Below the pieces are notes generated by a model, which was not told the origin of the DNA, did not search any database, and was given only the letters and a program-made list of their open reading frames with translations. 64,000 nt of DNA from Thermoplasmatota archaeon (GTDB lineage Archaea > Thermoplasmatota > JAKEGO01): NCBI GenBank assembly GCA_028279595.1, contig JANQNK010000006.1, positions 124,001-188,000 of the forward strand, given 5' to 3'. Position numbers and translations under genes: made by a program. Shown one piece after another: positions 1 to 64,000 of the stretch (positions are counted from its first letter, which is position 1; every line of letters begins with the position of its first letter).

Positions 1-43
1 GCAGTACTTCGTCCGCGACATCGTCGAGATAGAGGTGGTATAA
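1..43 (+). CDS. C-terminal tail (partial) of a protein paralogous to the following lipoprotein; encodes ...QYFVRDIVEIEVV*
   Basis: Frame 2 reads QYFVRDIVEIEVV then TAA at 41-43; resembles the SFWVSDIVTIEVI end of the next protein; TAATG overlap with its start. Confidence 0.7.
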   Translation, partial: QYFVRDIVEIEVV

Positions 44-798
44 TGAGGGAATGGAAGTTTGGTTGGATGACGATCCTTCTGACGCTGGTCCTCGCTGTAT
101 CCATCATGTTCACCGGATGCACTGGGTCCGATGACGACGATGATGACGACGAGGAGCATGATGATGACGTGATCATCAGCATCGATGGCTACGAATACAA
201 TCTCAGCGATATGTTCGACACATTCACCAAAGTGACGATCACCGGAAGCGACCAGACCGAATACACCGGGATCTCGCTCAGCGATGTTGTGAACTCCTCA
301 AACGTGGCCGGTCCCGAGCAGTATCAGTTCATGATCAGCGCGAACGACGGTTACGCCAAGAACGTGACCTGGGCTGACATGCTCAGGGGGGTCATGGTGG
401 AGGATGGGACGATGACCGCGTTCCCCGACCTCCCGGGTAAATACCGGATCAGGGATGTTGTCTCGATGAATCCCGCCGACGTTGAGACTCTGGTGGTGAA
501 CGGCCGCCTCTACGTCGCGAAGCAGCCGTTCGACATCTTCGCGTTCGAACTGGTGGAAGAGACGGTCGACAACGACACTTACGAGGGAGTACGGCCGAGC
601 GACCTTCTCAACCATTCAGGGCTACTCAATGGATCGGCCAACGATTTTACGATATACGGTTCCGACGGTTACAACAAGACCGTCAACTGGACAATGATGA
701 TGGACGGCGTCCTTGTGGAGGCCGACATGCAGATAGTGTTCCCGGAGCTCGCCACGAGCTTCTGGGTAAGCGATATAGTCACGATCGAGGTGATTTGA
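43..798 (+). CDS. Lipoprotein with two tandem copies of an oxidoreductase/molybdopterin-binding-like domain
   Basis: Signal peptide and lipobox (MFTGC) then Asp-rich linker; two internally similar halves (NDGYAKNVTWADMLRGVMVE / SDGYNKTVNWTMMMDGVLVE). Confidence 0.65.
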   Translation: MREWKFGWMTILLTLVLAVSIMFTGCTGSDDDDDDDEEHDDDVIISIDGYEYNLSDMFDTFTKVTITGSDQTEYTGISLSDVVNSSNVAGPEQYQFMISANDGYAKNVTWADMLRGVMVEDGTMTAFPDLPGKYRIRDVVSMNPADVETLVVNGRLYVAKQPFDIFAFELVEETVDNDTYEGVRPSDLLNHSGLLNGSANDFTIYGSDGYNKTVNWTMMMDGVLVEADMQIVFPELATSFWVSDIVTIEVI

Positions 799-799
799 T

Positions 800-1456
800 A
801 TGAACAGGTACAGGATGTTGATGGGTATCGTCGTCTTCGGTACCATATGGGGGCTCCTAGAATGCCTGATAGGTGGCGTTCCGAAGGGGACAGGCGCCAT
901 GGCGCACTTCCCGACCGGAGCGTTCCTTGCAGGGTTCGTGGGCGTTGGATTGATGGCCGGTACGCGGAGGATATACGGCGTACCCGGCATGCAGGTGGGC
1001 ATGGCCCTTGTCGCGAGCGTATTACGGTACTTCGCGCCGATCGGGACCGTCGTCATCTGCTCCGCACTGGCGATAGCGGCCGAGGGCATCGTGTTCGAGA
1101 TCATCCTCCTGGCGCCCTCGCTGAACCTTGCAAAGATGAGGAAGCCCGTGCCATTGATGTCGCTCGGCGTGATCATCGGATATTCCGTGTATGTCACGGG
1201 ATACCTGTTCACGCAGATCACGACCCCGATCGCCTCGGGCGAGGCCTTCGTCATGGCCGACTTCATCAGCGTTCTACCCCTCGGTCTGGGCCGCGGTTTC
1301 TTCGCCGCGGTGGCAGCGGGGGTCGCACTGCCTATCGCGGTGCGCGTGAAGAACCTGCACTTCGACGTGGACCGGATCGCAAGGGAGCATTACTATCCGA
1401 CATCGACGATCGTCACGGCGTTCTGCTGGGCGGCGTTCGTCCTGATATTCCTGTAG
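800..1456 (+). CDS. Integral membrane protein, possible transporter component
   Basis: Multiple hydrophobic segments; located in the AOR locus; family not recognised. Confidence 0.55.
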   Translation: MNRYRMLMGIVVFGTIWGLLECLIGGVPKGTGAMAHFPTGAFLAGFVGVGLMAGTRRIYGVPGMQVGMALVASVLRYFAPIGTVVICSALAIAAEGIVFEIILLAPSLNLAKMRKPVPLMSLGVIIGYSVYVTGYLFTQITTPIASGEAFVMADFISVLPLGLGRGFFAAVAAGVALPIAVRVKNLHFDVDRIAREHYYPTSTIVTAFCWAAFVLIFL

Positions 1457-1470
1457 ACGGGTGAGGTAGG

Positions 1471-1911
1471 ATGTCAAAGGTCAAGATAGTCCGGTTCCAT
1501 CCCGAGAAGTGCGACGGATGCAGGGACTGCGAGAGCGCCTGTTCACAGGTCCAGTTCAAGACGACCGTCGGAGGGAACCAGTCGGCGATCCGGATCTCGG
1601 GTTCTCCGGGTGAATACAGGATGCACGTCTGCGACCAGCGCGGCCTCTGCCTGGACATGTGCCCGGTAGGCGCGCTCGAAAGGCGCCCGAACGGCGCCGT
1701 GACACTGGACGCATCCACGTGCATCGGGTGTCAGGCATGCGTTGGATTCTGCCCGATCGGGGCTGTACGCAAGTGGGAGGGCCGCATGGAGCCCTTCAAG
1801 TGCATCTCCTGCGGCGCCTGCGTGAGGGCCTGCCCGAACGAGGCATTGTACATGGAAGAGATAGATATCGATGCGGTACGCGAGCTAGTGTACCACAACC
1901 TGGGGGCCTGA
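1471..1911 (+). CDS. Polyferredoxin-type 4Fe-4S protein (likely AOR electron-transfer partner)
   Basis: Four cysteine clusters: CDGCRDCESAC, CDQRGLCLDMCP, CIGCQACVGFCP, CISCGACVRACP. Confidence 0.85.
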   Translation: MSKVKIVRFHPEKCDGCRDCESACSQVQFKTTVGGNQSAIRISGSPGEYRMHVCDQRGLCLDMCPVGALERRPNGAVTLDASTCIGCQACVGFCPIGAVRKWEGRMEPFKCISCGACVRACPNEALYMEEIDIDAVRELVYHNLGA

Positions 1912-1913
1912 AG

Positions 1914-4241
1914 ATGGTCGATGGACAGATCCCGATCGAGGAGTACGAGACAGGCAACACTGTGCACGAGATCGACGTCGCTACCCTTCGGGGAGAACAC
2001 CGGGTGCTTGCCACCCATTCGTTCGAGAAGGGCGAGATAGTCAGAGGGTACAACCGCAGGACACTGCACGTTGACCTATCCAAGGGGACCATAGAGGAGA
2101 GGCCGGTGACCGACGACATGATCGCGAAGTTCACCGGCGGCCGCGGATTCGGCCTGAAGATCCTCTGGGACTCCATATCTCCAGGGACGAGGTGGGACAG
2201 CGAGGACAACGTTCTCGCGATCACCAACGGTCCGATGTGCGGGAACACCCAGTACCCGGGGTCCGGCAAGTCGATATGTCTCACCGTTTCACCATCTACC
2301 GATATAGTCTGCGATTCCAACGTTGGCGGTTTCTTCGGTCCTTTCCTCAAGTTCGCCGGGTTCGACGCCATGGCGATCCAGGGAAAGGCAAACGAGGACG
2401 TCGTCGTTGTGATCGACGGCATCGCCTCCGAGGTACGAATAGAGACTGCCCCCCTCGAGGAGACGAACACCCATGTCCTCTCGGAACAGCTCGCTCATAT
2501 CTACGCGGCGGAGGATACCGAGAAGTCGCGTCAGAGGGTCTCATCGATCACATCGGGCCTGGGTGCCGAGCACTCCTACTGGGGCTGCCTCAACTCGTCG
2601 TTCTACGATCCCCGGAGGAAGGTGGCACGTGTCAAGCAGGCGGGTCGAGGCGGACTCGGCACCGTCCTGAGGGACAAGAGGGTCAAAGGCGTCGTCGCGG
2701 TAGTTCCTAAGTTCACGGGAGTTGAGAACAATCCCGCAGACCCGGTCACGATGGCGAAGGTCGGGACCAAGCTGCACAAGGAGATACGGGACCTCGACAG
2801 GCATCAGTGCAACATGCGCGCCGTCGGCACGGGTCATCTGGTGGAGATCATGGACGCCTACGACCTACTGCCCTGCGAGAACTACAGGTTCGGCTCCTTC
2901 CCGAAGGCCTCGAAGCTGTACTCGCCGAAGTTCTACGACCTCTTCACGAAGGTCATCCCAGACGGCTGCTGGCACGGCTGCACGATGGCGTGCTCCAAGA
3001 CCGTCGACGGCTTCGAGCTCCGGACCGGCCCCTACGCCGGTCACCGCGTCACGGTGGACGGACCCGAGTACGAGACCGTCGGATGCGGCTCCAACATGGG
3101 CCTCTGGGAGCCGGAATGGGTCCTGGAGTTCAATTTCTACTGCGACACGTATGGTCTGGACACTATCTCGACCGGAACGGCGATCGCGTTCTACATGGAG
3201 ATGTACGAGTACGGGATACTCAACCGGGAGAGGTGCGACGACCTGGAGCTTTGCTTCGGCAACGCCCGCGCCGTCATGGAGTTCATGCACAGGATGGCCC
3301 GCGGAGACGATGGTGAGTTCATGAGCGTCGCTCCGAAGGGCATCCGCCGAGTCAAGGATTGGATCAAGGCCAAGGGCTGGGGCGACGAACGCCTCGTCGA
3401 GGACTGCGGCATGGAGAGCAAGGGTCTGGAGTATTCGGAATACGTGACGAAGGAGTCCCTCGCAATGCAGGGAGGCTACGGCCTGACCTTGAAGGGTCCA
3501 CAGCACGACGAAGCATGGCTGATATTCATGGACATGGTCAACAATGCTATACCCACGTTCCCGGACAAGGCCGAGGCTCTGCATTACTTCCCGATGTGGA
3601 GGACGTGGTTCGGATTGAACGGCTTCTGCAAACTGCCCTGGAACGACGTCGAGCCAGCGAACAATGCGGACACTGACGAGCCGTCCAAGGTCCCCGGACA
3701 CGTCCAGAACTACGTCGACCTGGTCAACGCCATGACTGGATCGGAGCTGGAGAAGGACGACCTGATCATCCAGAGCGAACGCTGCTACAACTGGCAGCGG
3801 GCGATGAACGTCTGGATGGGACGCGGCCGTCGAGCGGACGACTGGATCCCCTACAGGTCCATGGGCCCCGTCACCGAGATGGAATACGTCTCCAGGGAGG
3901 AGAGGTATGACACGGCCCTCGTCGAGAAGGCAGGTATGTCGAAGGACGAGGTTGCTGGCATGACCGTCCCGGAGAAGATGGAGGCGCTCTACCAGTTCCG
4001 GCAGGACCAGTACCAGAAGCTCGCAGACGCTGTTTACTTCCGCAGGGGATGGACACACAACGGCGTCCCAACGCCCCAGAAGATGATATCACTCGGGTTC
4101 GGTGACGAGGCGGACATGCTCAGGATGCTCCAGGACCGGATCGACGCTGACACAGCAGCGGGACTCAACGACTGGGGCGGTAATTACGACGAAAGCGAAG
4201 ACCCGCCGTCCGACGATCCCCTGTACTGGGAGAAATGGTGA
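1914..4241 (+). CDS. Aldehyde:ferredoxin oxidoreductase family protein (tungsto/molybdopterin enzyme)
   Basis: GYNRRTLHVDLSKGTI, TGGRGFGLKILWD, AITNGPMCGNTQYPGSGKS, CWHGCTMAC and FCKLPWND motifs; ATG at 1914 in frame with ORF 1659..4241. Confidence 0.92.
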   Translation: MVDGQIPIEEYETGNTVHEIDVATLRGEHRVLATHSFEKGEIVRGYNRRTLHVDLSKGTIEERPVTDDMIAKFTGGRGFGLKILWDSISPGTRWDSEDNVLAITNGPMCGNTQYPGSGKSICLTVSPSTDIVCDSNVGGFFGPFLKFAGFDAMAIQGKANEDVVVVIDGIASEVRIETAPLEETNTHVLSEQLAHIYAAEDTEKSRQRVSSITSGLGAEHSYWGCLNSSFYDPRRKVARVKQAGRGGLGTVLRDKRVKGVVAVVPKFTGVENNPADPVTMAKVGTKLHKEIRDLDRHQCNMRAVGTGHLVEIMDAYDLLPCENYRFGSFPKASKLYSPKFYDLFTKVIPDGCWHGCTMACSKTVDGFELRTGPYAGHRVTVDGPEYETVGCGSNMGLWEPEWVLEFNFYCDTYGLDTISTGTAIAFYMEMYEYGILNRERCDDLELCFGNARAVMEFMHRMARGDDGEFMSVAPKGIRRVKDWIKAKGWGDERLVEDCGMESKGLEYSEYVTKESLAMQGGYGLTLKGPQHDEAWLIFMDMVNNAIPTFPDKAEALHYFPMWRTWFGLNGFCKLPWNDVEPANNADTDEPSKVPGHVQNYVDLVNAMTGSELEKDDLIIQSERCYNWQRAMNVWMGRGRRADDWIPYRSMGPVTEMEYVSREERYDTALVEKAGMSKDEVAGMTVPEKMEALYQFRQDQYQKLADAVYFRRGWTHNGVPTPQKMISLGFGDEADMLRMLQDRIDADTAAGLNDWGGNYDESEDPPSDDPLYWEKW

Positions 4242-4444
4242 ACAAGGACGCCATTGCTAAATGAGAGTCGGACCGTATCCAATGCCCGCGCTTGAATTGA
4301 ATAGGTAGTAGGTTTCAACCTGGGTAATCCTGCCCATGCTAAGGCTCGTCAACATTATGTCAAGGATGACAATATGTGGTACTGGCTCCCTTTCCCGACA
4401 TTAGCGGATAGTTTTAAACGGAAAGTTGGCAATTCGGTTCCATC

Positions 4445-5035
4445 ATGCAGAACAGCGAGATCACCGCCAGGCTGAAGGAGGCCTCTGTGGGCATTGCCGG
4501 AGCCGGCGGTCTTGGATCGAACGTTGCCATGACCCTGGCGAGGGCCGGGGTGGGCCGTCTCGTCATCGTCGACATGGACCTCGTGGAGAAGGGCAACCTG
4601 GACAGGCAGTGCTTCTTCCTCGACCAGGTGGGGATGCCCAAGGTCGAGGCACTCAAGGAGAACATCGAGCGGGCCGTGGAAGGCGTCGTGGTCGATGCAC
4701 GGGAGGTCATGCTCGACGAGGGAAGCATGGACGAGCCCTTCAGGGACGTCGATATCATAGTCGAGGCGCTCGATCTGGCCGAGACGAAGGTCCGTCTGAT
4801 CGAGGAGGTCCTCATCAAGCTTCCGAAGACACCGATCGTCGCCGCCTCGGGCGTTGGCGGCATCGGCGGGAGCGAGCGCGTGTCGCTCAGGGTCTCCGGG
4901 ACCCTGTATCTGATCGAGGACCCCCACGGCATCCCGTGCGAGGAGGGCATCCTCACGGGGCCGAAGGTCGGACTCATGGCCCACTGGCAGGCGAACACGG
5001 TCATGGAGATCCTTCTGGGAGGTTCCTGCGAATGA
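4445..5035 (+). CDS. thiF: ThiF/HesA/MoeB-type sulfur carrier adenylyltransferase
   Basis: GAGGLGSNVAMTLARAGVGRLVIVDMDLVEKGNLDRQ nucleotide-binding motif. Confidence 0.85.
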   Translation: MQNSEITARLKEASVGIAGAGGLGSNVAMTLARAGVGRLVIVDMDLVEKGNLDRQCFFLDQVGMPKVEALKENIERAVEGVVVDAREVMLDEGSMDEPFRDVDIIVEALDLAETKVRLIEEVLIKLPKTPIVAASGVGGIGGSERVSLRVSGTLYLIEDPHGIPCEEGILTGPKVGLMAHWQANTVMEILLGGSCE

Positions 5036-5229
5036 TAACGGTCAACGGCAATGGAAGGGACCACGTCCCCGATGAGACCGTGTCCGGCCTCCTGAAGCGC
5101 CTCAACTACATCTTTCCCTTGGTAATAGTCAAGATCAACGGAACGGTGGTCCCGCGGGATTCGTTCCCGTCGGTCAACGTCCCCGACGGGGCCACGGTCG
5201 AGGTTATCCACCTGACCAGCGGAGGATGA
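5032..5229 (+). CDS. ThiS/MoaD-type sulfur carrier protein
   Basis: 65 aa beta-grasp-like sequence ending ...VIHLTSGG; ATGA overlap with thiF. Confidence 0.8.
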   Translation: MITVNGNGRDHVPDETVSGLLKRLNYIFPLVIVKINGTVVPRDSFPSVNVPDGATVEVIHLTSGG

Positions 5230-5234
5230 TACAT

Positions 5235-5405
5235 ATGGACAAGCTCGAGAGTGCACTCGCGGAGAGGGCAGTGGACGGGAGGATACCATGCAAGGTGGCG
5301 CTCGCGACTGCGAACGAACACAACGTCTCTCCGAAGGTCGTCGGGGAGGCCCTCGACAGAATGGATATCAGGATCGTCAACTGCCAGCTCGGCTGCTTCG
5401 AGTGA
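5235..5405 (+). CDS. Small conserved-looking protein with C-terminal NCQLGCFE motif
   Basis: 56 aa ORF not in the provided track (MDKLESALAERAVDGRIPCKVALATANEHNVSPKVVGEALDRMDIRIVNCQLGCFE); fits the gap in the operon. Confidence 0.65.
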   Translation: MDKLESALAERAVDGRIPCKVALATANEHNVSPKVVGEALDRMDIRIVNCQLGCFE

Positions 5406-5410
5406 ATCGA

Positions 5411-5941
5411 ATGTTGATCGTTTCGCTGATGGGATTGAAGAAGTGCGGAAAGACCACGACCGCCGAGGCATTGATCCGTGAGTTAAAATCCCGAGGTATG
5501 AACGTCTGCGCTGTCAAGTTCATGCCCCACTCGCAGTTCACGATCGACGTGGAGGGCAAGGACACCTTCAGACAGTTCAGTGCGGGCGCCGATATGGTGA
5601 TATCTCTTTCCGAGGGCCAGGTGGCAACAGTGGAACGGGCAGAGGGACGTACGGGTCTGGATGATGCCCTCGACAAGGTCCCGGAAAGCATCGACATAGT
5701 GATCTGCGAGGGCCTCACAGCCGAGCATCCGCGTGCTTGTACCGTCGTTCTCTCAAAGAGCGTCGATGGACTCGACGAGACGTTCAGGGTGAGGGGTAGA
5801 CCATCGAAGATCATCGCTTTCGCTGGTGTAATGGCCAACGATCTGGACCCTGGTGCCGAGATAGACGGAATTCCTGTGTTCAACGTGAATTCGCACGATG
5901 ATACGGTGCGTTTGGCCGATGTCGTCCTCTCCTGCCGCTGA
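5411..5941 (+). CDS. mobB: Molybdopterin-guanine dinucleotide biosynthesis protein B-like GTPase
   Basis: MLIVSLMGLKKCGKTTTAEALIRELKSRGMNVCAVKF P-loop and DIVICEGL motif. Confidence 0.8.
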   Translation: MLIVSLMGLKKCGKTTTAEALIRELKSRGMNVCAVKFMPHSQFTIDVEGKDTFRQFSAGADMVISLSEGQVATVERAEGRTGLDDALDKVPESIDIVICEGLTAEHPRACTVVLSKSVDGLDETFRVRGRPSKIIAFAGVMANDLDPGAEIDGIPVFNVNSHDDTVRLADVVLSCR

Positions 5942-6081
5942 AGGGCCGATTTTGGGCATTTTAAGCCTTTTGTGGGCATTCTACAGGATTGGATAACAGG
6001 ACTGGGGGGGGCAAAACGGTTAAAAAGGCCCGATGAATAACATGACACCTTCCACGTGAACGGAGGATATGGAGTCACTGA

Positions 6082-6915
6082 ATGAGCCCGAGGAGCATGA
6101 AGAGCAGGAGGAGCCGTTTCGAGGAGTACGAGGAAGACGACCTCCCCGACGAGCCGGACGACGGACCAGTCACGGACAGGCCGAGGGAGGAACCCCCGGC
6201 AGAGGAGGAGGAAGTGGAAGGGGAGGAGGAAGAGGCCGAAGAGGAGGAGGCGTTCCCCGACTTCGACAAGGAACTCGCCGACAAGGCTACGGCCCAACAG
6301 GGCGCGAGCCTCTCCCAGACATTCATGATCTTCCTGTTCATGATGACGATCATAATCATCATAGATCCGTCGATGCGTCGCTCTGCAGGACTCACCGTGG
6401 GCGCGGTCTTCGAACCGCTCATCGGGTTCGACGGAAAGTATCCTGTGTTCACGTTGATGTGCGCTTCCATGATCATGGTGAGCTTCTCATCCGTGCTGAG
6501 GCACTTCTTCACGGACTGGTACGAGACAGCCAGGTCCCAGAAGATAATGTCTACATACCAGAAGGAGCTCCGAGAGGCGCGGATGGCAGGCAACCAGAAC
6601 AAGGTGAAGAAGCTCATGGAGAAGCAGGGCGAGATCATGGCATATCAGTCCAAGATCATGCTCTCATCGATGAAGTCCATGGTCTTCACGACGATCGTCG
6701 CGATATCGATATTCACATGGCTGTTCACCTTCTTCGACAGCCTCGACTATCAGTACATCTCGCTCCCGTGGGCGGCGAGGTGGTCCATGATGGACAATCC
6801 GTACATTTTCCCAAACTGGGTACTCATATATTCCCTGATCTCGATACCCACCGGACAGCTCATCCTGCGTATATTGAAGATAATCGAGTTCCGGCCGAAG
6901 GGGTATAACGCATGA
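6082..6915 (+). CDS. EMC3/TMCO1-like (DUF106) membrane protein with acidic N-terminal extension
   Basis: Three TM segments with charged coiled-coil cytosolic loop (YQKELREARMAGNQNKVKKLMEKQGEIMAYQSKIM), typical of archaeal YidC/EMC3 homologues. Confidence 0.8.
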   Translation: MSPRSMKSRRSRFEEYEEDDLPDEPDDGPVTDRPREEPPAEEEEVEGEEEEAEEEEAFPDFDKELADKATAQQGASLSQTFMIFLFMMTIIIIIDPSMRRSAGLTVGAVFEPLIGFDGKYPVFTLMCASMIMVSFSSVLRHFFTDWYETARSQKIMSTYQKELREARMAGNQNKVKKLMEKQGEIMAYQSKIMLSSMKSMVFTTIVAISIFTWLFTFFDSLDYQYISLPWAARWSMMDNPYIFPNWVLIYSLISIPTGQLILRILKIIEFRPKGYNA

Positions 6916-7457
6916 TCACGGTCGGCGGACTCCCCGGGACCGGGACGACGACCGTCTGCAGGCTCCTCTCCGAGGCTCTCGGTCTCGAACACATATACGC
7001 AGGAGACATCTTCCGCAGGATGGCGGAAGAGAAGGGGATGGACCTCGTGGAATTCAACGTGTATTCCGAGACCCACCCCGAGGTCGACCGCGACCTCGAT
7101 GCCAGACAGATCGAACTGGCAGGCAAGGGCGGCCTGGTCCTCGAGGGAAGGATGTCCGGCTTCATGCTTCACAGGGAAGGTATACGTTCATTCAACGTCT
7201 GGCTGACCTGCTCGATCGACGAGAAGGTCAGGCGACTCGTGGAGAGGGAGCAGGGCGATCCCGAGGAGAGGGCCAGGGAGATCGAGGCGAGGGAGGCCTC
7301 GGAGCGGAAACGGTACACCGACCTCTACGGTTTCGACCCGGCTGACAGGCAGCAGCTCCTGACGACCTTCGACCTCGTCCTCGACACCACCGAGGTTCCA
7401 GCGGAGGACGTTGCCTCACTCATCGCAAATGCGTACAGGGGGTGGTCCTCTGGATGA
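6912..7457 (+). CDS. cmk: Cytidylate kinase, archaeal type
   Basis: MITVGGLPGTGTTTVCRLLSEALGLEHIYAGDIFRRMAEEKGMDLVEF. Confidence 0.9.
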   Translation: MITVGGLPGTGTTTVCRLLSEALGLEHIYAGDIFRRMAEEKGMDLVEFNVYSETHPEVDRDLDARQIELAGKGGLVLEGRMSGFMLHREGIRSFNVWLTCSIDEKVRRLVEREQGDPEERAREIEAREASERKRYTDLYGFDPADRQQLLTTFDLVLDTTEVPAEDVASLIANAYRGWSSG

Positions 7458-8346
7458 CCCCTACACCAACGGAATAATATTGCTGGACAAGCCCATGGGG
7501 CCTTCCAGCCATCAGGCATCCGCTTGGGTCCGGGACATCTTCGGCATCGATAAGGCGGGACACGGAGGGACCCTCGACCCACGAGTGACTGGCGTGCTCG
7601 TGGTCATGCTCGGCAACGCCACCCGGGGTGCCGGTGCACTCAATTACGGGGAGAAGGAGTACATCGGCGTCATCCGGTTCCACCGGGACGTCGACATCGA
7701 TACGGTATCCGAGACCGTGGAGCTCTTCACCGGCCGGATCTATCAGACGCCTCCTGTCCGGTCAGCGGTCGCGCGGAGACTGAGGCAGAGGACCATCCAC
7801 GAGCTCGAGTTCATCGAGATGGATGGACGGGACGCCCTGATACGCGCCAGGTGCGAGTCGGGTACCTACATCAGAACACTTGCAAGGGACATGGGGCGTG
7901 CGATCGGCACCGGAGCGCATCTCCAGGAACTCCGCCGGACGCGGTCATGTACCTTTACCATCGATGAATGCGTGACACTCCAGGACGTCAAGGACGCCCA
8001 TCACTTCTGGAAGGAGGAGGGCGACAGCACAGAGATGGACAGGATAGTGCAGCCCTTCGAGAGGCTGTTCGACCATCTGCCCGCGATCGTTGTCAAGGAT
8101 TCAGCCGTTGACGCTCTATGTCACGGCGCACCGCTGATGGCCCCTGGCGTCAGGAGCGCTTCTGGAGAGATCCGCAAGGGATCGATGGTCAGTGTCAAGA
8201 CCACCAAGGGCGAGGTCGTGGGCCTTGCCAAGACCGTCCTCGACGTGAAGACGATGGTCGAGGAGGAGAAGGGATTCGCAGCTAAGATGACCCGGGTCTT
8301 CATGGACCCGGGCACCTATCACAGGGTATGGAAGGTGAAGGGATGA
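7411..8346 (+). CDS. cbf5: tRNA/rRNA pseudouridine synthase Cbf5/TruB (true start probably downstream of 7411)
   Basis: GIILLDKPMGPSSHQ, GHGGTLDPRVTGVL, CESGTYIRTLARDMG, PUA-like C-terminus. Confidence 0.92.
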   Translation: MPHSSQMRTGGGPLDDPYTNGIILLDKPMGPSSHQASAWVRDIFGIDKAGHGGTLDPRVTGVLVVMLGNATRGAGALNYGEKEYIGVIRFHRDVDIDTVSETVELFTGRIYQTPPVRSAVARRLRQRTIHELEFIEMDGRDALIRARCESGTYIRTLARDMGRAIGTGAHLQELRRTRSCTFTIDECVTLQDVKDAHHFWKEEGDSTEMDRIVQPFERLFDHLPAIVVKDSAVDALCHGAPLMAPGVRSASGEIRKGSMVSVKTTKGEVVGLAKTVLDVKTMVEEEKGFAAKMTRVFMDPGTYHRVWKVKG

Positions 8347-9041
8347 TCGGTATATCTCTCGGGACCGGATTGAGCGACGCAGTGTTGATGGGCTTCACGC
8401 CGACATCGGTCGACGTGGGCGGAAAGCAGGTGGACCTTTACGTCGGGAAGATGGAGGACGTGGATGCAGTGCTCCTGCCGAGACATGGAATGACCCACCA
8501 GAACCCTCCTCACATGATAGACCACGGAGCCAACATGAAGGCGCTGCAGCAACTTGGCGTGGCCTCGATCATCGGTCTGTCATCCGCTGGAAGTCTGAAA
8601 CGGCTCATCAGGGCTCCATCGCTGGTCATTCCCGACGATTACATCGAGATGATGCCCGCGACGACGTCGCACGAGGGACCTATACATGTCATACCCGGAC
8701 TCTCGGAGAGGATCCGGGACATCCTGATATCGACCTCGAACGAGCTGAACATCAGGCCGCTGTACGACCGCGGCATATACTACCAGACACAGGGTCCAAG
8801 GCTCGAGACACTCGCCGAGGTCAAATATCTCTCATCGTTCGCGGACGTCGTCGGCATGACGATGGGCAGCGAGGCAACGATATGTTGCGAACTCGGTCTT
8901 GAGTACGCCTCCCTCTGCACCGTGGACAACTATGCCCACGGCGTCGGTACGGAGGAGGAGCTCAGGACCATCGGGATCCGTGCCAAGGAGAACACCGCCA
9001 ACGCATGGAAGGTCGTCGAGAAGGTCGTCTCCCGTTTGTGA
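8343..9041 (+). CDS. MTA phosphorylase / purine nucleoside phosphorylase family
   Basis: IGLSSAGSLK, PRLETLAEVKYL, VVGMTMGSEATICCELGLEYASLCTVDNYA. Confidence 0.85.
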   Translation: MIGISLGTGLSDAVLMGFTPTSVDVGGKQVDLYVGKMEDVDAVLLPRHGMTHQNPPHMIDHGANMKALQQLGVASIIGLSSAGSLKRLIRAPSLVIPDDYIEMMPATTSHEGPIHVIPGLSERIRDILISTSNELNIRPLYDRGIYYQTQGPRLETLAEVKYLSSFADVVGMTMGSEATICCELGLEYASLCTVDNYAHGVGTEEELRTIGIRAKENTANAWKVVEKVVSRL

Positions 9042-9112
9042 CCTTGCCATCCAGGCAATAGACCAATTCCTCATGTCCAGATCGGCTGCCCATTCGATCG
9101 GAAAATTATCGA

Positions 9113-9143
9113 GCCGGACCGGCAGTATAGAGACCGGTCCGGC
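9113..9143. terminator. Perfect 10-bp hairpin between convergent genes, putative bidirectional terminator
   Basis: GCCGGACCGG (9113-9122) and CCGGTCCGGC (9134-9143), 11-nt loop, between stops at 9041 (+) and 9154 (-). Confidence 0.5.
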
Positions 9144-9153
9144 CATGTGTGGT

Positions 9154-9774
9154 TCAAGCCTTGAGGGCGTTCAGGATGTCGTCGCCGAAGGTCTCGATCC
9201 TCGTCTGTCCTAGGCCGTAGACCTCCGACAGCTCGTCGTGGTCGTTCGGACGCCTCCTGACGATCTCGAGCAGGGTGCGGTTGCTGAAGATCCTGTACGG
9301 CCTGACGCCCTCTTTCTCGGCGAGGTCGCTCCTTATCTTCAGGAGCTTGTTCAGGACCTCCTCGCTCTCGGAGGAAGGCTTGTAGCCGTCCACGCCGAGG
9401 ACCTCCTTGAGGAAGTGGGGGACCTGTCCTCCGGACATGTACCTCTCGCCCTCCTCCGTCACCTTGAGCACGGGGCGCGCCCCGTCCGTCCTCTCCACGA
9501 GCCCGAAATCGGTCAGCCTGTCTATCAGGCCGTAGATCTGGCTCCTTCTGAAGGAGCCGAGCATCCCGTAGGTCTCCAGCGTGTGCAGGTTCATGCTGAA
9601 CACGTATGGCGAGACCGATCCGCGGAGTATGTCGCACACCTTCCGCCTTCCCAGGCTCATGGGGCATTCGTAGATGCTGTAAAGCACCGTTCTAGCGATC
9701 GAACCCTCCAGGTCCGATATGATGTCATGTTCCCATATTTCCATTCCATCACCTCGGGGAACACTAGGGGTCAT
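9154..9774 (-). CDS. Standalone RQC (winged-helix) + HRDC domain protein without RecQ helicase domains
   Basis: RRKVCDILRGS...YGMLGSFRRSQIYGLIDRLTDFGLVERT..PVLKVTEEG (RQC); LLKIRSDLAEKEGVRPYRIFSNRTLLEIVRRRPNDHDELSEVYGLGQTRIETFGDDIL (HRDC). Confidence 0.85.
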   Translation of the reverse strand: MTPSVPRGDGMEIWEHDIISDLEGSIARTVLYSIYECPMSLGRRKVCDILRGSVSPYVFSMNLHTLETYGMLGSFRRSQIYGLIDRLTDFGLVERTDGARPVLKVTEEGERYMSGGQVPHFLKEVLGVDGYKPSSESEEVLNKLLKIRSDLAEKEGVRPYRIFSNRTLLEIVRRRPNDHDELSEVYGLGQTRIETFGDDILNALKA

Positions 9775-9812
9775 AGTCCATGTAGGGTGGTTGGAAGTTA
9801 CCGTAAGGGAGA

Positions 9813-10433
9813 ATGGTAGTCTCTTCGAGAAATCCTTATAACATATCCACTCCTTTCGAATCCAGAGGGGATCATATCAAGAAACTTGGAACAATAATGT
9901 GCATATTCGTTCTCGTAGGGTTGGTCATGACTGCGGGATGCAGCGAGGACGATGACAGTGACGAAGGCGAATGGGAGCAGGTCGGGGTGTCCATCGCATG
10001 GGACCTGAACGTACAGGTGGACAACTATCGAATCGATATAATCCACGTCGAAGCCGAGAGCTTGGATGTCGTCACATGGTCCGTCCATGACGAGGACATG
10101 CTGGTGGTGGACTGGGACGATCCCGATGGCCGAAACGTCAGGATGCAGGACGACCTGTCGGAGATAAATCATTCCAGCGATGACTATGATATCGCAGTGA
10201 CGAAGCTGTCCGGAACGTTCTACTCCCGGAACCGGACCGGTTCCGCAAGCAGGAACCAGACCTTATGCGTGGTCTTCATGGACATCAACGCAGACGGGAT
10301 GATGAGCAGCGGTGACGCGATCTGGATCCGCTCGCTGGACAATGACGGATGTGCTGGAGAGAACTACAGGTTCAGATTGTTCAATGAACGTGTCGGCGAT
10401 GATTACGGAGAGAGGACATTGCCGGCAACCTGA
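9813..10433 (+). CDS. Secreted lipoprotein, unknown function
   Basis: Hydrophobic leader and lipobox MTAGC followed by acidic linker. Confidence 0.6.
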   Translation: MVVSSRNPYNISTPFESRGDHIKKLGTIMCIFVLVGLVMTAGCSEDDDSDEGEWEQVGVSIAWDLNVQVDNYRIDIIHVEAESLDVVTWSVHDEDMLVVDWDDPDGRNVRMQDDLSEINHSSDDYDIAVTKLSGTFYSRNRTGSASRNQTLCVVFMDINADGMMSSGDAIWIRSLDNDGCAGENYRFRLFNERVGDDYGERTLPAT

Positions 10434-10500
10434 TTGGGAATAATCATCACCGAACATAAACGTTTTAAGCGGCCAGGCAGTTCCCTGCCCGGTGATGTAA

Positions 10501-11444
10501 TGCGTATAGTGTTCCTAGAGGTGGAGCCGGTGGACGAGCAGTCCGTCTACGAGATGTTCAGCGGCCATGATGTCACGGTCTATCACGAGATATTCGACAT
10601 TCCCAAGTTGAGGGAGGTCTGCGCAGATGCGGAGGTCATCTCGCCCTTCATCTACTCGAAGATCGACAGGAGCGTCATCGACGCCGCACCCGACCTTAAG
10701 CTGATAACGACGAGGTCCACCGGGTTCGACCACGTCGACACGAAATATGCCGCCGAGAAGGGGATCCCGGTCTGCAACGTTCCGCAGTACGGAATGAACA
10801 CCGTCGCCGAACACGCTTTCGCGCTGATCCTCGACATAATCCGCAAGCTCTCGCCCTCTTGGGACACGGTCAAGGCCGGAAAGTTCTCCTATGAAGGGTT
10901 CCGGGGGCGCGACATGAAGGGAAAGACCATCGGCGTGATCGGGACCGGCAGGATTGGTCTCCATGCGGTGAGGATCGCCAACGGCTTCGAGATGGACGTC
11001 ATCGCATACGATGTCTATCACAACGAACCTGCCCGTGCGGAGTTGGGATTCGAATACGTAGAACTCGACGAGCTGATGGAGAGGTCGGATATTATCACCA
11101 TACACCTGCCGTTGCTCGAATCGACCTTCCACCTCATCAACAGGGAACGGATCGACCAGGCGAAGAAGGGAGTTATCATAGTGAACACAGCGCGGGGTCC
11201 GATCGTGGACACCGATGCCATCGTGTACGGTTTCGAGAAGGGCATACTAGGTGGGGCTGGCCTCGACGTGGTCGAGGATGAGCTCTCACTCACCACGGAC
11301 CATCCGCTGCTCGGTTTCGAGAACGTGGTTATCAGTCCGCACACAGCCTTCTACACTGACGAGGCCATGCTGCGGATCCTCGGGACGACGCTGGACAACG
11401 TGAACGGGTTCATCGATGGCACGCCGGTCAACCTGGTCGAGTGA
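10501..11444 (+). CDS. D-2-hydroxyacid (D-lactate-like) dehydrogenase
   Basis: GKTIGVIGTGRIGLHAVRIANGFEMDVIAYD, NTARGPIVDTDAI, DHPLLGFENVVISPHTAFYT. Confidence 0.9.
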
Positions 11445-12385
11445 GAGAGGGTGTGTGTATGGTCCTCCTGGAAGAAGCGGACCTCGATGCCTTTCCCTGT
11501 GACGACTGTGACCTGTGCGATGCTGTCTGTCCTGTATTCAGCCTTACCAGGTCGGAAGAGGACTCACCGCGCCATCGTGTCTCCACGGCTCGACAGCTCC
11601 AGAAGGGCGAGATAGAGCCCGATGGGGATGCGTTCGAGGTCATGTTCCGTTCCTCCCTGTGCGGCAGATGCGACGACGTCTGTCCGTCGGAGCTTCCGAT
11701 CTCCGAGGTGATCATCGCAGCAAGGCAGATGCTCATCTACAGCGGACCGGACCGGTCCCGCGGGATGATGGACCGTCTCCTGCGTGAGGGAACACCCTTC
11801 GATCCCGAACCGGCGGTCGAGATCGAGGGGGACGGCACTGTCTACTTCGCCGATCCAGTATCCCGTTCTACGGGGGTCGCTAACTCGGTCGTGAGGGCAT
11901 TGGCCCTGTCTGACACAGGTATCGGCGCCATCGGAGGAAACAGCGGGCTCTACAATCGCATTCTGGGGGATCCCGAGGGCCTTGCAGAGAACTATTCGAA
12001 CTTCATCTCCGTACTCGAGGAGCGCGAGGTCTCCCGATTGGTGATGTCGAACCCCGAGGAGATGGAACATGTCATGCATCACCTGGACCTGGAGGTCGAG
12101 GTCCTGACGCTCGACGAACTGGGCGCCATAGGACCGACCGACCGGGAATACCTGATGACGCCATTCGAATCCCGGGATCGGGTGCCTATGCCCCAGGTGA
12201 GGTCGGCGGGTACCCTAGACATCGACTGCTGTCTCTGGGGAGGTATGCTTCCCCTGAACAAACACACTGCCAAGGACATCGCGTCCGTCACCGGCGACCA
12301 CCTGGTCACGGGGGACCCGCTGACCTGGCAGATACTCGTCAACATGGGCAGGGATATCGTACACGTGGTCGATCTTCTTCAATAG
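11441..12385 (+). CDS. Fe-S oxidoreductase, HdrC/GlpC-like 4Fe-4S domain plus degenerate CCG domain
   Basis: CDDCDLCDAVCP and CGRCDDVCP clusters; DIDCCLWGGMLPLNKHTAKDIASVTGDHLVTGDP. Confidence 0.75.
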   Translation: MREGVCMVLLEEADLDAFPCDDCDLCDAVCPVFSLTRSEEDSPRHRVSTARQLQKGEIEPDGDAFEVMFRSSLCGRCDDVCPSELPISEVIIAARQMLIYSGPDRSRGMMDRLLREGTPFDPEPAVEIEGDGTVYFADPVSRSTGVANSVVRALALSDTGIGAIGGNSGLYNRILGDPEGLAENYSNFISVLEEREVSRLVMSNPEEMEHVMHHLDLEVEVLTLDELGAIGPTDREYLMTPFESRDRVPMPQVRSAGTLDIDCCLWGGMLPLNKHTAKDIASVTGDHLVTGDPLTWQILVNMGRDIVHVVDLLQ

Positions 12386-12388
12386 AAT

Positions 12389-15025
12389 TCACTTCATGCT
12401 CTCGAGCTCGTCGAGTATGGGCTGGATGTGATGGGTGTCGCCCCTCTCCTTGAAGATCTTCTTCGCCTTGTTGAAGAACGTCTTCGCCTGCTTGTCCTGC
12501 CCCATGTCCCTGTGGACGCGGCCTATGAGGAATAGCTTCTCGGCTATCCTTATCGGGGCGTTCCCCTTCTCCGCAAGCTCGAGGCTCTTGTTGAGGTACT
12601 CCAATGCATCCTCGTGATTCCCCTTGCTGGCATGGACGATCCCGTAGGCCATGTTGAGGTGTCCCATGAGAATGTGGTCCATGTCCGATCCGTGGATCCT
12701 CTCGGCCTCCTGGAGCCTCTCCAGGGCGTCGTCGTGCTTCTCCATCTCCGCAAGCGCCCTTACGGAGTTCATCAATGCGAACCCGAGGAGTTCGTGGGAA
12801 CCGCTCCTGCGTCCGGATTCGACGGCCATCTCCCAGTAGTGGTGGGCCTTCTCGATGTCCCCCTTGGAGAAATGGCACTCGCCCATGAGGTCGTAGACAC
12901 GACCGAGCTTGAAGACGTCCTTTCTCCCCTCGAAGAAGTCCAGGCTGACCTTCGCCAGTTCGAGGGCCTTGTCCATGTCGCCCATCGAGATGTAGATGGA
13001 CCCCATGTCGATCAGAAGGTCGTGATACTCGATGTCATGGGTCCCTTCCACGGCGTACTGGATCGCGAGTTCGAGGAGCTCCTTGGCCTTGCCGTGCTCC
13101 CCCTTGTGGATGAACAGCCTGGCAATTGCGCCGTTGACCATGGCCAACAGCCCCTTGTCCTTGGACTGGTTCGCCATGTCGAGAGCGATCTGAAGGTTGT
13201 TGTTGGCGTCGTCGACGTTCCCGAGGCTGAGTTCGAGCAACCCGAGCTGTCTGAATGCATGCGAGCGGGCCACGAAGTTCGTCGTGGATGACGAGTTCAG
13301 CGCCTTGTCGTAGTACTCCCTGGCGTTCTCGTGATCGGTCTCGAGGAAGTACATGTCCCCCTGGAGAATGTATATCTTGTAGAACTGGTCGGTCGGGATA
13401 TTGCCCTCGAGGTCCGTCAGTATGCTCTTGACCTCCGCGATGAGGCCGCGGTTCAGGGACTCGTTCCCGACCTTTCCGAGGATCTCGCTGGCGTCGTCGT
13501 AGTACTCGCCCTTGAGCAGATACCTTATCCCCTTCAGCGAGTCGAAGACCGTCTCCTTGCCGATGAAGTAGTCCGCTGCGTTCTTGCAGTGTTCCTTTAT
13601 CTCGGCCTCGGAGAGCCTAGAGTAGGTCACCTCGCGAAGGAGGTTCTGGAGATAGATCATGCCCGACGGCAGGTCCTGGATCAGGTGGAGGTCGATGAGG
13701 CGGTCGAGCGCCTCCATTGGTGGGTCGATGTAGAGCAGAGCGTCGATCTCGTTGGGATATGTGAGGACCGACGCGTAGTTGAGCAGTTTCCTCTCCTCCT
13801 CCTCGAGGCCGGAAAGCAGTTCGTCCTGGACGAACCGGTAAAGGTCGCTGGGCTTTTTCACGTCGTCGGGGTTCCTTATCAGTTCGAGGGACAGGGGATG
13901 CCCGCCCGTGATCTTGTAAAGGATATCGATGTTCGGTCCGGAGAACCCGCGCGAGCTGAGCATCTCCTCGGTGCCCTCGAAGCTCAGTCCCGACAGCTTC
14001 AGCTCCCCCACGTGGGAACGTATGTTGACGTCCCTCCTGTCGTAGAACTCGGGGGTTGTCCTGGATACGACGACCATCTTGAGGTCCTTGCCCGAAAGGG
14101 CCTCGAACATCTGTCCGAAGAAGCCGGCAAGCTCATCGTTCGCCTTCTCGTAGTTGTCGAAGACGAAGAGCGATGGCACGTCGCCGAGGTTCTCGCCGAT
14201 GAGTTCGATCGCCTCGTTGGTCTGGAACGATGACCTCGAGATCATCTTCTTGAGCTCCCTTGAAGCGTTTAGCGAGAAGAACTCGGCAAGCCTCGAAAGG
14301 ATGCTCCTGATGGTGTCCCATTCCGTGACGTTGCACCACAGTACGCTGTAGTCGCTGGTGAACTCGTCGATTACCTTGGCCAATAGAGTGGACTTCCCGA
14401 TCCCGGTTATCCCCGTGATGACGAGGACCTTCCTCTCGGATATGATCTTCCTCACGGACTCGAGTTCGCGGTCTCGTCCGATGAAGTTGCGTGGCTTTGG
14501 GGCATCGCTCAGCATGTGGACGCGCGTTGACATCTCCTTGTCCTCGGAGATGAACTTCTCGAGAGCCTCCATCTGAACGACATCCTTCCCGTCGTTCGCT
14601 ACCACAAGGACGGTCAATGGGGAGACACCGCCTCCCAGTCTCTCTACGAGGGTGAAAATGGGGACGTCCTCGACCTCGTCGCCGGTCCTTATCTTGATCT
14701 CCACGGCTTCGAGCTTCTCCTTGATGTCCTTCGCCTCGTCGATACCCTTCATGGTGAGGAAATAGATGTTGACCCGTCTCATGTGGCCTTCGACCATTCC
14801 CGTACGGACCTGAATGAGTTCGTCGTTGACGAGTCCCTTGAGCGAACGGGGGACGTGGTTCCAACGGATGCCCACGGCGTCCGCTATGCCCTTCTGGGAC
14901 AGGTCGTGGGGAAGAACTCCGAATATCTCGGTCTGCGACTCGTCTGAGACGTACCTTTCCGCAGGAAACTCGGAAAGATGGAGCAGTATCTTCTCCTTTA
15001 CCGTAAGCAAGCTCTTCTCCGTCAT
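12389..15025 (-). CDS. STAND-type NTPase with N-terminal winged helix and C-terminal TPR array
   Basis: wHTH-like N-terminus, RNFIGRDRELESVRK, VLVITGITGIGKSTLLAKVI Walker A, SLFVFDNYEK Walker B, multiple TPR repeats. Confidence 0.85.
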   Translation of the reverse strand: MTEKSLLTVKEKILLHLSEFPAERYVSDESQTEIFGVLPHDLSQKGIADAVGIRWNHVPRSLKGLVNDELIQVRTGMVEGHMRRVNIYFLTMKGIDEAKDIKEKLEAVEIKIRTGDEVEDVPIFTLVERLGGGVSPLTVLVVANDGKDVVQMEALEKFISEDKEMSTRVHMLSDAPKPRNFIGRDRELESVRKIISERKVLVITGITGIGKSTLLAKVIDEFTSDYSVLWCNVTEWDTIRSILSRLAEFFSLNASRELKKMISRSSFQTNEAIELIGENLGDVPSLFVFDNYEKANDELAGFFGQMFEALSGKDLKMVVVSRTTPEFYDRRDVNIRSHVGELKLSGLSFEGTEEMLSSRGFSGPNIDILYKITGGHPLSLELIRNPDDVKKPSDLYRFVQDELLSGLEEEERKLLNYASVLTYPNEIDALLYIDPPMEALDRLIDLHLIQDLPSGMIYLQNLLREVTYSRLSEAEIKEHCKNAADYFIGKETVFDSLKGIRYLLKGEYYDDASEILGKVGNESLNRGLIAEVKSILTDLEGNIPTDQFYKIYILQGDMYFLETDHENAREYYDKALNSSSTTNFVARSHAFRQLGLLELSLGNVDDANNNLQIALDMANQSKDKGLLAMVNGAIARLFIHKGEHGKAKELLELAIQYAVEGTHDIEYHDLLIDMGSIYISMGDMDKALELAKVSLDFFEGRKDVFKLGRVYDLMGECHFSKGDIEKAHHYWEMAVESGRRSGSHELLGFALMNSVRALAEMEKHDDALERLQEAERIHGSDMDHILMGHLNMAYGIVHASKGNHEDALEYLNKSLELAEKGNAPIRIAEKLFLIGRVHRDMGQDKQAKTFFNKAKKIFKERGDTHHIQPILDELESMK

Positions 15026-15143
15026 GCTGGTACATCCATCGCGGTCCTAGGTTAGATAATTCGGATAGGACATAAAACACTTTGCCATACGTGTCTACCT
15101 GTAATGTTTAAAATTCAACGCTCACAGGGTATTCGGACCTGGA

Positions 15144-15881
15144 TCAATCAAGGGGCCTGTACTTGACGGTCGGTGTACCGTCTGTCTTCTCATTGCCGTC
15201 GAGGGGAATGACCACGGCCTCCTGGGCCTGTTCCTCGAACGGGACCTGCTCTGCCTGTATGACGTTCTGGTCCGCTCCCGGGGGATGTACGACCGGGCCG
15301 CCGGCCTGATATTCTTCCGCCGGACGGTCCTCCCTCGGTGGTTCGTTGCCCGGTTGCGATTCCATGAATGTGGGGGAATGGCCTTGCTGCTGGGGCTGCG
15401 GGGAAACAACTGCCGGCTGCGGCTGCTGGACCGCCTGCTGGGGCGGTTGCGGTGCGACCTGCTGTTGTGGCGCCGGCGGTCGGGGCTGCTGGGTCGGTGC
15501 AGGCTGAACCGGCTGGGGTGGTTGTGGGGTCCCCCTCCTAAGTTCGAGCGCCTCCGCCTTCAATCCCTCGACCTGTATCTTCAATTCGTCGATGTTGTCG
15601 TGGAGATTGGCGATGATCTCGACGTCCCGGACGTGCCTGTCCTTGAGCCGGGCGATCTCCTCGTCACGCTCCCTGATCTGCTTGGTGATGACCTCCTGTT
15701 GGGCGCCCGCCTTGGCAGCATCGATCCCGCCTCCAGTCCTGAGCCTCTCTATCTCGGCCTCCTTGGCTGCCAGTATGTCCTTGAGCTTCGCCAGTTGAGA
15801 ATGGATATCAGGACGCTTCGGCGGTCCAGCGCTCTTCTCGGTGAGCGAGCGCATCTCCTCTTCTTCAACGATCCTGATCAT
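15144..15881 (-). CDS. Coiled-coil protein with Pro/Gln-rich C-terminal region; shares N-terminal MI[RK]-x-[IV] motif with neighbours
   Basis: MIRIVEEEEMRSLTEKSAG start (15881); heptad-rich helix then PQPPQPVQPAPTQQPRPPAPQQQ; lacks CxxC. Confidence 0.7.
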   Translation of the reverse strand: MIRIVEEEEMRSLTEKSAGPPKRPDIHSQLAKLKDILAAKEAEIERLRTGGGIDAAKAGAQQEVITKQIRERDEEIARLKDRHVRDVEIIANLHDNIDELKIQVEGLKAEALELRRGTPQPPQPVQPAPTQQPRPPAPQQQVAPQPPQQAVQQPQPAVVSPQPQQQGHSPTFMESQPGNEPPREDRPAEEYQAGGPVVHPPGADQNVIQAEQVPFEEQAQEAVVIPLDGNEKTDGTPTVKYRPLD

Positions 15882-15894
15882 GTCCTGATCACCG

Positions 15895-16713
15895 TCAGAC
15901 CTTTCCGGCGCCCCTGCAGTTGGGACATACCTCTTGGACGATGCTTCCGTCCTTCTTCCTAACGCCGATGACACCCTCTCCTCCGCAGACGGGGCAGATG
16001 GCCTGTTCCCCGATGTCCTCGGGTATGGGTATCGTCTCGGGTACCTCGGCGACCTCCGCCGGGATCGGAGCCTCCTCCTGCGGTTCTGGGGCGGCTTCCG
16101 CGCCCTTTACCGTTTCCACCGTCTGGGCCTTCTCATCCTGTTGCTTGGCACCCAGGATAGATCCTGATCCTTCGGGCTTTCCACCGAGGAGTCTACCGCG
16201 CGACTCGGGTTGTGCCGGTGCAGCCTCCTCGACCGGAGCGAAGACCGGGGTCGGTCCCGCCTGGGGCTTCTTCATCGTGTCGCTCATCTGATGGAGCTCT
16301 CCGGTAAGATCGGATATCCGCTGTTCGAGCTCCTCCTTGTAAGCTGTGGTCTTGTCGAGGATCTCCTTGTCGAGCTCGATCTTCTTGTCCCTCTCCGTGA
16401 TCAGTGCTTTGAGGTCCTGTATCTCGCCCTTGAGCGTCTCCAGGATGCCAGGGTCGGTCTCTGCGGCCGGTGGGCCGTCCTTGGGAGCTGGAGCCTTGGC
16501 CTTCTCCTGCTCGAGCGCGGCCTTCGTCGCGTCGAGCTCCTCCTGGAGCTTGGTGTTCTCGTCCTTCATCGTCTTGAGCTCCTGGATCGCCTTGTTGAGC
16601 TTCTCCTTGAGGTTCTCTACGATGTCGGTGATCTGCTTCTTGAGCTTGAGTTGCTCAGACGTCTTCTCCTGCTTCGACCGCTCCATCTCGTCCTCGGTGA
16701 TCATCCTGACCAT
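15895..16713 (-). CDS. Coiled-coil protein with C-terminal DnaJ-type zinc finger
   Basis: Start MVRMITEDEMERSKQEK (ATG 16713 preceded by GGAGG); C-term CPVCGGEGVIGVRKKDGSIVQEVCPNCRGAGKV*. Confidence 0.75.
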   Translation of the reverse strand: MVRMITEDEMERSKQEKTSEQLKLKKQITDIVENLKEKLNKAIQELKTMKDENTKLQEELDATKAALEQEKAKAPAPKDGPPAAETDPGILETLKGEIQDLKALITERDKKIELDKEILDKTTAYKEELEQRISDLTGELHQMSDTMKKPQAGPTPVFAPVEEAAPAQPESRGRLLGGKPEGSGSILGAKQQDEKAQTVETVKGAEAAPEPQEEAPIPAEVAEVPETIPIPEDIGEQAICPVCGGEGVIGVRKKDGSIVQEVCPNCRGAGKV

Positions 16714-16726
16714 TCCGACCCTCCAT

Positions 16727-17521
16727 TCATGTTCTCCCAGTTCCACCGCACCGCGGACATGAGACCTCCTTCTCGGCGTCCCCGTCCTGCACGATCACCT
16801 TCTTTCTCCCCTTGCAGAGGTCGCAGCGTTTCGACCTTCCAGCCAGGGGAGGCGCTAGGTTCAGCACTATTGTGTCGTTAGTGCCACTTTCCTTATTTAA
16901 ACTTTCCAACTGCTGCTTGGCCTTCCTGAGCTCTGCTACGATAGCGCTGGACTTCGTCTTGAGCTCATCGTATCTCGCAGTGTGCTTCTGACCATCCTTC
17001 CTGAGCTTCTCGTTCTCGACAGTCAGGTGCTTGATCCTCTCGATCGCAGCGGGGTCGGGCCCCGATTGGGTTGCCGTCGATGGCGACGCCCTCAACGACT
17101 CGACCTCCGCGAGCAGGTCCCGTCTGATCTGCTCGTACTGGGACTTGATGCCCTCGAACGAACGTATCTGCTGGTCCCTGTCGGTTATCATACGCTTGAG
17201 GATGTCGATCTCCTTCTCTTTCTCGGCGACGCTCTTCGTGATCGCCTGTATCCTCTTCTGCATCTCCCCTACCTTCTGCCTGAAGGATTCGGGTATCTCG
17301 CTCTGCGCCTTGGCCTGACGGATCCTCGTGACCGCCCATTTGAGCTCGTTCTGAAGCGTCTCCTTGGCCGCCGCGCTCTCCTCGAGGTCGGTCCTGAGCG
17401 AATTGATCTGATTGGTCAATGTATCGATGGTCCGAAGATGGATCTCCTCCTCCGCCTTGCCCTTGGCAATGAGCTGCTTGAGACTCTCGACCTGGGCTTT
17501 AAGCGGATCGGACCCTGTCAA
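16727..17521 (-). CDS. Coiled-coil protein with C-terminal DnaJ-type zinc finger
   Basis: Long coiled coil; C-term CDLCKGRKKVIVQDGDAEKEVSCPRCGGTGRT*; TTGA start/stop overlap with upstream gene. Confidence 0.75.
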   Translation of the reverse strand: MTGSDPLKAQVESLKQLIAKGKAEEEIHLRTIDTLTNQINSLRTDLEESAAAKETLQNELKWAVTRIRQAKAQSEIPESFRQKVGEMQKRIQAITKSVAEKEKEIDILKRMITDRDQQIRSFEGIKSQYEQIRRDLLAEVESLRASPSTATQSGPDPAAIERIKHLTVENEKLRKDGQKHTARYDELKTKSSAIVAELRKAKQQLESLNKESGTNDTIVLNLAPPLAGRSKRCDLCKGRKKVIVQDGDAEKEVSCPRCGGTGRT

Positions 17522-18975
17522 ACTATACCAGCTCCGTCACACCTAGGACACGTCTCCTCCCTGACGTGGCCGTGCCTGTCCTTGACCCCGACCTTCCCGA
17601 GGCCACCGCATACCGGACAGACCTTGCCCAATGTGTCGCTCACCGGCACCTCGGCCGGCGGAGGGGGCGGTGCGGCCGCCTTGGCCGGAGGTGCCGCCTG
17701 TGCCTCTGCCGGCGCTGCGGGAGGCGGTGGTGCCGCGGCCTTGGTCTCCAGCCTCTCGTTGAGCCTCTGTACGGCGGTCTCGAGGGCAGTGTTCCTTCCG
17801 TTAGCCTCGTCGAGCTCCTTCCTGGTCTTCTCGAGCTCGGCGTTGAGTCCGTCCCTCTCGGCCATGATCATCTTGACGTCGCCGCTCTCCGCGGCGATCT
17901 TCGCGTTCTCTGCCTCCAGGTCCGCGATCCTCTTGTTGAGGCCCTCCCGTTCGGTCTTCCAGGAGGCTTCCTTCTCGGTGAGGGTAGCCTTGACGGCCTC
18001 CATCTGCTCCGACTCTCCGGCCTTGTCGCCCTGGAGCTTGACGTATTCCTGCTTGACGGCCGCGATGGTGTCCTTGACCTCCGTGAGGTCCTTCTTCAGC
18101 TTGGCGTTCTCCTCCTTGAGCTTGACGACCTCAGCGGAACCGGCCTTCTCGAGTTCAGCGATCCTCATGTCCCGCATCTGCACCTCCTTGTTGAGGCGCT
18201 CGATCTCGCGGGTAAGGCCCTGTACCTTGTCCGTGGAACCCGAGCTCTGCTTGACGATCTTGGCGTTCTCGGCCGTGAGCCTCTCGACCTCCCGGGTCAG
18301 GGCGTCCGCCTTCTCCTTGACTGCGGCCGAATCCTTCTGGACCTTCTCGTTCTCGGCGGCGGATATCTCCGCGGCCTCCTTCATGGATGCCAGCGAGGCC
18401 TCGGCGGTCTCGATCCTCTTCGTGAGCTCCGCCCTCTCCTTCTCGACGACCCCGATCGCGGTCTTCATCTCCTCGATCTCGTCGTTCTTCGTCCTCAGGG
18501 AGGTCGTGACCTTCTCCAGCCTCTCCTTGTCAGCGGTCCTGTCCTTGTCGGCCTTCTCGAGGGCCTTCCTGGCGGCCTCGAGACCGGCCAGCGCCTTCTT
18601 CGCTTCCTCGAGCTCGGCAGCTGCCTTTCCTGCCTTCTCGAGGTCCTTCTGGAGCTGATCGTTGGTGGCCTTGAGCCCCTTCAGGGTCTCCTTGGCCGCA
18701 CCGACCGTCTTCTTCATCTCCTCCCTCTCCTTGTCGAGGGAGTCCACCTGTTTCGTAAGGTCTGCGATCCGCTTCTCGGAGGCTGCGGTATCCTTCTTGG
18801 CCGCATCGGCGTCGGCGGTCATCTGTTCCACGACCACTTTTAGGCGCGATATCTCACGCGCCCTTTCCTCGATCTTCCTCTCTGATTCGGATATCCTCTC
18901 CTTCAGTTGGAGGTTCTCAGACTTCTTCTCCTCGTCGAAAAGGTCCTTCTCGTCCTCGGATATCACCTTGATCAT
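17518..18975 (-). CDS. Long coiled-coil protein with C-terminal DnaJ-type zinc finger
   Basis: MIKVISEDEKDLFDEEKK start; ~400 aa coiled coil; C-term CPVCGGLGKVGVKDRHGHVREETCPRCDGAGIV*; ATGA overlap with upstream gene. Confidence 0.8.
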   Translation of the reverse strand: MIKVISEDEKDLFDEEKKSENLQLKERISESERKIEERAREISRLKVVVEQMTADADAAKKDTAASEKRIADLTKQVDSLDKEREEMKKTVGAAKETLKGLKATNDQLQKDLEKAGKAAAELEEAKKALAGLEAARKALEKADKDRTADKERLEKVTTSLRTKNDEIEEMKTAIGVVEKERAELTKRIETAEASLASMKEAAEISAAENEKVQKDSAAVKEKADALTREVERLTAENAKIVKQSSGSTDKVQGLTREIERLNKEVQMRDMRIAELEKAGSAEVVKLKEENAKLKKDLTEVKDTIAAVKQEYVKLQGDKAGESEQMEAVKATLTEKEASWKTEREGLNKRIADLEAENAKIAAESGDVKMIMAERDGLNAELEKTRKELDEANGRNTALETAVQRLNERLETKAAAPPPPAAPAEAQAAPPAKAAAPPPPPAEVPVSDTLGKVCPVCGGLGKVGVKDRHGHVREETCPRCDGAGIV

Positions 18976-20123
18976 ATCTTACCCGCTCCTTTGCATCTCG
19001 GACACATCTGTTCGTTCAGTTTTCCGCGTTTGCCCCTCACCATCACGCGTCCCTTGCCCGAGCAAACCGGACAATCCTTCTTCCCCTTCTTCGAGCGCTT
19101 TCCACCCTTCTTCTTGACGGGCTTCCTGGGGGAACTATCCACCTTTGGAGGTCCCGGAGGTTGTACGTCGGGTTCCTCGGGCTCTTCTTCCTCGGCACCC
19201 TCGAGTATCCCCTTGACGTTGACCTCGTTGTGACACCATGGACAGATGGCCTTTTGAACCTTCCTGTCCACGATGAACGTACCGTGGCAGTAGGGGCACT
19301 CCACCTCGGTATCGCTCCTCGTCCTGCGTTCTGGATTGAGAGTGAACTCCACGGTCCTGGACGCATACGGCGGTATGTTCACATACGCCTCCGACGGCAC
19401 CGGAATGAACCCTTCCGGGGAGAATGGTTCTATGTGCAACGTCTCGAGGGACCGTTCCGACTCGTTCCTTATCTTGATCCGATAGACCAGGCCCTCACCC
19501 TTCTCGGTCAGGACCGTCGATATCGAGGCGTCCCTGCCCGGGACGAACTCCTCGGCGGTGTACGCATCGGTGTTCATCGGATTGAGCTCGAATATCCTCG
19601 CCTCTTCGCCGAAGGGCTTGAGGCTGATGACCTCGCTCTGCGGGGTCGGGACGAATATCGAGTTGGATGTGTCCGGAATGATGTTGATCCGGTTCAGGGG
19701 CTGCCCGAGGTTGTTTCGAACGAGGACCTTGTAGAGGATCCTGTTCTCGACCCGGGCGAAGACCGTCTTGATAGTGAGCTCGCGTCCGGGCTTCGGCTTG
19801 ACCATGGTCGCTGCCACGGCGCGTTCCGCCAGGGAGATGCACTCCTCGAACTGGTTCTCCTTGAGGGCGCGCTTGGCCTTCGTCAACAGGTCCTTCGCGC
19901 TGTTGACATCGATGCGTGCGTCCTGTGCCTTCAGGATCGAGCGTTCGGCGAATTCGACGGCACCCTTGGCGCTGTGCGCCATGCTCAGCTGTTCACGGAC
20001 CATGTTCTCGGCCTTCTCGGAGAGTCCCCGTGCCCTTTTCGGCTTTTCCTGGTCAAGGGCCAGTCTCGCCTTAGCGAGGACCTCCTCAGCCTCCGAGGTG
20101 TCGATATCGATCCTTTCGTCCAT
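18972..20123 (-). CDS. Helical-repeat + beta-domain cytosolic protein with a zinc ribbon and C-terminal DnaJ-type zinc finger
   Basis: CPYCHGTFIVDRKVQKAICPWCHNEV ribbon; C-term CPVCSGKGRVMVRGKRGKLNEQMCPRCKGAGKI*. Confidence 0.75.
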   Translation of the reverse strand: MDERIDIDTSEAEEVLAKARLALDQEKPKRARGLSEKAENMVREQLSMAHSAKGAVEFAERSILKAQDARIDVNSAKDLLTKAKRALKENQFEECISLAERAVAATMVKPKPGRELTIKTVFARVENRILYKVLVRNNLGQPLNRINIIPDTSNSIFVPTPQSEVISLKPFGEEARIFELNPMNTDAYTAEEFVPGRDASISTVLTEKGEGLVYRIKIRNESERSLETLHIEPFSPEGFIPVPSEAYVNIPPYASRTVEFTLNPERRTRSDTEVECPYCHGTFIVDRKVQKAICPWCHNEVNVKGILEGAEEEEPEEPDVQPPGPPKVDSSPRKPVKKKGGKRSKKGKKDCPVCSGKGRVMVRGKRGKLNEQMCPRCKGAGKI

Positions 20124-20124
20124 G

Positions 20125-23100
20125 TTACTCCTCCCCCTCTTTTACCGATTCTATGAACGCCTTGGCATGCATGTAGGCGCCCTTTGCCGTCTCCAGCATG
20201 GAGACGATGATGTATACGGCTATAAGACCGAGTATGAGTGCGATGAGCGGATAGATGAAGGTCGGGAACGGCAGCAGGTCAGGAGTGAGGAAAAGGCCTT
20301 CGAGCATGGTGCCGATCGATCTCCCCGAGGATAGGCTCAGGAAGAATATGCCGAACATCAGGCCGCATATGGCGAGCGTGCTGATGTATGACTTCGTTCT
20401 GATCCCGGTGATGATGGTGTAGAGCGGGACTATCATCACGAGCATTATGTACGCGAGCGGAAGGGCAGCCGCGTCGATCGCCGCGCTCTCGACCGGCAGG
20501 AGGACGAACAAGGAGATCGCCGTCGTCACGACCAGACCCTTGATGAGGTGCTCGTTCCGCCGCTGTTTGAGGCTCACGCGCTTCGCGTTCGCCCTTAGCA
20601 TCGCGAAACCACCGAGAAGTATGATCGGCAGTGCGATGAGGACGATCGGGTTGGGGCGTTTGCTGACCTTTATCTCCGTAGAAACGACGTTGTTCCTCCG
20701 CCGTCCCGGGTCACTCCCCTCATAGCCTTCGCTGGCCGCCTTGATCGTCAACGTGTGTCGCTCCGAACGGTTGAACCAGTCGAGCTCCGGGATCTCGATC
20801 TCGATTGCGAGGGTCCTCTCCCCCTCCATGGGAAGGTCGATCTGGACCTCGTGGATGAGGTCTCCGTCCCAGTAGACCTCGATCGGCAGGTTCGAGAGGG
20901 TGTCGATGACCGGGTCCCCCGTCTCCCTGCCGGTGGACCTAACGGTGAACGTTACGGTGAGCTCGTCCCCCTCCTGTGCGATGTCATCGATGTCCACGTC
21001 CGAGATGGATATGTCTGGCGAGAGCGTGATTATCAGGAAGTTGAGCTCCTCGGGCGTCGGCAGTGCGTCGACCCAGACGTTCACGGTGAAGTCGAGTTCG
21101 GAGAAATGGGGTATCGAGGGTGCGGAATGTATCGTCGCATAGATGATCCGGTCCTGACCGGGAGCCAGCAGGAAACTGGAGTTGTCGAGCTCGATCTCCC
21201 AACCGGAATAGAAGGTCGTGGAGTTGAGCGTGAACGTCCGCTGTACGGGGAACTCGTTCCTGATGAGGATGCCGTAGTCGATCTCGGAATCCGGGAATAT
21301 GTAGACGAACGGAGGTCCGTAGGGCATGACGAACGAGGTCTCGACCTCGATGCGTACGTCGTCGTATCCCGGACCCTCGACCACCGAACCGGACACGTCT
21401 ACGTAGTTGATCGGGTCGTTGAGGGAGTTGGACGGCGGCCTGATCGTAACGTAGACCGTAGTGCTCTCGTCGAAATCGAGGGTGACCGATGGTCTGTCGA
21501 GCCACACGGTCCAATCGCCGGTCTGAGAGACGTCGAGTGTGACGTTCTCTCGGCCGTTGCCGGTGTTTATTACGTAGACAGGGACGATCAGAGGTTCGTT
21601 GGGTATTACCTTCCACACGTCGCTCCCGCCCCAGATGTCCAGGTCCCGTGTCTGGAGGTCGACACCCGTGACGAGGTCGACGATGACCTTCCCCCATTCG
21701 GAGTCGGACACCTTGCTGTCGTGCTTCGATGTGAGGTTCAGGATGATGGTATCGCTGCTGTCCGCGATGAGTCCGTACGGGATGTACACCCTGATCTGGA
21801 GTATTCGGGTCTCTCCGGGATCGACGAGGTCCAGGGCCTCGGGATTGATCATGTCGGTCTCCCAATCTGAGGTCGACACGATGTCCTCGTTGTAATTGTC
21901 TATCCCGTTCCCAGTATTGTTGAATGTGAAGTTGAGGACAGTCTCCCCTCCAGGGGGCCCCCTCGCCGTCATCACAGGGCGTATCTCGACCCCTCCGACC
22001 TGGGTCAGCGATATCGTGCATGTGGAAAAGTCGCTCTTGGTCGGGTCCGCAGTGGAGTTGACCTCGACGACGATGATGTAGACCTCGTCCTCGAGCGCGT
22101 CCTCCGGTATCTGTACCCTCAGGGTGATCGTCGTTGTCAGACCTGCTAGCACCGAACCGGTGATATCCCCCGGTAACAGGGAGATCGAAAGGCTCTGATT
22201 GTTCACTGTCCTCAGGCCGAAGGAGTCCTCGCCATTGCCCGTGTTGGTCACGATGAGCTCCATATCGACAGTGTCGCCCGGTTCCGCGGTGGTAGCGTTC
22301 TCCTCGGGTTCGATGGTAACGGAATAGCCCTGAAGGACGTTTATGTACGAGAAGGCGCTATCGCTCGTGGTCCCATCACCACAGGTGGCGGTGAGGACAA
22401 GGGTCTCGTTCGTTCCGACGGGAGTTCCTGGATTGATGGTGACGTTCACGATGATATCCACATTCTCGTCGTATTCGAGGTTCACCAGCGGCTGTGAATC
22501 GACGACGAAGGTCAGATTGGTCGATCCGTCGATCGAGAACGAGTCCATGTCGTTCCCCTGGTTGCGGATGTTGAACGTGAACTGGACAGCTTCCATCGGT
22601 TCCCCGGACTGGATAACTGGATCGATCGCGGTGACCTCGACACCGTAGACCTGGGGGATCATCGCCACGAGGTCGACCACCCGGTACTTCGAGCTGTCGG
22701 CGTCGGACTCGGCCCGGACAGTGATGTGGGCCCGCCTGTTGTCCGGCCTGTCCCTCGATTCCATCGTAATCGTTATTATCTCAGATTCGCCATTATCAAG
22801 TGTAATGCCGTCCGGAGGTGCTCCATTCTCAACATTTACCAGCCAGTTTGGGGGCGCTGTTGAGTTGGTAATGTAGAACGTGTCAGTACTCTCGTAGTTC
22901 GCCACGTTGGTCACGTTGACGAGGAATACCGCGGTCTCTCCTATCCCGATCTCGACGGGAGATTCGCTGATGAGCCTGATGTCGACGTCATTGGATTCGG
23001 AGACGTCGATGGAGGCCTGGGATGACGCGTCGACGTAGATGTCATAGTCGGATGTCACCTGGATACGCAGCGTTGCGGTGGTGTCGGCGGCTATGACGTT

Positions 23101-23736
23101 GTTCCACTCGGATCGCGGCACGATGACGTCCACGCTGACGGAGATGGAGTCACCCATGTCGAGGTCCTCTATCTTGTCGTCGAACGTGACGTTCCAGACC
23201 CTGTACTGGGTGTCGATGCAAAGGGCCTCGACTGTGAAGTTGTCCATGGCATTCCCGGTGTTCCACACGGTGAAGTTGATGGTGATGGTCTCGCCGGGAT
23301 CGCCGAAGAACGTGCCTGGAGTGTTGATAGCTACTCCGGCCACGGGAAAGACCCTGGTCGTGGCCTGGGCCGTGTCGGTGGCGCTCGACGCCTGGGATAT
23401 AGCCTGGAGGGTGACGTAGTCGACGGTGTTGGCCTGTGTCCCTGCCGGGATGGAGACGATGACCTCGATATCTTCCTCGATCTGGCCGGATGATAGTGTG
23501 ATGTTCGATGGCTGGACCACAGTCCAACCCCGGGAGGAGTTCGCCACGAGATCGTAGGAATCGGTTTGGCTACCAGTGTTCTCCACATCGAAGTGATGGG
23601 TGATGTTCGCGCCTGGAAATCCCCATCCGCCACCTCCATCCGGTCCCCGTACATCGACGTCGTACTGCGCCGCCCCGGGACCGCAGAGGAACAGTGCGAA
23701 GAAAACGACGCACAAGAACAACCAATGCAGCCTCAT
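20125..23736 (-). CDS. Large extracytoplasmic repeat protein (NEW3/CARDB-like domains) with C-terminal multi-TM region
   Basis: Signal peptide; repeated 'N.GN..D.F' beta-sandwich repeats; about five or six C-terminal TM helices. Confidence 0.8.
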
Positions 23737-23935
23737 ACCTTCACCTTTTCGCGATACGCCTGGACTCCAAGTTATTCAATTCTGTCTATATATAGTTTGT
23801 TTGGTGGTATTTTCCGCGTTCCGTGACAAATCGAGAATCACCAGCGTCCGGTGGTTTCCGTGGTTTATTGGTCACGTTCGTATCCCAATCACTATCTTTT
23901 TATCCGGCCGGGGCCTTCTGCGGAACGGTGATCCA

Positions 23936-25585
23936 ATGCACGAGATAAGGGCACCCAGGGGAACGGAGCTGACATGTAGGGGATGGGCCCAGGAAGCGGC
24001 TATGAGGATGCTGATGAACAACCTCGACCCGGAGGTGGCCAGGGACCCCGAGAACCTGATCGTCTACGGGGGCATCGGAAAGGCCGCCAGGAACTGGAAG
24101 GCGTTCGAGGACATAGTGTCTACCCTGAGGACGCTGGAGGACGATGAGACCCTTCTCGTACAGAGCGGCAAACCCGTTGCCGTGTTCAGGACCAACACCT
24201 GGTCGCCGCGCGTTCTTATAGTGAATTCCATGCTCGTACCTAAATGGGCGACCTGGGAGCACTTCAACGAACTGGATTCAAAAGGACTGATGATGTACGG
24301 CCAGATGACCGCTGGCTCCTGGATATACATCGGGACACAGGGGATCCTCCAAGGGACCTACGAGACACTAGGTTCGCTGGCGACCGAGCACTTCGGAGGT
24401 TCGCTAAAGGGAAGGATAACACTAACTGCAGGCCTCGGCGAGATGGGCGGGGCTCAGCCTCTGGCCGTGACCATGAACGAGGGTGTCTGCATAGCTGTCG
24501 ATGTTGACAGGAGGATGATCGACAGGCGTTTGGACACTGCATACATGGACACCTGGACCGCCGATCCCGGGGAGGCTCTCGACCTTGCAAGGGACGCCGC
24601 TTCCGAAGGGAAGGCGTTGTCCATAGGCGTGTTCGGGAACGCGGCCGAGGTACTCCCGGCCTACGTGGACCAGGGATTCGTACCGGACGTGGTGACCGAC
24701 CAGACGTCGGCGCACGATCCACTCAACGGTTACGTTCCGGTTGGATATTCCGTCGATGATGCGGACGTCCTCCGGAAGGACGATCCAGACGGCTATCTGG
24801 AGCTATCGACTTCTAGCATCGCCGACCACGTCCGTGCGATGCTTGCATTCAAGGAGAAGGGTTCGATAACCTTCGATTACGGCAACAACATCAGACAGGT
24901 CGCATTTGACAAGGGTGTCGAGGATGCATTCTCGTATCCCGGTTTCGTTCCAGCCTACATCAGGCCTCTCTTCTGCCTCGGCAAGGGACCCTTCAGATGG
25001 GTTGCGCTCTCCGGTGACCCCGAGGACATCAAGGTAACCGACGAGGCCATACTTGAGCTGTTTCCGGAGGACGTCGGACTCGAGCGGTGGATCAAGAAGG
25101 CATCCGAGAAGGTCCACTTTCAGGGTCTGCCATCGAGGATCTGCTGGCTAGGATACGGTGAAAGACATCGGGCCGGCCTTGAGTTCAACAAACTTGTGAG
25201 GGAGGGGATAGTCTCGGCGCCGATCGTGATCGGACGCGACCACCTGGATTGTGGATCCGTCGCTTCCCCGAACAGGGAGACCGAGGCGATGAGGGACGGA
25301 TCGGATGCAGTGGCTGACTGGCCGATCCTGAACGGACTGCTCAGCACGGCCGGCGGTGCGACCTGGGTGAGCGTCCACCATGGCGGCGGCGTCGGCATGG
25401 GATATTCCATCCATGCCGGTCTGGTGATCATTGCTGACGGCACAGATCTATCTCGTGAAAAGCTCGAGAGGGTGCTAACGAACGATCCGGGGATGGGCGT
25501 CGTCAGGCACGCTGACGCCGGCTACGAGGCCGCCCTCGACTGCGCCCGCGAGACCGGGGTGGTCCTGCCTTCCGAGGACCTCTAA
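23936..25585 (+). CDS. hutU: Urocanate hydratase
   Basis: [79 protein letters not shown]. Confidence 0.93.
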
Positions 25586-26678
25586 GCTCGTCGCGCATCG
25601 TTCGCTGTCTCACTACCATATATACGCCAAGGGCGGCGTAGGCCATTATCGCCGCTGCCATTATGTTGGCGGAATATCCGAAGTACTGGGCGATGACGCC
25701 GCCGATTAGTGGGCCGATCATGCCCGATAGACTGATCGTCGAGTTGAGCAATCCGGTAGCCGTGGCCATCTCGTCGTTCCGTTCGTTCAGCTCCTTTAGG
25801 ACACCGATGTAGAGGAACGACCAGGACGCCCCGAGGATGAGCATGCCCGGGATCAGTCCCCACCACGAATTGAATATGATGAAGAACAGGAAGGCGGTCC
25901 CAGCGGCGAACAGACCCGTCTTGACCATGGGGTGCGGTTCCTTGAGCCTGTCCACGTAGTTCATGAAGATCATCTGGGCGACGAAGTTCGGCACCCACAT
26001 GTATGCGATCATGTCACGTGAGAGACCGAGGGACTGCTGGTAGAGTGGGAAGATCACCCATGCGATGGACGCTCCGGTGTGCCTGAACAGCATCGCCGCG
26101 TAGAGGTGGGAGTTCTTCTTGATCATGGCCACAGGGATCCTCGGGACCTTGAAGGTCCTCTCCGGGGCCTTCGGCAGTGAGAGGGCGACGAAGAAGGAGA
26201 CCATGTACACGGCCGAGGCCGCGAGGAAGATGGTGCCCGTGGCGGTGTCCAGGGTCATGATCGTCCCCGAGATGACGAAACCGATGGTGAATCCCAGGGC
26301 GCCGAAGGAGGAGAACCTTCCAAGGGCCGCCTCCCTCTCGGCGACGTATGCGACGAGAGCGGAGTGGAACATTCCCACTGTGAACCCGCAGATGAACCTG
26401 TACATGAGCAGTTCCTCTGGGGAGTTCGCGAGACTTAGAAGTGCGAAGGACCCGGAGGAGAAGAGGAGACCGAAGATGACGATCTTCCTCCTGCCGTACA
26501 TGTCGGCGGCCCGGCCGAAGATCATCGATGAGAGGAATACGGCCAAGGCATACGATGCGACGATCACACCGAGGAACATCGCGCTCGAACCGAGGTCGTC
26601 GGCATAGAGGGGAATGAACAGCCAGGTCATGGAACCGGCAGCCGCGGACAATAGCTTGATGAGTGCCGGCTTCCTCAT
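25503..26678 (-). CDS. Major facilitator superfamily transporter
   Basis: About 12 TM helices; [17 protein letters not shown] motif. Confidence 0.85.
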
Positions 26679-26794
26679 TCGATATACCTCTGATGGATCC
26701 CTTCAGACATTCTCGTTCTTACCGGTACATCCCTCATGGCTCAGTCCCTTGAGTGGGACATCCATGTATGGCTAATAAACGTTTAGGAGGGAAA

Positions 26795-27907
26795 CTAGTC
26801 GATCTTCTCTACCCACGGATCACCGTGATAGTACTCGATGTTCATCTCGATCCGATACAGGTTGCCAGGATCGAGAATGACCGCATCCGTGATGAGACCT
26901 ATGGTTATGTTGTAGTTGCTGCTCCACTTCATGTTGGTCATGTTCTTGTCGGCCGCGAAATCTTGAGCGTCAGCAATTGATGGTGCCCAGAAGTTGAGTG
27001 TCGGATAGGCCCTGTCCCACATGAATGAGAGTGTCCCCTCCTGACCGGTGACGGTATGATCTATCTGGTCGAACGGATTGTCCACTCCGAGCGTGAACTG
27101 GTCAGGCTGGGAGAGAAGGATCTCATCGTCAGTCCAACTGAGATTTACCCATACCTGGGTCACGTTGGTATTAAGAACGATATTGTTGTACTCGTCGGTG
27201 CCGTTGTCCTCGAGGTATATCTCCGTGTTCTCGATCTCCTCGTAACCGGTGTTGTTCCAGGTCGCCTTGAACCGCTGCATGGTCACGACGACGTTCTGTG
27301 ATACCGTGGTCGTGGCCTCGTCCGTGTCCTCCACGGTCAGGTTGACCTTGTAGGTCCCATTGGCGAGGAACGTATGTGTCACATCCGGTCCGGTCGCTGT
27401 ACTCCCGTCGCCGAACTCCCACTCGGTCGATGCCGGAAGGATCGCACCATCGTTGTCGTACGAGCTCGATGAATCGAAGAATAGTTGCTCGCCGACCCAC
27501 GCCTCGTTGGTCGGGACGCCGCCCCCGTCCTTTATCGACATGTTCGCCACTGGAGGCTCGTTGATCTTGATTGTCCCGGTGGTCGCTGTGCCTACCGCAC
27601 CGTCGTCATCCCAGACGACGAGGGTTATCGTGATCTCACCGGGTTCTGTATAGACATGTGTGTCGAACCCAGTGTCAAGGACGCCGCTGTTGTCGCCGTC
27701 GCCGTACCAGAACATGTACTGGACGATCTTGCCGTCGGAATCCTCGGAATCCGTTCCCTCGATGGTAACGGTGTCACCGAGATTGAAGGTTGACTGTCCC
27801 ACGTATATCTTCGCCGTAGGGTTCTTGTTCTTCTCCTCCGAATCCTCCTCCAGACACCCTGCGGAAAGGACCAGCATCACAACGATGAGAGCGATGTGCA
27901 CCTTCAT
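26795..27907 (-). CDS. PKD-domain lipoprotein
   Basis: Lipobox LSAGC; PKD repeats (YMFWYGDGDNSG, WEFGDGSTATGPDVTHTF). Confidence 0.85.
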   Translation of the reverse strand: MKVHIALIVVMLVLSAGCLEEDSEEKNKNPTAKIYVGQSTFNLGDTVTIEGTDSEDSDGKIVQYMFWYGDGDNSGVLDTGFDTHVYTEPGEITITLVVWDDDGAVGTATTGTIKINEPPVANMSIKDGGGVPTNEAWVGEQLFFDSSSSYDNDGAILPASTEWEFGDGSTATGPDVTHTFLANGTYKVNLTVEDTDEATTTVSQNVVVTMQRFKATWNNTGYEEIENTEIYLEDNGTDEYNNIVLNTNVTQVWVNLSWTDDEILLSQPDQFTLGVDNPFDQIDHTVTGQEGTLSFMWDRAYPTLNFWAPSIADAQDFAADKNMTNMKWSSNYNITIGLITDAVILDPGNLYRIEMNIEYYHGDPWVEKID

Positions 27908-28025
27908 GACTCCAACCTCACTGCGAACATTCATCAATTCCTTATAAATAGTTTGCTTGAAGCACGTTACCGTTCCAGTACCGGTGGCTTGGGTCGAGTT
28001 CAGGATGGTTCGCCCTGTTCCAGTC

Positions 28026-29522
28026 TCATTCGTAACCCGGCGGATTGACGTTCTCGTTCCAGTAGTGGTGTGGATGGGTCAGCTTCTGGGCCTCGGTAAG
28101 GTCGGAGGCCATTCCCTCCTTGAAGGAACCATACCTTACGCGTATCTGCTCCTCGGCCGGTACGCTGATCGTCTTCGCCTTCTCCACGTGGGAGCCGTCG
28201 ATGGTCTCCGATCCCTCGGCGACCGCTATGTCTCCAGCGCAGCGGACCAGTCCTCCGAGGTCCCGGAGTCTGAGCGTGATCGCCTTGGGGGCGTTGTCTA
28301 TCCGCCTCGCCCTTGTGATCGACTCCACGATGATACCGTCGATGGCGGTCCTATCCGCGTGGGGGATCCTTCCGTCCTGGTGGACCTCCTGGGCAATGAA
28401 CTGCGCGATGGAACTCCGGTTCGACGGGTTGTCCTCCATCGTTGTATCGAGCACCACCTCGTATCCCGAGCCCAGTATCCTCGACCTCAATGGGGAAAGG
28501 ATCGCTGGAAGGTCGTTCACGTTGCATGCGGCGACGAGTATGAAATCGCAGGGGACGTCCTCGACCCTCACCGAGGCTCCCGAGCTCTGCGGGTTCCTTC
28601 CGGATATCGGGAAGTTCCTGTCCTGCATCGCCGTCAATATGTACCTCTGCAGTCCGCCGAGATGTGGCACCTCGTCGATGAAGAGGACGCCTTCGTGGGC
28701 CTCGTGGATCGCGCCAGCTACGACCCTGTCGTATGCCGGTGTCCCGATGTTAGGATGACCGCCGTATGGATCGTGCCTGACGTCTCCGAGCAGCTCGGTC
28801 TCGCTCGCACCTGTGGCCATGATGAAGGTCCGCCTTTCTATGGGCATCAATACCTTTCGAGGTCGTGCCATGTCCTGTTCGCGCCTCTCGCTGAGGGCCT
28901 TCTCGTCGAGGACCATGACCATGTCGCCGGCGAGTTCGTAGACAACGACCTCCTCGGTGCCGTCAGCCTTTGTCCTGGTGGTACGCACTTGCCCGGCCTT
29001 GCCGGCCATCTGCCCTATGGAGATCTCCAGGAAGCCCACGAGGTCCTGGAAAGGATTGTCCGACTTGGGCTGCCTCGCCTTCGGTGCTCCGCAGTTGTTG
29101 CAGATCATCTCGGAGGCGTCGGAGTACGATTCGCATCTGGAACAGAATATCCCGAGCTTCTCGGCCGCGTGGAGGGGTACCTCCTGGGGCTTGACGAGCT
29201 TGCCGGTACCAGCGGCAAGGCGTTCCTCCCGCTGTGCGACCTCCTCCCGGGTGAGCGTCTCGATGAAGGGTCTTTCTGGATTCGCCGGATTGTGTACGAC
29301 CTGGACCTCGTGGTCCGGGTGCGGAAGGTCGAAGGAGATGGCCTGTGCTATCATCGATTTACCGATGCCAGGCGGTCCGACGAGGAGAAGGTGCCGCCTC
29401 TGGTGTGCGGCCCTCCGGGCCAGCTTGACGGCGTGGTCCTGACCGATGACCCTCGATAGGGGGTCCCGCGGGATCTCTATCTCCGAGGTGTTCTCCCACT
29501 CGAGGGTATCGGATCCTTCCAT
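28026..29522 (-). CDS. LonB-like AAA+ ATPase lacking the Lon protease domain and carrying an inserted zinc ribbon
   Basis: VIGQDHAVKLARRAAHQRRHLLLVGPPGIGKSM; CSRCESYSDASEMICNNCGAPK; GVLFIDEVPHLGGLQRYILTAMQDRNFPISG; no protease Ser/Lys motif before stop. Confidence 0.8.
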   Translation of the reverse strand: MEGSDTLEWENTSEIEIPRDPLSRVIGQDHAVKLARRAAHQRRHLLLVGPPGIGKSMIAQAISFDLPHPDHEVQVVHNPANPERPFIETLTREEVAQREERLAAGTGKLVKPQEVPLHAAEKLGIFCSRCESYSDASEMICNNCGAPKARQPKSDNPFQDLVGFLEISIGQMAGKAGQVRTTRTKADGTEEVVVYELAGDMVMVLDEKALSERREQDMARPRKVLMPIERRTFIMATGASETELLGDVRHDPYGGHPNIGTPAYDRVVAGAIHEAHEGVLFIDEVPHLGGLQRYILTAMQDRNFPISGRNPQSSGASVRVEDVPCDFILVAACNVNDLPAILSPLRSRILGSGYEVVLDTTMEDNPSNRSSIAQFIAQEVHQDGRIPHADRTAIDGIIVESITRARRIDNAPKAITLRLRDLGGLVRCAGDIAVAEGSETIDGSHVEKAKTISVPAEEQIRVRYGSFKEGMASDLTEAQKLTHPHHYWNENVNPPGYE

Positions 29523-30821
29523 CTACTCCAGGTCCTCCTTCGTCAGTATCCTCACGGATGAGGGGACCTTGATGACGTTCCCGACCTTCACGCCGATGAG
29601 GTTCTTCACGTCCTTCTCCGCGCTGATGTCGAGAAGCCTCTGGGAGATTATTCCGTCGAAGACGACGGAGTCGACCTCCTTGTTGCTCTCCTTGAGCTTG
29701 TCAGCGAGGTCCTTGACCAGCACTTCCTTTATGACCTTGGTGTTGTTGTCGAAGAAGACCGCCTTCTGCTTCCCCGCAAGCCTCTCGAGGGTATCCTTGA
29801 ACTTCTCCTGTTCCTTCGACAGGGTCGGTTCGGGCTGTGCGGGTTCCTGGGGCGGCTCCTCCACTATGGGCGGCTGTTCCTGAGGCTTGTTCTGGCCCCT
29901 GTTCTGGTTCTTTCCGCCCTTGTCCTTTCCCTTGCCGCGTCCGGAGTCCTTTCCACCCTTGCCATTCTTGCCCTGACCGTTCTCGTCACCCAATCCGAAG
30001 ATCGAGATGTACTGGTCGACGGGCATCTTGTTCCTGACGGATTTCATCATCTGTTTGAGTGTCAGTTCCTCGACCTCCGTGTTCGGAGGTGCCCTGGCGA
30101 TGAAGTCGACCTCGGCGCGCTGAAGAAGCTCCCGTATGATGAGCTCTCCGCCGCGGTCGCCGTCAACGAACACGGTCACGACGCGTTCCTTCGAAAGGTC
30201 GATGACGGTCTTGGGTATGTTCGTTCCCTCGACGGCTATAGCGTTCTTGATGCCGTACTTGAGTAGGTTGATCACATCGGAGCGTCCCTCGACGACGATG
30301 ATGTCGTCGGACGTCTCGAGTGTGGGTCCCGCAGGGCACTTGTCGTCGCCGTAGATGACGATCTCTTCCATCTGCACGGCCTGCCTGACCGTCTGCGTGA
30401 TGTCGAGACCCGCTGTCTTCGACTTTTCTAGGATCTCTCCTAGGAGGTCCTTCGCCCTGTCGACGATCTGCCTCTTCTTCTGCGCCCGGACATCATCGAT
30501 CTCCTTGATGCCGATGTGGGCCTTGCACGGTCCGACGCGCTCGATCGTCTCGAGAGCGGACGCGAGTATGGCGGTCTCCACCTGGTCCAGGCTGGACGGC
30601 AGAATTATGGACCCCTCCGACTTCCCCTTCTTTGATGAGATGTCAACCTCTATCCGGCCGATGCGGCCGGTCTTCTGAAGTTCGCGCAGGTCGAGCTCCT
30701 CTCCAAGGAGCCCCTCTGTCTGTCCGAAGATCGCACCGACGACATCGGGTTTCTCCACCACGCCGTCGGTCGAAATTGTTGCTGTTATCACGTATTTTGT
30801 CGTATTCGGGTCGATGTTCAT
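29523..30821 (-). CDS. dnaG: Archaeal DnaG-like primase (TOPRIM)
   Basis: DDIIVVEGRSDVINLLKYGIKNAIAVEGTNIP, VTVFVDGDRGGELI, YISIFGLGDE. Confidence 0.92.
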   Translation of the reverse strand: MNIDPNTTKYVITATISTDGVVEKPDVVGAIFGQTEGLLGEELDLRELQKTGRIGRIEVDISSKKGKSEGSIILPSSLDQVETAILASALETIERVGPCKAHIGIKEIDDVRAQKKRQIVDRAKDLLGEILEKSKTAGLDITQTVRQAVQMEEIVIYGDDKCPAGPTLETSDDIIVVEGRSDVINLLKYGIKNAIAVEGTNIPKTVIDLSKERVVTVFVDGDRGGELIIRELLQRAEVDFIARAPPNTEVEELTLKQMMKSVRNKMPVDQYISIFGLGDENGQGKNGKGGKDSGRGKGKDKGGKNQNRGQNKPQEQPPIVEEPPQEPAQPEPTLSKEQEKFKDTLERLAGKQKAVFFDNNTKVIKEVLVKDLADKLKESNKEVDSVVFDGIISQRLLDISAEKDVKNLIGVKVGNVIKVPSSVRILTKEDLE

Positions 30822-31187
30822 TACACCACCTTCCCAGAATCACATCGACATAACTCTGCTACACGCTCCATCCTCCCGGCCGTTGCCGGGGGGTGCGTGT
30901 CGTATGATCGTAAGACCGTGAGTGATGAATCATGTGATTCTGATGGTCAATACCGAATGCCTGTATATATACTCTCCCCTGACCGTCCTGTCATTTCCAC
31001 TGGAATCAAAGGTACTGTCAAACAACAAATGAAGGCAATAAATTGTACTTCTTTTATATAACAAACTCAAATTCTGCCATTTCGATGCTACACGTCGTTC
31101 TACGATAACCCGCAATAATGAGGATATATGTTCTCGATGCGGTCCGCTTACATTCTCTTTTTATAATCCCCGGGAAATGACGTCACG

Positions 31188-32573
31188 ATGAGCCGGACCA
31201 AGATCGTGTGCACGATAGGACCAGCGTCGGGATCCAAGGAGACGGTTACGACCATGCTAGAGTCGGGAATGAACGTGGCGAGGATCAACTTCTCGCACGG
31301 GACGGCAGAGGTGAATTCTCGATATATCGGCAACGTTCGTTCGGCCGCGAAAGGGATCGATGGTCATGTCGGGATATTGCAGGACCTGCAGGGACCGAGG
31401 TTCCGTGTGTCCGGTGTTCCACAGGATACTGTCCTGGAACCCGGAATGACCGTGACCCTGGGCGGTCCGGGCGCCGACATCCAGTTGACCTCACCGGGAG
31501 TGCTGCAGCTCCTTGACGAGGGGGACAGGGTGATGATCGACGGAGGTCTCATCGAACTCGGGCTCACCGGTATGGGAGACACGCCTACGTTCGACGTGAT
31601 AACCGGAGGTCCCGTAACCCCTGGAAGGGGCGTCAACCTCCCGGACACGACCATCGACCTGCCACCTCTGACGGGCAAGGACCTCGAGGACCTCAAGACA
31701 GGTAAGGAGATGGGGGTTGACATCGTCGCCCTGTCGTTCGTTCAACGCGGGGACGATGTACGGCTCCTCCGCGACACACTCGAGGAGATGGGCTCCGAGG
31801 CATGGATAGTGGCCAAGATCGAGAGACGCCAGGCCGTCGACGACATAGACGAGATACTGAGGCTCACCGACGGCATCATGATCGCAAGGGGCGACCTCGG
31901 GGTCGAGATGCCTATGGAGGAGGTCCCACGGGTCCAGAAGCTCCTCATCGAGAGGGCCAACAGGCGGTCACGGTTCGTGATAACCGCGACCCAGATGCTG
32001 GAGACGATGATGGATAGTCCCCAACCGACAAGGGCAGAGGTCAGCGACGTCGCGAACGCGATCATCGACGGTTCGGACGCCATCATGCTCTCGGGGGAGA
32101 CGGCAGTGGGCAAGTACCCGGTCGAATCCGTCAAAAGGATGGAGAGCATCGCCCGCGAGACGGAGCAGAACCTGGAGAACGACCTTACCTATCACGTCCC
32201 TGACGAGCTCGTCGTAAAGGAAGCCGTATCACACACGGCATGCGTCCTGGCGACCAACCTCGAGGCGAGGAGGATCGTGGCATTCACCGGGTCCGGATCG
32301 ACGGCGAGGCGGTTATCGAAGTACAGACATCCCATCCCCGTAGATGGATTCACACCTTCCGTTGGCGCGGCCAATCGCATGTCCATCCTGTGGGGTGTGA
32401 CCCCACACGTGGTTCCCGTCGTCAATGCGACTGACGGGATATTCGATGTAGTGGACTCCACGATGAAGAAAAAGGGCCTGGCAGAACCGGAGGACCTCGT
32501 CCTCGTCGTGGTGGGCCTGCCCATCGATGAACCCGGGACGACCAACATGGTCAAGGCCCATCGGATCGGTTGA
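31188..32573 (+). CDS. pyk: Pyruvate kinase
   Basis: TKIVCTIGPASGSKETVTTMLESGMNVARINFSHG, DGIMIARGDLGVEMPMEEVPRVQK, PTRAEVSDVANAIIDGSDAIMLSGETAVGKYPVE. Confidence 0.95.
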   Translation: MSRTKIVCTIGPASGSKETVTTMLESGMNVARINFSHGTAEVNSRYIGNVRSAAKGIDGHVGILQDLQGPRFRVSGVPQDTVLEPGMTVTLGGPGADIQLTSPGVLQLLDEGDRVMIDGGLIELGLTGMGDTPTFDVITGGPVTPGRGVNLPDTTIDLPPLTGKDLEDLKTGKEMGVDIVALSFVQRGDDVRLLRDTLEEMGSEAWIVAKIERRQAVDDIDEILRLTDGIMIARGDLGVEMPMEEVPRVQKLLIERANRRSRFVITATQMLETMMDSPQPTRAEVSDVANAIIDGSDAIMLSGETAVGKYPVESVKRMESIARETEQNLENDLTYHVPDELVVKEAVSHTACVLATNLEARRIVAFTGSGSTARRLSKYRHPIPVDGFTPSVGAANRMSILWGVTPHVVPVVNATDGIFDVVDSTMKKKGLAEPEDLVLVVVGLPIDEPGTTNMVKAHRIG

Positions 32574-32600
32574 GCTCAGTTCCACTCACCTTTCGTCAAA

Positions 32601-32610
32601 CCTATATATC
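32601..32610 (+). promoter_or_regulatory. Putative TATA box for polB
   Basis: cctatatatc about 30 nt upstream of ATG at 32640. Confidence 0.4.
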
Positions 32611-32639
32611 GCTGGATTGTTACACGAACGGGGGTAGAT

Positions 32640-35063
32640 ATGAAGTGGAACGTACGTTTGGTCAACGGCTCCTACCGGCGCAGCGATCGCGCCGTGACGG
32701 TAGAGCTGTTCGGCCGTACGGACGACGGACGTTCCGCAACGATCCTATACGACGGTTTCCGGCCATACTTCGTCCTTGTGGAACCCCCTGCTGACGTCAT
32801 CGAGGAGCTGGAGTCCGATACGGACGCCGAGATGGAGAACCTGACGCTCTGGGTGGAGGGCGCTGACCGTGAATGCATGAAGGTGACGGTGAGGTTCCCG
32901 TGGACCGTTCCCGATTACCGCCGGCGTTTCTCCGACAGATGCCAGGTCATGGCGGCCGACATCCCGTTCTACCAGAGGTTCATCTACGACATGGACCTGG
33001 GATCGTGCACTGCGGTCGAGGGCACCGAGGTGACCGACGACTCCAGGAACATGTACACGACCGAACTGGTGATCCAGGCCGAATCCTTCCTCGAGGCGGA
33101 ACCCTTCAAGCCTCCCCTGTCGATCCTGTCGATAGACATTGAGAACAGGATAGAGAAGGTCCTCCACGACGGACGTATCCTCGTCATCGGATGGGCCTAC
33201 CGGCGCGTGGACGGAGAGCTCGAGACCGGCCGCCTCCTGTCCGAGAACGAGGGTGAGATGATCCGTAACCTCGTCGAACTGGTGGCCAAGACCGATCCCG
33301 ATGTCATCACCGGATACAACATCGAGGGGTACGACCTGCCGTTCATCGCCGCCAGGGGCGGTCGGTACGGACATCCCTTGGCGATCGGGAGGGACCGGTC
33401 GGAGGCCCGCGAGGGTGGGTCCGGCGGCTACTATCAGCGCGTTAAGGGGAGGGTCGTCGCCGACGCATGGAAGGCGGTCAAACGCGAGGTCCGTCCGAAG
33501 AAGGAGACGCTCGGTTATGTTTCGCAGCTGCTGATCGGCGAGACGAAGCACGATGTCGATTCTAGGAAGATGAACCAGCTGTGGGAGACCGAACGTGACA
33601 AGGTGGTCGAATACTGCATCAACGATGCGGTGATCACATTGAAGATCCTCGAGAAGCTCAACGTCCTCGACAAGGGAATGGACCTGGCGACGGTGTCGAA
33701 GGTCCCGCTCGACGACGTTGTCAACGGGCGTACCTCGTCGCTCATCGATTCCATACTCATACGGAAGGCGGACCGCGAGAACATAGGTGTTCCAGTCACC
33801 CATCGCCGATCGTCCGATAGCAAGATCGAAGGCGGGTACGTCCACAGCATCAGGGCCGGACTGTATCACTGGGTATGCGTCCTCGACTTCAAATCGATGT
33901 ATCCCAGCGTTATCATCGGCAACAACATCTGTTTCACCACGCTCAGCGACGAAGGCACGATACAGAGCCCGATAGGCGTCCGATTCCTGACGAAGGACAA
34001 AAGGGAAGGGCTCCTGCCGCGCATCCTCGAGGACCTCATGCGCCAGAGGGACCTCTTCAAGAGGCTGAGGAACGAGGCCCAGGACGAGGAGATGGAGAAC
34101 TACTACAACGGCCTCCAGGACGCGGTCAAGATCCTCATGAACTCCTTCTACGGCGTGTTCGCATCGAGCTTCTACCGGTTCACAGACAAGAACATCGGCG
34201 CCTCGATCACGGCATTCTCGAGGGAGAACATCAAGCGCATCATCAAGGGCCTCGAGGACGAGGGGTACGAGGTCGTCTACTCGGACACCGACAGCATATT
34301 CGTCCTGTCCCCGGTGGCCGAACTCAACGGGTCGGTGGAGTTCGGCGAGACCATGGCGAAGAGGTACACCGAGGGTTCGATCGTACTGGAATTCGAGAAG
34401 ATCCTCGACCCGCTCTTCTCGCACGGTGCCAAGAAGAGGTACGTGGGCAAGGTGGTGTGGCCGACCGAGCAGATGCTGGTCCGGGGATACGAGACGCGCC
34501 GGACCGACTCCTTCGACATGCAGACCGACGCGCTCAACGAGATCTTCAAGCTCGTCCTCGACGGTATGACGGATGAGGCCGTCCAGCGGGCAAAGGAGAT
34601 CGTACTCGACATCAGGAAGGGGAATGTCGAGCCCGAGAGGCTGGTCATCTCCAGGTCATGCCAGCCCTTCGAGACCTACAAGAACCCGGAACGACTCGCA
34701 TGGGTGCAGACCGCGAAGAAGATGATGGACCGCGGTTTCGAGTTCGTACCCGGAATGAAGGTGTCCTGGATCGTGACGAACGCGAAAGAGACGCCTCAGC
34801 GGGTCGAACCATTCGTTGATGACGTCGACTTCGAATACGAGCCCGACTGGAACTATTACGCACACAGGGTCGCAACCTCCCTCGCGAGGGTGACGGACGT
34901 CTTCGGTTGGGACGACAAGGCGCTCCTTGAGGGGCGACAGCAGAAGACGCTCGGCAGTTTCACGGGGGATGAGGAAGACCCGCAGGTGCATCAGGAGGAT
35001 GTCATACTGGACGTCGTCCCTGAAAAGAAGGTGAAGGTTAGATCACTGGAAGATTTCCTCTAG
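32640..35063 (+). CDS. polB: Family B DNA polymerase
   Basis: Exo motifs SIDIENR, NIEGYDLPFIA, YCINDAV; Pol motifs DFKSMYPSVI, KILMNSFYGVF, YSDTDSIF. Confidence 0.95.
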   Translation: MKWNVRLVNGSYRRSDRAVTVELFGRTDDGRSATILYDGFRPYFVLVEPPADVIEELESDTDAEMENLTLWVEGADRECMKVTVRFPWTVPDYRRRFSDRCQVMAADIPFYQRFIYDMDLGSCTAVEGTEVTDDSRNMYTTELVIQAESFLEAEPFKPPLSILSIDIENRIEKVLHDGRILVIGWAYRRVDGELETGRLLSENEGEMIRNLVELVAKTDPDVITGYNIEGYDLPFIAARGGRYGHPLAIGRDRSEAREGGSGGYYQRVKGRVVADAWKAVKREVRPKKETLGYVSQLLIGETKHDVDSRKMNQLWETERDKVVEYCINDAVITLKILEKLNVLDKGMDLATVSKVPLDDVVNGRTSSLIDSILIRKADRENIGVPVTHRRSSDSKIEGGYVHSIRAGLYHWVCVLDFKSMYPSVIIGNNICFTTLSDEGTIQSPIGVRFLTKDKREGLLPRILEDLMRQRDLFKRLRNEAQDEEMENYYNGLQDAVKILMNSFYGVFASSFYRFTDKNIGASITAFSRENIKRIIKGLEDEGYEVVYSDTDSIFVLSPVAELNGSVEFGETMAKRYTEGSIVLEFEKILDPLFSHGAKKRYVGKVVWPTEQMLVRGYETRRTDSFDMQTDALNEIFKLVLDGMTDEAVQRAKEIVLDIRKGNVEPERLVISRSCQPFETYKNPERLAWVQTAKKMMDRGFEFVPGMKVSWIVTNAKETPQRVEPFVDDVDFEYEPDWNYYAHRVATSLARVTDVFGWDDKALLEGRQQKTLGSFTGDEEDPQVHQEDVILDVVPEKKVKVRSLEDFL

Positions 35064-35086
35064 GCTCGAATAGGGTAACGTCCTCT

Positions 35087-35788
35087 CTAAAGACCGTCTG
35101 CATATTCTCTGAAAGCGGGATCGGTCTCGCCGATGGTCGGCCTGAACGGTCTCGATGCGGCGACCGTTTCGGGGTCCAGGTTCACGGATACGATCCCTTC
35201 CTCGAAGTAAGGTCCTTTGGCTATGAGGTTGCCTCTCGGGTCCAGTGCCTGACATCCGCCCCAGAAGACAAGGCTCTTCTCCGTACCCACGAGGTTGGTG
35301 TAGAGTGAATAGATGGTGTTCTCTATCGACCGCGCCGGAAGGACACGCTCGAAGTAGATCCGAGTGACGGACGGCGAGGCGGACATGTCGACGATCGCGT
35401 CGACGCCCCTCATCGCGTATGCCTTGACGAGCTCGGGGAAGAACACGTCGAAGCAGATGATGATGCCGAAGGTCATACCGCCGAGTTCGAACGTCGTGAG
35501 TCCCTTCCCGGGACGGAAGTAGTACCTTTCGTCGAAAGGACCGAAGTTGACGAGATGGTGCTTGTAATAGACATCGACCTCGCCGCCAGGGGCCACGTGG
35601 ACGGCGGAATTGTGGACATAGCCTCGGTCGCCCGCCCTCAGCGGAAGACCCGCGAGGATCGAGGCTCCGTGTTCTGCCGATATCTTCTTCAATCGCGCTA
35701 TCGACGGGCCATCCACGGTCTCGGCCATGGTGTAGTTGTCATCGAGCAATGAATAACCGGTCACCGACATCTCTGGAAAGATGTACAT
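35087..35788 (-). CDS. Carbon-nitrogen hydrolase (nitrilase superfamily); N-terminus extends upstream in frame without a canonical start
   Basis: YIFPEMSVTGY (Glu), VYYKHHLVNFG (Lys), GIIICFDVFFPE (Cys) catalytic motifs; upstream in-frame TVRAALAQFRPALRDKETN. Confidence 0.85.
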   Translation of the reverse strand: MYIFPEMSVTGYSLLDDNYTMAETVDGPSIARLKKISAEHGASILAGLPLRAGDRGYVHNSAVHVAPGGEVDVYYKHHLVNFGPFDERYYFRPGKGLTTFELGGMTFGIIICFDVFFPELVKAYAMRGVDAIVDMSASPSVTRIYFERVLPARSIENTIYSLYTNLVGTEKSLVFWGGCQALDPRGNLIAKGPYFEEGIVSVNLDPETVAASRPFRPTIGETDPAFREYADGL

Positions 35789-35891
35789 ATCATGGTCGCC
35801 GGCGGAAACGATCTCCTCGGTCCTGTCGAGGTTGGTCTCCTTGTCGCGGAGCGCAGGCCTGAACTGGGCGAGGGCCGCGCGGACCGTCCAA

Positions 35892-36053
35892 TCACTTCCC
35901 GGACGTGAACTCGGTGTAACCGCAGGCGCCGCAGGACTTCCTGTCCTTGTGCTCGGCGAGGAAGATGCCGGGGCCGCATCTCGGGCACTCGGTCTTGAGG
36001 CGCTCGATGCCGTCGCCGACCTTGTAGAAATCGCCCTTCTTTATGGATGTCAT
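35892..36053 (-). CDS. rps27ae: 30S ribosomal protein S27ae
   Basis: 53 aa ORF not in track: [53 protein letters not shown] with CxxC/CxxC ribbon. Confidence 0.9.
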
Positions 36054-36054
36054 T

Positions 36055-36597
36055 TCACTCATCCTCCTTGACTTCCCCTTCGGGGTCCTCAGCGTCCGGT
36101 TCTTCTGCCGGGGCTTCCTCTACGGCCTCGGGTTCAGGTTCTTCCGCAGGCTCCTCGGCCGGTTCCTCCTCTGCTGGAGGCTCTTCCGCAGCTGGTTCCT
36201 CGGCGGGTTTCTCCTCGGCCTTCTCCTCGGCGGGGGCCTCTTCGGCCGGTTCCTCGGCCGGAGCCTTGGGTGCCGGCGCCGCTTCGGGTGCCTTCTCCTC
36301 TGTCCCCTCGTCTGCCGTCTGAACGCTCGCCCTCTTGAGGATGTGATCCCTCTCAGTCTTGAGCATCATCTCCTCGGTCTTGTAGGCCTTCGCGTAGCCC
36401 TTGGTCTCGGATATACCGAACTCGACGTCGAGATGGTCGACTATGACAAGGCCCTTCTTGGTGCCAAGCAGCGCTGCGATCTCGCCCCGGACGACCGACC
36501 TCTTCGGCGTCCTCTCCTTGGGGTGGGCGATCCTGAATCGGACCTCGGTCCGCTTCAGAAGCGGATTCTCCTTCTGGGAGGTGATCTCTATCTCCAT
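36055..36597 (-). CDS. rps24e: 30S ribosomal protein S24e with long acidic Ala/Glu/Pro tail
   Basis: [72 protein letters not shown]; about 86-aa acidic tail. Confidence 0.9.
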
Positions 36598-36682
36598 GAT
36601 ATCACACCGCCTAATGCGATGGGTATTATAAGGTTTGCTACGGACGATGAACGCTCCAAAACCCTTTTCTACCGGACCGGCC

Positions 36683-36913
36683 ATGGGCGGAACGATGCAG
36701 AGGCCACTCGATACCCTCAGGAACAACATCGGCAAGCGCGTCATAGTCACCCTGAGGATGGGACGCGAGTACCGTGGAATGCTGGACGGCTACGATCCGC
36801 ACATGAACATCGTGCTGAAGCAGTCCGAGGAGTACGTAGAGGGCGAGAAGGTGGCCACGGCGGCGGTCCAGATCATCCGGGGAGACAATGTCGTGTACAT
36901 CTCACCCCCTTGA
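36683..36913 (+). CDS. LSm (Sm-like) RNA-binding protein
   Basis: RPLDTLRNNIGKRVIVTLRMGREYRGMLDGYDPHMNIVLKQSEE...IIRGDNVVYISPP. Confidence 0.95.
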   Translation: MGGTMQRPLDTLRNNIGKRVIVTLRMGREYRGMLDGYDPHMNIVLKQSEEYVEGEKVATAAVQIIRGDNVVYISPP

Positions 36914-37015
36914 CCCTCTCCCCCCATGCTGGCCAGTGCATTTGACGATTCCATGTGTTCAAATAGCCTTAAATAGCATTTTTTACATAATACGGACATC
37001 AATCGGAGGGATAAC

Positions 37016-37192
37016 ATGGCGAAGAATGTGGTAGGAACGGTCATCGAAGAGGTTTCGGGCCAGGTCGGCAACGTGCTCGCTCTGGCAAAGGAGCTGGAGG
37101 GAAAGCAGGTCGAGGTGAAGCTGAAGTTCGAGAACCTGTCCCTCAACGGCGACATCGCGCTCTCCTTCATTCCCGTGAAGAAGGAGTCGTAG
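37016..37192 (+). CDS. Small hypothetical protein (58 aa)
   Basis: MAKNVVGTVIEEVSGQVGNVLALAKELEGKQVEVKLKFENLSLNGDIALSFIPVKKES; GGAGG upstream; not in track. Confidence 0.65.
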   Translation: MAKNVVGTVIEEVSGQVGNVLALAKELEGKQVEVKLKFENLSLNGDIALSFIPVKKES

Positions 37193-37194
37193 AA

Positions 37195-37767
37195 TTGAAC
37201 CGTGGAATAGCCTTCTATCTGGACCTGATGGACCTCATAGCGGACGGTTCCGTTACGGTCCAATTACACAAGAACGAGAACATAGCCAAGCTTACCGTGT
37301 CCAGGGACGAGATAGTCGCCGATATCGGTAAGGCGGGCATGGCATACGATATTCTGCACCCTATGTTAGTCGTCCGCAAGGACGGCAAGGAGATAAAGGC
37401 GGAGAAACGCGGGAAGAAATGGCGCTCCAACACCATGTTGATAAAGCGCTTCCTGAAACTCTTCGAGGGGATCGAGGAGACCTTCGTCGAGAAGGGAAAG
37501 GTCCTGAGGATCAGGTTCAAGGGTACCGACGTGCTCGTCATCGGTCCCGAGGAGGGAAGCCTCGTCGCCAAGATGGCCGGGCTCAAGAACACCTCGCTGC
37601 CTCACAAGGTCCACCTGCTCCTGCTAGCCAAGGACTTCTGGCTGTCGAGACCCGATGAGAAGAAGGGGGAGCCCGACAAGGATATCCCGGCGGAGAGGCC
37701 GAAGAGGACCAAGAAGCCCGTCAAGAAGAAACGGAAGGGATTCCTGGGCAGGATATTCAACCGGTGA
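37195..37767 (+). CDS. Hypothetical protein with basic C-terminus
   Basis: 190 aa, starts 2 nt after the previous stop; Lys/Arg-rich tail RPKRTKKPVKKKRKGFLGRIFNR. Confidence 0.65.
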   Translation: MNRGIAFYLDLMDLIADGSVTVQLHKNENIAKLTVSRDEIVADIGKAGMAYDILHPMLVVRKDGKEIKAEKRGKKWRSNTMLIKRFLKLFEGIEETFVEKGKVLRIRFKGTDVLVIGPEEGSLVAKMAGLKNTSLPHKVHLLLLAKDFWLSRPDEKKGEPDKDIPAERPKRTKKPVKKKRKGFLGRIFNR

Positions 37768-37799
37768 ACCCCCGGAACGTTGAGAATTGCACCATTGCC

Positions 37800-38243
37800 C
37801 TATTCGGAAGTCTCCTTCCACTCGTTGAACGTCATCTCCAGGGCCTGGTTCGGGGTCAGGCCGTCAAGGTAATCCTTCACTGTCGATGACCATTCCGTCT
37901 CGAACTTGGCCACCAGTTCGGGGAACTCCTCGTCCGTGGGAAGGCGCTCACCATGGGTATCAACGAACTCTCTCTGGAACTCGTCCATGATGTCGATGGA
38001 GAACCTCTGATTGAGGAGCTCGATCTGGAGGTAGTGGTCCATGTTCATCGATATCACCATGGCCTCCTCGGGGGGGACTATCGTGAGTATGTTCTCCAGG
38101 ATGTCGAAGGATATTATCCTGTAGAGTTCGGTGAACCGTTCGGTCGAGATGTCATCGGGGAGGTCCTCGAAGAGGTCCGATGACCACAGGTCGGCCATGA
38201 TGCGGGACCTCATCACGTTCCGTCTCAGAGTGTCCGTGAACAT
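37800..38243 (-). CDS. Hypothetical protein, acidic
   Basis: 147 aa ORF directly downstream of cdc6 on the same strand. Confidence 0.55.
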   Translation of the reverse strand: MFTDTLRRNVMRSRIMADLWSSDLFEDLPDDISTERFTELYRIISFDILENILTIVPPEEAMVISMNMDHYLQIELLNQRFSIDIMDEFQREFVDTHGERLPTDEEFPELVAKFETEWSSTVKDYLDGLTPNQALEMTFNEWKETSE

Positions 38244-38308
38244 GTCAACGAACTCCTCCTTGTCTGAAGTGACTGGATCAATTCCTTCTGACAGATCAAT
38301 ACCCCCGA

Positions 38309-39571
38309 TCAGATGAGCGACATCTGCTTCCAGCCATCGATATCCTTCCCCTTAATTGTGTCGATGAGCTCATTGAGGAACTGGTCGGTGCGGAGGACGG
38401 TCTTCACGAGGTCGGGGTCCACGGCCATCTCTATCTCCTTGGTGCGGCCGTAGCGGCCCTTGGAGATCAATTTCGCAGTGATTATCCCGAGCATGTCGAG
38501 TTCCGAGACCATTCCCGAGATGCTCCTCTGGGTCAGGACGTTCATGTTCAGCCTTCTCGCTAGGTAATTGTATGTCCTGTAGACCTCGCCCGTGATGAGC
38601 TTCTCCCCGGACGAGAGGTCCTCCAGGGTGATCGCGAGCAGGACGAGCTTCTGCTGAAGCGGAAGGTCCGAAATGACCTCGGCAACGACGTCCTTCTCTA
38701 TCTGGACCGTCGCCATGCGGACGTGGTCCTCCTCGATCTTCTCGTCGCCCTCCCTGTTGGTGATCTCGGCGGCGATCCTCAGGAGGTCGATGGCCTTCCT
38801 CGCGTCTCCGTTCTCCTCGGCGGCAAGTGCCGCGCAGAGGTTGATCACACCGCTGTCCCACGAACCGGGTCTGAGCGAGTTCTCGGCCCTGTCTGCGAGT
38901 ATGTCGAAGAGCTGCGATGCCTTGTAGGGTTTGAAGGTTATCCTCTCCTCACCAAGACGCGAGCGAACCTTGGGGTTGAGGAGCTCAGTGAACCGGAGGT
39001 CGTTGGAGATCCCGATGATGGAGACCTTCGCCTCCGAAAGGTCGGTGTTCATTGTGGAAAGGTAATAGAGGACATCGTCACCGCTGTTGTAGAAGAGCTG
39101 ATCGACCTCGTCGAGGAATATGATAGCGACGCCGTTCTCCTGGTCAATGCGCTGCTTGAGCTGGTCGTAGACCTTCTCCGTCGGCCAACCCGTGAAGGGA
39201 ATGAGGTCCTTCCCCCAGTTCTTGATGAAGCTGTTCCCGATGTTCGCGAGTACGCCGTAGGTCGTGTTCACGATCTTGCAGTTGATGTAGATGTGGGTGA
39301 CCTTCTGCTTGAGCCCGGAGTCGCGCCTGTTGATCTTGTCGATCTCCCGGCCGATGTACTTGGCGACCGCGGTCTTCCCCGTTCCGGTCTGCCCGTAGAT
39401 GAACATGTTCGAGGGTGTCTCACCCCTCAGAGCGGTCGAGAGAACTGCCGCGAGCTGGTTGATCTCATGGTCCCTGTGAAGGAGCCTTTCAGGTGTGTGA
39501 GAAGCCCTTAGAACCTCCCGGTTCCGAAAGATGGACTCTCCATTGAGGTACCTGTCGAAGATCGTTTCCAT
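38309..39571 (-). CDS. cdc6: Orc1/Cdc6 replication initiator
   Basis: MFIYGQTGTGKTAVAKYIGREID, AIIFLDEVDQLF, GISNDLRFTELLNPKVRSRLGEERITFKPY, winged-helix C-terminus. Confidence 0.95.
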   Translation of the reverse strand: METIFDRYLNGESIFRNREVLRASHTPERLLHRDHEINQLAAVLSTALRGETPSNMFIYGQTGTGKTAVAKYIGREIDKINRRDSGLKQKVTHIYINCKIVNTTYGVLANIGNSFIKNWGKDLIPFTGWPTEKVYDQLKQRIDQENGVAIIFLDEVDQLFYNSGDDVLYYLSTMNTDLSEAKVSIIGISNDLRFTELLNPKVRSRLGEERITFKPYKASQLFDILADRAENSLRPGSWDSGVINLCAALAAEENGDARKAIDLLRIAAEITNREGDEKIEEDHVRMATVQIEKDVVAEVISDLPLQQKLVLLAITLEDLSSGEKLITGEVYRTYNYLARRLNMNVLTQRSISGMVSELDMLGIITAKLISKGRYGRTKEIEMAVDPDLVKTVLRTDQFLNELIDTIKGKDIDGWKQMSLI

Positions 39572-39887
39572 TACATCCCAGCCTCACTGCGATAGCCCTC
39601 GCAGACATGTGATGTCCACGAGAAACCCCCCTGTTCATTTCCATAAAGGACGGACCCTATTTATGCCTTTTGAATGACACTGTTTAACACGCCACGGGGG
39701 TGTTGATAACTATTGAGATTGCTGTATGAATTTAATAATTCGTATAATAACTAAACAATCAATTAATATTGTTGGATGGTCGAGTTATTTCAGCATATCA
39801 TTCAATAATTAGTCAAAACTTATTATCTCCGATCAGGGCTCGAATACGTTCGTTAGATTTATCTACGACGGCGGCGGTCCACTGGCA
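39572..39887. other. AT-rich intergenic region upstream of cdc6, candidate replication origin
   Basis: Divergent from cdc6; AT-rich core 39715-39830 with AACAAT(N8)ATTGTT; C/G-tract elements at 39611-39631 and near 39685-39705. Confidence 0.4.
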
Positions 39888-41654
39888 ATGGAGGATGATG
39901 AGGTCGGCCGGATCCGCAAGGTCGTGGAGCGGCGTTTCCGTGTCTACGACGTCCGCTGGGACGAGTCCGGGGTGATGTTCTACATAACGCTCACACCTCC
40001 GGAACGCAAGGACTTCCAGGCCGTTCAGGAGGAACTATCGAGGATCGGCTACATTGCCGGATTGAGGAAGCTTCGGGGTGAGGACATCATCATCGTCGGG
40101 ACCCGGAAGGTGCAGAAGGAGAGCAAGCCCTTCCTAAATGTCGCCCTGCTGATACTGACGATATTCACGACGATAATCGCAGGCTCGATCATGTGGATGA
40201 CGGGCTACGGCGACGGCAACGAGATATGGGACGCCTTCCTGCCCGAGAACATGTTGATGGGCGGCCTTACGTTCGCCCTTCCTCTGATGTTCATCCTCGG
40301 GGTCCATGAGATGGGGCATTATCTCATGGCGAAACGGTACGGGATGAACGCCTCGCTCCCGTACTTCATTCCGGCGCCGCCGATACCGTTCGGGACCTTT
40401 GGCGCCTTCATCAGCATCAGGGACCCGATGCCCAACAGGAAGGCGTTGTTCGACATCGGGATCGCGGGTCCTCTTGCAGGGTTCATAGCCGCCGTCCCCG
40501 TTATCATCATTGGTCTACTCCTGAGCACAGGCGAGGTAAGCGACATAGAGGAATCCGGTGACATGCTGATCTACAACCTTCCTCTCCTCTATCTGATCCT
40601 GATAGAGATAGTACCGCCTCCGGGAACCCTCCTGCATCCTACGGCCTTCGCGGGATGGGTCGGCCTCCTCGTCACGGCGATGAACCTCCTTCCCGTCGGT
40701 CAGCTCGACGGAGGACATATCGCGAGGGCATTCTTCAAGGACAATGCCCGGTATGCAGCTTACGTATCCGTGGGTATTCTCATATTCCTGGGATACTTCT
40801 TCACCGGATGGATATTCTTCGCCCTTCTCATCCTGTTCCTCGGGGTCCAGCATCCGCCGCCACTGGACGACATCACCGACCTCGACGGGAAACGAAAGGC
40901 CCTCGGTGCCGTTGTTCTGATAATCCTCGGTCTGTCATTCGTCCCGATACCACTGGAGACCGTGTACTTCGAGGCGGATGATTATTCTTTCAAGATAGGC
41001 GAGTTCCAGGAGGTCGGCGTGGTCCAGGCAGGCGATGCATGGACCTTCGAGATCCCCGTCGATAATTCCGGTAACAAGAAGGACCTTTTCGATGTCAACA
41101 TCACCCTGAACTCGACTACCTACACGGGTCCAGGTGAATGGACCATAGCGTCAGATCCTCTGAACTTCACATTGGACGAGAAGGAAGATCGGATATTCAA
41201 CCTGTCGATATCTGCTCCCGCTGATGCACTCATCTGGGACAATGCCACCTTCAACATGACCTTCGACATGGACGATGGGCCTAAGCGAACCGTCGAGTTG
41301 ATGGTGGTCGTGGGCGACGTGACGATCGCCATCGAGGACCACGAGGATGTCCTACCGAGGATCGACGATGTCTATCTCGTCATCAACTTCACGCTGATCG
41401 ATTACATCGGACCGGGACCTGTTCTGCTATCGGTGAACTCGTCGAACAGTACTGGATTCCTGAGTCTCGCTGATTCGGCCCCGGTCGACCTGATCAATGG
41501 GTCCATAACAGCCGAACCGATCTCCGAAGGGGATCATTCCCTTCTCATCCGGTTCGATCTTCTCGGGTCGAATACCATCGGGTTCAGGATCGATTCTGCC
41601 GTGTCAGACTTCTTCATGGAGGTCGAAACGACGGTCGTCATGAAGAAGGGTTAA
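39888..41654 (+). CDS. Site-2 protease-like M50 membrane metalloprotease with extracytoplasmic C-terminal domain
   Basis: LGVHEMGHYLMAKRYG (HExxH), NLLPVGQLDGGHIARA, multiple TM; beta-rich Asn-x-Ser/Thr-rich C-terminus. Confidence 0.88.
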   Translation: MEDDEVGRIRKVVERRFRVYDVRWDESGVMFYITLTPPERKDFQAVQEELSRIGYIAGLRKLRGEDIIIVGTRKVQKESKPFLNVALLILTIFTTIIAGSIMWMTGYGDGNEIWDAFLPENMLMGGLTFALPLMFILGVHEMGHYLMAKRYGMNASLPYFIPAPPIPFGTFGAFISIRDPMPNRKALFDIGIAGPLAGFIAAVPVIIIGLLLSTGEVSDIEESGDMLIYNLPLLYLILIEIVPPPGTLLHPTAFAGWVGLLVTAMNLLPVGQLDGGHIARAFFKDNARYAAYVSVGILIFLGYFFTGWIFFALLILFLGVQHPPPLDDITDLDGKRKALGAVVLIILGLSFVPIPLETVYFEADDYSFKIGEFQEVGVVQAGDAWTFEIPVDNSGNKKDLFDVNITLNSTTYTGPGEWTIASDPLNFTLDEKEDRIFNLSISAPADALIWDNATFNMTFDMDDGPKRTVELMVVVGDVTIAIEDHEDVLPRIDDVYLVINFTLIDYIGPGPVLLSVNSSNSTGFLSLADSAPVDLINGSITAEPISEGDHSLLIRFDLLGSNTIGFRIDSAVSDFFMEVETTVVMKKG

Positions 41655-41679
41655 ATATCCAGAAGTAATCATCTCGAAC

Positions 41680-42084
41680 ATGGTTTCAGCCGAGAAGAAG
41701 AAGATAGCCAAGAAGGCCGCCGTTTCGTACCTGGGCCTTTCAAGTTCAACCACCAATTTCCCCAAGGGAGTGAGCTTCGAGATCATCGAGGAGAAGGAGG
41801 TCCCGACCGAGGAGGACGGGTTCTTCGACGAGCTTAAGGGCGGGATCGCCAAGATCTGGCGCGAGAACGTCGGAACGATGTCCAAGGTCCCGAGGATGTC
41901 GAACATCGACTTCGCCCATTACGTCAACCAGCTCAGGGCGGAGAGGGGTGCCAAGTCCCTCGAGCTCGACTCGCCGTTGATCGAGAGATGGATGAAGATG
42001 CTCGCGGCATCCGACAAGAAGGTCGTTCTCTGCGAGATCAAGTCCACAGAGGGCAGACGGCTACTCCTCGTCAAGGCGAAATGA
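41680..42084 (+). CDS. Hypothetical protein
   Basis: 134 aa ORF with good codon structure between adjacent genes. Confidence 0.55.
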   Translation: MVSAEKKKIAKKAAVSYLGLSSSTTNFPKGVSFEIIEEKEVPTEEDGFFDELKGGIAKIWRENVGTMSKVPRMSNIDFAHYVNQLRAERGAKSLELDSPLIERWMKMLAASDKKVVLCEIKSTEGRRLLLVKAK

Positions 42085-42123
42085 GACGATAATCCTTTTA
42101 ACGCCCACCGGGGATTCGTTACC

Positions 42124-42594
42124 GTGAAGGTACTCTATCTCGGGAGGTTCCAGCCCTTCCACAACGGGCACGCCGCGGTCCTTGACCTCCTTGCTGGCGA
42201 GGACGTCATTCTCGGGATCGGGTCAGCGAACCTCGAGGTCGTATCTGAAAATCCGTTCACATACCAGGAACGAATGGAGATGGTCCTTCGGAGCGGATAC
42301 CGGACATACATCATGCTACCGATCGCTGACATCAACGACTACCCGAGATGGGTCAAGCATGTCGAGACCCTCGTCCCGAAGTTCGACTCGGTCGTCACGA
42401 ACAATCCGAGGGACAGGGAACTGTTCTCGAACGCGGGTTACCCTCTGCACGAGGTCCCGGTCGTCAACAGGGACGAGTTCAACGGGACCTATATACGGAA
42501 ATTGATGTCCGAGGGAAGGCCATGGAAGCATCTCGTCCCGGCTGGGACCGTCAGCGTCATCGACAACATCGACCTGGCTGAGAGGTTCTCCTGA
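42124..42594 (+). CDS. Nicotinamide-nucleotide adenylyltransferase, archaeal type
   Basis: VLYLGRFQPFHNGHAAVL, NPFTYQERMEM, FNGTYIRKLM. Confidence 0.9.
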   Translation: MKVLYLGRFQPFHNGHAAVLDLLAGEDVILGIGSANLEVVSENPFTYQERMEMVLRSGYRTYIMLPIADINDYPRWVKHVETLVPKFDSVVTNNPRDRELFSNAGYPLHEVPVVNRDEFNGTYIRKLMSEGRPWKHLVPAGTVSVIDNIDLAERFS

Positions 42595-42600
42595 ACCGGG

Positions 42601-43866
42601 CTAGGGGAATATGCCCCTGAGCTCTATCGCCTTGGCCATTTTGTCGAGGGAGATCATGAACGCGGAGTCGCGCATAGATACGTCCTTCTCCTTGGAGAGC
42701 TCCCATACGTCGTTGAAGCTCGAGAGCATGATGTTCTTGAGGTTCGCATTGACCTCGTCGACTCCCCAGAAGAAGGATTGGATACCCTGAACCCATTCGA
42801 AGTAGGAGACTATCACTCCACCGCTGTTCGCGAGGATGTCGGGCACGACGGTGGTACCCTTCTCGTTCAGAATGCTATCACCATTCTTGGAGATGGGACC
42901 GTTCGCGCCTTCGACGATGATGTCAGCGGATATGGAATCCGCGTTGCCGCTGTGGACCTGATTCTCAAGAGCAGCCGGTATTAGGACGTCCACGTCGAGG
43001 GCAAGGAGGGAATCGTTGTCGATGGTGTTGAAGCCCTGACATTCGGGATGATTGCAGAGGAGCGGTCTGTCCTCCGTCTCCACGAAATTCATAAGTGAGG
43101 GAATGTCAAGGCCGTCGGGATCGTAGTATCCAGCGGATACGTCAGATATTGCGACGATCTTCGATCCCTTCTCGTGGAGAAGCTGGGCAGCGACTGAACC
43201 GACATTCCCGAAACCCTGGATGGCCACCGTTGTACCCTTAGGGTCCTTTCCGAGTCGGTCGAGCACCTCGACGGTGTTGAGCATGACACCCCTACCGGTG
43301 GCCTCCCTTCTTCCGAGAGATCCTCCAAGGTCGAGCGGTTTTCCGGTGACGATGTCAAGAACTGTCTTCCCCTCGTACATACTGACGGCGTCCATGATCC
43401 ATCCCATCGTTTGGGCGTCAGTGAACACATCGGGTGCGGGTATGTCTCGCCTCGGGCCGATGATAGGGAGGATCATTGCGATGTATCTCTTGGTGAGCCT
43501 CTGGAGCTCTTTGTTGGAGAGTCCGGTGGGATCACATGTTATCCCGCCCTTCGCTCCGCCGAACGGGACGTTCGCGACCGCGCACTTGAACGACATTAGG
43601 GCGGCCAGGGCTCTTACCTCGTCCAGGTCCGTAGCTGGATGATAACGGATCCCACCCTTGCACGGTCCCCTTGCGCCGGAATGTTGGACCCGGTATCCCG
43701 TGAAGACCTCGATGTCCCCGTCGTCCTTCTCGATGGGGACTCCGACCGTCAGCTCTCGCTCTGGCTGTCTGAGCATCTTGTGGACACCCTTGTCGAGGGA
43801 TATCCTCTCGGCGGTCACATCGATCTGTTCGAGCACGCTGTCATAGAACGACTGAACCATACTCAT
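42601..43866 (-). CDS. gdhA: Glutamate dehydrogenase
   Basis: GPCKGGIRYHP, MSFKCAVANVPFGGAKGGI, GKPLDLGGSLGRREATGRGV, VAIQGFGNVGS. Confidence 0.95.
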   Translation of the reverse strand: MSMVQSFYDSVLEQIDVTAERISLDKGVHKMLRQPERELTVGVPIEKDDGDIEVFTGYRVQHSGARGPCKGGIRYHPATDLDEVRALAALMSFKCAVANVPFGGAKGGITCDPTGLSNKELQRLTKRYIAMILPIIGPRRDIPAPDVFTDAQTMGWIMDAVSMYEGKTVLDIVTGKPLDLGGSLGRREATGRGVMLNTVEVLDRLGKDPKGTTVAIQGFGNVGSVAAQLLHEKGSKIVAISDVSAGYYDPDGLDIPSLMNFVETEDRPLLCNHPECQGFNTIDNDSLLALDVDVLIPAALENQVHSGNADSISADIIVEGANGPISKNGDSILNEKGTTVVPDILANSGGVIVSYFEWVQGIQSFFWGVDEVNANLKNIMLSSFNDVWELSKEKDVSMRDSAFMISLDKMAKAIELRGIFP

Positions 43867-43937
43867 CGCTCCTGTCCTTGGAATGGGTGAAAACTTTGCG
43901 AATATAAATCTTTGGGACTAACAGAGGAAGGCCGGAT

Positions 43938-44648
43938 TCAAACACCTAGAAGAACGATAGCCAATCCGGCTGCTGCGATAGTACCGCCGGACATCGCATG
44001 GATGAACCTGTCAGCACCTGGAACCTTGACCCGCGCCAGACCGACCGTGGAAACGTAGACCATAGTGAGCATTGTGGCTATCGTAGCGATACCGAAGACG
44101 AGAGAAACAAGAACAACGCCGAAGATACTGTTCTGCATGGCAGGGAACATCAGGATCGGAATGAGCGGTTCACAAGGGCCGAAGAGGAATATCGTGAATA
44201 GCGCCCAAGGAACGATGTTGCCCTTCGTCTTCGTGTGGGCATGAAGGTGACCGCGAGTGTGCCGATGTCGATGAACGTGGCTCCTCCCATCCTTATGAAC
44301 GTGCTTGTGTACGTGTTCCGTCTTCCTGAATGCTCTTTTCATACCCCAGGCGAAATAGACTAGGCCAAATGTGATCAGACCCCACGCGGCGATCTCACCC
44401 CTGATCGATTCGACACCGACAAGGCTTGTAAGCGCAATTCCTGCTGCGATCCCGATGGTGCCAATGACTATCGAACTGGTGACGTGGCCGATACCGGAAA
44501 TTCCTGTGATGAACATCGTCTTGCGAAGCGACCAGTTCCTTGCCTTCGACATCATTATGAATGGTACGTAGTGGTCCGGACCGAACAGAGTGTGGAAGAA
44601 GCCCAAGAAGGCTGCTGTGAAGGTCAGCACTATCAGATCCTGAGACAT
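43938..44648 (-). CDS. Ni/Co-type (NicO/UreH/HupE-like) metal transporter with His-rich loop
   Basis: About 6 TM; FHTLFGPDHYVPFI motif; HVHKHVHKDGRSHVHRHRHTRGHLHAH loop. Confidence 0.75.
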   Translation of the reverse strand: MSQDLIVLTFTAAFLGFFHTLFGPDHYVPFIMMSKARNWSLRKTMFITGISGIGHVTSSIVIGTIGIAAGIALTSLVGVESIRGEIAAWGLITFGLVYFAWGMKRAFRKTEHVHKHVHKDGRSHVHRHRHTRGHLHAHTKTKGNIVPWALFTIFLFGPCEPLIPILMFPAMQNSIFGVVLVSLVFGIATIATMLTMVYVSTVGLARVKVPGADRFIHAMSGGTIAAAGLAIVLLGV

Positions 44649-44756
44649 GTGATGGTATCATGTATTTCTCGTTTATTATAATTTGCTAAATATAGAACAA
44701 TTGGGCAAGACCGATGATGATTAATATCATTTGACGTATAAGAAATCGGGACCGAT

Positions 44757-45317
44757 ATGAGAATAAAGCGAGACAACAGAGGTTACTCGGACAAGATAGA
44801 GGTATTGATGATCGCTGTTATCGTCCTGGTCGTCAACGTTGCTTTCTTCTATGTAGGAGGATACTTCAACGAGAAGGGGTCGGTAACACTGTTTCCAGCT
44901 CCTGACCCATTGGTACGTTATGAGTCAAATATGACTTTCGAAGGAAACCAATCAGAAGGGAACAGTACATTCTACAATCTCACTCTGAACAAGACCTCAA
45001 TATGTTATATTAATCTCTCTTGGGAGGACGAGGACCATGGAGGGATGTGGGAGAACGAACCAGATCGATTCTCATTAGAGGTTACAGACCCGATAAATGA
45101 AACCGAAAGGGAAGAAGAAGAGAATGAGATCGGTAAGGAGGGCCGGATCGAGATCATTTTCGATTATCAACCATATTCTATGTTTCCAGGAAATTGGTCC
45201 TTAAATGTAACATTGGAGGAGGCAGGAGATTCATGGGCGGTAGGTGTACCCTCCGTCGGAATTGAGGACAACTACTGTAATTACACATTGGAGATCAACA
45301 TGGTCGATTTCAGGTGA
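44757..45317 (+). CDS. Membrane-anchored/pilin-like secreted protein
   Basis: Short basic N-terminus then hydrophobic helix (DNRGYSDKIEVLMIAVIVLVVNVAFFYV); Asn-x-Ser/Thr rich. Confidence 0.5.
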   Translation: MRIKRDNRGYSDKIEVLMIAVIVLVVNVAFFYVGGYFNEKGSVTLFPAPDPLVRYESNMTFEGNQSEGNSTFYNLTLNKTSICYINLSWEDEDHGGMWENEPDRFSLEVTDPINETEREEEENEIGKEGRIEIIFDYQPYSMFPGNWSLNVTLEEAGDSWAVGVPSVGIEDNYCNYTLEINMVDFR

Positions 45318-45348
45318 TCGGCCTGGATATTCTCAATATCGACGTGAA

Positions 45349-45657
45349 TCAAATGATGGGATCTGTGTCTAGACCGGACCGTTTTACTCGCTCTGCTGTA
45401 TAGTCCCAGCATTTCTGGAACCGTTCCAGGGTCTCCTCGTCCACGTCGACGTCCTCCCTCTTGATGAGTTCGAAATCACCGCAGATCGATTCCCAGAACT
45501 TGAACATCACTGCCTGATCATGGATCCCAGCGGGGGATCTCTTCAAACGCTCGAACTTCTCGATGAGTTGCATTACCTCCGCTGTCATCTCTTCCCCGGA
45601 ATGCACATCCTCGGTCAGACGAATCCCCACTATCAATCGTTGAGAAGGTTTATACAC
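45349..45657 (-). CDS. Hypothetical protein
   Basis: 102 aa ORF, plausible codon use. Confidence 0.45.
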   Translation of the reverse strand: MYKPSQRLIVGIRLTEDVHSGEEMTAEVMQLIEKFERLKRSPAGIHDQAVMFKFWESICGDFELIKREDVDVDEETLERFQKCWDYTAERVKRSGLDTDPII

Positions 45658-45741
45658 TTTTTCCCGACAGGACCAGTTCTTAATATTAATATTATTTATG
45701 TCAATGAAAAATTTATCATGTTCAAGGCAAGATAAGAATTC

Positions 45742-45850
45742 GGCCCGGACGGAGCTCGATGCTTAAGAACCAATTAATCTGTTATATTAACATCGAGCGA
45801 GGCCGGGCCCACCTTCTCCTATTAACTTTTAAGAAATGGTGGGCCCGGCC
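45742..45850. repeat. Nested/competing inverted repeats overlapping the tRNA(CAT) 3' end
   Basis: GGCCGGGCCCACC (45801-45813) is the exact reverse complement of GGTGGGCCCGGCC (45838-45850); GCTCGATG (45754-45761) with CATCGAGC (45791-45798) and GGCCCGG (45742-45748) with CCGGGCC (45803-45809). Confidence 0.8.
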
Positions 45851-45913
45851 GGATTCGAACCGGCGACCAACAGGTTATGAGCCTGTCGCTCCGCCAGGCT
45901 AAGCTACGGGCCC
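45837..45913 (-). tRNA. tRNA with CAT anticodon (Met or Ile2), encoded CCA
   Basis: Reverse complement GGGCCCGTAGCTTAGCCTGGCGGAGCGACAGGCTCATAACCTGTTGGTCGCCGGTTCGAATCCGGCCGGGCCCACCA folds as a cloverleaf. Confidence 0.95.
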
Positions 45914-45916
45914 AAG

Positions 45917-45989
45917 CGCCGTCGATCGGGTTCGAACCGATGACCTCTCGGTTAACAGCCGAGTGCTCCACCTGCTAAGCTACGACGGC
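45917..45989 (-). tRNA. tRNA-Asn (GTT)
   Basis: Reverse complement GCCGTCGTAGCTTAGCAGGTGGAGCACTCGGCTGTTAACCGAGAGGTCATCGGTTCGAACCCGATCGACGGCG. Confidence 0.95.
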
Positions 45990-46152
45990 ACAATCGAGCC
46001 CACTATATTGAGGTTGGTTATAAATCTTACCGTTGGAGCGGTTCGGATTCCGTTTCGAAAAACGGCGAAATCAACCTTCAAAACTACCGTAATCCATCAA
46101 AAAGAGGATAATCTTAAAATAACCGTCATCCATTCTGGAGGGAGGTGACATA

Positions 46153-46320
46153 ATGATTGTCAAGAAGGCAGAGGTGAAGGCTATAGCTAGCGAGCGCAAC
46201 TACAGGGTCTCGAAGGAGTTCTACGAGGTCCTGGACAACAAGGTGCTCGAGATGGTCGAGAACGCGATCATCCGTGCCAGCAACAATGGCCGTAAGACCC
46301 TGCAGGGTTACGATATCTGA
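46153..46320 (+). CDS. Truncated histone-fold mini-protein (55 aa; DUF1931/NF-YB-like)
   Basis: Not in track: MIVKKAEVKAIASERNYRVSKEFYEVLDNKVLEMVENAIIRASNNGRKTLQGYDI; GGAGG ribosome-binding site; histone-like alpha2 ending ...NGRKTLQGYDI. Confidence 0.8.
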   Translation: MIVKKAEVKAIASERNYRVSKEFYEVLDNKVLEMVENAIIRASNNGRKTLQGYDI

Positions 46321-46331
46321 GACCCCTGGAT

Positions 46332-46405
46332 GCCACCGTAGCTTAGCCCGGAAGAGCGGCTGACTTGTAATCAGCAGGTCGGGGGTTCAAATCCCTCCGG
46401 TGGCT
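46332..46405 (+). tRNA. tRNA-Thr (TGT)
   Basis: GCCACCGTAGCTTAGCCCGGAAGAGCGGCTGACTTGTAATCAGCAGGTCGGGGGTTCAAATCCCTCCGGTGGCT. Confidence 0.95.
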
Positions 46406-46525
46406 CCTTCACGGGGTCACCGGGGAGCGGTCCGCGGTTATTATGTGGATGCGTGGACCGATGGGCCCGAGCCCTGCTCCATTCGGACCAATCAGTTATA
46501 AATACGGAATCGGGGATGGATTCTC

Positions 46526-47725
46526 ATGCACCCGTCAGGGGACATCAGGGGGGTCACCAGCGACCTCCTCCTGGGAAAGCGCATCATTCTCGGAGTCACA
46601 GGCAGCGTCGCTGCCGTCAAGTGTGTCGAGCTCGCTCACGAACTAATCAGACATGGTGCCGATGTGATCCCTGTCATGTCCCGCAGCGCGACCAGGATAA
46701 TCCATCCGGATGCGCTCGGTTACGCTACTGGACACATGCCGATCGTGGAACTAACAGGTGAGATAGAACATGTGGCACTCGCCGGGGACAGGGAGGACAG
46801 TGCAGACCTATTCCTGGTCGCTCCCGCCACCGCGAATACGATATCCAAGATGGCGTACGGCATCGACGATACGGCCGTGACTACTGTGGCGACCACCGCC
46901 ATCGGTTCAGGGATGAAGGTCGTGGTCGTACCGGCCATGCACGGTTCAATGCAAAGGCATCCGGGGGTTTCCGAGGCCATTGCCCGATTGAAGACCTGGG
47001 GAATACAGGTCGTCGATCCTGTCATCTCGGAAGGCAAGGCCAAGTTCCCGGCCGTGGAGACGGTTGCCGCTCATGTCATCCGTGCAGCGGGCAACGTCCC
47101 GGATCTGTCGGGGAAGCGCGGACTCGTCGTATCGGGACCGACCTACGAGATGATCGACGGGTTCAGGGCTGTCACCAACCTCTCAACCGGGAACTCAGGG
47201 CGGGCACTCGCAAGGTGGGGTTTCTACTGCGGGGCAGATGTCCAGATGTGGAGGTCGAACCCTCCAGACGTTCCCTTCATCGAGTCCAGACCCTTCAGGT
47301 CCGTCGACGACCTGCTCGACATGGTCAGATCCGCGGACTTCGACTTCGTGATCATGGTGGCCGCAGTCTCCGACTTCAAGCCGACAAGGACGGCGGGGAA
47401 GATCCCCTCGGATACGGGATTCGATCTCAGGATGGAACCAACCCCCAAGGTCATCGATGAACTGCGATCCAAGACCAAGTTCTTGGTCGGTTTCAAGGCC
47501 CTCGTCGGCGCAAGTGAATCCACTCTCCGAGATACCGGTTACGAGAAGCTGATGTCATCGGACCTCGACCTTGTCGTGGCGAACGATGTCGACCGGGTCA
47601 TGCCCGATGACACCGAGTGCGTGGTCATCACCAAAGACGGCCGAGGGCATCCGTTCAGAGGTAACAAGGACGGCCTCGCGAGACTGGTCTACGAAGAGAT
47701 CGCAAAGGGTATCGGCGGCACCTGA
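46526..47725 (+). CDS. coaBC: Bifunctional phosphopantothenoylcysteine decarboxylase/phosphopantothenate-cysteine ligase
   Basis: ILGVTGSVAAVKCVELAHELIRHGADV, APATANTISKMAYGIDD, VVSGPTYEMIDGFRAVTNLSTGNSGRALA. Confidence 0.92.
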   Translation: MHPSGDIRGVTSDLLLGKRIILGVTGSVAAVKCVELAHELIRHGADVIPVMSRSATRIIHPDALGYATGHMPIVELTGEIEHVALAGDREDSADLFLVAPATANTISKMAYGIDDTAVTTVATTAIGSGMKVVVVPAMHGSMQRHPGVSEAIARLKTWGIQVVDPVISEGKAKFPAVETVAAHVIRAAGNVPDLSGKRGLVVSGPTYEMIDGFRAVTNLSTGNSGRALARWGFYCGADVQMWRSNPPDVPFIESRPFRSVDDLLDMVRSADFDFVIMVAAVSDFKPTRTAGKIPSDTGFDLRMEPTPKVIDELRSKTKFLVGFKALVGASESTLRDTGYEKLMSSDLDLVVANDVDRVMPDDTECVVITKDGRGHPFRGNKDGLARLVYEEIAKGIGGT

Positions 47726-47794
47726 AGGACCGTCCCAGAACGTTCGCCAAAGGCTTTTTAAACGAGGGCATTATACCAGGCCCGAGGGAGCGCT

Positions 47795-48946
47795 ATGAGG
47801 CTGGAATTCACCAAGGAACAGGAGCTGATAAGGCGTACGGTAAAGGACTTCGTGGACACGGAGATCGTTCCTAACGCATCGGAGCTCATGGAGACCGCCA
47901 GGTTCCCCCTTGACATCATGAAGAAGGCAGGCGACATATCCCTCATGGGCATGACGATACCGCAGAAGTACGGCGGATCGGGCATGGACCGCGTCAGTTA
48001 CTGCCTCGCCCTCGAGGAACTTGCACGAGGGAATGCCGGTATCGGCCTTACCATCGAAGCTCACAATTCACTCGCCGTCGCTCACATCTACGAGAACGGG
48101 AACGAGGAGCAGAGGGAGAAGTATGTTCCCAAGCTCGCCCAGGGTGAGCATCTTGGCGCATGGGCGCTCACCGAACCCGGAGCAGGTTCCGACGCAGCCG
48201 CCACGAAGACCACCGCGGTCAAGGAAGGCGACGAGTACGTGATCAACGGGTCCAAGACCTTCATCACGAACGCAAGCGAGTCCGAGGTAATGGTGATCAT
48301 GGCGATGACCGACGTGTCGGCAGGGGCCAAGGGGATCAGCGCGTTCATAGTGGAACGCGACACCCCGGGACTCGAGTTCGGCAAGGACGAGGACAAGCTC
48401 GGCCTTCGCAACAGCGTCACGTCCGAACTGTTCTTCACCAATATGCGCGTCCCCGAGGAGAACAGGATAGGACCCGAGGGCATGGGATTCATCGGTGCGA
48501 TGATGATACTCGACCGGGGCAGGACCGCTGTCGGAGCATTATCCGTCGGTTGCGCACGGGCAGCTCTCGAGGACAGCACCAAATACTCGCTCGAGAGGGA
48601 GCAGTTCGGCAGGCCCATTGCGAAGTTCCAGGCGATCCAATGGAAGCTCGCCGAGATGGCCACGAAGATCGAGGCAGCACGTTCCCTGACACTGCACGCC
48701 GCTCAGCTCGAGGATCTTGGAAGGCCCTTTACCATGGAGGCGAGCATGGCCAAGCTATACGCTTCCGAGATAGCGATGTGGGCAACCACAGAGGGGATCC
48801 AGATCCATGGTGGATATGGTTACACGAAGGATTACTCCGCCGAGCGATACTTCAGGGACGCGAAGCTCATGCAGATCGGCGAGGGGACCTCCGAGGTCCA
48901 GAGGCTCGTCATAGCAAGGGAGCTCCTCAGGAAGATGCAGCGTTAG
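47795..48946 (+). CDS. Acyl-CoA dehydrogenase
   Basis: [66 protein letters not shown]. Confidence 0.95.
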
Positions 48947-49051
48947 GCCCGCAATTCGATCTCCCTTTCTCCATTCCCCATATCATCCACAGGTGACCAT
49001 GGGTGGGCGGGAAGGCAATCGGCAGGACGATGCCGGGAAAATCCAATATCA

Positions 49052-51340
49052 CTATCCCATCCTGTCGTGCATGTACCGGTTCCAGGACTCTCTTATGTCC
49101 TCGACGGCCAAAGATACGATCCTGCCATCCCTCGAGATGTTCAGATCGCCGCCGGTAGTGCCGATCCTCCGGGCCGGGACCGAACCGAAATGGTTCACGA
49201 AGGAATCGACCTGGTCGTCTGGAATCTCAACAAGCCACCGCGTGTTGCTCTCCGAGAAGAGGACGTAATCGTTGCGCAGGTTCTCGAGCGGTGAGAGGTC
49301 GACATCGACGCCGCGGTTCCCGGCGATCGCCATCTCAGCCAGCGCCACCGCCAGTCCGCCGTCGGAAAGGTCGTGTATCGAAAGGACATCGAAGTCCTTC
49401 ACAGCAGAGTTCATCTTCTCGGCGCTTGTCACGAGGTTCCCGATATCCACCCTCGGGACCTTGCCCTGGGATCCCAGGAGCCTGTAGTACTGCGATCCTC
49501 CCATCTCGATCGCCGTCGACCCGATCAGCATCAATGCGTTCCCGTCCTCCTTCAGTGACATCGATACAGCATCCCTCACGTCCTCGACTATGCCTATCCC
49601 GATGACGGTCGGGGTCGGAGGTATCGGACCTGATGGTGTCTCGTTGTAGAAGCTGACGTTTCCAGAGACGAAAGGAAGCTCGAGGGCCCTTGCGACGTCC
49701 GAGAAGCCCCGAAGCACCTCACGGAACTCGCCCATCCTCATGGGATTCTCGGGATTTCCGAAGTTGAGGCAGTCGCATAGGGTATGAGGTCGCGCACCTA
49801 CCGCCACGAGGTTACGAACGGTCTCGTCGATGGTCGAGCATGCGCCCCAGTATGGATGAAGCCTGACCATCTCCGGGTTCACATCGGAAGTGACAGCAAG
49901 TCCGCGGAAGGAATGCTCGAGGGGTTTCAGGACAGCGGAATCCCCGGGCCCCTCGTGACCGGGAGCACCCTGCATCGGCGTGAGGACCGTGTTCGCCCTG
50001 ACCTGGTGATCGTACTGCCTGATCACCCATTCCCTGCTGGCGATGTTGGGTGACGAGAGTAAGGAGAGGACCATCGTGCTGTAGTCGACCGGTTCGTCGA
50101 CCGCATCGTGCCTCTCCGCGGGTATCGGCTGTGTGAACGGCCTCAGGTACTCGGGACCACCGGTGTAGAAACCGAGGTCGAGGTCAAGGACCGGTTCGCC
50201 GTGATATCTCACCTTGATGTGCCTTCCAGGGATCGTCTTTCCGATCGCGACGGCCGGCACGTCCCATGTGTCGAAGAGTGCGAGAAGGTCGTTTAGCTTC
50301 GATTTCGTGCATGTCATGGCCATGCGTTCCTGACTCTCGCTGATCCATATCTCCCACGGTGCCATTCCTTCGACCCGGAGATGAACGTTCTCCAGATCGA
50401 CCTGTGCGCCGCATCCGGCTGCATAGGCCATCTCGCCTATACATGATGAGAGTCCACCTCCGCCGAGGTCCTTCATTCCGATGGCAAGACCCCGTTCGAG
50501 TGCGTCGAGACAGGCGTGAATGAGCGGTTCCTTGGTTATCGGATCGCCTAACTGAACGGCTCCTATGTCCTCCTCGGCCGAACTCTCGTCGAGGACCTCT
50601 GACGCGAACGTAACCCCGTGGATACCGTCCCTGCCAGTTCCTCCGCCGGCCAGGACGAATATCTCGTCCGGTCCTCCGGCCGCTGAATGGACGACATGGT
50701 CGGTCCTTGCGATCCCCACGCAACCCACGTTCACGAGACAGTTGCCGGTGAAACCCTCATGGAAGTTGACCATTCCTGAAACGGTCGGTATTCCAACGCG
50801 ATTGCCGTAGTCCGCGATCCCGTCGACGACGCGTCTGAATAGATACTTCGGATGCTTGACACCCTCTGGAAGTGATTCGAACTGTGCTTCGAGCGGGCCG
50901 AAGAAGAGCGGATCGATAAGTATTATCGGTTGAGCGCCCATGCAGACGACGTCCCTCAGGATCCCACCGATCCCCGTCGCCGCCCCGCCGTAGGGCTCCA
51001 CCGCTGAAGGATGATTGTGACTTTCGAAACCAACGACATAGACATGCTCATCGTCAAAACGGACGACGCCTGCGTCCTCGTTCATCATGAAATCATCCGA
51101 TGGGATGTTGAAAACGTACTGTTTAAGGAAGGTCTTCGAACTCTTGTAGCACGAGTGTTCCGACCACGCCTGGCCCAGCGCCTGCAGCTCCATATCGGTG
51201 GCGGTCCTGCCCTCCGCGGCGAAGTAATCGCGGATCCGACGCATCTCGTCGAGATCGAGGGCCAGTCCCATCTCTTGAGAGAGTGCCAGGAGCTTGTCGT
51301 CGGCCAGTTTTCCCAGGTCTATCTGGGTCACAGTGGTCAT
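49052..51340 (-). CDS. purL: Phosphoribosylformylglycinamidine synthase II
   Basis: QAWSEHSCYKSSK, VGFESHNHPSAVEPYGGAATGIGGILRDV, MKDLGGGGLSS, CLNFGNPENP. Confidence 0.95.
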   Translation of the reverse strand: MTTVTQIDLGKLADDKLLALSQEMGLALDLDEMRRIRDYFAAEGRTATDMELQALGQAWSEHSCYKSSKTFLKQYVFNIPSDDFMMNEDAGVVRFDDEHVYVVGFESHNHPSAVEPYGGAATGIGGILRDVVCMGAQPIILIDPLFFGPLEAQFESLPEGVKHPKYLFRRVVDGIADYGNRVGIPTVSGMVNFHEGFTGNCLVNVGCVGIARTDHVVHSAAGGPDEIFVLAGGGTGRDGIHGVTFASEVLDESSAEEDIGAVQLGDPITKEPLIHACLDALERGLAIGMKDLGGGGLSSCIGEMAYAAGCGAQVDLENVHLRVEGMAPWEIWISESQERMAMTCTKSKLNDLLALFDTWDVPAVAIGKTIPGRHIKVRYHGEPVLDLDLGFYTGGPEYLRPFTQPIPAERHDAVDEPVDYSTMVLSLLSSPNIASREWVIRQYDHQVRANTVLTPMQGAPGHEGPGDSAVLKPLEHSFRGLAVTSDVNPEMVRLHPYWGACSTIDETVRNLVAVGARPHTLCDCLNFGNPENPMRMGEFREVLRGFSDVARALELPFVSGNVSFYNETPSGPIPPTPTVIGIGIVEDVRDAVSMSLKEDGNALMLIGSTAIEMGGSQYYRLLGSQGKVPRVDIGNLVTSAEKMNSAVKDFDVLSIHDLSDGGLAVALAEMAIAGNRGVDVDLSPLENLRNDYVLFSESNTRWLVEIPDDQVDSFVNHFGSVPARRIGTTGGDLNISRDGRIVSLAVEDIRESWNRYMHDRMG

Positions 51341-51372
51341 GGTCCCTGCACCGAGGTCTCCATAGATAAGTC

Positions 51373-53694
51373 TTACTTCCACCGGGTCCTTTTGTCGAAT
51401 CCGATGATCCTCAGGGCGAGCACGAGAAGGGCAGCGAAGACCACGACCATCGCTCCGACGACGACAGGTGGTATCGGGTCGAAATCATCGTCCTTATCCT
51501 CGGATCCCACCTTCACGGGTGTCGAGGATGTTATGTCATATCCCTCGAATGTCACCGTTGCGTTCCCGATCACATCCTTGGTGATGTTCCATTCGAATGT
51601 GTATGTACGCGTGCTCTCCGGGCCGAGGTCCTCGATGTCATTATCGTACAGTGTATCATTGCCCATCTGCACCAGGAGGTACAATCCCTTGGCGGTATAA
51701 TCACCGTTGCATGATACTGTAACAAGTACGGTCCTTACCTCTTCAGAGGATTTGCCGACCTCGATATCGACCGCTATCGTGGGAAGGTCCATCACCTCGA
51801 TCGGTACCCGGATACCCAGGTTCCCAGCATCGTCGACCGCTCTCAGGGAAAAATACGAGGTATAGGGATGTCCAGTGATCGTTATCTCGGTATCGTTCGT
51901 CCAGAACGAGTGGTTACCGTCGATGATAGGTTCCCGATCCATATCGAGGATCTCAACCTGGAACCCGATGACATCGAATTCTGGAGGAGAACCCCATTCG
52001 AGGTGCCATCCATGGTCCCATTCAAGGTCAGGCGTGATCGCGGATGGAGGTGTGTTGTCGATCGAATGAAAGAACAATGGATGCTCCACGACCTGACCGA
52101 CCGAATCCACGATTTCCGCATCGAATGAATATCCTCCGTCCGGAACTGTCGATGTATCAACGGAAACATTGAGTACTGAATCGAATGTCCCGTTCTCTTC
52201 AGAATGGGATTCGACATATCCGTAGAACATCTTCCCATCGACCGATATGCTGACGTTCGCGATCACCTCGTTGTCATAGCCGTACATCCTGAACGTAATG
52301 TTGCCAGAGACGTTCCCATCCTTAGGCCATGGGTGATCCTGAACATCTCGGACCACCATGACCGTTCCGATCCACGGATCCGGTTCGTTGTCCACGACAA
52401 GCACGCGATGTCGATGGACAGTGAAGGCCCCGTCACTCGCGGATATGGTGAAGGTGTGAAGCCCTTCACTGAGCCCAGTCGTGTTGACATCGGTCGTGTA
52501 TGAGCCGTTCCCGGGCATGGTTATCGTCGCGAAGTCATCGATCATCAGGGTGACCACGATATCGTTGTCATCACTCGCATTGGCGATGAATATGACCGTT
52601 CCGTTTATCGAAGGACCCTCCGGACCGCGATATTTGAGTGAAGGAGGATCGAAGTCTGTGTTCGATACATTGACTGTGATCGTTTCCCTGGTCGTCGTGC
52701 CGGTATCATCCTCTACCCGGAACTCGATCTCGTGGGTCCCGTTTTGGACATCAGTGGAGTTCCAGATCGTGGAATAGTGTCCATCCGAGCCATTTATTGC
52801 GACCCACGCACCTTCATCTACCCGATATTGGACGAGTTCGATCGATCTGTTCCTTATCTCGTTCCCAGATGCATTGAGGGCGAGCTCGAGCTGCCCGATG
52901 ACATTGCCCGGTGGCGTTATGACCTCGATCTCGGGCGGGGTGGCGATCATCCCCTGGACCGTGTACCGTGGGTTCCCCGACTCGTTTGCGAATACGGCGC
53001 AGACGATGTTGACGTTCTCATACTGGATATCGCTGAAATTGTCACCGTTCTTGTCAGTGTGATCGGCGCCGACCCAGACGGTCTCGTTCAGCCACCACTC
53101 GCCAGGCTGGAGTCGGGTATCGGCATCGATCGCCATGTCGAGGAATCCGTAGCCATAGTTGTCATTCGAGGTGTCAAGGTACCTCGATACAGGTTCGACG
53201 ACGTAAGCTATCACATTGACCCCAAAGGGGTCCTGCTCTTCGTCAAGGAACAGTCGCACCTTTACACGTATCTTTCCATCTCCAGCAGGGTGCATCTCGA
53301 GCTCCATCTCTATTTCAGGTAGATCTCGCTCTTCCGAATATTCGATGTCTGATTCGTATTCAGGCTGAGTTGCGATCCCGACCTCCTCGAGATAACCTCC
53401 GTCGAACTCGACTGTCGGATAGGACCTCTCGAAGGGATGGTACCTGTCCATCCTTTCATCGGCGAGGTCGTTCTTATCGATGATAAGTGTGACGTAGGCG
53501 AAATCGAATCCTCTCTCCGTGTAAATGTTAGAAAGTCTGACGTTCGCCTTGTGACAGTCTGGACAATCTGACCGAGAGAAGTACTCTCCGATGACCAAAC
53601 GGTCCTCTGCCTCGGATGTCCCGGATACGATGATAACGGCAGCGAACATGAGAAGGAACGCGACAAGCAGACGACTGGATGGCCCATATGTCAT
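51373..53694 (-). CDS. Membrane-anchored extracytoplasmic protein with N-terminal thioredoxin-like (CPDC) domain and Ig-like repeats
   Basis: Signal sequence, IGEYFSRSDCPDCHKANVRL, repeated Ig-like beta domains, C-terminal TM. Confidence 0.75.
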   Translation of the reverse strand: MTYGPSSRLLVAFLLMFAAVIIVSGTSEAEDRLVIGEYFSRSDCPDCHKANVRLSNIYTERGFDFAYVTLIIDKNDLADERMDRYHPFERSYPTVEFDGGYLEEVGIATQPEYESDIEYSEERDLPEIEMELEMHPAGDGKIRVKVRLFLDEEQDPFGVNVIAYVVEPVSRYLDTSNDNYGYGFLDMAIDADTRLQPGEWWLNETVWVGADHTDKNGDNFSDIQYENVNIVCAVFANESGNPRYTVQGMIATPPEIEVITPPGNVIGQLELALNASGNEIRNRSIELVQYRVDEGAWVAINGSDGHYSTIWNSTDVQNGTHEIEFRVEDDTGTTTRETITVNVSNTDFDPPSLKYRGPEGPSINGTVIFIANASDDNDIVVTLMIDDFATITMPGNGSYTTDVNTTGLSEGLHTFTISASDGAFTVHRHRVLVVDNEPDPWIGTVMVVRDVQDHPWPKDGNVSGNITFRMYGYDNEVIANVSISVDGKMFYGYVESHSEENGTFDSVLNVSVDTSTVPDGGYSFDAEIVDSVGQVVEHPLFFHSIDNTPPSAITPDLEWDHGWHLEWGSPPEFDVIGFQVEILDMDREPIIDGNHSFWTNDTEITITGHPYTSYFSLRAVDDAGNLGIRVPIEVMDLPTIAVDIEVGKSSEEVRTVLVTVSCNGDYTAKGLYLLVQMGNDTLYDNDIEDLGPESTRTYTFEWNITKDVIGNATVTFEGYDITSSTPVKVGSEDKDDDFDPIPPVVVGAMVVVFAALLVLALRIIGFDKRTRWK

Positions 53695-53830
53695 GTACGA
53701 TATGATGTCCTCCGGGAACAAATAGGTTTCCAATAGCAGAATCCGACGAAAGAAAAGGTAATTCGACACACGCTCCAAAGCTGTCTGGGTTAATTCGAAT
53801 CCCGTTCCAATCTTTATATGAATGTTACCG

Positions 53831-53842
53831 AAATATATATAT
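53831..53842 (+). promoter_or_regulatory. Putative TATA box for the surface-protein gene at 53915
   Basis: aaatatatatat upstream of 53915. Confidence 0.4.
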
Positions 53843-53914
53843 GAAGACGGAATATACTTCCGCAGGATGGGTCCTGGGAAGCCAGACCCAGTAGCAAAAT
53901 GTAGGTGATGTTCG

Positions 53915-56422
53915 ATGAAGACCCTCGTATTGATGATCGCGGTACTAGCCACCATTTTCGTGATCGGAAGCGTTGCTGCGCAAACCGTGGAGAACGACGA
54001 TACGACCCCAATTCGGTTGTACTTCCACTCCGACGGCAGTGATACGCAGTACAACATGAGCTCGATGGGCCCAGGGAGCGGAGATGGAACCCAGATCCAG
54101 GCCGATGACGTACGTGACTATGTGCTCAATCAGACACTCAAGTTCGATCTATTCGTCATAGGGGACGATCTCGGCGGCGGTCAGAAGGGATTCAAGGTCA
54201 ACCTCGAGGTGGATTGCGATTCCACTCTGGGTGGCGACACCGAGGCACAGTTGCAGATAGTCAACGAATCCGATGACTCCATCGTCGCCGAGAGCGCATG
54301 GCTCAGTTCACAGACGAACTGGTCCGTACCGTTCGTCGATGGGGGTATCGATAACTACACGTTCGTGATGGATTCACAGATCATCGTTCGGATAAAGGTC
54401 CGCACTGACGACGCCATAGCCGGATGGGCGAACATCGATACCATCGGTGACTACTACCTTCAGGTCATTTGCTCACCGATAGAACTCAGGATGAGCGCTG
54501 AACTCTACGATTACAGCTCCCACAAGTGGTGGCTCAGCCCGCCGGAGATGGAAGAGGTATCGGAGGAGGAGGACGAGTTCCAGCCGAACATTCCCTCGAA
54601 CCTGAGGTTCATGAACGTCACCGGAGAGGTCCGGAGCGCTTTCGGCTCGTACGATGTAAGGCACGTCACCCTTTCGCTCTTCGAGGGCAACGGCGAGGGT
54701 ACCGAGATCGTCATGGATGAACTGACCGTTCATGAGAACGAGTATCAGGGCAGCGACATCTACAAGTTCTACCACATCTGGTGGTGGAACATCAAGGACA
54801 TCGTCGCGACGGACACCGCGAACAATGCCGACGATTATCGTTGGTACCCGACCTACACGAACCCTGACGGGATCGAGTTCAGGTCCATCTACGGGAGCGC
54901 TACCTTCGACATGCTGGAGTATGCTGTTTTCATGGAGTTCCAGGACGGGAACCAGACCACCTATACCACCGGTGAGCTCGGAAACGAGACGAGCGTCCAT
55001 TTCACCGTCCATAACACCGGAATGTCCAACGAGCAGATCGACCTAGAGGCGAACTCGATCAAGGACTGGAACATCACGCTCGACAAGACGACATTCAGCC
55101 TCTCCGAGGGAGGATCAACCGAGGTGACCGCAACCATAGAGATACCCGGAGATGCCTCGGTCCACGATACGGACACAGCCCAGGTGGAGGCGACCATCGA
55201 CGAAAACCTCGCGTTCAGAGAGACGGTCAACATAGAGATCGAGGCCACCGGGAGCATCAAGTTCGAGTTCATCAACACCGGGAACCTCTCCGAGACGGTC
55301 GGCCCGGGTGAGACGGCCACATACGGATTCAGAGTGACCAACGAGGGGTCCGAGCCGGAGTCCTTCGACCTGAGGAACGACGCTCTCGACAGCGGATGGA
55401 CGATCACGTACGATCCGTCGAGCTCCAAGGACGAGCTGGACGACGGATCCTCCTGGGAGGTCGATGTCAAGATAAAGGCACCGAGCCAGGTGACCGCCTC
55501 GACTGTCCTGGTCGAGGAGATCAACATCTACGCATGGCCCGAGGGACGGAGCGACCTCGAACAGAGACTACTTACAACCACTACCCTGCAGGATTACGAC
55601 ATCATACAGGACATCACTCCCGAGACGGGTATCTCAGAGGTCGAGGAGACCGACCCCGATTTCGAGTATAGTCAGGTCACCTTCGATATCGAGGCCTACA
55701 ACGGCGAGGTCGAGACGGTCGAGGCATCCTTCGAGATCGATTACGATGCCAGCAACATCGACGGATCGGAATGGCTTATCATCGAACCGGACGACGCCGA
55801 TATCGAGGCCGACGAGACCGAGATCTTCACCTACTTGTTCACACCGATGAAGGACATCGAACCGGGATCCTACCACGTCGAGTTCATAGTGCTCTTCGAC
55901 GACGACGGAAAGAGCGAGAGCGGCGACCTCTTCATCGAGGTCGAGGAGTACATCGAGATCGCCGCCGTCACCGTCAGCGAGGACAGTGTCAAGGTCGATG
56001 CGGAGGACAGGGTCACATTCCAGTTCGATCTCGTCAACAACGGGAACGCAGACGATGTGTTCGAGGTCAGAATATCCGGTGTAGACAGCGAATGGGACGT
56101 ATGGATCGACGGGGTCAGCTCGGCGACGAACACGAAGGACATCGATCTTGACCAGGGCGACGAGAAGACCGTCACCATCGAGTTCGTGTCTCCCGAACAG
56201 GCCGAGGGTGAGACCTTCGACATAACGGTCACCGTACAGTCGGAGAACGACCCATCATACGAGGAGTCGCTATCCTTCACGATCAAGGTGGAGGAGAAGT
56301 CCGACGATCCGACAGGCCCTGAGATACTCGAGCGTATGTTACCGTTGATAGCTCTGGTGTTCGTGCTCATCATAATCTTCGCTATGTTCAAGAGGAAGTC
56401 CCGGAAGATGGAAAATCAGTGA
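53915..56422 (+). CDS. Large cell-surface protein (NEW3/CARDB/S-layer-like) with C-terminal TM anchor
   Basis: Signal peptide, repeated 'NTGN..ETV.PGETATYGFRVTNEG' domains, C-terminal TM and basic tail. Confidence 0.8.
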   Translation: MKTLVLMIAVLATIFVIGSVAAQTVENDDTTPIRLYFHSDGSDTQYNMSSMGPGSGDGTQIQADDVRDYVLNQTLKFDLFVIGDDLGGGQKGFKVNLEVDCDSTLGGDTEAQLQIVNESDDSIVAESAWLSSQTNWSVPFVDGGIDNYTFVMDSQIIVRIKVRTDDAIAGWANIDTIGDYYLQVICSPIELRMSAELYDYSSHKWWLSPPEMEEVSEEEDEFQPNIPSNLRFMNVTGEVRSAFGSYDVRHVTLSLFEGNGEGTEIVMDELTVHENEYQGSDIYKFYHIWWWNIKDIVATDTANNADDYRWYPTYTNPDGIEFRSIYGSATFDMLEYAVFMEFQDGNQTTYTTGELGNETSVHFTVHNTGMSNEQIDLEANSIKDWNITLDKTTFSLSEGGSTEVTATIEIPGDASVHDTDTAQVEATIDENLAFRETVNIEIEATGSIKFEFINTGNLSETVGPGETATYGFRVTNEGSEPESFDLRNDALDSGWTITYDPSSSKDELDDGSSWEVDVKIKAPSQVTASTVLVEEINIYAWPEGRSDLEQRLLTTTTLQDYDIIQDITPETGISEVEETDPDFEYSQVTFDIEAYNGEVETVEASFEIDYDASNIDGSEWLIIEPDDADIEADETEIFTYLFTPMKDIEPGSYHVEFIVLFDDDGKSESGDLFIEVEEYIEIAAVTVSEDSVKVDAEDRVTFQFDLVNNGNADDVFEVRISGVDSEWDVWIDGVSSATNTKDIDLDQGDEKTVTIEFVSPEQAEGETFDITVTVQSENDPSYEESLSFTIKVEEKSDDPTGPEILERMLPLIALVFVLIIIFAMFKRKSRKMENQ

Positions 56423-56540
56423 TACTCGATAGGCCAATCCGACGGACAAGCCCCATCAGTTAACGATCAGTGTTCACTTGGTCTGGACCATCCTGGGTAA
56501 ATGTGATCAGGCGGCCGGTGGGATATCCGCGGCTGCACGA

Positions 56541-59500
56541 TCACTCTATCGTGAACTCGTCCTCGCAACTCGGACACTTGATGTCCACCGGTCTCTCCTT
56601 CGGAATTATCAGGTTGTGTCCGCACGTCGGGCATGGAGCCACCATGATCTTCCCTATGTCCATGACCTCGGTCTCGATGGCCTTCGGTGCCTCAGGCTCG
56701 GGCTTCTTGATCGGGGCCATACCTGGAACCGTGGGTAGTTCAAGGCGTGGCGGCGGTGTGGCTGGCACCTCGGGAAACGCTTCGACCGGCGCTGCGGCCT
56801 CGGCCGGAGCTGCTTCGGCAGGTGCTGCTGCTACCGCGACTGCGGGTGGTTCCTCACCCTCTGAGAAGGCTGGTGGTCCCTCGAACTCGACCACGGCCTC
56901 GTAGACCTCCGCCTCGATGACGTCTACAGGTGCTGTCGGGGAGATCTCCTTCGCCATCTCCTCGGCCCTCTTCTTCTTCCTCTGTCTGGACATGCCAAGG
57001 AGAAGGACGACCACCACGACGGCGATCACAATTCCGGCGACGATCATGATCGGGAACTCCGATTCATCGTCGCCCTCTTCGACGTAGATCGTCGTTTCCA
57101 CGGAACTGATCTCCTCGAAGGTGTTCCCGTAAGCCTTCACCACGATATCGTGCTCTCCCTTAGGGAGCTTCGTCCTGACATAGAAGGTCATGCCGTCGAT
57201 TGACGTCCCGTTCTGCCAGGACATCTCGTATCGCGTTTCGTCCACGAAGAGGTAGACCTCCGTTGGGAAGACGTTGGGCAACTCGTAGGTGAATATAACG
57301 GTAAAGGTGATCGTGTCGTCCTCGGTCGGGAAGTCGGGACTGTAGGTGAGCGAGCTGAGCTCGGGTGGCTCGGATATCGGTATGAAGACGCCGAAAGTCG
57401 ACAGGTCCTCGAGGTCCGCTGTAATCGTACGGTCCTCGGTGTCCGTCTCGGTGTCGTCTATCGGCATCCACGCGGCGCCCACGAGGTGATAGATCTTCGC
57501 ATCCTCGATGCCGTTGGTGTCATCGAGAGATGATGGATAGGTTATCTCCATCCTTACGTCACGATACTCGCCCGCTCCGTACGGGACTACCTCCACGTAT
57601 GCGTCGAGCGAGATCACTCCTGTCGGGATGTCGTCATCGTAGAAGCCGTCGCCTCCGAGTATGATCCTGTTTCCGACCCACGTGAGCTTGATACTGAATC
57701 CTCCCGATATCGAGAATTCGTTCGTCCTCTCCAAGAGGGTGGGTGTACCGGACATGGTCACGATGGGCCCGAGGTTCCCCTCGTCGTCGATAGCCCTCAC
57801 CGCAAAGAAGTATGTTCCGTTGTCGGGGAGGACGACATGTATCCATTCGTTCTCTCCGGGCTCCTTCGGGACAAGGTCGTTCGTCACGTTGGTGGCGATG
57901 TCCCAGCGTCCCTCGCTCGTGATGTCCTCGTTGTCGTAGCGAATCAGATATGCGGTAGCGCGTCCCTCGTCACCGTCGTCTCCCGGGGCGGTCCACGTGA
58001 GGTTCAGGGTGTCTCCGAAACCAACGTCCTCCGCGAGTGGACTGCCGATGCCGTCGGGTTCGATGACGTCGCCGATGGTGATCGGTCCGTCGCTGTATAT
58101 GAAGACCTCGTTCTCGACGTCCTTCAGCTTGAACATGATGTAGTAGGACCCCTTGTCGACGCCGTCGGTGTCCCACTTGAACTCCGTCCTCGATTCCGTG
58201 AGAGCGGTCTCGGTGATCTCCTCGAACCCGCCGTTCGACCTTTCATCGTCCGTATCGTAGAATATGCGGACCTCGACCTCGTCACCGTCCTCGTCTGACA
58301 CGTTGAAGTAGATCGTGAACTCGTCGCCCGGGTCGATCATGTCGTCGACGCCGTCGGGCTGGTCGATCTCGACGGTCGGGGGAACGTTCGGGGATCCCTC
58401 GCGGATCGGAAGGACGTACTCGGCATAGACCTTCGTCGGGTCCTCGTTCACACCATCCTCGATGGTCGCATACAACCAGTAATCGCCTTCCGGTATGTCG
58501 GTGACGTCCCATTGATAGTCGTCCTTAGGCTGTCCGTTGTCATCCAGGGTGTCCTCGTAGAACACGCCGTCGTGGAGCTTGGTACCGTCGAAGTCCTCGT
58601 CGTCATCGTCGTAGTATATCCTGATCGTGGCATTGTTGTCGGGATCGTCATCCTCCCACTGGATGAAGAACCACGACTGCTCCCCCTTCCAGACGGTATC
58701 GTCCACACCATCAGGGTTCGTGAAGCTGATGAGCGGTGGAACGTTCTTCCACACCGTGACGTTGACGAGGTATTCGGGAGATACTCCGTCGCGCCTGTCG
58801 GTCGAGTTCGCCTGGAGCGTGTAGTTGCCCGGCTCCTCGTCCCGCGTGTCCCACGAAACGGTCCAGTTCCATCTGTTCCACGCGACCTTCTGCACCGGAA
58901 CGAACAGAGTGTGCTGGTTCTGGACCTCGCCGTCCTCGATCCAGAACACGGTCAGGTCCACGGAGTCCAGCTCGTCGTCCGGGTCTATCGTGTAACCGGT
59001 CACGTCGACCTCACCGCTGAGGCGATCGGATTCCTCGGGGAAGGTGATGAACGTCCGCGGTAGCGTATTGACGTTGTCGATCGATACGTTCCGACTGAGG
59101 ACCTCCGAGATGTTCCCTCCGTCGTACGACATCGCATGTATGGTGTAGTTGCCGTCCTCGATCTCCGTCGTGTCCCATTCGAACTCCCAGAACCAGTATG
59201 GGTCCTTCGATCCGGATGTATCCTCGGCGTCCTGCCAGTCGCTTCCCTCGGGCTCCACTCCCCGTTCGGTGATCGCAACGTAGACGTCCGTCACGTTCCC
59301 GTCGTGGTCGGGATCCCTCGCAGTGCCGTTGATGGTTATGATGCCGACGAGCTCGTCGTCCTTCTTCGGCTCCTTTATCGAAACAGTGGGGTCATCGGGA
59401 TTGTCAAGTGATACGTTGATGGTGACCGCCCTCGTCAGGTTCTCTCCGTCCCGAGCACGGGCATAGATATCGTAGACGCCATCATCGGTCCTGTTCGGTG

Positions 59501-62500
59501 ACATCGTGTCCCACTCGTACTCCCACGAGAACCATGAGCCGTTCCCCGATGTATCGTCCGCCTGGACCCAGTCGTTGAGGGAAGGCGACACGCCCTCGGG
59601 CATTATCGCGACCTCGACCTCGTCCATGTCGCCCTCTGGATCGTCGGCGCGGCCTTCGATCATGACAGTACCGTTCACATAGACATCATTCTCTGGCGCA
59701 GTGATGGTACAGTTCGGAGCCTGGTTGTCGACCAGTTCCACCGTTATCGTGAACACCTCGGAATACTCGAAGTTGTTGTCCTCCGAACGAACGTGGATAT
59801 CGTGATCGCCTGGACTGTACAATGAGGTGTCCCAGTCGTAGGTCCAGTCCATCGTACCCTGACAGGATTGCCATGACGACTCACTGTCGAACCTTATCTC
59901 GACGAGGATCACCTCGCCGTCGTTGTCGGTCGCGTTCCCAAGGATGACGTAGCTAGATGAACGGGAGATGCTTGCCCCGTCCTCGGGATCGAAGATCTGT
60001 ACCCACGGTTTCTCGTTGGCCGGTTCGACCTCGTCGAACCACTCGGTGTGGCTGGTCGTCATATCGACGTCGCGCTGTTCGGACCATTGGGGTGTCTGGA
60101 CATCGACCGTTGTGGTGTTCTGGGCAATCCCCAATTCACCATGGATCCTATCTGTCACTATGATCCAACGTACGTAACCATCTGAATTGGTTGCAGGATC
60201 GGTCCCACCATATCCGTTCGAAGCGTAGATGACATCGTCATTGTCCTTGACCTGGACATCGGCGCCTTCGAGGTCCTGGCCGTTCGTGTCGTTCACGTGG
60301 ATGAGCAAGTAGTTCATCACGACCCATTGCCCATCCTCGACAGAGATCCCGCCAGAATAAGAGACGTTCAGTGTGGTTACGTTCGAATTGTCAACTTCGG
60401 TAGCTTGCTGAGATGAGATGGTCGAATTCTCGAGATAGACGTCAGTATCGTTATGGAGTATCAGTGCATATCGTGTATCGTCGATGGTGGATCGGACCAT
60501 GCGGGTGTTATCTGTTTCGTATATGGTCATGCCATATACAGTGTCGATCAACTCAACATTCGTGAGGTTTAACGAGGTCGAATTCTGAGAGTAAACTCCG
60601 ATCCTGTTCCTTGAGAGGTCCCCTCTTATCGAGACCTCGTCACAATAGACGGCCAGGATACCCTGTTGGTTGTTATGGACCACAACATCGACCATCGCAC
60701 TGGAATTGACGATCCCGATGTAACCGTAAGTTCCATTGATGTAGGTCATATCAGGTTGAGAGACGAGATATATCATCTCATGACCATCGACCGAATTACT
60801 TGTGTCGATGTCATGGAGATAATGAACCAGGCTCGTCCCCTCGACACCAAAGTTGTAACTATCTCCCTCAAGGCTCACGTTCCTCATGATGATCGATGTA
60901 CTTTCGTTTAGCTTGATTCCTAAATATATGGAAATTACTTCGATGGATTCAAGGACCATATTTGATGAATTAACACAGTTGACTCCCAACGTATCACTCT
61001 TGATGTTGGAAGAAGTTATGTTGACGAAAGACGAATCGATAGATTCTATCCCGAACCTTGGCTGGTCGATATATATCTGTTCGAGATGGATCATTTCAGA
61101 TCTCTCGATAACCACACCGTTCTCGGAGGTCGAAATGTTACATGACAACATAGATATGTTCAAGGAATTGAAGATGTACAATCCATCGTCGTCTCCTGAA
61201 AGATCACATTGAGAGATCGTTACGTTCCCACAATCGTCAAGATAGATCCCAGTATCTACAGAATCGAAGGTATTGTTGAATATTACTATTTCGTCAACGT
61301 TATAGTAGCCAAGACCTTCATCATTGATATTGGTGAGTGATAGATCCATTGCTGTGATATTCCGTCCTTCAACGACCTGAATACCTGTGTCGCCCCTTTC
61401 GAATTCTGTACCTTGGATCAATACGTTCTCGCTATTGTTGATCATAATTCCATCATCGAGCGCCCAGAGTATGCTATTGCGAATCGTAAGATTATCCGAA
61501 TCGACAGCATGGATCCCTGTTCCAGTGTTGAAATTGTTAGTGATATTGACCGATTCGATGGTTACATTGTGGGATGAAATCGTTAATAGTACGATATCGT
61601 CAGAAGAAGAAATTTCTGAAGTGGATCCGTTTCCGAGAAGAGTGACCTCGAGGGTGATGTTCAGTACCTCACGATAGAGGCCATCCCAGATCCGAATCAC
61701 ATTTCCAATTGTTGCGTTATCCAGGCCCTTCTGGATCGTATCGAAGGGATGCACACGGGAACCATCCATATCTGGATCCCCCGCATTGTCGTCGTCCACG
61801 TACAATATTCCCTCCTCAGACATGTTTACTACAAGCTCTTCGACATGCGACCATGACATGTTGATCGTCAGGTTCGCCTCGGTCCCCTCGGCCATCGCAT
61901 ATGCTTTCGTCTCGTTCTCGATAGCAGTGCTCGAACCGTCGTAGATCCGATCAGTCACAAGGACCCAGTCGATGTAACCGTTCTTCGCGGTCTTCGGATC
62001 GGTGCCGTTGTAGCCTGCGGAAGCATAGACCGACTCATCATTGTCGGTGATGTTGACGTCGGCGTTATTCCATGGCTCGTTGTACTGGTTGATGACGCGG
62101 ATCTGGAGGTAGTTCTTAACTGTCAGGGTCGATGAGATATCGACTGAGACACTGGAGAAGTCCGAATTGATTGTGGTCGCGGATCCCGTGGTAGCGACCG
62201 TAATGTCCGAAGATGTCGAACTAGAGATCGTCGTGTTCCCAATCCTACCCCCTATGGTCGAGTCGACGATTATACCACGATTCGAATCCGATATCGAACA
62301 GTTCTCTACCAGGAAGTTGTCAGAGAGAAGACTGAATGCCATCCCGTCGTTCGAAGATTCCGTCACATTGGTCGACAGGACCTGGACGAGGGATGACTGA
62401 GACGAGAAGATACCAAAGGTGCTGTTGATGATCATACAACCTGATACGACGGTCTGGTCGCTATCAGATATCTCGATGCCATCATCACCGTGATCCTCGA

Positions 62501-63998
62501 TCGAAACGGCCGAAATGTAGGCTCCGGGCACATCCTCGAGGTGGATGCCGTCGTTGGTGTTCTTTCTGATCGATCCACCGGTGATCATCACATTATCAGT
62601 ATCGAGCATCCAGATGCCGGTGTTCGTGTTCCTGTTAGCGTCGATGTTGGTGATGTTGATCCACTGGGATGCTTCGGAACGGATGCCGTAGGAGCTATCC
62701 TCCGCCGTCGAATTGATGATCTCGACATCATGGGAGCCATCTATGTATATTCCATACTCAGAGCCTGCTACTAGGACATCATGAATGGTCACATTCGTCA
62801 TCGTGTTCGTGTCGATGGCAGCGTCGCCGGCTCCAGTGCCCGAGTTCGTGATCCGGACACCACTGATCGTAACATCATTTGCATACAACCAGAGGACGTC
62901 ACCGGTACCGAGACCGAAAATGGTCGTGTTCGCCGATCCGTTCCCAATGATCCAAAGCCCAGTATGGTTGACAGTGACGTTCTCGTCGTAAGTGCCAGCC
63001 CAAACGCGGAGAGTGTGATTTATTGTAGCGTTCTCCATCCCTCTGAGAATGGTATCGAATGGATGGTCGGGGGATCCGTCCATCTCGGGATCGCCTGTGT
63101 TGTCGTCATCGACGTACCAGGTCGGACCAGCATATGGTTCGATGTAGGTGAACTTCTCAGTGTGGCTCGTGGACATGTTGATATCACGATATTCGGTCCA
63201 GTTGCCAAACATCATCTCAATTGCTGTAACGTTCTCAATCGCAGTCGAGTTATCAGTGTAGGTCCTATCGGTGATGACAATCCAATGGGCCGTTCCGTTG
63301 GCACCTGTCTGTGGATCAGTTCCCCCATATCCATCGGTGGAATATACAGTTACGTTGTTATCGGTGATATGGATGTCAACGCCTTCTGTCGCAACGTTGG
63401 TCGCCTTCACAACGGAGACATGGAGGTAATTCTGAACGATGATATTCGAATCTCCCCACACATTTACCGTGGTGAATGACGTGTTCAAGGTGGTAATGGA
63501 TGACCCACCACACCAGATGTCATCACCCCAGTCATCTCCATCTTCTTCAAGTGTCGAGTTGACGATTTGGACTGAACTGTTGTCATCCAACCAAAGCGAT
63601 TGAGAGAAATCGATGACAGAAATGTTCCGCATGTAATTATCGGGCGATCCGTCAAGGTAGATCCCTGTGACATCGCTGTTTCCACTGATAGAGGTGTTCA
63701 CGATGGAGGAATCCCACATCATCACGTTGTTCGAGTCCCAATATTCGATCGCATTTCCGTGTGAATCATCCACGATGATGCAATCAAGGTTCTGAATGGA
63801 AATGTTCGTTGAGAACCACACAAAAAGACCATGCTCTGCCCGAACCGAATTATCGACCATAACAACATTTTTAGACCGATTAACGAAGTATCCTCGCCAA
63901 CCTGATGAGACCTCACAATTGCGGATCTCAACGTTCTCCGAATCACTGCTTACATTGATCCCATATGTTACGTCCTTGAATGTACAATTGGTGATCAA
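56541..63998 (-). CDS. Giant surface protein (N-terminus outside window): right-handed beta-helix repeats, Ig-like domains, TM, cytoplasmic tail with zinc ribbon
   Basis: Parallel beta-helix (NosD-like) repeats, Ig-like domains, TM FPIMIVAGIVIAVVVVVLLLGM, C-term CPTCGHNLIIPKERPVDIKCPSCEDEFTIE. Confidence 0.85.
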   Translation of the reverse strand: MITNCTFKDVTYGINVSSDSENVEIRNCEVSSGWRGYFVNRSKNVVMVDNSVRAEHGLFVWFSTNISIQNLDCIIVDDSHGNAIEYWDSNNVMMWDSSIVNTSISGNSDVTGIYLDGSPDNYMRNISVIDFSQSLWLDDNSSVQIVNSTLEEDGDDWGDDIWCGGSSITTLNTSFTTVNVWGDSNIIVQNYLHVSVVKATNVATEGVDIHITDNNVTVYSTDGYGGTDPQTGANGTAHWIVITDRTYTDNSTAIENVTAIEMMFGNWTEYRDINMSTSHTEKFTYIEPYAGPTWYVDDDNTGDPEMDGSPDHPFDTILRGMENATINHTLRVWAGTYDENVTVNHTGLWIIGNGSANTTIFGLGTGDVLWLYANDVTISGVRITNSGTGAGDAAIDTNTMTNVTIHDVLVAGSEYGIYIDGSHDVEIINSTAEDSSYGIRSEASQWINITNIDANRNTNTGIWMLDTDNVMITGGSIRKNTNDGIHLEDVPGAYISAVSIEDHGDDGIEISDSDQTVVSGCMIINSTFGIFSSQSSLVQVLSTNVTESSNDGMAFSLLSDNFLVENCSISDSNRGIIVDSTIGGRIGNTTISSSTSSDITVATTGSATTINSDFSSVSVDISSTLTVKNYLQIRVINQYNEPWNNADVNITDNDESVYASAGYNGTDPKTAKNGYIDWVLVTDRIYDGSSTAIENETKAYAMAEGTEANLTINMSWSHVEELVVNMSEEGILYVDDDNAGDPDMDGSRVHPFDTIQKGLDNATIGNVIRIWDGLYREVLNITLEVTLLGNGSTSEISSSDDIVLLTISSHNVTIESVNITNNFNTGTGIHAVDSDNLTIRNSILWALDDGIMINNSENVLIQGTEFERGDTGIQVVEGRNITAMDLSLTNINDEGLGYYNVDEIVIFNNTFDSVDTGIYLDDCGNVTISQCDLSGDDDGLYIFNSLNISMLSCNISTSENGVVIERSEMIHLEQIYIDQPRFGIESIDSSFVNITSSNIKSDTLGVNCVNSSNMVLESIEVISIYLGIKLNESTSIIMRNVSLEGDSYNFGVEGTSLVHYLHDIDTSNSVDGHEMIYLVSQPDMTYINGTYGYIGIVNSSAMVDVVVHNNQQGILAVYCDEVSIRGDLSRNRIGVYSQNSTSLNLTNVELIDTVYGMTIYETDNTRMVRSTIDDTRYALILHNDTDVYLENSTISSQQATEVDNSNVTTLNVSYSGGISVEDGQWVVMNYLLIHVNDTNGQDLEGADVQVKDNDDVIYASNGYGGTDPATNSDGYVRWIIVTDRIHGELGIAQNTTTVDVQTPQWSEQRDVDMTTSHTEWFDEVEPANEKPWVQIFDPEDGASISRSSSYVILGNATDNDGEVILVEIRFDSESSWQSCQGTMDWTYDWDTSLYSPGDHDIHVRSEDNNFEYSEVFTITVELVDNQAPNCTITAPENDVYVNGTVMIEGRADDPEGDMDEVEVAIMPEGVSPSLNDWVQADDTSGNGSWFSWEYEWDTMSPNRTDDGVYDIYARARDGENLTRAVTINVSLDNPDDPTVSIKEPKKDDELVGIITINGTARDPDHDGNVTDVYVAITERGVEPEGSDWQDAEDTSGSKDPYWFWEFEWDTTEIEDGNYTIHAMSYDGGNISEVLSRNVSIDNVNTLPRTFITFPEESDRLSGEVDVTGYTIDPDDELDSVDLTVFWIEDGEVQNQHTLFVPVQKVAWNRWNWTVSWDTRDEEPGNYTLQANSTDRRDGVSPEYLVNVTVWKNVPPLISFTNPDGVDDTVWKGEQSWFFIQWEDDDPDNNATIRIYYDDDDEDFDGTKLHDGVFYEDTLDDNGQPKDDYQWDVTDIPEGDYWLYATIEDGVNEDPTKVYAEYVLPIREGSPNVPPTVEIDQPDGVDDMIDPGDEFTIYFNVSDEDGDEVEVRIFYDTDDERSNGGFEEITETALTESRTEFKWDTDGVDKGSYYIMFKLKDVENEVFIYSDGPITIGDVIEPDGIGSPLAEDVGFGDTLNLTWTAPGDDGDEGRATAYLIRYDNEDITSEGRWDIATNVTNDLVPKEPGENEWIHVVLPDNGTYFFAVRAIDDEGNLGPIVTMSGTPTLLERTNEFSISGGFSIKLTWVGNRIILGGDGFYDDDIPTGVISLDAYVEVVPYGAGEYRDVRMEITYPSSLDDTNGIEDAKIYHLVGAAWMPIDDTETDTEDRTITADLEDLSTFGVFIPISEPPELSSLTYSPDFPTEDDTITFTVIFTYELPNVFPTEVYLFVDETRYEMSWQNGTSIDGMTFYVRTKLPKGEHDIVVKAYGNTFEEISSVETTIYVEEGDDESEFPIMIVAGIVIAVVVVVLLLGMSRQRKKKRAEEMAKEISPTAPVDVIEAEVYEAVVEFEGPPAFSEGEEPPAVAVAAAPAEAAPAEAAAPVEAFPEVPATPPPRLELPTVPGMAPIKKPEPEAPKAIETEVMDIGKIMVAPCPTCGHNLIIPKERPVDIKCPSCEDEFTIE

Positions 63999-64000
63999 CA

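What the first reader, a model, noticed from the sequence alone, without database searches (positions are those of the whole stretch)
15144..23736. Five-gene coupled operon: giant extracytoplasmic repeat protein plus coiled-coil proteins sharing a C-terminal DnaJ-type zinc finger
Seen in sequence: five minus-strand genes with 1-nt gap (20125/20123), ATGA overlap (18975/18972), TTGA overlap (17521/17518) and 13-nt gaps. Four products (18972-20123, 17518-18975, 16727-17521, 15895-16713) end exactly with C-x2-C-x-G-x-x-x-V-x-V-x(9-12)-C-P-x-C-x-G-x-G-x2. That is half of the DnaJ cysteine-rich domain, without any J-domain. Three of them are mostly coiled coil. The first gene is a 1203-aa signal-peptide protein with NEW3/CARDB-like repeats and a multi-TM C-terminus. 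Established: CxxCxGxG pairs bind one zinc and in DnaJ/Hsp40 bind unfolded substrates. Inference: an envelope-anchored complex with a cytoplasmic coiled-coil scaffold whose subunits carry a shared zinc-bound tag (assembly, chaperone or cytoskeleton-like role). I know of no named system with this make-up.
Basis: partly seen in the sequence, partly recalled or inferred. Interest (0 to 1): 0.82.

Follow-up and report, generated by a model that had tools for sequence, protein, structure and literature searches.

The report
Archaellum-linked envelope and scaffold operon
A six-gene operon in an uncultured archaeon encodes a giant surface protein, its small partner and four coiled-coil proteins, and relatives of the first two sit inside the operon for the archaeal swimming motor, so this is probably an undescribed accessory that holds that motor in the cell envelope.

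Summary
In detail: a tight minus-strand operon (six genes, not five) encodes a 1203-aa secreted Ig-repeat protein with five C-terminal TM helices (g1), a helical/Ig/zinc-ribbon protein (g2) and four coiled-coil proteins (g3-g6). g2-g5 end in one CxxCxG...CPxCxGxG tail. The tail profile finds nine copies in 390 Thermoplasmatota genomes, all in this cluster in this order. The six-gene order is conserved in a second family (L042). Genes 3, 5 and 6 also share an N-terminal motif (MIKVISEDE) found only here.

g1 and g2 occur in exactly the same 13 of 390 genomes, and all 13 encode an archaellum. In nine of them (three families) the pair sits directly upstream of arlB-CDE-F-G-H-I-J. In a genome with two archaella the pair goes with one. 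In this genome the complete archaellum operon is on another contig, without the pair.

Best reading: g1+g2 are an archaellum accessory, probably an external anchor for the stators plus its cytoplasmic adaptor. In this order it gained a coiled-coil scaffold whose subunits share a zinc tag like DnaJ zinc centre II. The archaellum link is well supported comparatively; anchor and scaffold roles are inferred. I found no description of it.

The parts
20125..23736 (-). g1: 1203-aa giant extracytoplasmic protein; signal peptide (h-region ~5-23), ~10 Ig-like/NEW3/CARDB repeats, 5 TM helices (1031-1178), short C-terminal helix predicted cytoplasmic
   Evidence: (choice-of-anchor T repeats 159.6 bits); TM module found in exactly 13/390 phylum genomes
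18972..20123 (-). g2: 383-aa protein; helical hairpins (1-105), two Ig-like beta domains (115-265), zinc ribbon (276-298), zinc tail (349-383)
17518..18975 (-). g3: 485-aa coiled-coil protein; N-terminal MIKVISEDE motif, Pro-rich linker, zinc tail
16727..17521 (-). g4: 264-aa coiled-coil protein (TTG start), zinc tail
15895..16713 (-). g5: 272-aa coiled-coil protein; N-terminal motif (MVRMITEDE), linker, zinc tail
18972..19079 (-). zinc tail of g2: CPVCSGKGRVMVRGKRGKLNEQMCPRCKGAGKI
17518..17625 (-). zinc tail of g3: CPVCGGLGKVGVKDRHGHVREETCPRCDGAGIV
16727..16831 (-). zinc tail of g4: CDLCKGRKKVIVQDGDAEKEVSCPRCGGTGRT
15895..16002 (-). zinc tail of g5: CPVCGGEGVIGVRKKDGSIVQEVCPNCRGAGKV
18949..18975 (-). 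shared N-terminal motif of g3 (MIKVISEDE); g5 copy at 16687-16713, g6 copy at 15855-15881
   Evidence: in G000 and G002 found only in this cluster
23788..23800 (-). TATA-like stretch (CTATATATAG) about 50-60 nt upstream of the g1 start, between g1 and the divergent urocanase gene; possible operon promoter (inference)
   Evidence: read from the sequence

Best explanation
g1 and g2 form one unit that belongs to a particular lineage of archaellum in Thermoplasmatota. g1 is a long extracellular Ig-repeat protein held by five TM helices, ending in a short helix predicted to be cytoplasmic. g2 is its predicted cytoplasmic partner. Together they most likely anchor the static parts of the motor: the ectodomain gives ArlF/ArlG something outside the membrane to hold, and g2 ties the motor to the cytoplasm. 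In the order to which this window belongs the pair lies outside the arl operon and is encoded with four coiled-coil-type proteins. These would build a cytoplasmic scaffold under the pair, joined through the zinc tail shared by g2, g3, g4 and g5 and through the N-terminal motif of g3, g5 and g6. Shown here by computation: gene order, homology, exact g1-g2 co-occurrence, location in the arl operon in three families, and confinement of the tail. Inferred: topology, the anchor role, the scaffold role, and that the tail is an assembly tag.
For: g1 TM module and full-length g2 occur in the identical 13 of 390 genomes (chance 1.6e-24 without correction for kinship). All 13 encode an archaellum: ArlI is over its curated cut-off in 11; G083 has archaellin and part of ArlH, and G028 has archaellin, ArlCDE-like and ArlF-like genes directly after the pair, with the rest of the locus masked. 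In 9 genomes of 3 families the pair is directly upstream of arlB-arlCDE-F-G-H-I-J as far as contigs reach, with overlaps or gaps of 25 nt or less in L046. G054 has two archaella; the pair lies in the one whose ArlH groups with the other pair-bearing archaella (100/97), not with its other copy, on whose contig CheF lies. Pair-bearing archaella form one branch of the ArlH tree (78/81, not strong; G010 counted in). This genome has a complete arl operon at G000:C4. Six-gene order and orthology of g2-g5 are conserved in L042. Tail and N-terminal motif are found only in the cluster.
Against: In this order and in G041 the pair is not beside the arl operon. Co-occurrence with the archaellum at family level is modest (6 of 6 families, p about 0.01). 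Most archaellated genomes of the phylum lack the pair (169 with an archaellum, 13 with the pair), so it is not needed for an archaellum as such. No physical interaction has been shown. AlphaFold models are of moderate to low confidence and suggest no specific relative. The g3-g6 evidence rests on two genomes (G000, G002). ArlF and ArlG are present, so nothing is obviously missing that g1 must replace.
Confidence: 0.45

Rival explanations
1. A general cell-surface complex: g1 is a structural surface protein with cytoplasmic partners that shape or stiffen the envelope. It lies in the arl operon only because both are expressed together.
For: Ig-repeat membrane proteins are common in archaea (general knowledge). 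In f1, f2 and f26 the pair is away from the arl operon. The repeat region matches the generic choice-of-anchor T model.
Against: The 5-TM module is rare (13/390) and not seen in any genome without an archaellum. In G054 the pair follows one archaellum type of two.
Confidence: 0.25
2. A polar-cap-like organiser: g3-g6 form a cytoplasmic sheet or cone under archaellum bundles, with g1-g2 as its membrane link. The composition of the euryarchaeal polar cap is not known.
For: Coiled-coil proteins with Pro-rich linkers and shared end motifs are typical of scaffolds (inference). A polar cap is seen beneath archaella in Pyrococcus and Thermococcus (PMC8978795).
Against: g3-g6 were found only in this order, so they cannot be the general polar cap. 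No polar cap was seen in the related Oxyplasma (PMC12448462). No image exists for this lineage.
Confidence: 0.15
3. A zinc-finger chaperone or assembly-factor set for the giant protein: the tails bind unfolded g1 or other clients, as the DnaJ cysteine-rich domain does.
For: Best solved match of the tail is the DnaJ cysteine-rich domain at its second and third repeats (1exk, E 2.1e-7).
Against: No J domain. The proteins are mostly coiled coil, with one tail each on four different subunits. Pfam score is below cut-off. A separate ordinary DnaJ is present at G000:C14. g1 homologues elsewhere do without tails.
Confidence: 0.1
4. Unrelated genes thrown together: the coiled-coil genes serve something else and share only transcription with the pair.
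For: Only two genomes show g3-g6.
Against: Same order in two families at low sequence identity, and the same tail on g2 and g3-g5, which ties the coiled-coil genes to the pair.
Confidence: 0.05

Closest known systems
Archaellum machinery (ArlB, ArlCDE, ArlF, ArlG, ArlH, ArlI, ArlJ)
   Same: g1-g2 homologues are the first two genes of this operon in three Thermoplasmatota families; all 13 pair-bearing genomes have an archaellum
   Different: g1 and g2 match no Arl model in the libraries used and are absent from most archaellated genomes of the phylum
ArlF/ArlG stator with S-layer anchor
   Same: proposed job: fix the motor to something outside the membrane; S-layer-less Thermoplasmatales swim and their anchor is unknown (PMC12448462)
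   Different: g1 is a single-chain, multi-TM Ig-repeat protein, not an S-layer lattice; anchoring is not shown
Euryarchaeal polar cap
   Same: cytoplasmic sheet thought to organise archaella; composition unknown (PMC8978795)
   Different: g3-g6 are restricted to one order; no imaging of that order
DnaJ/Hsp40 cysteine-rich domain (zinc centre II)
   Same: CxxCxGxG pair with a V-rich hairpin; 1exk residues 29-61, E 2.1e-7
   Different: no J domain, one putative zinc site instead of two, at the C-terminus of coiled-coil proteins
Anti-TRAP (RtpA)
   Same: small protein with one pair of CxxCxGxG-type motifs and no J domain; weak match to 3lcz (E 1.8e-4)
   Different: anti-TRAP is a free 53-residue regulator; here the motif is a tail, and only one half of the profile aligns at a time

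Membership tests
Archaellum core machinery | homology to ArlB/CDE/F/G/H/I/J | tested here: not met
   No Pfam Arl model matches g1-g6 and no NCBIfam Arl model matches g1 or g2; these models do match the separate arl operon in G000:C4
Archaellum accessory (operon-associated) | homologues encoded inside arl operons | tested here: met
   g1-g2 only: 9 genomes in families f10, f11, f28; for G011 and G050 the locus is split over contig ends. Not the case for g3-g6
Archaellum accessory (operon-associated) | present only in genomes with an archaellum | tested here: met
   13 of 13 (G028 by archaellin and ArlCDE, its ArlH region is masked)
Archaellum accessory (operon-associated) | needed for swimming or located at the motor | not testable with these tools
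   needs genetics or imaging
DnaJ/Hsp40 | J domain with HPD motif | tested here: not met
   no J-domain match in g1-g6; a separate ordinary DnaJ is at G000:C14
DnaJ/Hsp40 | four CxxCxGxG repeats, two zinc sites | tested here: not met
   one pair per protein, Pfam DnaJ_CXXCXGXG 17.6-23.4 bits against cut-off 32.7
Zinc-binding CxxCxGxG hairpin | four cysteines conserved as ligands | tested here: met
   four cysteines present in all eight full-length copies; the G001 fragment as entered lacks the first column. Zinc itself was not measured
Polar cap | cytoplasmic sheet under archaella | not testable with these tools
   no image; molecular definition not known
S-layer protein | abundant lattice-forming surface protein | not testable with these tools
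   g1 has signal peptide, Ig repeats and 21 N-glycosylation sequons in the ectodomain against a shuffle mean of 11, but five TM helices

The most novel reading that the evidence does not exclude
One archaeal order has evolved a dedicated cytoskeletal platform for its swimming motor: a trans-envelope unit (g1-g2) taken from the archaellum operon and a set of coiled-coil proteins that assemble through a common DnaJ-like zinc tag and a common N-terminal motif. It would be the first polar-cap-like archaellum scaffold with named genes.
Probability: 0.2. Interest if true: 0.85.

Novelty: new variant of a known kind. Interest (0 to 1): 0.63.

Why it matters
How the archaellum motor is held still is open, above all in archaea without an S-layer (PMC12448462), and the make-up of the cytoplasmic polar cap is unknown (PMC8978795). 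g1-g2 give a named, testable candidate that sits in the motor operon in several lineages. The zinc-tailed coiled-coil set gives a candidate scaffold in one order. The case also shows a zinc motif known from DnaJ used as a common end tag on several subunits of one operon.

Tried and rejected
Pfam, NCBIfam and PHROGs gave only repeat, coiled-coil or sub-threshold zinc matches for the operon's proteins (NCBIfam was run on g1 and g2 only). Profile search of solved structures with g2 gave nothing specific. Foldseek on the g2 model gave generic Ig-type hits with TM-scores of 0.2 or less over the query, so no relative is claimed. The weaker hits of the g2 helical part in large proteins across the phylum were not taken as orthologues because they cover only about the first 105 residues. 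One extra tail-like hit in G002 (C121, E 2.2e-6) is a 91-aa zinc protein with the motif not at its end and was set aside. A chemotaxis link was tested with CheF: absent in 12 of 13. A first ArlH tree held a bad row (G042) and rejected one clade for the pair with G010 left out; without G042, and with G010 (a fragmented genome, pair not detected) counted in, the pair is one branch with weak support. One tree call failed on a grouping error. Contig joins were sought by exact end overlap of 12 bases or more and none was found; an 8-base overlap is visible by eye in G011.
Full report
WHAT IS THERE. The window lies in a 2.29-Mb genome (G000, contig C11) of the Thermoplasmatota: its closest named relatives carrying the cluster are Thermoplasmata archaeon PMV_4.75 (G001/L130) and Candidatus Thermoplasmatota archaeon PL23a_bin.42 (G002/L131). 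On the minus strand, 23736 down to 15144, six genes follow each other with gaps of 1, -4, -4, 13 and 13 nt. g1 (1203 aa) has a signal peptide, about 1000 residues of Ig-like repeats (NCBIfam choice-of-anchor T 159.6 bits; CARDB above cut-off) and five TM segments at 1031-1178. Its ectodomain has 21 N-glycosylation sequons against a shuffle mean of 11 and maximum of 21; g2-g6 together have 2. g2 (383 aa) is predicted as helical hairpins (pLDDT near 90), two Ig-like domains and a zinc ribbon (pLDDT about 60-75), with the tail at the end. g3, g4 and g5 show heptad periodicity above shuffles; g6 does not.

THE TAIL. g2-g5 end in the same 33-36 residue element. A profile of nine copies finds, at E<=1e-7, only the copies in this cluster: four in G000, four in G002, one in G001 whose contig ends there, none in 387 other genomes of the phylum. 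Against solved structures its best match is the DnaJ cysteine-rich domain 1exk, residues 29-61, E 2.1e-7, that is the second and third CxxCxGxG repeats; from established knowledge of DnaJ these form zinc centre II. No J domain is present and the Pfam DnaJ model stays below its cut-off. An ordinary DnaJ is encoded elsewhere in the genome.

A SECOND SHARED ELEMENT. g3, g5 and g6 begin with MIKVISEDE-like residues, as do their counterparts in G002. In G000 and G002 a profile of it finds these six places and no other.

CONSERVATION OF THE CLUSTER. In G002 (L042) the same six genes stand in the same order with four tails. g2, g3, g4 and g5 match their counterparts one to one over their length; g3 and g5 tails are most like their own counterparts (67% and 58%), so the set was probably already distinct before the two families split.

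THE WIDER CONTEXT. The 5-TM module of g1 is found in exactly 13 of 390 phylum genomes. Full-length g2 is found in the same 13. In six genomes of family f10, two of f28 and one of f11, g1-g2 stand directly before archaellin, ArlCDE, ArlF, ArlG and, where the contig allows, ArlH, ArlI, ArlJ. The archaellum identity was confirmed by Pfam and NCBIfam: archaellin, FlaC and Arch_fla_DE, ArlH 233.7 bits over cut-off 215, FlaI 705.7 over 550, ArlJ. In L046 all neighbours overlap or are 25 nt or less apart. In G011 and G050 the locus is split over contig ends; in G011 g2 itself is split at matching residues. Where the pair is not in the operon (G000, G001, G002, G041) an archaellum is still encoded. 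The whole operon arlB-CDE-F-G-H-I-J of this genome is at G000:C4, about 135-142 kb.

IS THE ASSOCIATION REAL? ArlH is found in 168 of 390 genomes. That all 13 pair-bearing genomes have an archaellum has p 1.4e-5 by genomes, but the genomes are related; by families it is 6 of 6, p about 0.01. The stronger points are position in the operon in three families, and G054, which has two archaella: the pair is beside one, whose ArlH groups with f10 (100/97), while the other groups elsewhere. All pair-bearing archaella form one branch of the ArlH tree, with weak support 78/81 and with G010, where the pair was not detected, counted in. CheF is missing in 12 of 13; the one in G054 is on the contig of its other archaellum.

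MECHANISM. With a signal peptide, an outside repeat region and five TM helices, the C-terminus of g1 should be cytoplasmic (inference). g2 lacks a signal peptide and carries zinc sites, so it should be cytoplasmic (inference). Ten Ig-like domains reach about 40 nm (general knowledge), enough to cross a pseudoperiplasm. The archaellum stator ArlF/ArlG is thought to hold on to the S-layer, and it is unclear what it holds in S-layer-less Thermoplasmatales (PMC12448462). g1 is a good candidate for such a hold or for a cage around the motor. The coiled-coil set of this order, tied to g2 by the same tail, is most simply a cytoplasmic scaffold under that unit. A polar cap beneath archaella is known from other euryarchaea but its proteins are not (PMC8978795); g3-g6 cannot be the general polar cap, since they are limited to one order. 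Whether this lineage has an S-layer was not tested.

WHAT IS KNOWN. I found no paper describing g1-g2 or the zinc-tailed set; the library covers open-access papers only. The 2016 census of archaeal type IV pilus and archaellum loci does not mention a giant accessory gene by the terms searched (PMC4858521).

VERDICT. Real, conserved, undescribed as far as I could find. The anchor role and the scaffold role of g3-g6 are reasonable but unproved (about 0.4 each). The whole statement is given 0.45.

Noticed in passing
G054 contigs C14 and C117 (L050): Two archaellum loci in one genome: C14 with CheF on the same contig, C117 with the g1-g2 pair. The two ArlH copies fall in different parts of the tree.
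   Followed up: partly
L148 (G011:C242) 398-4492 and 4434-8168: Two giant membrane proteins in tandem before the g2 start in family f11, where other families have one.
   Followed up: no
G167:C1:413786, G007:C3:116840, G256:C7:92684 and many others: The helical N-terminal part of g2 resembles repeats in very large proteins (about 1440-3200 aa frames) found across the phylum; identity and function unknown.
   Followed up: no
L090 4630-5712 (G007), L091 7602-8744 (G026), L092 7292-8413 (G040): Shorter g2 relatives (two Ig-like domains, acidic C-terminus) in families f7, f21, f24, all with an archaellum but in unrelated neighbourhoods and without a detected g1.
   Followed up: partly
L056 969-4592 (G000:C4) and L147 8892-9965 (G001:C175): A large protein gene with a Pro/Gln-rich C-terminus lies convergent to arlJ in both genomes of family f1.
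   Followed up: no
window 12389-15025, minus strand: STAND-type ATPase with TPR repeats and an N-terminal winged-helix-like region just downstream of the operon; at this place in G002 there is no counterpart on the contig.
   Followed up: no
window 56541-63998, minus strand: A 2485-aa open reading frame reaching the window edge, ending in a CPSC zinc-ribbon-like motif.
   Followed up: no
L168 3770-4045 (G002:C121): A 91-aa zinc protein with a similar CxxCxGxG pair, not at the C-terminus; not part of the cluster.
   Followed up: yes
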